A program made the position numbers and the translations under genes. Below are positions 1 through 24,403 of a stretch of DNA of 24,403 bases, one piece after another; position 1 is the stretch's first letter, and each line of letters starts with the position of its first letter. The stretch is from a virus, in the IMG/VR virus record IMGVR_UViG_3300044843_000391, positions 1 through 24,403 of that record; one strand, written 5' to 3'. A model generated the notes under the pieces. The model worked only from the letters and a program-made list of their open reading frames with translations, was not told the DNA's origin and made no database searches.

Positions 1-2
1 TA

Positions 3-305
3 ATAGCAAACTCTACAGCAGGACACATAAAGGCATTAGATACAAGAATAGATGTTATCGAATCAGATCCAGCCAGATCAGCATTGTCTAATAACGAACC
101 ATCAGGACCACTATTGGTTAATGGATATATTTGGGTAGATGGAGACTCTGTTACTGGAAATGCTCCAACCTATGGAACAGCAACATACTCAACAACTGCC
201 CCAACAGAAAACCTAACGTCTGGAACTCTTTGGGTAGACTCAGATTCTTCACCACTCAAACTATATGTATGGTCTGGACTTGAATGGCGGGTGATTGGTG
301 AATAA
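3..305 (+). CDS. C-terminal part of a phage tail-fibre/structural protein (5' end outside window)
   Basis: The frame is open from the left window edge, so this is the 3' end of a longer gene; the first start-like codon in the window (TTG at 84) is internal. The first visible residues include a short heptad-like stretch (KALDTRIDVIESD), a common coiled-coil ending of phage fibre shafts. It is followed by a domain of about 60 residues with two W-[VI]-D motifs (YIWVDGD, TLWVDSD) and the ending LKLYVWSGLEWRVIGE. A similar pattern, LWFDTLTSRVNVYYSGSW, occurs in the protein at 12084-12539, so this is probably a recurring surface or adhesin-like module. The stop overlaps the next start as TAATG, suggesting translational coupling. 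The structural role is inferred from composition and neighbours. Confidence 0.75.
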   Translation: MANSTAGHIKALDTRIDVIESDPARSALSNNEPSGPLLVNGYIWVDGDSVTGNAPTYGTATYSTTAPTENLTSGTLWVDSDSSPLKLYVWSGLEWRVIGE

Positions 306-421
306 TGTCTAACGAACAAACCAATCAAATACTAAAAGAAAGAGCCATAGCAAAACTAGTTGCTTTGGGATTAACAGAAGCAGAATTACGTTCATTGGGG
401 TTGACATCAGATGCCAATTAA
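305..421 (+). CDS. 38-residue helical peptide between two fibre genes
   Basis: The ATG overlaps the upstream stop (TAATG at 303-307), and the stop at 419-421 lies inside the next gene, which starts at 411. The reading frame is thus coupled on both sides, which supports it being real. The product has a charged amphipathic stretch (LKERAIAKLVALGLTEAELR) ending in LGLTSDAN. Short helical peptides of this style are often found directly after phage tail genes (the XkdX-type small proteins are one example), but no firm family can be assigned by eye. It might be a small tail-associated or assembly peptide. No signal peptide or membrane helix is visible. Confidence 0.6.
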   Translation: MSNEQTNQILKERAIAKLVALGLTEAELRSLGLTSDAN

Positions 422-2498
422 TAGTGACGGTAAAGTAGCATATATTTATAAGGATGGCACATGGTATGCCATCAGTGGTGCTATTAATACTAATGCTTCT
501 TATACTTGGACTGCTTCACAAACCTTTGCATCCCCCGTTACTTTTGAAGAAGTTTTAATATCAAGAGCAGGAATTAATAATTTTCAGTCTCCAGAAACTC
601 GTGACATTGCTATACCAAACCCAGTAGATGGTTCAGTTTGTTTTGTAAGACAATCTACAACTGGCGGTACTGTAATAAACCAATTACAGTATTACCATAA
701 TGGATGGAAGAATGTATCAGGGTATTCAAATGTTGTATCAAAGTTAGGTTCTTATAGTATTGATTTAAATGATGCGGGTAAAGTAATTACTGTAGACAGT
801 TCTTCTGCTTCTACAATTGCCCTTCCAACAAACGCAGAATTGCCAATAGCAAATGGTTTTAAGTTTGATGTAGTTAGATTGGGAACTGGTACAGTACTGA
901 TTAGTTCATCTGCAACAGTTCTCAGCAAAAATCCTAGTGAAGCATATATTGATTCTCAATATGGTAGAGTTACTGTTATAAAGTTAGACACTAATACATG
1001 GTTAGTTACTGGCGATGTATATGAAGGATCAACCATAGCACCTGCTCCTGTTGCTCCTGCTCCAGTTGCCCCAGCACCTTCACCTGCTCCCGTAGCACCT
1101 TCACCTGTAGCACCTAGCCCAGTAGCCCCTGCTCCTGTAGCACCTCCACCTGTCGCACCTGTCGCACCTGTCGCACCTGTAGCCCCTGCACCAGTACCTG
1201 CTCCTGCACCAGTACCTGCTCCTGCACCAGTACCTGCTCCTGCACCAGTACCTGCTCCTGCCCCAGCCCCTGCTCCAGTAGGAGTAACAAATTACTTTGG
1301 ATATTGTGATTTAAGCAATAATCCAGTTGGACCATTCTCAACATCATCTTCTTGTGCCGATGCATATGATGCTCAAGAAAATGCAAATGGATATCCACCT
1401 ATTGGATGGGTCTGTGGTTCGACACCACAAGATGGAACACCAAGTTGTAGTGGAACATCGCCTGCTCCAACACCTGCACCAGCAGGAATTACTTATTGGT
1501 ATACAGGTTGTTGCTCCACCAATAATCAGCAGGTTACTGGAACAAGTAGCGTAGACTTTACTTTAGCATTTAATTCTATGAATAGCCAATGTTCTGGATC
1601 TGTAACAAGTACACAAAGTGGAGTTGGAGGAACAATTCCTACACTAAGTTGCGGATCATCTCCATCACCTGCCCCAGCACCAGTTTCATCATCATGCGTA
1701 CCTGCAGATGCTTGGTCATACACTAAGTCAATGTGCCAGGCTTGCGGATACTACTACTCAGATGAATTTGGTGAATGTTCAACAGAACCATGGGGTTCTA
1801 GTCCTTCGCCTGCCCCAGCCCCTGCTGCACCAGCACCTGCTCCAGCACCAGCACCTGCTCCTGCACCAGTAGCACCATCATGCGTTCCTGCAGATGCTTG
1901 GGCATACAATAAGTCTAAGTGTCAATCATGTGGATACTACTACTCAGATGAGTTTGGCGAATGCTCAACAACTCCATGGACTTCACCTGCTCCAGTTGCA
2001 CCAAGTCCTGTCGCACCAAGCCCTGTGGCACCTGTACCAGTAACAATTACACCAGTGCCAACTCCAGCACCAACTCCAGCACCTGCACCAGCACCAGCAC
2101 CTGCCCCTGTAGCACCTTCACCTGCACCTGTTGCATCATGTGATGAAAACTTGGCTTGGTCATATAATCAGTCTAAGTGTCAGTCATGTGGATATTATTG
2201 GAGCAGCACATTCGGTGAGTGTTCTTCAGAGCCATGGTCAACCCCTGTAGCACCTTCACCAGTTGCACCTAGCCCAGCAGCACCTGTAGCACCTAGCCCA
2301 GCAGCACCTGTAGCACCTAGCCCAGCAGCACCTGTAGCACCTAGCCCAGCAGCACCTGTAGCACCTAGCCCAGCAGCACCTGTAGCACCTAGCCCAGCAG
2401 CACCTGTTGCATCACCAACTGGTGGAACGACAGAGTGTACTTGTGGATATTGTTGGAGATGTAGCGAATGTTGCCCAGGAAGAACTTGCGCTTGTTAG
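411..2498 (+). CDS. Proline-rich, arabinogalactan-protein-like phage appendage protein with eight-Cys C-terminal cap
   Basis: This 695-residue protein has three parts. Residues 1 to about 205 are folded; the section around 110-205 resembles the end domain of the fibre at 12599-14812 (compare NTWLVTGD with NTWVVYGD). From residue 211 onward, tracts of AP, VP, SP and TP dipeptides alternate with Cys-rich inserts: two inserts around 289-347 and 363-420, then three copies of a 33-residue CVPADAW-type repeat beginning at C429, C491 and C577. Six copies of an eight-residue PVAPSPAA unit follow. Residues 676-695 are an eight-Cys cap, also found at the end of the protein at 14837-15814. No signal peptide is seen. 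The dipeptides are those hydroxylated and glycosylated in plant arabinogalactan proteins, and hydroxylase and sugar genes follow directly. A tail-appendage role is inferred. The ATG lies inside the preceding small gene. Confidence 0.85.
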   Translation: MPINSDGKVAYIYKDGTWYAISGAINTNASYTWTASQTFASPVTFEEVLISRAGINNFQSPETRDIAIPNPVDGSVCFVRQSTTGGTVINQLQYYHNGWKNVSGYSNVVSKLGSYSIDLNDAGKVITVDSSSASTIALPTNAELPIANGFKFDVVRLGTGTVLISSSATVLSKNPSEAYIDSQYGRVTVIKLDTNTWLVTGDVYEGSTIAPAPVAPAPVAPAPSPAPVAPSPVAPSPVAPAPVAPPPVAPVAPVAPVAPAPVPAPAPVPAPAPVPAPAPVPAPAPAPAPVGVTNYFGYCDLSNNPVGPFSTSSSCADAYDAQENANGYPPIGWVCGSTPQDGTPSCSGTSPAPTPAPAGITYWYTGCCSTNNQQVTGTSSVDFTLAFNSMNSQCSGSVTSTQSGVGGTIPTLSCGSSPSPAPAPVSSSCVPADAWSYTKSMCQACGYYYSDEFGECSTEPWGSSPSPAPAPAAPAPAPAPAPAPAPVAPSCVPADAWAYNKSKCQSCGYYYSDEFGECSTTPWTSPAPVAPSPVAPSPVAPVPVTITPVPTPAPTPAPAPAPAPAPVAPSPAPVASCDENLAWSYNQSKCQSCGYYWSSTFGECSSEPWSTPVAPSPVAPSPAAPVAPSPAAPVAPSPAAPVAPSPAAPVAPSPAAPVAPSPAAPVASPTGGTTECTCGYCWRCSECCPGRTCAC
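1191..1262 (+). repeat. 18-bp tandem repeat, four copies (PVPAPA unit)
   Basis: Four back-to-back copies of CCAGTACCTGCTCCTGCA encode PVPAPA within the Pro-rich protein. The last copy differs at its final base. A shorter 9-bp run based on CACCTGTCG lies just upstream, around 1150-1180. Such exact repeats inside a coding region can expand or contract by slippage in whole codons without breaking the frame. Confidence 0.9.
1695..2237 (+). repeat. Three copies of a 33-residue Cys-rich module
   Basis: Copies lie at 1695-1793, 1881-1979 and 2139-2237, separated by Pro-rich linkers. Each has four cysteines, a conserved C-Q-[AS]-C-G-Y-Y core, then F-G-E-C and a closing P-W. The first two are nearly identical in protein; the third begins CDENLAW and has diverged more. 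The four cysteines could form two disulfides or one metal site. The family is not recognised. Confidence 0.85.
2259..2402 (+). repeat. 24-bp tandem repeat, six copies (PVAPSPAA unit)
   Basis: Five perfect copies of a 24-bp unit occupy 2283-2402. A first copy at 2259-2282 has two changes near its start. Each unit encodes PVAPSPAA, giving alternating VAP, SPA and AAP steps. Perfect identity at DNA level suggests recent expansion and probable copy-number variation among relatives. Confidence 0.92.
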
Positions 2499-2500
2499 TG

Positions 2501-2506
2501 TATAAT
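2501..2506 (+). promoter_or_regulatory. Possible -10 element upstream of the zinc-ribbon gene
   Basis: TATAAT lies three bases after the stop of the Pro-rich protein and about 30 bases before the next ATG. A Shine-Dalgarno-like AGGGAAA precedes that ATG. TG sits directly before the hexamer without the usual one-base gap, and no clear -35 is seen. It could start transcription of the modification cassette. Confidence 0.4.
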
Positions 2507-2537
2507 GTATAAATAACTATACAAAAGTAGGGAAAAT

Positions 2538-2777
2538 ATGTCAGAAGAAAAATCAGTATGGCAAAAATATAAAGAAAGCCTTGGAGATACTAGACCATGG
2601 GATCTCATTAACCCTGAAACAGAGTGGGCATCAAAAGAGGTAGCAGAAGAAAGATATTCTATTTGTCAATCCTGTCCAGAACTAATAAAACTAACAAAGC
2701 AATGTAAAAAGTGTGGATGTTTTATGTTTGCTAAAACTAAATTACTAAATGCAACTTGTCCACTAGAAAAGTGGTAA
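2538..2777 (+). CDS. Small zinc-ribbon-like protein
   Basis: The 79-residue product has cysteines arranged as CQSC, CKKCGC and a final CPLEKW. This suits a one-zinc ribbon or knuckle and resembles the small DUF6171-type proteins found in many phages; that match is by eye. The N-terminal half is charged and lacks a signal peptide. ATG follows an AGGG Shine-Dalgarno. The gene sits between the Pro-rich appendage gene and an oxygenase that starts one base after its stop, so it is probably co-expressed with the modification enzymes. Whether it is an adaptor, an accessory protein or unrelated is unknown. Confidence 0.75.
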   Translation: MSEEKSVWQKYKESLGDTRPWDLINPETEWASKEVAEERYSICQSCPELIKLTKQCKKCGCFMFAKTKLLNATCPLEKW

Positions 2778-2778
2778 T

Positions 2779-3381
2779 ATGATTAAAGATGAAATTGCTC
2801 CAGGTATTGTTTGTTATAAGAATGTACTAGATGACAATATCATATCTACTTTAATAAAAGATATTGAAGAGGGCGCTGAATCACTAAATGTGGAATGGAA
2901 TCAGTCTCTGGTAGAGGGCCAAGGCGGTGTTGAAGTAGATACTAAGGCTAGAGATACATCAGTTATAGGTGTACCATATAAAGATTATATAGTTGATGAT
3001 TTTATGACTTTTAGCGATGCATTTTATGGAAATTTATCTAATATATTTTTTGAAGCATTTAATCCTAGAGAAATAGACTATAGATCAATGTTTTCATGTG
3101 AGACTACTTGGCATGATGACTATGGTATTTTAAAATATGGCGTTGGTCAAAAATTTACTAATCATATAGATGACCACAAGAATCATCATAGAAGAATGTC
3201 TACAATATTTTACATGAATGATGATTATGAAGGTGGAGAGATAGAGTTTCCAAGATTTAATGTAAGTCATAAACCAGAAAAAAATGAATTAATTATTTTC
3301 CCATCAACATATGTATACAATCATTCTGTACTTCCAGTAACTAGTGGAACAAGGTATGCAGTAGTAAGTTGGTTAAGATGA
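2779..3381 (+). CDS. 2-oxoglutarate/Fe(II)-dependent oxygenase, prolyl-4-hydroxylase-like
   Basis: The 200-residue protein is a compact double-stranded beta-helix oxygenase. The iron triad is visible as H129-x-D131 (in FTNHIDDH) and H182 (in YNHSVLP). R192, ten residues after the distal His, is the expected 2-oxoglutarate ligand. The family signature NDDYEGGEIEFPRF lies between them. Such enzymes oxidise a substrate C-H bond while decarboxylating 2-oxoglutarate; prolyl 4-hydroxylases are the best-known members. The position after the Pro-rich protein makes peptidyl proline a plausible but unproven substrate. Its stop overlaps the next gene's start as ATGA. Confidence 0.88.
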   Translation: MIKDEIAPGIVCYKNVLDDNIISTLIKDIEEGAESLNVEWNQSLVEGQGGVEVDTKARDTSVIGVPYKDYIVDDFMTFSDAFYGNLSNIFFEAFNPREIDYRSMFSCETTWHDDYGILKYGVGQKFTNHIDDHKNHHRRMSTIFYMNDDYEGGEIEFPRFNVSHKPEKNELIIFPSTYVYNHSVLPVTSGTRYAVVSWLR

Positions 3382-3944
3382 TACAGATTAAAGATCCAGT
3401 TATTATGGATAAAGTTTTTTCTGAAGAAGAATATTATGAACTTAGTAACTATTTAAAAAATAAACCAAAAAATCCACAAGACTATTCTGATGGTTTTGGA
3501 AGGTATTGTTTTAATGACTCACTAATAGACTCTTATGCAGAAAAGTTAATACCAATTGCTAGAAAACAATTTAACAGTGAAAACCTTATTCCATCATATT
3601 CTCTTTTTGCACATTATGAAGGAAAGCAGGCAAATTTATACAAGCATATAGATGATAACGCTTGTACCTATACTATAGACTTTTGCGTTTATCAAACAGA
3701 GCCATGGGATTTATTTGTAGAAAATAAAGCATATACATTATATCCAAATCAAGCCCTTGCTTATTATGGAAATGATCAGTTGCATTGGAGAGAAAAATTT
3801 CCAAACCCAGATTCTGGAAATGTAGCAATGATATTTTTTCATTTTGTTGAACCAGATCACTGGTGGGTACAAAAGGGTCCAGGGTACTTAGATGTAATTC
3901 GTAAAACTATAACGGAGGAACAATGGAATCAAAGACAGCAATAG
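3378..3944 (+). CDS. Divergent 2OG-Fe(II) oxygenase-like protein
   Basis: I place the start at the ATG at 3378, which overlaps the previous stop as ATGA; a TTG at 3369 would add three residues but lacks support. The 188-residue product has H90-x-D92 (LYKHIDD) and H136 followed by R138 (QLHWREKF), matching an iron triad with a nearby basic residue. It lacks the NDDYEGGE signature shared by the other oxygenases here, and the basic 2OG ligand is not at the usual spacing. It may act on a different substrate or be catalytically altered. The 3' end overlaps the next gene by 22 bases. Confidence 0.7.
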   Translation: MIQIKDPVIMDKVFSEEEYYELSNYLKNKPKNPQDYSDGFGRYCFNDSLIDSYAEKLIPIARKQFNSENLIPSYSLFAHYEGKQANLYKHIDDNACTYTIDFCVYQTEPWDLFVENKAYTLYPNQALAYYGNDQLHWREKFPNPDSGNVAMIFFHFVEPDHWWVQKGPGYLDVIRKTITEEQWNQRQQ

Positions 3945-4891
3945 TGTTTGGCGCAGGAGGATTTATTGGAAGTCATCTTGTCAAAAAATTGAAAGAACAA
4001 GGTTTTTGGGTTCGTGGTGTAGATCTTAAATATCCAGAATATTGGAAGACGTATGCTGATGATTTTGTAATTGGAGATTTAAGAAATCCAGACGTTGTAA
4101 AAAAAGTAATGCCAATAAAATTTGATGAAGTTTATCAATTGGCTGCTGATATGGGTGGAGCAGGGTATATTAACTCTGGCGATAATGATGCAGAAGTTAT
4201 GGGTAACTCAATATTAATAAATGTTAATGTTTTGAAGCAGGCAGAAATAGTAAGAATTAAGTCTATATTTTTCTCATCTACCGCTTGTGTCTATCCAGAG
4301 TATAATCAGATGGATCCAGGAAGTATAAATACAAAAGAAGATTCTGTTTACCCTGCAGCACCAGATACAGAGTATGGCTGGGAAAAACTTTTTAGTGAGC
4401 GACTATATCTTGCATATAATAGAAATTATGGTATGAAAAATAAGATAGGAAGATATCACAACGTGTATGGCCCATACGGTACTTGGGATGGCGGTAAAGA
4501 AAAGGCACCAGCAGCCATTTGTCGCAAGGTAGCAAAGGCAACAGATGAAATAGAAATCTGGGGTAATGGAGAACAGCATCGCTCATTCTTGTATATAGAT
4601 GAAGCAGTTAAGGCTACAATAGATTTTTATAGAGAAGAAAACTATTTTGATCCAATCAATATAGGTTCAGAAAGAAATGTTTCTATAAATGAATTAGTAG
4701 ATATTGTTTGCAATATAGCAGGAAAGCAACTAAATAAAAAGCATATTTCTGGACCACTTGGTGTGCATGCAAGAACGTCTCATAACGAATTAATTACAAA
4801 AGTTTTGGGATACAGGCCAAGCGAAGATCTAGAGTATGGTCTGACACAGACCTATAACTGGATAAGCGATCAAATTAAAAATGTCAAATAA
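3923..4891 (+). CDS. GME: GDP-mannose 3,5-epimerase-like enzyme
   Basis: This 322-residue extended short-chain dehydrogenase begins with an NAD-binding GAGGFIG loop (residues 10-16). It has S-S-T-A-C122-V-Y-P-E, Y151-x-x-x-K155 and the block GTWDGGKEKAPAAICRK containing K194. These match the plant GDP-mannose 3,5-epimerase family, where the Cys and second Lys are the acid/base pair, so the call is stronger than a generic epimerase. The reaction converts GDP-D-mannose to GDP-L-galactose, with GDP-L-gulose as a side product. A strong GGAGG precedes the ATG. The next gene, an O-fucosyltransferase-like enzyme, could use the product because L-galactose is 6-hydroxy-L-fucose. Confidence 0.86.
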   Translation: MESKTAIVFGAGGFIGSHLVKKLKEQGFWVRGVDLKYPEYWKTYADDFVIGDLRNPDVVKKVMPIKFDEVYQLAADMGGAGYINSGDNDAEVMGNSILINVNVLKQAEIVRIKSIFFSSTACVYPEYNQMDPGSINTKEDSVYPAAPDTEYGWEKLFSERLYLAYNRNYGMKNKIGRYHNVYGPYGTWDGGKEKAPAAICRKVAKATDEIEIWGNGEQHRSFLYIDEAVKATIDFYREENYFDPINIGSERNVSINELVDIVCNIAGKQLNKKHISGPLGVHARTSHNELITKVLGYRPSEDLEYGLTQTYNWISDQIKNVK

Positions 4892-5915
4892 AATATTTTT
4901 TCAGTTATACAATCCAACTGGAATGATTAATCAGGTTATGAGTTTAGAGTTGGCTATAGGACTTGCACATGAAACAAAAAAAGATTTAATTGTTCATTAT
5001 GTAAGTAATGCAGGAGACGATTTATACAACTCTAGAAATGTTCCAATTTTTACACCAAGTAGATGGCATAATGAACAACGAAAAGATTTTACAAATCCAG
5101 ATCAATTTCCACACCTTTTAGATTTAATAAACTTTAATGAAGATTTAACTTTTATAGATACAAAGATTGATTTTTTTAAACAAGAAGAGTTTGTAATTGA
5201 TGACACTCTTAATGGGTATTATTACAGTAATGAAAATGAAATATCTGAAAATGAATTATTGTTTGCCGAAGGAAGACAAAGAATTCCACTAGACAAAAAT
5301 CTTCATCTCAAAAAAACACTTGGATGGTATAGTAGATTCTTTTACAATAGAAGTCAAGAACTAGATAATGCTCTAAAGTCCGTAAAATTTAAAGATGTAT
5401 ATGTAGACTTAGCCAAAAAAATATCTAACTCTTTAGGTTCTTTTCAAGGAATGCATTTAAGGCTTTCAGATCATATCAAAATGTTTGATACAACACAAGG
5501 TATGTTTGAGTCTTGGTTAAGCATATATGAAAATAATAAATTGCCAATAGTTGTGTCTACCTGCGAACCAGGAAATAAAATGATACAAGATAATAAGCAT
5601 AGGTTTATATTGCTTGATGAGTATATAGTCAATAATTTTAGAGATGACTTTATGTCGTTGCCATTTCAGGATGAGGTTGTTTTTGGTTTAATCTGCAATT
5701 TGGTTTTGCACGATTCTGTAAATTTTGTTGGTACTTCTGGAAGTACTTATTCAGCCTATATACATAGAGTACGAAATCAAAAGGGCATAGAAACGTGGGA
5801 CTTTTTTGATAATCCACCAAAAGCAATAGGAAGTCCGTATTCTTGGAATGGATACCCACTAGAAGGCGGTAGGAAGATGTGGTGGAGAGAGTGGCAGGAG
5901 TCTAAATTAAAATGA
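4881..5915 (+). CDS. Glycosyltransferase, O-fucosyltransferase-like (GT-B)
   Basis: The 344-residue protein starts with FFQLYNPTGMINQVMSLELA, the N-terminal pattern of fucosyltransferases (usually GGLGNQ or similar, then a helix). It carries the GDP-sugar site MHLRLSDH (H192, R194). Near the C-terminus VGTSGSTYSAYIHRVR (283-298) matches the closing nucleotide-sugar block of O-fucosyltransferases. The expected role is transfer of L-fucose or a related GDP-L-sugar to an acceptor. The start overlaps the epimerase gene by 11 bases, so donor and transferase are likely made together. The acceptor is unknown; a phage appendage protein is the favoured guess, but host envelope glycans are possible. 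Confidence 0.72.
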   Translation: MSNKIFFQLYNPTGMINQVMSLELAIGLAHETKKDLIVHYVSNAGDDLYNSRNVPIFTPSRWHNEQRKDFTNPDQFPHLLDLINFNEDLTFIDTKIDFFKQEEFVIDDTLNGYYYSNENEISENELLFAEGRQRIPLDKNLHLKKTLGWYSRFFYNRSQELDNALKSVKFKDVYVDLAKKISNSLGSFQGMHLRLSDHIKMFDTTQGMFESWLSIYENNKLPIVVSTCEPGNKMIQDNKHRFILLDEYIVNNFRDDFMSLPFQDEVVFGLICNLVLHDSVNFVGTSGSTYSAYIHRVRNQKGIETWDFFDNPPKAIGSPYSWNGYPLEGGRKMWWREWQESKLK

Positions 5916-5989
5916 TAAAAAGATTAATCTTAAAGTATCGAATGTGGAAAAAACATAGAAAGATTAAAAAGTCTAATCTGATATACTAG
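5912..5989 (+). CDS. 25-residue very basic peptide
   Basis: The ATG overlaps the glycosyltransferase stop as ATGA, and the frame closes just before the next gene. The product is Lys/Arg-rich (MIKRLILKYRMWKKHRKIKK followed by SNLIY), with a short hydrophobic patch near the start. Coupled position and clear composition support translation, but the length is small and chance cannot be excluded. It could bind nucleic acid or the membrane surface. Its 3' end contains the -10 element of the next gene. Confidence 0.45.
   Translation: MIKRLILKYRMWKKHRKIKKSNLIY
5979..5987 (+). promoter_or_regulatory. Extended -10 promoter TGATATACT, leaderless spacing
   Basis: TG-A-TATACT ends seven bases before the ATG at 5995. 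A start of transcription 6-8 bases past the -10 would fall at or next to the ATG. No Shine-Dalgarno is seen. The element overlaps the end of the small basic peptide gene. Confidence 0.5.
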
Positions 5990-5994
5990 TTTTT

Positions 5995-6951
5995 ATGTTT
6001 GATGATTTATATATTCCTGGCCCAATACCACATACTGGATATAATAAAAATACTAAGAGCAGAAAGTATAAAGTCAATGATCCAATTATTGCAGCACATG
6101 CAGAAATACCTAGGCCAGAATATAGTTACCAATGGAATGATGATGGTCTAAGGTCTATAGACTTTGCACAAAAGCCAAACGTAATTGCTTTGGGTTGTTC
6201 TTTAACTTTAGGTCAGGGACTTCCAGAAAATCTAAGATGGTCTAATTTATTGCAAGAAGAATTAGGATATAGCAAACATTTAATAGGGAATATATCATAT
6301 AGTGGAGCAGCAATAAACAAGTTAGTTTCTAGTTTTTTTGGATTAATAAATAAATATGAGTATATACCAGAAATTGTTATTTGTAATTTTGCAAATTTTG
6401 AAAGATTTTATTTTGTTTCTCCAAATGCAGAATATATGCAAGATTGGTATATTAATTACTCACCAAAAAAAACCAAGGTTACGGCACCGTGGAACTATCA
6501 AGAAATTTTGCCTTATGAGTGGGTATACTATCAAAATTTAGATCATATAAAAATGCTAGAAACCTTTTGTAATTCACAAGGTATTAAACTTATTTGGAGT
6601 ACATGGTCAAATGCATTAACAGATTCTAATGAAACATTTTTAAAAAATAATTTTAAAAATTATTTTACAGACACTACTAGGAAACAGTTCCCCATGGATT
6701 TTGAATTTGATATTCATGGAGATACAAAAGATAAGTTATTGCCACAATATAAGATGATAAATTGGGATTCTGTAAAATGCCATCAAGAATATTTTGATAA
6801 TCATATGGATATTTTTGATATGGCATATGACTATCATAAGTTTGCGGGGCCATGGGGTCCAGGATCAAATAGGCCACACCCTGGAATCCATAGACAACTG
6901 CACTGGAAAGATATGTATTATAATGAATTAACATCCAGGGGATGGCTATGA
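5995..6951 (+). CDS. SGNH/GDSL-type hydrolase-like protein
   Basis: The 318-residue protein has a block I nucleophile motif ALGCSLTLGQG with S69, a block II-like NISYSGAAIN (99-108) and a C-terminal RPHPGIHRQLHW (293-304) that resembles the His block of this family. The usual Asp three residues before the catalytic His appears as Asn (N292 before H295), so the catalytic dyad may be altered. The block III Asn may be N131 in CNFANFERF. SGNH enzymes remove or transfer acyl groups, often acetyl on sugars, which would fit the adjacent glycosyltransferases. Substrate is inferred. No signal peptide is present, suggesting action in the host cytoplasm. Confidence 0.7.
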   Translation: MFDDLYIPGPIPHTGYNKNTKSRKYKVNDPIIAAHAEIPRPEYSYQWNDDGLRSIDFAQKPNVIALGCSLTLGQGLPENLRWSNLLQEELGYSKHLIGNISYSGAAINKLVSSFFGLINKYEYIPEIVICNFANFERFYFVSPNAEYMQDWYINYSPKKTKVTAPWNYQEILPYEWVYYQNLDHIKMLETFCNSQGIKLIWSTWSNALTDSNETFLKNNFKNYFTDTTRKQFPMDFEFDIHGDTKDKLLPQYKMINWDSVKCHQEYFDNHMDIFDMAYDYHKFAGPWGPGSNRPHPGIHRQLHWKDMYYNELTSRGWL

Positions 6952-7841
6952 CAGATATTGTAAAAGAATTTAAGACCATGGATGGGTTAGGTGCAATGCT
7001 ATGGAAAAAAATATACGCTATGTCATATGCTAAGTACCATAAAAAAATATTTAAGGACACACCTATCGATTGGTTTTTAATTCATAAATCTGATGGTATT
7101 GATGGTGAGGATGATCCAAAATATAAAAATTTAATGGATAAGTTTAATAATGTTTTATACAATCCGTGGCAAAATATTAATTTTAATCATATACCATATA
7201 AAACTTTATGCAAGAATGTTGGGGCAGGAGCACCCGCTCCAGGCTTTGCAACTACAAACGACGATATTGATTTTTTAAAAGAAGCAATACATTTTAATAA
7301 ATTTAGTGGCGAAACTCATAACTCTATAGTTATTCACATTAGACGAGGAAATGCTATACCAGAAAATCCAAGGTATGTAGAGGATAAATTTTATGAAAAG
7401 GTTTTGTTACAAATATCAGAAATTATAGATAAATGTCAGATGGATAGCCCAGATGTTATTATCTGCACTGATTCTGATGATAATACTTTTACTCCAAGGG
7501 GGTATAACCAAGAGCGTATGTGGAGACAGCCACACTTATATCAAAATGAATCTGGAGAGTATCCACACACAAGTATTAACTTTGATTTACTTAAAAAGGC
7601 ATACCCAAATGTAATAATAAGAAATGACATGGATACATATAGTTCGTTTATTTTTATGTTAACTGCTAAGGTTTTAATAGTTGGAAATTCTGCATTTAGT
7701 CAGTCTGCTGGACTTTTATCTACCAATAGCGTTATTGGAATGCCTGCAAAACATGGAATGGATCCAAGGCATAACCACTTTAAAAATAAAGTAGCAGCCC
7801 TGGATCCATCTGGTGTTTTATTGTGGGAATCCACCCATTAG
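6948..7841 (+). CDS. Second glycosyltransferase, fucosyltransferase-like
   Basis: Two starts are possible: ATG at 6942 or at 6948. I choose 6948 because it forms an ATGA overlap with the upstream stop and sits at workable distance from AGGGG at 6937-6941, which is too close to 6942. The 297-residue product has VIHIRRGN (H120, R122, R123), the GDP-sugar motif of alpha-1,2/1,6- and O-fucosyltransferases. The C-terminal block YSSFIFMLTAKVLIVGNSAF, followed by SQSAGLLS, resembles the donor-binding end of these enzymes. It probably adds a second sugar in the same glycan pathway. Its 3' end overlaps the convergent lytic transglycosylase gene by 24 bases. Confidence 0.68.
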   Translation: MTDIVKEFKTMDGLGAMLWKKIYAMSYAKYHKKIFKDTPIDWFLIHKSDGIDGEDDPKYKNLMDKFNNVLYNPWQNINFNHIPYKTLCKNVGAGAPAPGFATTNDDIDFLKEAIHFNKFSGETHNSIVIHIRRGNAIPENPRYVEDKFYEKVLLQISEIIDKCQMDSPDVIICTDSDDNTFTPRGYNQERMWRQPHLYQNESGEYPHTSINFDLLKKAYPNVIIRNDMDTYSSFIFMLTAKVLIVGNSAFSQSAGLLSTNSVIGMPAKHGMDPRHNHFKNKVAALDPSGVLLWESTH

Positions 7842-8381
7842 TTGCTTTGTTCTTGGAGTAATGCCCTTCCAGGCAATCCAATTTTTACCACCTCTTGACA
7901 TGTGGAACGCAACTTGAGCATTCAATACTGGATTAAATAACTCATAATTTGACTCTAAATTAAACTTATCTCTACGTTCAGGACCAAGGTCGCCAATCAT
8001 ATTTATTTGAAATAAGCCATAAGAACTATCTCCAGTTCTTTTACTAAGGTTTAACGCCATTGGTCTACCGCCAGATTCTTTTTTAGCAATAGCCCAAGCC
8101 TCCCTTAGTTTTTGACCTTCAAAACCTACTAATGCTAATAGATTTTTAAGGTCTTTGTCAGATAGATTTACAGCATTTTTGTATTTTTCTAACTGATCTT
8201 CTTTAGCCTTAGAAACACTTTTGGCCACTTGCGTGGCCTCAATAGTCTCTTCAAGCACGATAGTTTTACTATCGTCTAATCGGTTTTCAGAAGCATTAGC
8301 CACGTTTGACCAAACTGCAAACATAGCCAATATGCTGAGTGTGCCAATGATGTTCTTATTATTATTCATAAAAGTAATCAT
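7818..8381 (-). CDS. Secreted lytic transglycosylase (SLT-like endolysin)
   Basis: This 187-residue protein is the only clear minus-strand gene. It starts with a signal peptide (hydrophobic stretch 10-26; predicted cleavage after A30 in SNVANA). A linker and helical region follow, then a lysozyme-like domain: AIAKKESGGRP with candidate catalytic E102, then SSYGLFQIN (119-127), then NAQVAFHMS and NWIAW. These are the order and motifs of SLT/goose-lysozyme-type transglycosylases, which cleave the MurNAc-GlcNAc bond in peptidoglycan. The start is fixed by AAGGAGG just upstream on the minus strand. A good -35/-10 pair precedes it. The signal peptide suggests export without a holin; none was recognised here. 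Confidence 0.85.
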   Translation of the reverse strand: MITFMNNNKNIIGTLSILAMFAVWSNVANASENRLDDSKTIVLEETIEATQVAKSVSKAKEDQLEKYKNAVNLSDKDLKNLLALVGFEGQKLREAWAIAKKESGGRPMALNLSKRTGDSSYGLFQINMIGDLGPERRDKFNLESNYELFNPVLNAQVAFHMSRGGKNWIAWKGITPRTKQLMGGFPQ

Positions 8382-8402
8382 AGTTTCCTCCTTAGAAACG
8401 GA

Positions 8403-8427
8403 ATGACACCTTGTTAAAGGGTGTCAT
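8403..8427. promoter_or_regulatory. Inverted repeat in the lysin leader
   Basis: ATGACACC (8403-8410) and GGTGTCAT (8420-8427) form a perfect 8-bp stem with a 9-base loop. On the minus strand it lies between the predicted start of transcription and the lysin Shine-Dalgarno. It could be a leader hairpin or a repressor operator. It shares its CAT with the next inverted repeat, so the two RNA stems would exclude each other. Confidence 0.55.
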
Positions 8428-8448
8428 GTTACTTCCTAGTATAACATG
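8425..8448. promoter_or_regulatory. Inverted repeat overlapping the lysin -10
   Basis: CATGTTA (8425-8431) and TAACATG (8442-8448) flank a 10-base centre. The repeat covers the minus-strand -10 region, where a dimeric repressor would block transcription. The role is inferred. Confidence 0.4.
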
Positions 8449-8467
8449 AATTTCAGACCCATGTCAA
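8438..8467 (-). promoter_or_regulatory. Sigma-70-type promoter for the lysin gene
   Basis: Read on the minus strand, TTGACA (8467-8462) is followed after 18 bases by TATACT (8443-8438), with TGT just before the -10 making an extended element. This is the only promoter in the window with a consensus -35. Transcription would start near 8431, giving a leader of about 50 bases. Confidence 0.72.
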
Positions 8468-8479
8468 ATATCTTAAAAG

Positions 8480-8488
8480 TGGTATAAT
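8480..8488 (+). promoter_or_regulatory. Extended -10 promoter TGGTATAAT
   Basis: TG-G-TATAAT ends nine bases before the ATG at 8498. No Shine-Dalgarno lies between, so the transcript would be leaderless or nearly so. It is divergent from the lysin promoter. Confidence 0.6.
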
Positions 8489-8497
8489 AAGTATATT

Positions 8498-9040
8498 ATG
8501 GCAACCAATCAGACATCAGGTCAATTTCAGATAGCATTTCCAAGGTCTACAGACCCAGTAAACGTACACGGAGACCTAGAACAATTGGCGGGAGATGTAA
8601 AAGAGTCACTAGAATCTATAGATGTTTCAATTATACAAATAGATGTTAAAAATATTAGTGGTTTGACATTACCTGCAGGCACTCCAGTTTATATATTTAA
8701 TTATTCAGACACCGTTCCTGGAATAAAACACTATACAGAAGATTTATGGTCGTCTGGCTCAGTAAAGCCAGTATTAGGTTTATTAAAAACATCACTAAGC
8801 AATAATGCAATTGGCAAAGTTGTTGTTGCTGGAGTTCTCGCAAATGTAAATACGTCATCGTTTGTTACAGGAGATGTACTATACGTTGGCAGACCAGATG
8901 GTGGTTTGACAAAGATAAGGCCAGCAGAGGGTTCTGGTGCAGTAGGAATTGTTGGATATGCACATGCCACAAATGGTGTAATTATTGTTGAGGCAAAAGG
9001 CAACGGTACATGGGGAGCATTGAAGGCTGGATTAGCCTAA
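8498..9040 (+). CDS. Phage structural protein (head/tail fibre-like beta domain)
   Basis: The 180-residue protein has a helical N-terminal part (DLEQLAGDVKESLES) and then a beta-rich domain. Its phrases include KNISGLTLPAGTPVYIF, KPVLGLLKTSLSNNAIGKVV, ANVNTSSFVTGDVLYVGRPD and GVIIVEAKG. This string of motifs is typical of a beta domain repeated in structural proteins of many marine and freshwater phages, where it decorates capsids or fibres. No catalytic residues are evident. It has its own extended -10 and starts the second structural block. Confidence 0.7.
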   Translation: MATNQTSGQFQIAFPRSTDPVNVHGDLEQLAGDVKESLESIDVSIIQIDVKNISGLTLPAGTPVYIFNYSDTVPGIKHYTEDLWSSGSVKPVLGLLKTSLSNNAIGKVVVAGVLANVNTSSFVTGDVLYVGRPDGGLTKIRPAEGSGAVGIVGYAHATNGVIIVEAKGNGTWGALKAGLA

Positions 9041-9042
9041 TA

Positions 9043-9051
9043 TGATATAAT
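9043..9051 (+). promoter_or_regulatory. Extended -10 promoter TGATATAAT, leaderless spacing
   Basis: The element begins three bases after the upstream stop and ends six bases before the ATG at 9058. There is no Shine-Dalgarno. The same TGATATAAT plus six-base spacing recurs at 19244. Confidence 0.6.
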
Positions 9052-9057
9052 CAACAC

Positions 9058-9462
9058 ATGGCAAATTTTCGTGGATCCGCTTCTTCATATGATATAGGTG
9101 AAAAACCACCAACAGTTATTTGGACTGTAGTTCGTGGAGATACATCTGGATTTAAGGTTTATGTTGTTGATGATGCAGGACAACCCTTAATTATTCCAGA
9201 TTGGACTATTAATATGAAGATTAAGCGTCCAAACAATACAGCAGATCTTGGAATTATTACAGATGATGCCACGCTAATTATGGATTTATATCCAGCAGCA
9301 GATGCAGATGATTTGGTTGGAGAGTTTACTGTTTGGCTAACTTCTTCGGAATCTTTTATTTTACAAACTGGAGACATCTTTGATATTCAGTTATCAGATG
9401 CTACAAGAGTATGGACAGTTGCTCAGGGTAGCATGAAGATTCTTGAAGATGTAACAGATTAA
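9058..9462 (+). CDS. Small phage structural protein
   Basis: The 134-residue protein is beta-rich and reads like an immunoglobulin-like or BppU-type N-terminal domain: WTVVRGDTSGFKVYVVDDAG, WTINMKIKRP, LVGEFTVWLTSSES, then DIQLSDATRVWTVAQGSMKI. Similar domains are found at the start of phage baseplate or tip proteins. No enzyme motif is seen. Its stop overlaps the next start as TAATG. A structural role is inferred from pattern and position. Confidence 0.62.
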   Translation: MANFRGSASSYDIGEKPPTVIWTVVRGDTSGFKVYVVDDAGQPLIIPDWTINMKIKRPNNTADLGIITDDATLIMDLYPAADADDLVGEFTVWLTSSESFILQTGDIFDIQLSDATRVWTVAQGSMKILEDVTD

Positions 9463-9683
9463 TGGCAAGAGCAACATTATCAAACCCACAACATAAAACC
9501 AAATATATAAAGCCAATTGACTACTCTGTAAAGCAAATAACATTAATTAACCCAACAGTTACAATTAAGCATGACTTGCCTTTTAGGGTAAGGTTTAAAT
9601 CTATACAAATTGAAGGATACAGCGCTTCTAATCCCCCACCAATTCCACTACAAGTTATTGGTTTTAGTAACTGGATTCTTTAA
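9462..9683 (+). CDS. Small structural-block protein of unknown function
   Basis: The 73-residue product starts at an ATG overlapping the previous stop (TAATG), so it is likely coupled. It is basic at the start (NPQHKTKYIKP) and beta-like after that (LPFRVRFKSIQIEGY), ending in PPPIPLQVIGFSNWIL. No family is recognised. The position suggests a small virion component or assembly partner of the 134-residue neighbour. Confidence 0.6.
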   Translation: MARATLSNPQHKTKYIKPIDYSVKQITLINPTVTIKHDLPFRVRFKSIQIEGYSASNPPPIPLQVIGFSNWIL

Positions 9684-9699
9684 AATATAAAAAGGGAGT

Positions 9700-9705
9700 T
9701 ATAAT
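9700..9705 (+). promoter_or_regulatory. -10 element TATAAT, leaderless spacing
   Basis: TATAAT is followed by AAGCAC and the ATG at 9712, six bases away. GGGAG lies upstream of the -10 and would not be in the transcript. The 13-base sequence TTATAATAAGCAC reappears at 12549. Confidence 0.5.
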
Positions 9706-9711
9706 AAGCAC

Positions 9712-10158
9712 ATGGCAAAAATCTCAATCCCAACACTAAAGACCAAGTTTCAAACTGGTGATCGTCCTACACAACAGGACTACGAAGATTTAATTGATTC
9801 AACATCAGCCCGTTCGACAGATCTTGGATCAATGGGTAATAATGAAAATACAATTTATGGTATTGAAAATGCCACAATAATTGATAACTTTGATGCCACA
9901 GAGTGGCGTATGGTTAAGTATATTGTTTCAATATCAAAGACCACAGCAGGGGACAACAAGTTCTACGCAACAGAGTTGACCATCTTGGTGGACGGTACAA
10001 ATGTAAGCGTCTCTGAGTATGGCACGATAGACAATGATGGGAATATTGGCACCGTTAGCGTCTCTAGGGTTGGAAACACAGTTTCATTAACTGTTACACC
10101 AGACCAAGCAATTAAGCCAGTCACAGTTCGTTATGCACGAATTGGACTTAAGGCGTAA
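9712..10158 (+). CDS. Phage tail-fibre-associated protein with shared C-terminal beta domain
   Basis: The 148-residue protein opens with KISIPTLKTKFQTGDRPTQQ, then DYEDLIDS, a common beginning for short phage fibre or attachment proteins. Residues from about 60 to the end form a beta domain (WRMVKYIVSISKTTAGDNKF, then ATELTILVDGTNVSVSEYGT) also seen, in diverged form, at the end of the 626-residue fibre (EFLVKIAYGTHTD, VILTLDTSNNIAITEYAMV). Both then have a G-S-[VL]-[SG] turn and a closing strand. This domain is frequent at fibre C-termini of cyanophage-like viruses. It may form the trimer cap. The gene has a leaderless-type promoter. Confidence 0.68.
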   Translation: MAKISIPTLKTKFQTGDRPTQQDYEDLIDSTSARSTDLGSMGNNENTIYGIENATIIDNFDATEWRMVKYIVSISKTTAGDNKFYATELTILVDGTNVSVSEYGTIDNDGNIGTVSVSRVGNTVSLTVTPDQAIKPVTVRYARIGLKA

Positions 10159-10173
10159 ATAAGGAGATAAAAG

Positions 10174-12054
10174 ATGGCAGTAGTAAATAAAGACTTTAAA
10201 GTAAAGAATGGTCTCATCGTTGAAGGCACAACCGCAACAGTTGATAATTTTGACATTCTTACAAAGAAAACAGACGATCAGAACTATATCGTCAACCTGA
10301 TTGGCGGAACAGCCACATCAGCAAATGAAGCAAACAAGGTTGTAAAGCGTGATGGCTCAGGCAACTTTGCTGCTGGAGAAATCACAGCAGACCTTGTTGG
10401 TGATGTAACTGGTACAGTTTCTTCACTTTCAAACCACGACACAGATGACCTTTCAGAAGGTTCATCAAATAAATATTTTACAGATGCAAGAGCAGTAACT
10501 GCAAACACTGGTTTGTGGGACACAATTGGTGCAGCAGCAGATGCTGAGGCAGATGCAATTCTTGCAGCACAGCAATACACAGATGCAGAAATCCAAGATG
10601 AAGTAACTGCTCGTGATGCAGCAATTCTTCTTGCTAAGAATGATGCAATTGCAGATGCAGCATCAGATGCTACAACAAAGGCAAATGCAGCACTTGCAGA
10701 TGCCAATTCATACACAGATGATGAAATTGCTGCAGAAGTAACTCGTTCAAATAACTATGCAGATGCAGCAGCCACAACAGCAGAAAATAATGCTAAGGCA
10801 TATGCAGACGGACTATCTTCTGGCCTAAACTGGAAGCAAGCAGTTCATCTTCTATACGATGCAGCGATTCCAGTACTATCTGGTAGCGGAGCATCACAGT
10901 TAATTATTGATGGACATGACCCACTAGGAGATGCAGATAGCGGATACAGAGTACTTATCAACAACGCTGGTGCAGATAGCGGTATTTATGTCTTTAATAG
11001 CACTGGCGGAAACTGGACACTTACTCGTCCAGAAGATGCAAATGCAGCATCAGAACTTATTGGCGCAGCAGTATTCGTAATGGAAGGAACCAACTATGGT
11101 TCTACAGCATGGGTACAGGCTGATCATTATCTAACTGGTTTTGCTGGACAGTCTTGGACACAGTTCTCAGGTCAGGGTACATACCTTGCTGGAAGTGGTC
11201 TAACACTTGACGGCACAACATTTGCAATCGATACAAGTGTTACTGCTACAAATTTGTATGCAGACGGTGTTGCAGCAGCAGCAGAACAAGCAGCAATTGC
11301 TCATACAGATGCTCGTGAAATTGCAATTACCTCTGCTTATGAAGGATACGCTAATGGTGTAGCACTTACTGCAGAACAAAATGCAAATATATACACAGAT
11401 GGAAAGATCGCTGATGAAGTTGAAGATCGTAATGATGCAATTAATAATGCAATCAATGCTCTTACAACAACAGACATTGAAGAAGGTACAAACCTTTACT
11501 ACACTGCTGCTCGTGCTAAGGCAGAGGCAGCAACACTTCTTGCAAACGCAACGAAGACAAATATTGTCATCACAAAGGACGGATCAGATAATCTAACAAT
11601 TACTGCAGAAAACGGTGTTGCAGATTCTGATACAGATGATCTTGCAGAAGGTTCAACAAATCTCTACTTCACAAATGCTCGTGCAGTATCTGCTCTTGAA
11701 GCAGTTATTCCAGACTTTGATGCAATAGATATTGCTTCTGTAGCAAAGCAAGTTGCTGCAACACATGATGTACCAACAGCAAGTACACACACAGCATTTG
11801 CATGGCCACACGCTTCATATCGTTCGGCAGAATTCCTTGTTAAGATTGCATATGGAACACACACAGATGTTTCAAAGGTTATCTTAACATTGGATACATC
11901 AAACAACATAGCCATTACAGAATATGCAATGGTTGGAACAAATGGTTCATTGGGATCTGTTTCTGCAGATATTGATGGAACAAATGCTCGTCTTCGTGTT
12001 ACAACAGGAAACAATAACTCTACAGTTCTTGTTGTTGGAACACTTTTAGCATAA
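10174..12054 (+). CDS. Long tail fibre, 626 residues
   Basis: The N-terminus VVNKDFKVKNGLIVEG is shared with the protein at 12084-12539, suggesting a common virion-attachment segment. Ala/Asp/Glu-rich stretches (residues about 115-210 and 360-430) look like coiled-coil shaft. Three copies of a T-D-[DI]-[LI]-x-E-G-[ST]-x-N-x-Y-[FY]-T-x-A-R-A module, common in phage fibres, occur around 90-112, 430-455 and 480-505. The C-terminal 100 residues match the beta domain of the upstream 148-residue protein. AAGGAG gives a good Shine-Dalgarno, and the gene has no promoter of its own. It is probably a receptor-binding or long fibre subunit. Confidence 0.82.
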   Translation: MAVVNKDFKVKNGLIVEGTTATVDNFDILTKKTDDQNYIVNLIGGTATSANEANKVVKRDGSGNFAAGEITADLVGDVTGTVSSLSNHDTDDLSEGSSNKYFTDARAVTANTGLWDTIGAAADAEADAILAAQQYTDAEIQDEVTARDAAILLAKNDAIADAASDATTKANAALADANSYTDDEIAAEVTRSNNYADAAATTAENNAKAYADGLSSGLNWKQAVHLLYDAAIPVLSGSGASQLIIDGHDPLGDADSGYRVLINNAGADSGIYVFNSTGGNWTLTRPEDANAASELIGAAVFVMEGTNYGSTAWVQADHYLTGFAGQSWTQFSGQGTYLAGSGLTLDGTTFAIDTSVTATNLYADGVAAAAEQAAIAHTDAREIAITSAYEGYANGVALTAEQNANIYTDGKIADEVEDRNDAINNAINALTTTDIEEGTNLYYTAARAKAEAATLLANATKTNIVITKDGSDNLTITAENGVADSDTDDLAEGSTNLYFTNARAVSALEAVIPDFDAIDIASVAKQVAATHDVPTASTHTAFAWPHASYRSAEFLVKIAYGTHTDVSKVILTLDTSNNIAITEYAMVGTNGSLGSVSADIDGTNARLRVTTGNNNSTVLVVGTLLA

Positions 12055-12083
12055 AAAATTAAACAAAAGAGGGAGTGGTAATC

Positions 12084-12539
12084 TTGGCAACAGTCAACAA
12101 GGACTTCAAGGTTAAAAATGGACTTATCGTCACTGGTGGCGGTGAGTTCGGAGGAACGGTATCAGTAGGGACCCCTACATTAGATACACATGCTGCTACT
12201 AAGGCATATGTCGATTCATTGGCTAGTGGCATGGTTGTCGGATCTACCGCTCCCTCTACACCAGAAAATGGTGATTTATGGTTTGATACATTAACATCAA
12301 GAGTTAATGTTTATTATTCTGGTTCATGGATGACAATGGCATCAATTGATGACACATTAAATCTACCCCAGCATATTCACGATACTGCAATTGATGGAAC
12401 TGGTTTCATAGTATCTCAGTTTGTCACTGGCGGTAGTTTTAATGACCCACAAGGTTCTCCAGTAGATGGCGGATCTTATAACACCAACTCGTGGACTTTG
12501 GTTTACGATGGCGGTAGTGCAGTAGATAATTTCAACTAA
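12084..12539 (+). CDS. Short fibre-like protein sharing the attachment N-terminus
   Basis: I choose the TTG at 12084 (product MATVNKDFKVKNGL..., 151 residues). It follows GAGGGAG at normal distance, and the product then aligns with the start of the 626-residue fibre; GTG at 12075 lies inside the Shine-Dalgarno. After the shared N-terminus come T-H-A-A-T-K-A-Y-V-D-S (a fibre motif also in the 737-residue protein) and a W/Y-rich module (GDLWFDTLTSRVNVYYSGSW). The end contains SWTLVYDGGSAVDNFN. It may be a second fibre or a shortened paralogue of its neighbour. Confidence 0.68.
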   Translation: MATVNKDFKVKNGLIVTGGGEFGGTVSVGTPTLDTHAATKAYVDSLASGMVVGSTAPSTPENGDLWFDTLTSRVNVYYSGSWMTMASIDDTLNLPQHIHDTAIDGTGFIVSQFVTGGSFNDPQGSPVDGGSYNTNSWTLVYDGGSAVDNFN

Positions 12540-12546
12540 AAACTGA

Positions 12547-12555
12547 TGTTATAAT
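12547..12555 (+). promoter_or_regulatory. Extended -10 promoter TGTTATAAT
   Basis: TG-T-TATAAT is followed by AAGCACA, as at 9700-9711. Here a leader of roughly 35-40 bases with AAGGAGAG precedes the ATG at 12599, so this copy is not leaderless. Confidence 0.6.
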
Positions 12556-12598
12556 AAGCACAGAAATAAAACGGTAGAAATACCACAAGGAGAGATAA

Positions 12599-14812
12599 AT
12601 GGCAACAAGAATGCAACAGCGCAGAGGAACTGCACAGCAGTGGAATACTGCAAACCCAATTTTAGCAGCAGGTGAAATCGGCTTTGAAACCGACACAGGC
12701 GCATTTAAGATAGGTAACGGATCATCTACATGGTCTGCCCTTAAATATTTTACAGACGCAAGCGGTGCCCCAGAGTTACTCGACACCCTTAATGAACTTG
12801 CAGCAGCCCTTGGTGATGACCCACAGTATCTCTCTAATCACGTAAGCGCTACCACAAATGTTCACGGTATTGCAAACACACAAAACCTTGCAACTCTAGA
12901 TGATGTTTCAGATGCAGTTTCTAACGCAGAAGTAGATCAGTCAACACTCGCTGGCGCAGGTATTGATTGGAACGCTGGTACAAATCAATTTGACATTGAC
13001 AGTACTGTTGTTACATTAACAGGTACTCAAGAATTAACAAATAAGACATTAGTTTCAGCAGATCTTGGCTCAAACTCAGTAGCCACAACTCAGACTGGTA
13101 CTGATAATACAACAAAGATTGCTACAACAGAATTCGTACAAGGAAGAATCTCATCACTTGTTGCAGGAGCACCAGAATTACTTAACACACTAAGTGAACT
13201 TTCTGCTGCAATTGCTGATGATGAAGATTTTGCAGTAACTATAACTGCTGCTGTTGGAGAAAAGGTTGCAAAGGCTGGAGATACAATGACAGGTATCCTT
13301 ACCTTATCTGGCACCCCAACAGAACCTCTTCATGCAGCAACAAAGGGATATGCAGATAGTTTAATTAATGACCACAATGATTTAACACAAAATATACACG
13401 GAATTGCCAATACAGGTGATCTTGCGACTAAGTCATACGCAGACACTGCAGCAGGTAATGCAGCACTTGGAGAAGTAGGAACTCACAATTCATTGACACA
13501 AAACGTTCACGGAATCACCAACACAGGTGATCTTGCAACAGAATCTTATGTAAATGATGCTGTTTCAACACACGGATCATACACAACCAATGTTCATGGA
13601 ATTGACGATACCTCAGCATTAGCCTTGTCTTCAGAAATTGAAGATCATAGACTAGACACAACAAACGTACACGGAATTGCAAATACTGCAGACATTGTTC
13701 TTACAGATGATGCTCGTTTATCAGATACAAGAACACCAACAGACAATACAGTTACAACTGCAAAGATTGTTGACTCTAATGTAACTGCAGATAAACTTGC
13801 TGGAGACTCTGTAACAACAGCAAAGATTCTTGACGGAGCCGTTACATCTGCAAAGATTGAAAACGGAACAATTGTTAATGCTGATATTAATGCATCAGCA
13901 GCAATTGAAATGACAAAGATTGATGGGCTAGGATCAGCACTTGACCTAAAGGCACCTCTTGCAGACCCAACATTCACAGGTACTGTTTCAGGTATCACAA
14001 AGTCGATGGTTGGACTTGGCAACGTAGACAATACATCTGACGCCAACAAGCCAGTTTCAACTGCTACACAGACAGCACTTGATGCAAAGGCATCACTTGC
14101 AGGAGCAACATTTACAGGTAACGTAGAAGTTGATGGAAACCTTGTAGTAGACGGAGACTTTACAGTTAACGGTACTAACTTTGCAGCATCAGCAACATCT
14201 ATCACAATCGAAGACAACATGGTTCAACTTGCTCATCAAAACTCAGCAAACACCGTTGACCTTGGTCTTGTTGTAGCATACAACGATGGTTCAGCAAAGC
14301 ATGCAGGTCTTGTAAGAGACGTATCAGATGCTAAGTGGAAGTTGTTTAAGGGTGTAACTACAGAGCCTTCAACAACAGTAGACTTTACACAGGGATCACT
14401 TGATGATCTAAAGGTTGCAGCACTTGAGGCAACAACTGTAACACCTTCATCTGGTGTAGTCTTCTCAGATGGCACACAGACAAAGGAAGGCGTTCCTTCA
14501 CGCACACCAATTATTCAGAAAACAGCAGCGTATACTCTTGGAGCATTAACAGAAAGAGACTCACTTATTGAGGTCTCTCACACTGGTGGTTCAGCAGTAA
14601 ACGTTACAATTCCTGCAGACTCAACATTGAATTTCCCAGTCGGAACTTCTATCGATGTTCTTCAGACAAACACTGGCTCAGTTGCAATTGCAGGAGCAGG
14701 CGGAGTAACAGTAAATGCTACTCCAGGATTAACTCTACGTACACAATGGTCATCTGCAACTCTCTTGAAGAGAGCAGCAAATACCTGGGTTGTTTATGGA
14801 GATCTTAAGTAA
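12599..14812 (+). CDS. Long tail fibre, 737 residues, with Mtd-like N-terminus
   Basis: Residues 1-55 (QQRRGTAQQWNTANPILAAG, EIGFETDTGAFKIGNGSSTW) match the N-terminal segment of many phage fibres, including the major tropism determinant family. The shaft contains several N-V-H-G-I-[AD]-[ND]-T repeats, two copies of an A-P-E-L-L-[DN]-T-L-x-E-L block (around 58 and 191), and [AV]-T-A-K-I / A-D-K-L steps near 375-430. The end domain, from IIQKTAAYTLGAL to ANTWVVYGDLK, is a beta cap related to residues 110-205 of the Pro-rich protein at 411. A strong Shine-Dalgarno and its own promoter suggest high expression. Host-receptor binding or a connecting fibre is likely. Confidence 0.83.
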   Translation: MATRMQQRRGTAQQWNTANPILAAGEIGFETDTGAFKIGNGSSTWSALKYFTDASGAPELLDTLNELAAALGDDPQYLSNHVSATTNVHGIANTQNLATLDDVSDAVSNAEVDQSTLAGAGIDWNAGTNQFDIDSTVVTLTGTQELTNKTLVSADLGSNSVATTQTGTDNTTKIATTEFVQGRISSLVAGAPELLNTLSELSAAIADDEDFAVTITAAVGEKVAKAGDTMTGILTLSGTPTEPLHAATKGYADSLINDHNDLTQNIHGIANTGDLATKSYADTAAGNAALGEVGTHNSLTQNVHGITNTGDLATESYVNDAVSTHGSYTTNVHGIDDTSALALSSEIEDHRLDTTNVHGIANTADIVLTDDARLSDTRTPTDNTVTTAKIVDSNVTADKLAGDSVTTAKILDGAVTSAKIENGTIVNADINASAAIEMTKIDGLGSALDLKAPLADPTFTGTVSGITKSMVGLGNVDNTSDANKPVSTATQTALDAKASLAGATFTGNVEVDGNLVVDGDFTVNGTNFAASATSITIEDNMVQLAHQNSANTVDLGLVVAYNDGSAKHAGLVRDVSDAKWKLFKGVTTEPSTTVDFTQGSLDDLKVAALEATTVTPSSGVVFSDGTQTKEGVPSRTPIIQKTAAYTLGALTERDSLIEVSHTGGSAVNVTIPADSTLNFPVGTSIDVLQTNTGSVAIAGAGGVTVNATPGLTLRTQWSSATLLKRAANTWVVYGDLK

Positions 14813-14836
14813 TTTAAAGTAAAAGGGGAATAAGTA

Positions 14837-15814
14837 ATGGCAAATAAAAAAGTAGGTAAAAAGTCCCAGGCAGCAAACGACTTCTTGGAACCAAAGCCAC
14901 CAATCGATGTTGTTCCAACCAACACATGTAGTGGTAGAGCATATAACAATGGTGCTGTATCAGTTGCTTTTGCATTGCCTGCAGGATCACCTCCAGCAAC
15001 CTCTTATACTGTTACAGCAAGCACTGGTCAATCAGCATCAGGAGCATCATCTCCGATTACTGTGACTGGAATTGCTGCAGGAGCAACGCCTACTTTTACA
15101 GTAACAGCAACAAATGCTTCTGGAACATCACTTGCATCATCTACTTCATCTGCAGTAACAGTTACAACAATACCAAATAATCCTACAGGTGTTTCAGCAT
15201 CTGCTACATCTGCTAACACAAATACAATATCATGGACTCTTCCAACTGGATCAGCAACTGGAGGTACCGCATTAACATCAATCAGAATCACTGGTTCGGA
15301 TGGATCAAGTTATACTGGTATTTCTCCTTCTGCAACATCATATGCTGCTAATGATCCAGGAGTAAGTCCAGGATCACAGACTTATACAATTTATATTACA
15401 AATGCATGTGGAGAATCAACTGGTGTAACTACAAATAGTGTTAACACTACACCACCGTTCTTCCCATTCTTCCCGCCGTTTTTCCCATTCTTCCCGTTCT
15501 TCCCATTCTTCCCACCGTTCTTTCCGTTCTTCCCATTCTTCCCATTCTTCCCACCGTTCTTCCCGTTCTTCCCATTCTTCCCGTTCTTCCCACCATTCTT
15601 CCCATTCTTCCCGTTCTTCCCATTCTTCCCACCGTTCTTCCCTTACTTCCCATTCTTCCCATTCTTCCCACCGTTCTTCCCATTCTTCCCGTTCTTCCCA
15701 TTCTTCCCACCAAGTTTCGCACCACCACCAACTGCCCCAACAGGCGGAGGCTGTAGTTGCGGATATTGCTGGAGATGTTCAGTATGTTGCCCAGGAAGAT
15801 CGTGCGCCTGTTAA
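14837..15814 (+). CDS. Fibronectin-III-like appendage protein with Phe-Phe-Pro rod and eight-Cys cap
   Basis: The 325-residue protein has a Lys-rich start, then two fibronectin-III-like domains (about 30-112 and 113-202; note SYTVTASTGQ, TPTFTVTATNASG, ISWTLPTG, TYTIYITNACG). Residues 206-290 are an unbroken rod of PPFFPFFPFFPFF units. A short Pro linker leads to an eight-Cys cap (306-325) almost identical to that of the protein at 411-2498. No signal peptide is seen, despite the extreme hydrophobicity of the rod. AAAGGGG precedes the ATG. It is followed by a terminator-like hairpin, then by oxygenase genes. The Pro residues are possible hydroxylation targets. The role in the virion is inferred. 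Confidence 0.83.
   Translation: MANKKVGKKSQAANDFLEPKPPIDVVPTNTCSGRAYNNGAVSVAFALPAGSPPATSYTVTASTGQSASGASSPITVTGIAAGATPTFTVTATNASGTSLASSTSSAVTVTTIPNNPTGVSASATSANTNTISWTLPTGSATGGTALTSIRITGSDGSSYTGISPSATSYAANDPGVSPGSQTYTIYITNACGESTGVTTNSVNTTPPFFPFFPPFFPFFPFFPFFPPFFPFFPFFPFFPPFFPFFPFFPFFPPFFPFFPFFPFFPPFFPYFPFFPFFPPFFPFFPFFPFFPPSFAPPPTAPTGGGCSCGYCWRCSVCCPGRSCAC
15452..15706 (+). repeat. 39-bp repeat encoding a 13-residue PPFFPFFPFFPFF unit
   Basis: One short unit (PPFFPFF) is followed by six full 13-residue units; one of them has Tyr for Phe. The DNA uses almost only TTC, CCA and CCG codons, unlike the A/T-ending codons of the neighbours. The bias leaves other frames open on both strands (Ser/His/Arg-rich on +, Gly/Arg/Met-rich on -). 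Confidence 0.92.
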
Positions 15815-15816
15815 AA

Positions 15817-15850
15817 TTAGTGAGGGTATATGAAGATATGCCCTCATTAA
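15817..15850. terminator. Terminator-like stem-loop after the FFP protein
   Basis: TTAGTGAGGGTATA (15817-15830) pairs with TATGCCCTCATTAA (15837-15850), a 14-bp stem with two G-U pairs and a six-base loop. It starts three bases after the stop and is followed by a promoter. The T-run after it is weak, so it may act as an RNA end protector as well. Confidence 0.6.
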
Positions 15851-15858
15851 ATAACATA

Positions 15859-15867
15859 TGCTATAAT
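15859..15867 (+). promoter_or_regulatory. Extended -10 promoter TGCTATAAT
   Basis: TG-C-TATAAT lies just downstream of the hairpin and about 23 bases before the ATG at 15891. AAAGGAG lies in the short leader. It likely drives the oxygenase operon. Confidence 0.6.
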
Positions 15868-15890
15868 AAAAGTACTAAAGGAGATTATTA

Positions 15891-16328
15891 ATGTATGCAA
15901 TAATAGTAGAAAACAATGATGCTTATGATGTTATTGGATTATATTCAAACAATAAGCCAGAGGTAATGGATAATCTTGATACAGTCTATGCAACTGGAGC
16001 AACTATTTCATCAATGGATGCAAGTGCATACAAGCAAACAGCATTGCATGGAGCAACTTTTAATGGTTCATCATTTTCTGGGGGAATCGCAGGGCCTAAC
16101 TTATTAACTGCTACACAGGAGCAATTAGATTCTTTTAATTTGTATGCATTCTTATCCAACAATGTTGTTGTTGCAAGAGTGGCTGTGCCATCAGAAGGTC
16201 CAAAGGCAGAAATGTTTGCTGCTGCAAATGCTGCAGGTATGACCTTAGCAAAGATTCCAGACAGACAAACTGTTTATGTCGGACAAACATATAATTGGGA
16301 CGGAACCTCTTTTAGTTCAATAGCATAA
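15891..16328 (+). CDS. Small phage tail-associated protein
   Basis: The 145-residue product begins MYAIIVENNDAYDVIGLYSN. Its centre reads FNLYAFLSNNVVVARVAVPS, followed by a helix-like AEMFAAANAAG. It ends VYVGQTYNWDGTSFSSIA, a V-G-x-x-[YW]-x-W-D-G-x-x-F ending common in small phage tail or fibre-tip proteins. No enzyme motif is seen. It starts the unit that continues into six oxygenases, so it may be one of their substrates or simply share their promoter. Function is not assigned. Confidence 0.6.
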   Translation: MYAIIVENNDAYDVIGLYSNNKPEVMDNLDTVYATGATISSMDASAYKQTALHGATFNGSSFSGGIAGPNLLTATQEQLDSFNLYAFLSNNVVVARVAVPSEGPKAEMFAAANAAGMTLAKIPDRQTVYVGQTYNWDGTSFSSIA

Positions 16329-16352
16329 CTTTAACTTTGAAAGGTTAATCGT

Positions 16353-17075
16353 ATGGAAATTTATGATGAAAACCAGAATCCCTGGTTTACAAAAGATCGT
16401 TCAGAAACCGCATCAAACAGATATCCAACAAAGACTTTGCCAAACGGCATAGTTGTAGAAAATCCTGGACTTGGTTTAAATGTTTATAGAAATGTTTTTA
16501 GTAAGGATGATGCTGACAGATATATCAAAATACTTGAAGAAAATTTAGATGGTACAAGAAGATACAAGTGGTCAGAGGCACAAGTCACAAACTCTACAAC
16601 ACCAATTAAAAGAGCAAGAGATGCTGTAGACTTTAAATATAAGCAAGAAAACTTAGGCCCCAGAGATGAGTTCAATGGAGAACTGATTGATCTACATGAA
16701 GAAATTTATCAAAAATTAAAGTTTTGCATAGACGACTATGCACGTTATTGGGGAATTAATGTTATTTATTATGAAGCATTTAATTTTGTAAAGTACGAAG
16801 GAGAAGGAAAACACTTCAATATTCACGCAGATCATGGTCCAGCATACAATGCAACTGTTTCTGCCGTTATATATATTAATGATGACTATGAAGGCGGAGA
16901 AATACAATTTCCAAGATTAGACGGCTATACTCTTACACCAAAGATTGGAGACATTGCTGTATTCCCATCTAACTACATTTATGAGCATGCATCTCTTCCA
17001 ATGAAGAGCGGTACAAAGTATTGTGTCGTAATCATGACTGATATTAATGAGTTAGGTCATCAGAATGGCCGATGA
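16353..17075 (+). CDS. 2OG-Fe(II) oxygenase, prolyl-4-hydroxylase-like (array copy 1)
   Basis: The 240-residue enzyme has H158-x-D160 in NIHADHG, the signature YINDDYEGGEIQFPRL, distal H212 in YEHASLP and K222 ten residues later as the likely 2OG ligand (Lys rather than the Arg seen in some array members). The order matches the P4H catalytic core. The N-terminal 100 residues are specific to this copy. A weak GAAAGG precedes the ATG. The end overlaps the next gene by 11 bases, so the two are probably coupled. The substrate is unknown; a prolyl residue in a nearby Pro-rich protein is a reasonable guess. Confidence 0.87.
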   Translation: MEIYDENQNPWFTKDRSETASNRYPTKTLPNGIVVENPGLGLNVYRNVFSKDDADRYIKILEENLDGTRRYKWSEAQVTNSTTPIKRARDAVDFKYKQENLGPRDEFNGELIDLHEEIYQKLKFCIDDYARYWGINVIYYEAFNFVKYEGEGKHFNIHADHGPAYNATVSAVIYINDDYEGGEIQFPRLDGYTLTPKIGDIAVFPSNYIYEHASLPMKSGTKYCVVIMTDINELGHQNGR

Positions 17076-17844
17076 ATATCAAAAAGTATCCTTTAAAACA
17101 TATCGTCCTTGGCTAACAAAAGAAAGTAAATCTGCTCCAACTCCTACACAAAAAGAAATACCTCAATGGTATAAGGATGCTGATAGGTTTGCTAAAAATC
17201 CAGTAACTGGAGAATACTACAAGGCTCCAAAAGAGGTTTGTCCATTTCCAAAATCTGGAACTACAGATGATTATGGAATGATCCCAACATGGAAGGCTTG
17301 TCCAGCAATCATGGATGCTTTCATGACTGGTTATGTATTTAGAACTCCAACTGATATTACATTTACTAAAAATAGTAAAGGCTCTTTAGATTTTATAATA
17401 GAAAATCAAATGTATAGAGATTTTTGTACATCTAGGCCACCAATGCCACAATTTGAACATCCGCAAGGATATTATAAAGATCATTTTGCCTGGATGCCAG
17501 ATTGGGGAATGAAATTACCAGAAGGCTATAGTGCATTGTTTATGACTCCAATGAATAGATTTGATCTACCTTTTATGAATACTACTGGAGTGGTAGACTC
17601 AGATAAGGTTGAGTTATTGGGCAGTTTTCCATTTTTTATTATTGAAGGCTGGGAAGGAACTATTCCAGCAGGAACTCCATACCTACAAATACTTCCATTT
17701 AAAAGAGAAAATTGGGAGCATGAACTTGACATTTTAGATTCATCAACAGTATATGCTAAAATAGTAGATAACGCAAATATTTATCGCCAGCCAGATGGCG
17801 GGGTATATAAAGATAAAATTTGGACAAGAAGAGAGTATAAGTAA
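17065..17844 (+). CDS. DUF6065-like protein (divergent copy)
   Basis: The 259-residue product starts inside the upstream oxygenase. It has IPQWYKDADRF near the start, then CPAIMDAFMTGYVFRTPTDI, LPEGYSALFMTPMNRFDLPF and AGTPYLQILPFKRENW. These are laid out like the 18539 protein, where the matching points are CFPVTQSNVIGWYLSCSEDI and AGTPIATIIPISL. The relationship between the two is clear in order, weaker in identity. The fold is probably a beta-barrel or cupin-like domain, but no metal triad is evident. Its place among oxygenases suggests a partner or a substrate-related role. Confidence 0.6.
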   Translation: MADEYQKVSFKTYRPWLTKESKSAPTPTQKEIPQWYKDADRFAKNPVTGEYYKAPKEVCPFPKSGTTDDYGMIPTWKACPAIMDAFMTGYVFRTPTDITFTKNSKGSLDFIIENQMYRDFCTSRPPMPQFEHPQGYYKDHFAWMPDWGMKLPEGYSALFMTPMNRFDLPFMNTTGVVDSDKVELLGSFPFFIIEGWEGTIPAGTPYLQILPFKRENWEHELDILDSSTVYAKIVDNANIYRQPDGGVYKDKIWTRREYK

Positions 17845-17855
17845 AAGGAGATATC

Positions 17856-18539
17856 ATGTCAACCTGGACAGAAAAAGAATCATTAGGGTTTGGAATTACT
17901 TGCTATAGAGGTGTTATTAAACCAGAATTAAATATTATAGAAAGATTGGAAAGTCTTTTGGGATCTCCAGCGCCATGGGGCGAGTTGTCTCCAGAAGGAA
18001 AGCCTTATCACTGGCTACCAGCATATGTAGGATATCAACAATTAATGCCAGATTATCGTGATTGCTATGACTTTAAATTTAAGAAAACTGATATTGAATC
18101 AGATCCAAGCAAGGACTCTTTATTGCTTCAAAAAATTTGGCAAGACGTTTATGACGTACAGGCTCCAGCAGTAGATGATTATCGTAGAGATTATAACATT
18201 ATGCCGTTAAAATATTGGGAAGCATTTAACTTTATCAAGTATGGACCAGGACAACACTTTAAAGAACACCATGATCATGGGTTCTCTTATAATTGCACCG
18301 TTTCTTTAGTTGCATATATTAATGACGACTACGATGGTGGAGAGTTATATTTTAGATTGCAAAACTTAAACATAAAGCCAAAGGCTGGAGATCTGTATGT
18401 TTTCCCATCAAACTTTATGTATCCACATCAAGCAATGCCAGTACATTCTGGAACTAAGTATTCAATTGTAACAATGTTAGATTATAGTAAAAAGTATCAT
18501 ACACCAGATATGTATGATCCAAAGTGGGCAAATGAATAA
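17856..18539 (+). CDS. 2OG-Fe(II) oxygenase, prolyl-4-hydroxylase-like (array copy 2)
   Basis: The 227-residue enzyme has H138-x-D140 in KEHHDHG, then YINDDYDGGELYF, distal H201 in YPHQAMP and K211 ten residues later. It is closest to copy 1 by eye: both have EAFNF[VI]KY before the iron site, D-H-G after it and a C-terminal [KH]SGTKY. AAAGGAG precedes the ATG. The stop overlaps the next start as TAATG. Probably the two copies arose by duplication with the DUF6065-like gene between them. Confidence 0.87.
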   Translation: MSTWTEKESLGFGITCYRGVIKPELNIIERLESLLGSPAPWGELSPEGKPYHWLPAYVGYQQLMPDYRDCYDFKFKKTDIESDPSKDSLLLQKIWQDVYDVQAPAVDDYRRDYNIMPLKYWEAFNFIKYGPGQHFKEHHDHGFSYNCTVSLVAYINDDYDGGELYFRLQNLNIKPKAGDLYVFPSNFMYPHQAMPVHSGTKYSIVTMLDYSKKYHTPDMYDPKWANE

Positions 18540-19246
18540 TGTTTAACATTACTGTTGAAAAAATGCAGGGATGTATTTTTAACATTGAGCCAATGTCAAT
18601 TAAAAGAGATTGGATGGACTTAACATCTGAAAATCACGCATATAGATGTTTTCCAGTAACTCAGTCAAACGTTATAGGATGGTATCTTTCATGCTCAGAG
18701 GATATAATTTTTACATGGGATGGAATAAATGATCAGACAGACAAACATGTAAAGATTGTAAGCCCGTCAGGCTCATATTCTGGAAGAGGTCAATCTTCAA
18801 TAAGTTTAAATACTTCTTTAGTTTTTAAAACAGATCCAGATGTTAGTATTTGGACCATACATCCAGTTAATTATTTTAATGATGACTTTGAAACTATGTC
18901 CAGCGTAATAAGTACTTCATTTTATGATAACCCATTGCCCCTTGCACTTAAAGCAAAAAAGGCTAATGTAGAGACAATTATAAAAGCAGGAACACCTATT
19001 GCAACAATTATTCCAATATCTTTAACAAATTTAAACAATACAACAATTGAAATTGTAGAATATAAAGATGAGGATAGATCTAGAACAAATGCAAACATTG
19101 CTTATGGAGAGGCAGCACAGGTACTAAATTCATCTGGAAACTGGACTGATTGGTATAGAAATGCTGTAAATGAAAATGGTGAGTCTGTAGGGTCTCATGA
19201 AGTAAAAACATTAAAATTATATGTAAAAGATAACACTATAGGATGA
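18539..19246 (+). CDS. DUF6065 family protein
   Basis: The 235-residue protein carries RDWMD and AYRCFPVTQSNVIGWYL, then IIFTWDG, VFKTDPDVSIWTIHPVNYF and AGTPIATIIPISL. These agree with my knowledge of the DUF6065 family (RDWMD, AYRC.P....N..GW, a W-D-G strand and an A-G-[TE]-P ending). The function of that family is not known to me. It often appears as a single-domain cytoplasmic protein. Here it lies between oxygenases and is coupled to copy 2. Its stop codon TGA is part of the next gene's extended -10. Confidence 0.66.
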   Translation: MFNITVEKMQGCIFNIEPMSIKRDWMDLTSENHAYRCFPVTQSNVIGWYLSCSEDIIFTWDGINDQTDKHVKIVSPSGSYSGRGQSSISLNTSLVFKTDPDVSIWTIHPVNYFNDDFETMSSVISTSFYDNPLPLALKAKKANVETIIKAGTPIATIIPISLTNLNNTTIEIVEYKDEDRSRTNANIAYGEAAQVLNSSGNWTDWYRNAVNENGESVGSHEVKTLKLYVKDNTIG

Positions 19247-19252
19247 TATAAT
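19244..19252 (+). promoter_or_regulatory. Extended -10 promoter TGATATAAT, leaderless spacing
   Basis: The first three bases are the stop codon of the DUF6065 gene. The hexamer ends six bases before the ATG at 19259, and no Shine-Dalgarno is present. It gives the second half of the oxygenase array its own start. Confidence 0.58.
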
Positions 19253-19258
19253 AATAAT

Positions 19259-20014
19259 ATGATACCAGAAGATGCAGTAAAAGTAATAAGACATCCATCA
19301 ATTACCCCATCTGGGTTTTTTGGCTATGGTCCTGAAAATATAGTTGAGTTAGAAAATTTCATGACTCAAGAAGAGGTTGACTTTTTAGAAAAAGCAGCAC
19401 GAAACATAACTATTTGGGATGTTACTCAAAGCCATATAAATGAAAATGGAACAGTGATTTATGATTCTGAATTTTGGAAAGATAGAGTTGCAACGGCGCC
19501 GTCTTTAGATGCAAATGATCCAAAAATTCTTCCAGTACTAATAGGATTATTCAATAGACTTCAGCCAATTATTGAAGATTTTTTTAAGGTAAAGGTACAG
19601 CCTACAGGACAAACAATTGTTAAGTGGAATCCAGGACAGTTTCAAATGCCTCACGCAGACAAAGAATTGCATTTTGGATCAGACGCTGGACTGCCAAACG
19701 ATTTTCCATATTATGACATTTCAAGTTTATTTTATATTAATGATGATTATGAGGGTGGAGAATTATACTTTCCATATCAAAAGGTTCAATTTAAACCAAA
19801 GCGTGGTTCGGCATACTTTTTCCCAGGAGACATGAACTATGTCCATGGAGTAACAGAAGTTACAAAATCTTTAAGATATACCTGTCCATTTTTCTGGGAA
19901 ATTTTAGAACATACTGGAGACGTAAAGCCAGACCCAAATGTAAAGTACCATAGAATTTTCCCTACAGAAGAAGAAGTAAAATCTTGGGATCCAAAAAGGG
20001 GGATTAAGAAATGA
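19259..20014 (+). CDS. 2OG-Fe(II) oxygenase, prolyl-4-hydroxylase-like (array copy 3)
   Basis: The 251-residue enzyme has H132-x-D134 in QMPHADKE, FYINDDYEGGELYFPYQ, distal H196 in YVHGVTE and R206 exactly ten residues on (SLRYT). The iron and 2OG residues are all complete. An extra loop between the HxD and the next strand (LHFGSDAGLPNDFPYYD) may shape the substrate groove. A basic C-terminal tail follows (PTEEEVKSWDPKRGIKK). The end overlaps the next gene as ATGA. Confidence 0.88.
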   Translation: MIPEDAVKVIRHPSITPSGFFGYGPENIVELENFMTQEEVDFLEKAARNITIWDVTQSHINENGTVIYDSEFWKDRVATAPSLDANDPKILPVLIGLFNRLQPIIEDFFKVKVQPTGQTIVKWNPGQFQMPHADKELHFGSDAGLPNDFPYYDISSLFYINDDYEGGELYFPYQKVQFKPKRGSAYFFPGDMNYVHGVTEVTKSLRYTCPFFWEILEHTGDVKPDPNVKYHRIFPTEEEVKSWDPKRGIKK

Positions 20015-20763
20015 ATTTAGATAACAAAAATAGGCTAACAAAAGATATAGTCGTTTATGAAAACTTTATCGATTCTGAAACTGCTGCTAAACTTGTAAAG
20101 GTTTTAGATAAGCATGCAGAACTAGGAACGATTAGTTGGATGCCTATATCCTTTTATGAATCTTATTCTTCTGTTTTGCCACAAGATAACGACGAACATG
20201 TAATTGCCGAAGGTTTGCCTTCTGATATTTTTACACAAATTAAAAAAGGTATCATAGATGCCGTTGCCAGTGTTCATGATTTAGACCCAAAGATAATTTC
20301 TCAAATTGGATATCATACTCAGAAATGGGAGCCAGGGGCTTATGCAAGAAAGCATTCTGATAATACAGACGAACACGGAAATTCTGGAGCATTTACTAGA
20401 AGTAGATATGCTGCATTTTTATATCTAAATGATACCTTTGAAGGCGGACTTTTGCATTTCCCAGATCAACAAATAAGCATAAAGCCTAAAGTTGGAATGC
20501 TTGCTGCTTTTGACGGGGGATTCAACAATATGCATGAAGTAACTCTTATAACTAGTGGAGTTAGGTACACAATAGGTTCATTCTGGGATGATCGTGAAGA
20601 AGATGCATATCCACAGGAACTAAGAGACGCTTGGGCAGAAGAGATGAGAGAGACTAGAGCCAAGCAGGAAGTTGAAAGAGCCGAGTGGCAAAATCTTCTT
20701 AAAGATGGATATAAGATAGACGAAGATGGAAATAAATATCTGTTTAAGGGAGATGCTGTTTAA
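20011..20763 (+). CDS. 2OG-Fe(II) oxygenase, prolyl-4-hydroxylase-like (array copy 4)
   Basis: The 250-residue enzyme shows H115-x-D117 in RKHSDN, FLYLNDTFEGGLLHFPDQ, distal H175 in NNMHEVT and R185 (GVRYT), so the catalytic set is complete. The signature is altered (NDTFEGGLL instead of NDDYEGGEL). The last 60 residues form a charged, probably helical extension (EEMRETRAKQEVERAEWQNL) absent from the other copies; it could bind a partner. The start overlaps copy 3 as ATGA. Confidence 0.86.
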   Translation: MNLDNKNRLTKDIVVYENFIDSETAAKLVKVLDKHAELGTISWMPISFYESYSSVLPQDNDEHVIAEGLPSDIFTQIKKGIIDAVASVHDLDPKIISQIGYHTQKWEPGAYARKHSDNTDEHGNSGAFTRSRYAAFLYLNDTFEGGLLHFPDQQISIKPKVGMLAAFDGGFNNMHEVTLITSGVRYTIGSFWDDREEDAYPQELRDAWAEEMRETRAKQEVERAEWQNLLKDGYKIDEDGNKYLFKGDAV

Positions 20764-20764
20764 G

Positions 20765-21424
20765 ATGATGGATTCTTTAAAAGAAAATTTAAGAAATAAT
20801 AACTTAGAGTTTGAAGAGGTAACTCCAGAACTACTTTGGATTAAAGACTTTTTGACAAAAGAAGAGTTAGATTTTATTTGGAATGTAATCAATGCTGCAT
20901 CTCAAGAAGATTGGGAAGTAGAGTATATGGGAAATTTAAAAAGATTTTGTTTGGAAAAGTTTGGCAGAGAAGATGTTGATAACTTAGTCGCTGAAGGAAA
21001 ATTTGAAATTACTCAAAATTGGGTAGATAAAAATTTGAACATTAAGCACCATCCAGAACAAAATGTTTTTTACGGAAGACTCGCAGATATAATTCATCCT
21101 TCTTTTCCAGGACTCGAACTTAGTGGGCTTGCCACTATTCAAAGAATGCAAAAGGGTGTAGAACTAAAATCACATACTGATCAGCATACAGATCCATCAA
21201 TACACTATGCAACAATAATATACATTAATGATGATTATGTTGACGGAGAGTTATTCTTTCCAAACAAAGATATAGCGTTGAGACCAAAGCCAGGAGACCT
21301 GTTATTTTTTCCAGGAAATGAAGAATATGAACATGGAGTAAAGCATGTAGGTGATGGGCCAATAAGATATGTCATAGTTGGTTTTATAAAAGAAATAGGT
21401 CATTACGAAAGAAATAGGTATTAA
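20765..21424 (+). CDS. 2OG-Fe(II) oxygenase, prolyl-4-hydroxylase-like (array copy 5)
   Basis: Several in-frame starts exist: ATG at 20726, 20753, 20765 and 20768. I choose 20765 because it follows the upstream stop by one base and lies 12 bases after AAGGGAG; 20753 is directly on that element, and 20726 lies deep in the upstream gene. The 219-residue product has H137-x-D139 in KSHTDQH, IYINDDYVDGELFFPNK (the usual EGG is VDG), distal H190 in YEHGVKH and R201. The H-to-R gap is 11 rather than 10, due to a small insertion (GDGP). Confidence 0.83.
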   Translation: MMDSLKENLRNNNLEFEEVTPELLWIKDFLTKEELDFIWNVINAASQEDWEVEYMGNLKRFCLEKFGREDVDNLVAEGKFEITQNWVDKNLNIKHHPEQNVFYGRLADIIHPSFPGLELSGLATIQRMQKGVELKSHTDQHTDPSIHYATIIYINDDYVDGELFFPNKDIALRPKPGDLLFFPGNEEYEHGVKHVGDGPIRYVIVGFIKEIGHYERNRY

Positions 21425-21425
21425 A

Positions 21426-22157
21426 ATGAATAAAGAAATACTAGATCCAAAAGTATATTATTATACAGACGCAATAGATAACTTTGATGTGTTTTTAAAA
21501 ACTTTAAATGAATTAGAAACTATGGAGTTTTATGATGACACCAAGGTTAATCTTTGGCAAAAATGGACATCTTCCAATGACAAAGATTTTATTTATGGAG
21601 AGACAAAAACTTTTGATATAGATGCTATCTCAAAGTCTGGCGGTATAGTTGGAGAAAAAAGCAAGTATATTTATGATGCAGTCATGACAACTTTATATAA
21701 TGTATGTAAGGATTATGCAGAGTCCCTGGGTGATTTTGACGAACCAAGACTATTCCCAACCTTTAATATTAAAAAATACTATACTGGAATGGCAATGGGT
21801 GCACACTTCGATCAGTTAGATGGGGATAAGACTTTGAGATACTCTCTAGTCATGTACCTAAATGATGATTGTGAAGGTGGAGAGATATCATTTCAATTAA
21901 AAAATTATGATGGTGGATGGAACAGCAAAGACGGATGGGTTCATGGTGCCCCACCAGTTAATTTAGATTATGATGATGCTGTTGCAAACAATGCAATAGA
22001 TTTTGGAATAAAGCCAAAAGCAAATAGCGTTATTATTTTCCCAGCAGAAGCGCCATATTTTCATACAGCGCATACAGTAAAATCTGGTGTTAAGTATATG
22101 GTTCCAGGTCACTGGATTCACAACAACATGCAACTTAACCAACAGCAAGGTATGTAG
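21426..22157 (+). CDS. 2OG-Fe(II) oxygenase, prolyl-4-hydroxylase-like (array copy 6)
   Basis: The 243-residue protein has H127-x-D129 in GAHFDQ, MYLNDDCEGGEISFQLK and distal H213 in YFHTAH, with K223 ten residues later. An insertion of about 35 residues follows the signature (from NYDGGWN to VANNAIDFG), probably a loop near the active site. It is the most diverged member of the array apart from its core. The ATG follows the upstream stop by one base. Its stop overlaps the GTG of the next gene. Confidence 0.84.
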   Translation: MNKEILDPKVYYYTDAIDNFDVFLKTLNELETMEFYDDTKVNLWQKWTSSNDKDFIYGETKTFDIDAISKSGGIVGEKSKYIYDAVMTTLYNVCKDYAESLGDFDEPRLFPTFNIKKYYTGMAMGAHFDQLDGDKTLRYSLVMYLNDDCEGGEISFQLKNYDGGWNSKDGWVHGAPPVNLDYDDAVANNAIDFGIKPKANSVIIFPAEAPYFHTAHTVKSGVKYMVPGHWIHNNMQLNQQQGM

Positions 22158-22825
22158 TGAAAACAGCCATAGTTACTGGTGCAAGCAAAGGTGTAGGTTA
22201 TGCAACCGTTAAACTTTTATCTGAAAATGGATATAAGGTAATTGCATTATCTCGTAATCTAGAAAACATTTCTAAGTTAGTTTCTGATAATGTCGAGGTT
22301 TATCAATTAGATATAACTCAGCCAAATGCAATTAAAGAATTTTATGAAAAATATAAAGATATAACATTAGACCTTTTAGTTAATAATGCTGGCGGTGGGT
22401 CAGGACCAACAAGTATTATAAGAGAAACAATGGACAACTTTAGAATAGCCTATGAGATTAATGTATCTGGCCCAATGTATCTTTCTCAACTTTTTGTACC
22501 AGCATTACAAAAGTCAGAATCTCCAACTATCATTTTTATAAGTTCTTTGGGTGGCAAGATCCCATATCGTGGCGGAGGTAATTATACTAATGCCAAAAGA
22601 GGTCAGATGGCTCTAGTGGATACTATGAGGATGGAGTTTTCTGAATATAAAATTAAAGTAACTGAAATTTGTCCAGGCACAATAGATACTCAAATTGAGA
22701 AAAGAGATTGTGCCTTAACTGCAGAAGATCTTGCCAATTCAATTCTTTGGGTTTCAGAATTACCATCTCACTTTAATATTAATCATATTGAAATGAATCA
22801 TGTATTGAGTAGTAAGTTTGCGTAA
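22157..22825 (+). CDS. Short-chain dehydrogenase/reductase
   Basis: The 222-residue protein is a classical SDR: TGASKGVG near the start for NAD(P) binding, LVNNAGGG, the Ser in FISSLGG and Y-T-N-A-K as YxxxK, then CPGTIDTQ. The N-S-Y-K tetrad is present. The start is a GTG overlapping the upstream TAG, with AAGG eight bases before it. SDRs interconvert alcohols and ketones using NAD(P)H. It may oxidise a hydroxylated product of the oxygenases or make a sugar precursor. The real substrate is not visible. Confidence 0.85.
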   Translation: MKTAIVTGASKGVGYATVKLLSENGYKVIALSRNLENISKLVSDNVEVYQLDITQPNAIKEFYEKYKDITLDLLVNNAGGGSGPTSIIRETMDNFRIAYEINVSGPMYLSQLFVPALQKSESPTIIFISSLGGKIPYRGGGNYTNAKRGQMALVDTMRMEFSEYKIKVTEICPGTIDTQIEKRDCALTAEDLANSILWVSELPSHFNINHIEMNHVLSSKFA

Positions 22826-22847
22826 TCTAACCCTCAATAATAGCATT

Positions 22848-22872
22848 AGAGTTTTATAAAAACAAAAACTCT
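22848..22872. promoter_or_regulatory. Inverted repeat before the RNR promoter
   Basis: AGAGTTTT (22848-22855) and AAAACTCT (22865-22872) form an 8-bp stem with a nine-base loop. It follows the SDR gene and its last base is the first base of the RNR extended -10. It could be an operator or a weak terminator. Confidence 0.4.
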
Positions 22873-22880
22873 GGTATACT
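22872..22880 (+). promoter_or_regulatory. Extended -10 promoter TGGTATACT for the RNR gene
   Basis: TG-G-TATACT is followed by a leader of about 25 bases with AAGGAG before the ATG at 22913. There is no consensus -35. It marks the start of a nucleotide-metabolism unit. Confidence 0.6.
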
Positions 22881-22912
22881 TTACTAATTACAGTTTCTTA
22901 AGGAGAAAAACA

Positions 22913-24403
22913 ATGTCTGATTTTTTTAGTTTTCGTTTGTCTGAAGAGTTCATAAATGAGTATAAAACAAAGGAAGCGCCATTTGGTTTTACAGATGCAG
23001 GTGGTAATTCATTAGGAGAGATTACATTTATCCGTACCTACTCCCGTATGAAGGAAGATGGAACTAAGGAAAGATGGCATGAGGTTTGTCGCAGAGTAAT
23101 CGAGGGTATGTACTCAGCCCAGAAGAATCATGCTAAAGAAAACAGACTACCATGGAATGACTATAAGGCGCAGTCATCAGCAAAAGAAGCATATCAAAGA
23201 ATGTTTGAACTTAAGTGGACTCCACCAGGACGTGGTATGTGGGCATTTGGAACTCCACTAACAATGGAAAAGAAAAACTCTGCTGCACTACAGAATTGTG
23301 CGATGGTTTCTACAAAAGACATAGATCGCAATGATCCAGGACAATTGTTTGGCTGGGTTATGGATGCATTAATGATGGGTGTGGGTGTAGGGTTTGACAC
23401 TTTGGGCGGGGAGAAAAATCTAAACATTTATGATCCTACAGAACCACCACAGGTATATGAAATACCAGATACTCGTGAGGGCTGGGTAGAGTCTGTTAGA
23501 TTACTCATTAATTCATACTTAAAGCCTAATATGTATATCCAGGACTTTAACTATGACCTCATTAGGCCTTTAGGTGCCCCTATTAAGGGTTTTGGCGGTA
23601 CAGCAAGCGGTCCTGCACCACTTATACAGTTGCACAAGCAGATCAAGGCTGTAATCGGCGGTAGAGCAGGAGAAACCCTTGACTCAAGAGCAATAGTAGA
23701 TATAGTTAATCTTATTGGTACATGCGTTGTATCAGGAAATGTTAGAAGGTCTGCCACCCTTGCTTTGGGTGCAGCAGAAGATCAAGATTTTATGAATTTG
23801 AAGAACGCTGAGGTTTTTCCAGAGCGTAATTCATTTGATCCAGAAAATCCAGGTTGGGCATGGATGTCTAACAACTCCATTGCTGCGACGGTAGGTACAA
23901 AGTACGAAGACTACGTAGACCTAATCGTTGATAACGGAGAACCAGGATTTATCTGGCTTGATGTAGCACGTAACTATGGTCGTTTAGCAGATCCAAAGGA
24001 TGGCAAAGACTATCGTGTTATGGGCTTCAATCCGTGTGCGGAGCAGCCATTGGAATCATACGAACTATGTACACTTGTAGAAGTGCACTTAAATCGTCAT
24101 GAATCCAAGGAAGACTTCCTGCGGACACTCAAGTTTGCTTACCTATATGGTAAGACGGTAACTTTGATTCCTACACACTGGCAACAGACAAATGGAATCA
24201 TGCAGCGTAATCGTCGTATTGGTACATCACTTACAGGCATTGCATCCTTCTCAGACAAATTTGGCTTGCCTGTTGTGAGAGAATGGATGGACGAAGGATA
24301 TAAGACTATCCGTAAATATGATCATTCTTATTCTGAATGGTTGTGTGTTCGTGAGTCCATTAGAGTCACAACTGTTAAGCCATCAGGGTCTGTATCAATT
24401 CTC
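22913..24403 (+). CDS. nrdJ: Adenosylcobalamin-dependent (class II) ribonucleoside-triphosphate reductase, 3' end outside window
   Basis: The frame is open for 497 codons to the window edge. It reduces ribonucleotides to deoxyribonucleotides for phage DNA synthesis. The N-terminal redox cysteine is C129 (LQNCAMVS). The radical site is N-P-C375-A-E377-Q, and the partner cysteine is C386, 11 residues later as in the Lactobacillus leichmannii enzyme (C408/C419, C119). VSGNVRRSA and TTVKPSGSVSIL are further family blocks. No ATP-cone domain is seen at the start, which fits the monomeric triphosphate-reductase type. Start: AAGGAG at the right distance. No intein or intron is visible in the part present. 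Confidence 0.9.
   Translation, partial: MSDFFSFRLSEEFINEYKTKEAPFGFTDAGGNSLGEITFIRTYSRMKEDGTKERWHEVCRRVIEGMYSAQKNHAKENRLPWNDYKAQSSAKEAYQRMFELKWTPPGRGMWAFGTPLTMEKKNSAALQNCAMVSTKDIDRNDPGQLFGWVMDALMMGVGVGFDTLGGEKNLNIYDPTEPPQVYEIPDTREGWVESVRLLINSYLKPNMYIQDFNYDLIRPLGAPIKGFGGTASGPAPLIQLHKQIKAVIGGRAGETLDSRAIVDIVNLIGTCVVSGNVRRSATLALGAAEDQDFMNLKNAEVFPERNSFDPENPGWAWMSNNSIAATVGTKYEDYVDLIVDNGEPGFIWLDVARNYGRLADPKDGKDYRVMGFNPCAEQPLESYELCTLVEVHLNRHESKEDFLRTLKFAYLYGKTVTLIPTHWQQTNGIMQRNRRIGTSLTGIASFSDKFGLPVVREWMDEGYKTIRKYDHSYSEWLCVRESIRVTTVKPSGSVSIL

Follow-up and report, generated by a model that had tools for sequence, protein, structure and literature searches.

Proline-rich rod genes recur beside prolyl-hydroxylase-like oxygenase genes in a viral sequence and its relatives

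We found that a viral stretch of 24,403 nucleotides (IMG/VR record IMGVR_UViG_3300044843_000391, positions 1 to 24,403, one strand, 5' to 3'; hereafter the window) carries two cassettes in which a long, Pro-rich rod protein is encoded ahead of 2OG-Fe(II) oxygenases. All or part of the gene order is found again in 40 IMG/VR loci (near-duplicates included) and is thus not due to chance, and the feature common to the oxygenase-adjacent rods is proline. We lean towards the explanation that rod prolines are hydroxylated by the P4H-like 2OG enzymes and that the cassette with a GDP-mannose 3,5-epimerase (GME) adds a sugar to its rod. The linkage between rod and 2OG genes names a concrete candidate substrate for these enzymes, which makes the question testable with peptides and one enzyme. 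If the explanation is true, phages make hydroxylated protein stalks that sometimes bear a sugar coat, which would probably affect adsorption, receptor use and stability. The original prediction, that of a single phage cassette resembling plant arabinogalactan-protein biosynthesis, was borne out for the co-occurrence, the GME and one O-fucosyltransferase-like enzyme, and not for a second oxygenase or the plant analogy. An ORF check of the stretch found its ORF positions to be correct. The first cassette (within 411-7841) runs in this order:

411-2498, plus strand: xP-type Pro-rich rod, 695 aa, with a tail-protein-like N-terminal part, AP/SP/VP/TP tracts, internal Cys modules and a C-terminal Cys-rich cap
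2436-2495, plus strand: the Cys-rich C-terminal cap CTCGYCWRCSECCPGRTCAC, last 20 residues of the xP rod
2538-2777, plus strand: small Cys-rich (Zn-ribbon-like) protein, DUF6171/phrog_13558-like (phrog_13558, 2.5e-16)
2779-3381, plus strand: OG1, P4H-like 2OG-Fe(II) oxygenase (PF13640, 4.1e-18; HxD...H...R)
3369-3944, plus strand: OG2, conserved protein with invariant HxD and H, fold uncertain
3923-4891, plus strand: GME (PF01370, 3.3e-42; PDB 2c59, Arabidopsis GME, E 2.6e-84)
4881-5915, plus strand: GTa, POFUT2-like glycosyltransferase by its PF10250 family matches and its AF2 model (pLDDT 88.6; POFUT2 Z 17.5)
5995-6951, plus strand: SGNH/GDSL-like esterase candidate (weak matches)
6942-7841, plus strand: GTb, GT-B glycosyltransferase, possibly fucosyltransferase-like (AF2 pLDDT 84.2)

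The 411-2498 rod contains 120 Pro in 695 aa, and its residues 112-203 match the minor tail protein PHROG 8780 (5e-9). The AP, VP, SP and TP tracts on which the original prediction was built are all present, with AP and SP dominating and VP and TP minor (the residue preceding Pro is A 66, S 22, V 8 and T 8 times). Collagen in viral tail fibres is mentioned in one part of a discussion of viral P4H genes (PMC9301287). We rejected a collagen-like tail fibre as a candidate, as the 411-2498 rod lacks the Gly-X-Y pattern or XPG sites expected of one, with 1 PG in 695 residues. The small protein at 2538-2777 also matches PF19668 just below the cut-off (1.5e-5), and its family has six invariant Cys in 19 aligned members; this gene and the SGNH-like gene at 5995-6951 were absent from the original list.

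The second cassette (14837-22825) is headed by another Pro-rich rod, followed by six further 2OG oxygenases:

14837-15814, plus strand: FFP-type Pro-rich rod, 325 aa, with an fn3-like N-terminus (0.00097, below the family cut-off), FPFFPFFPP repeats and a Cys-rich cap as in the xP rod
15752-15811, plus strand: the Cys-rich C-terminal cap CSCGYCWRCSVCCPGRSCAC, last 20 residues of the FFP rod
15891-16328, plus strand: small gene separating the FFP rod from the first oxygenase, retained in the cassette
16353-17075, plus strand: OG3, 2OG-Fe(II) oxygenase (PF13640, 5.1e-11)
17065-17844, plus strand: phrog_7084 protein (6.6e-33), related to the downstream DUF6065 gene
17856-18539, plus strand: OG4, 2OG-Fe(II) oxygenase (PF13640, 1.9e-15)
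18539-19246, plus strand: DUF6065 protein (PF19541, 2.3e-26), also matching phrog_7084 (7.4e-11)
19259-20014, plus strand: OG5, 2OG-Fe(II) oxygenase (PF13640, 2e-8)
20011-20763, plus strand: OG6, 2OG-Fe(II) oxygenase (PF13640, 8.9e-9)
20726-21424, plus strand: OG7, 2OG-Fe(II) oxygenase (PF13640, 2.1e-10)
21426-22157, plus strand: OG8, 2OG-Fe(II) oxygenase (PF13640, 4.5e-9)
22157-22825, plus strand: short-chain dehydrogenase (PF00106, 1.3e-40), by gene order the last gene of the cassette

The second Pro-rich protein (14837-15814) and its six PF13640 genes were likewise missing from the original prediction, and the pattern of Pro-rich rods with 2OG genes extends wider than the single cassette it described, being present in many aquatic phages. 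Co-occurrence in related phages, which it had proposed as a check, proved strong. Among the 40 cassette loci, 38 have a rod upstream (that of L043 is weak), and neither of the two without one (L038 and L046) has OG1, OG2, GTa, SGNH or GTb; four rods (L031, L032, L034 and L096) have no OG1 next to them. In a sample drawn by similarity to OG4, which counts loci having 3 kb or more of upstream sequence (n = 49), a same-strand upstream Pro-rich ORF lay within 4.5 kb in 46/49. By the same Pro criterion, such an ORF was found in 7/87 random viral loci in one draw (5-11 of 87 across 50 draws) and in 0-2 of 31 GME loci without the cassette. A broader sample drawn with the OG1 profile had a Pro-rich ORF upstream of the 2OG gene in 39/58 loci (11/13 at 44-100% identity, 7/11 at 35-43% and 21/34 at 28-34%) and none in 19/58. 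The repeat units in this sample are unrelated (PVTP, TPTP, PPPIIATP, APPDFTP, PPYDNP, PPGFFAPP and PPHFPP), proline being what they share. There was no Pro-rich ORF near the oxygenase at L492 and L543, and only a more distant one at L482. Of 34 ORFs holding the cap motif CGYCWRCxxCC, 32 are followed by a 2OG gene within 2.6 kb downstream. Viral loci with a Pro-dipeptide pattern were not enriched for 2OG genes (5/120 versus 3/113), which counts against our explanation.

As the samples share ancestry and include near-duplicates, the synteny of rod and 2OG genes may be inherited. This relatedness would suit the idea that the Pro tracts are low-complexity sequence that expanded neutrally and that the association reflects simple inheritance of a single block of genes, as would the variable tract length in contigs whose cassette proteins are otherwise identical (rods of 801 residues in L008, 684+ in L009 and 693 in L010). 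We nevertheless consider this idea highly improbable: proline is kept despite unrelated repeat units and unrelated N-terminal domains (fn3, PASTA and tail-like), and the rods' Pro codons are a mix of synonymous codons, as would be expected, if weakly, were proline itself retained.

An alternative that we judge unlikely is that the enzymes act elsewhere, on host metabolism, surface polysaccharide or other tail fibres, and lie beside the rods only as cargo gathered by the variable tail region. Published readings point in this direction: phage 2OG genes have been assigned to 2OG/nitrogen metabolism or DNA repair (PMC3037559) and have been read in terms of host reprogramming (PMC9602691). The authors of the latter propose cell-wall and metabolic roles for genes of Synechococcus phage S-SCSM1, which has 24 2OG genes, a GME (57% identical) and O-fucosyltransferase and NodZ-like genes. 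In contrast to the window, no Pro-rich ORF was found in 37 kb around the S-SCSM1 GME. S-SSM7 (a GME relative, GT11 enzymes and a 2OG gene) likewise had no Pro-rich neighbour in the stretches examined, and eight stretches around 2OG/GME genes from Kyanoviridae and from marine single-cell phages held no same-strand one, which counts against our explanation. Against this alternative, GME loci without the cassette rarely have a rod, L038 and L046 lack both the rod and the modifying genes, and the gene order is near-fixed across very divergent rods.

All seven of OG1 and OG3-OG8 match PF13640 above cut-off. The iron triad (H138, D140 and H191) is invariant and a distal K or R is present in 15/15 aligned phage 2OGs, and the profile of these 15 finds bacterial P4H as its best PDB match (3itq, 4e-17), ahead of P3H1 (8k0e, 2.4e-13) and 5c5t (1.7e-10), which we take to be the P4H of chlorovirus PBCV-1. 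By triad and closest solved relatives, these enzymes are prolyl-hydroxylase-like 2OG-Fe(II) oxygenases, with prolyl activity predicted. Because the profile also matches PKHD/PiuC, it does not fix prolyl specificity; moreover, solved structures contain a disproportionate share of prolyl hydroxylases and the 2OG superfamily hydroxylates many residues, which counts against the prolyl reading. Of the two prolyl-hydroxylase-like oxygenases originally claimed, OG1 was upheld and OG2 was not. H93-x-D95 and H139 of OG2 are invariant in 17/17 aligned members, but OG2 has no Pfam match of its own, its family matches PF13532 weakly in 2/17 members (best 0.018), hhalign against the phage 2OG family gives a probability of 2.3, and no 2OG match appears in the PDB at E up to 10, so its role as a second oxygenase is unproven.

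The GME is confirmed by sequence and shares with 2c59 the aligned motifs ACxYPE, YGxEK and GGxEKAPAA, which hold the catalytic Cys, YxxxK and Lys. For the two O-fucosyltransferase-like enzymes of the original prediction, the claim stood at fold level for GTa. The window GTa itself scores below the Pfam O-FucT (PF10250) cut-off (12.4 bits versus 31.5); 14/16 aligned family members match at E up to 1 (best 1.2e-5), and its modelled fold is that of POFUT, closest to POFUT2 and POFUT1 (POFUT2: rmsd 4.5, 266 aligned; first non-fucosyltransferase row, Z 9.2). GTb is a GT-B enzyme for which WaaC (Z 10.4) and POFUT1 (Z 10.2) are tied, and a match to NodZ in 4/8 family members at E up to 1 (best 0.043) suggests kinship to fucosyltransferases. 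The SGNH-like protein matches 9otv (0.011), and 1/15 members match PF14606 (0.013). GME and GTa occur in 0/80 OG4-sample loci and in 7/78 and 5/78 OG1-sample loci, respectively; the sugar arm is therefore accessory rather than general.

POFUT1/2 and AspH modify EGF/TSR domains, and POFUT substrates are Cys-rich domains; the kinship of GTa thus points, by analogy, to Ser/Thr of the Cys-rich modules as the sugar site. It is conceivable, if improbable, that GTa and the oxygenases all act on Cys-rich modules and caps, by Ser/Thr O-glycosylation and Asp/Asn hydroxylation, with the Pro tracts serving as stiff linkers only. Such a system would resemble animal EGF modification in GTa fold and in the Cys-rich modules beside the tracts. 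Rods of the 40-locus set have at least 6 Cys in all but L025, L026 and L043, and the cap is common to the xP and FFP types: its CGYCWRCxxCC motif ends 7-8 residues ahead of the stop in 34/34 ORFs holding it. However, the FFP rod of L520 has 0 Cys and still has oxygenases, and oxygenases stay in relatives while caps differ or give way to Hint-like ends. Proline is what the rods share, and unlike the animal systems the phage has long Pro tracts and an oxygenase profile whose best matches are prolyl hydroxylases.

Returning to the proline explanation, we infer its substrate, chemistry, step order and virion location as follows. Two tail appendages of the phage would be long, rod-like, Pro-rich proteins, and each has oxygenase genes of its own behind it. 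The core of the system would be hydroxylation, in which P4H-like 2OGs modify prolines in the rod whose gene precedes them, either while it is being made or ahead of assembly. Within the first cassette, host GDP-D-mannose would be converted by GME to GDP-L-galactose or GDP-L-gulose, and GTa may move that sugar (or L-fucose) onto hydroxyproline, SP/TP Ser/Thr or Cys-rich modules of the rod. GTb and the SGNH-like enzyme might then extend or acylate/deacylate the glycan. The sugar arm would be an addition in a minority of rod loci, and the product a rigid stalk, hydroxylated and coated with sugar, that ends in a disulfide-rich tip.

Known systems resemble parts of this scheme. The Pro-rich AP/SP/TP/VP protein, P4H-like enzyme and GME recall plant arabinogalactan-protein/extensin biosynthesis, an analogy that is too specific. 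Rods upstream of homologous cassettes carry IIATP, PIPVP or PQPTPQ units and those of sister 2OG loci FFP, HFPP or PPGFFA, so the [A/S/T/V]P glycomodule, present in the 411-2498 rod, is not the rule, and X of xP is unrestricted among phage relatives. Plant Hyp-O-galactosylation uses UDP-Gal and GT31, and plant Hyp glycosylation more broadly UDP-sugars, GT31 and other enzymes; a Pfam scan of 20 window proteins with an E limit of 0.01 turned up no GT31 family or other such enzyme. PBCV-1 also encodes a P4H, for which the test peptides reportedly mirrored viral Pro-rich repeats. According to part of a review, this enzyme is active on Pro-containing peptides, and hydroxyproline was sought in PBCV-1 virions without success (PMC7019647), a negative that counts against our explanation. 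PBCV-1 is a eukaryotic algal virus, whereas the window has seven P4H-like genes in two Pro-rich-headed cassettes, one of which also includes GME and a POFUT2-like enzyme. In Dictyostelium, a cytoplasmic P4H acts on Skp1, followed by glycosyltransferases on hydroxyproline with fucose in the chain, as described in part of one source (PMC3515798); there the substrate is a ubiquitin-ligase subunit and no repeat rod, the sugars and enzymes are others, and that part makes no mention of GME.

More tentatively, we speculate that this could be a widespread phage system of interchangeable Pro rods (xP, IIATP, FFP, HFPP and PPGFFA), swappable caps (Cys-rich knob or Hint-like) and clade-matched prolyl hydroxylases, of which the GME-bearing xP version might be the first hydroxyproline-O-glycoprotein of a bacterial virus, with L-galactose-type sugars. 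The pairing of rod and enzyme is not strict, since an FFPP rod at L579 is accompanied by an OG1-like enzyme (44%). In the tree, the 2OGs next to xP rods are separated from those next to FFP rods, with 2 label changes versus a shuffle mean of 19.

The window carries two long proline-rich repeat proteins, here called rods, each followed by oxygenase genes, and we describe its genes in the following order:

411-2498, plus strand: rod of 695 residues with xP-type repeats
2538-2777, plus strand: small Cys-rich protein (DUF6171-like) with six Cys invariant among 19 aligned sequences
next downstream, plus strand: OG1, a 2OG-Fe(II) oxygenase (2OG) of family PF13640
3369-3944, plus strand: OG2, of uncertain fold
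3923-4891, plus strand: GDP-mannose 3,5-epimerase (GME)
4881-5915, plus strand: GTa, a candidate glycosyltransferase
5995-6951, plus strand: SGNH-like gene, an assignment based on weak matches
6942-7841, plus strand: GTb, a second candidate glycosyltransferase
7818-8381, minus strand: lysozyme-like (SLT_3) protein between the two cassettes
12599-14812: tail protein of 737 residues opening with an Mtd_N (major tropism determinant N-terminal) domain, which may connect it to variable tail proteins
14837-15814, plus strand: second rod, of FFP type
downstream of it: six more PF13640 oxygenases, among them OG4 (17856-18539), with a DUF6065 gene, a DUF6065 relative and a dehydrogenase

The first rod resembles a minor tail protein at residues 112-203 and continues with AP, SP, VP and TP tracts, Cys-containing modules and a C-terminal cap (CTCGYCWRCSECCPGRTCAC); a collagen-like reading of this protein was rejected. 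The second rod has an fn3-like N-terminal start, FPFFPFFPP repeats and the same cap. The original prediction had described a single cassette ending at 7841; the second rod and the six PF13640 genes, from 14837 onwards, lie beyond it.

We found that the general pattern is a link between rods and oxygenases, and that the sugar genes are an extra in part of the xP lineage. Loci were chosen solely by similarity to OG4 (best 80 of 562), and 46 of the 49 with at least 3 kb of upstream sequence carried a rod there, defined as an ORF on the same strand, within 4.5 kb, that reaches 25% proline or more over 60 residues. Two of these numbered viral loci (L492 and L543) had none, and in L482 the rod was more distant. 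In the OG1-profile sample (best 80 of 583 loci, 78 assessed with L496 and L497, which earlier sets already contained, left out), 58 were kept after exclusion of loci with less than 3 kb upstream, and 39 of these had a rod (11 of 13 near OG1 and about two thirds at greater distance). Because the sampled loci are related, with some being near-copies or lying on contigs encountered earlier (L471 and L481 in the 49; L565, L578, L589, L604, L615, L622, and L624 in the 58), these counts are not independent events. All nine loci from such contigs have a rod, and excluding them gives 44 out of 47 for OG4 and 32 out of 51 for the OG1 profile. Under the same proline criterion, random viral controls gave 7 out of 87 in one draw and 5-11 across 50 draws, a count that varies with which gene is drawn, and GME loci without the cassette gave 0-2 out of 31. 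A stand-in random set of 113 new viral loci, obtained from a scan with relaxed cap patterns, contained 2OGs in three instances, all with an FFxPP rod directly upstream. Starting from the rods, 32 of 34 cap-bearing ORFs had a 2OG within 2.6 kb downstream (L115 is cut off and L096 has none). Neither GME nor GTa turned up in the 80 OG4 loci, and in the OG1-profile sample GME occurred in 7 and GTa in 5 of 78 new loci; this rarity in both samples indicates that the rod-oxygenase link is general and the sugar genes an addition. Additional rod repeats (L585, L595-L642) include PPYDNP, PPHFPP, and PPGFFAPP, the last with X-Pro-Pro-Gly sites.

This link has limits. A pattern scan of viral contigs for Pro-dipeptides gave at least 120 loci, some of them not clear genes, and 2OGs were present in 5 out of 120 among the matches listed, which is no enrichment; L457, one of these five, has its 2OG immediately after the Pro-rich ORF. 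In Kyanoviridae and marine single-cell phages, no same-strand Pro-rich neighbour appeared in eight stretches that surround 2OG or GME genes, and at a lower threshold of 0.20 two of four such stretches gave Pro-rich frames on the opposite strand only. Together, these observations show that the link belongs to particular phage lineages and does not extend to every phage 2OG. Of 13 large contigs searched for the T4-type capsid gene gp23, one had it, and this one was not among the 10 with a rod cassette. A tblastn search of isolated phages with both rods, GTa, and the cap peptide gave no match, although the low-complexity filter may mask repeats, and relaxed cap patterns gave no further clear cap among the matches listed from viral and bacterial genome collections.

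For the sugar-bearing cassette, a GME relative served to collect 75 viral loci; from these and further locus sets we hand-picked 40 loci carrying all or part of the cassette. This table includes near-duplicates and uses a proline threshold of 0.18, versus 0.25 in the OG4 and OG1-profile samples. GME is present in all 40, most of which were chosen by it, alongside DUF6171 (39), OG2 (38), GTa (36), OG1 (34), SGNH (32), and GTb (23). A Pro-rich gene lies upstream in 38 out of 40 instances (weak in L043), and from the two rod-less loci (L038 and L046) OG1, OG2, GTa, SGNH, and GTb are missing as well. The rod repeats are very different from each other (PIPAPIPAP, PIPVPAPAP, VPVPVAPTP, IIATPIIATP, and TPTP). 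Since OG2 stands beside every rod and OG1 is absent at four, OG2 may be the core enzyme of these cassettes. Its HxD and H are invariant among aligned members; as a 2OG enzyme it received no support from profile comparison. OG2 relatives in cyanophages (e.g. Synechococcus phage S-SM1 SSM1_061; PHROG 2954/3531) lie near 2OG genes and are annotated as ferrochelatase, a name that looks doubtful. In L081/L088 (IMGVR_UViG_3300045125_000031), many cassette genes are in frameshift-like fragments, perhaps owing to error-prone assembly.

The 2OGs retain HxD, H, and K/R in 15 out of 15 aligned sequences, and the best solved matches of their profile are prolyl hydroxylases (bacterial P4H 3itq, human P3H1, 5c5t, and 2jig). 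The profile also matches PiuC-type enzymes, and thus the residue that is hydroxylated cannot be read from sequence. A less likely alternative is that GTa and the oxygenases modify the Cys modules instead of the proline tracts. As proline is the feature common to the rods, prolyl hydroxylation of the rod by the 2OGs is the simplest reading. The caps, Cys-rich in many rods and Hint-like in others, look like interchangeable tips: the C-terminus resembles a Hint/intein-type domain in L125:8643-9971, L189:8081-9406, L044:3910-5262, and L033:4706-6349, with weak Pfam matches in L125 (PF14890, 0.0012; PF13403, 0.014) and no Hint match in a Pfam scan of L044 and L033. At the N-terminus, PASTA domains are found in L033 and L035 (6e-7 and 1e-21) and fn3 in other rods.

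The sugar arm is the less certain part of our proposal. GME has Arabidopsis GME as its best solved match (2.6e-84), with which its Cys, YxxxK, and EKAPAA motifs align. GTa matches O-FucT at E up to 1 in 14 of 16 aligned members, with the window protein by itself far below the cut-off; its model (pLDDT 88.6) aligns best with POFUT2 (Z 17.5, rmsd 4.5, 266 residues), at a Foldseek TM of about 0.5. GTb is modelled as a GT-B fold, with heptosyltransferase and POFUT1 tied as closest. GME and the POFUT2-like transferase are neighbours of xP rods, and the FFP sample yielded neither; the likely acceptor is therefore the xP rod, and the donor pathway and transferase would place a sugar on its hydroxyproline, Ser/Thr, or Cys modules. 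In a tree of 68 oxygenases labelled by neighbouring rod type, xP and FFP enzymes separate with 2 label changes, versus about 19 in shuffles. One of these is L209, labelled xP though its repeat is FFxPP; L428 has a very long branch. This separation fits enzyme-substrate pairing and also simple inheritance. The pairing is not strict, since L579 has an OG1-like enzyme (44%) next to an FFPP rod.

In the portions available of earlier reports, phage 2OGs are read as acting in nitrogen signalling, DNA repair, or host metabolism (PMC3037559, PMC9602691). The nearest precedent there describes viral P4H genes as abundant and of cryptic use, and in the same context refers to collagen in the tail fibres of viruses (PMC9301287). 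The P4H of PBCV-1 is active on peptides, yet hydroxyproline was not found in its virions (PMC7019647), and the known soluble pathway of P4H plus glycosylation is that of Dictyostelium Skp1 (PMC3515798). The literature searched on phage 2OGs, prolyl hydroxylase, hydroxyproline, tail fibres, GDP-mannose/fucosyltransferase, and Skp1, with most subscription journals outside its coverage, yielded no suggestion that a phage 2OG modifies a Pro-rich protein encoded next to it.

The window's RNR is 64% identical to that of Actinomycetia phage DSL-LC01 and 62% to that of mycobacteriophage Gaia, and these sequence identities hint at actinobacterial hosts. Haloviruses (e.g. Halorubrum virus HSTV-3, L564) encode a relative, at 28% identity, of the window's phrog_7084 protein (17065-17844), and there it sits near a class II RNR and tail and adhesin genes; an RNR-like gene is also present in the window, at 22913.
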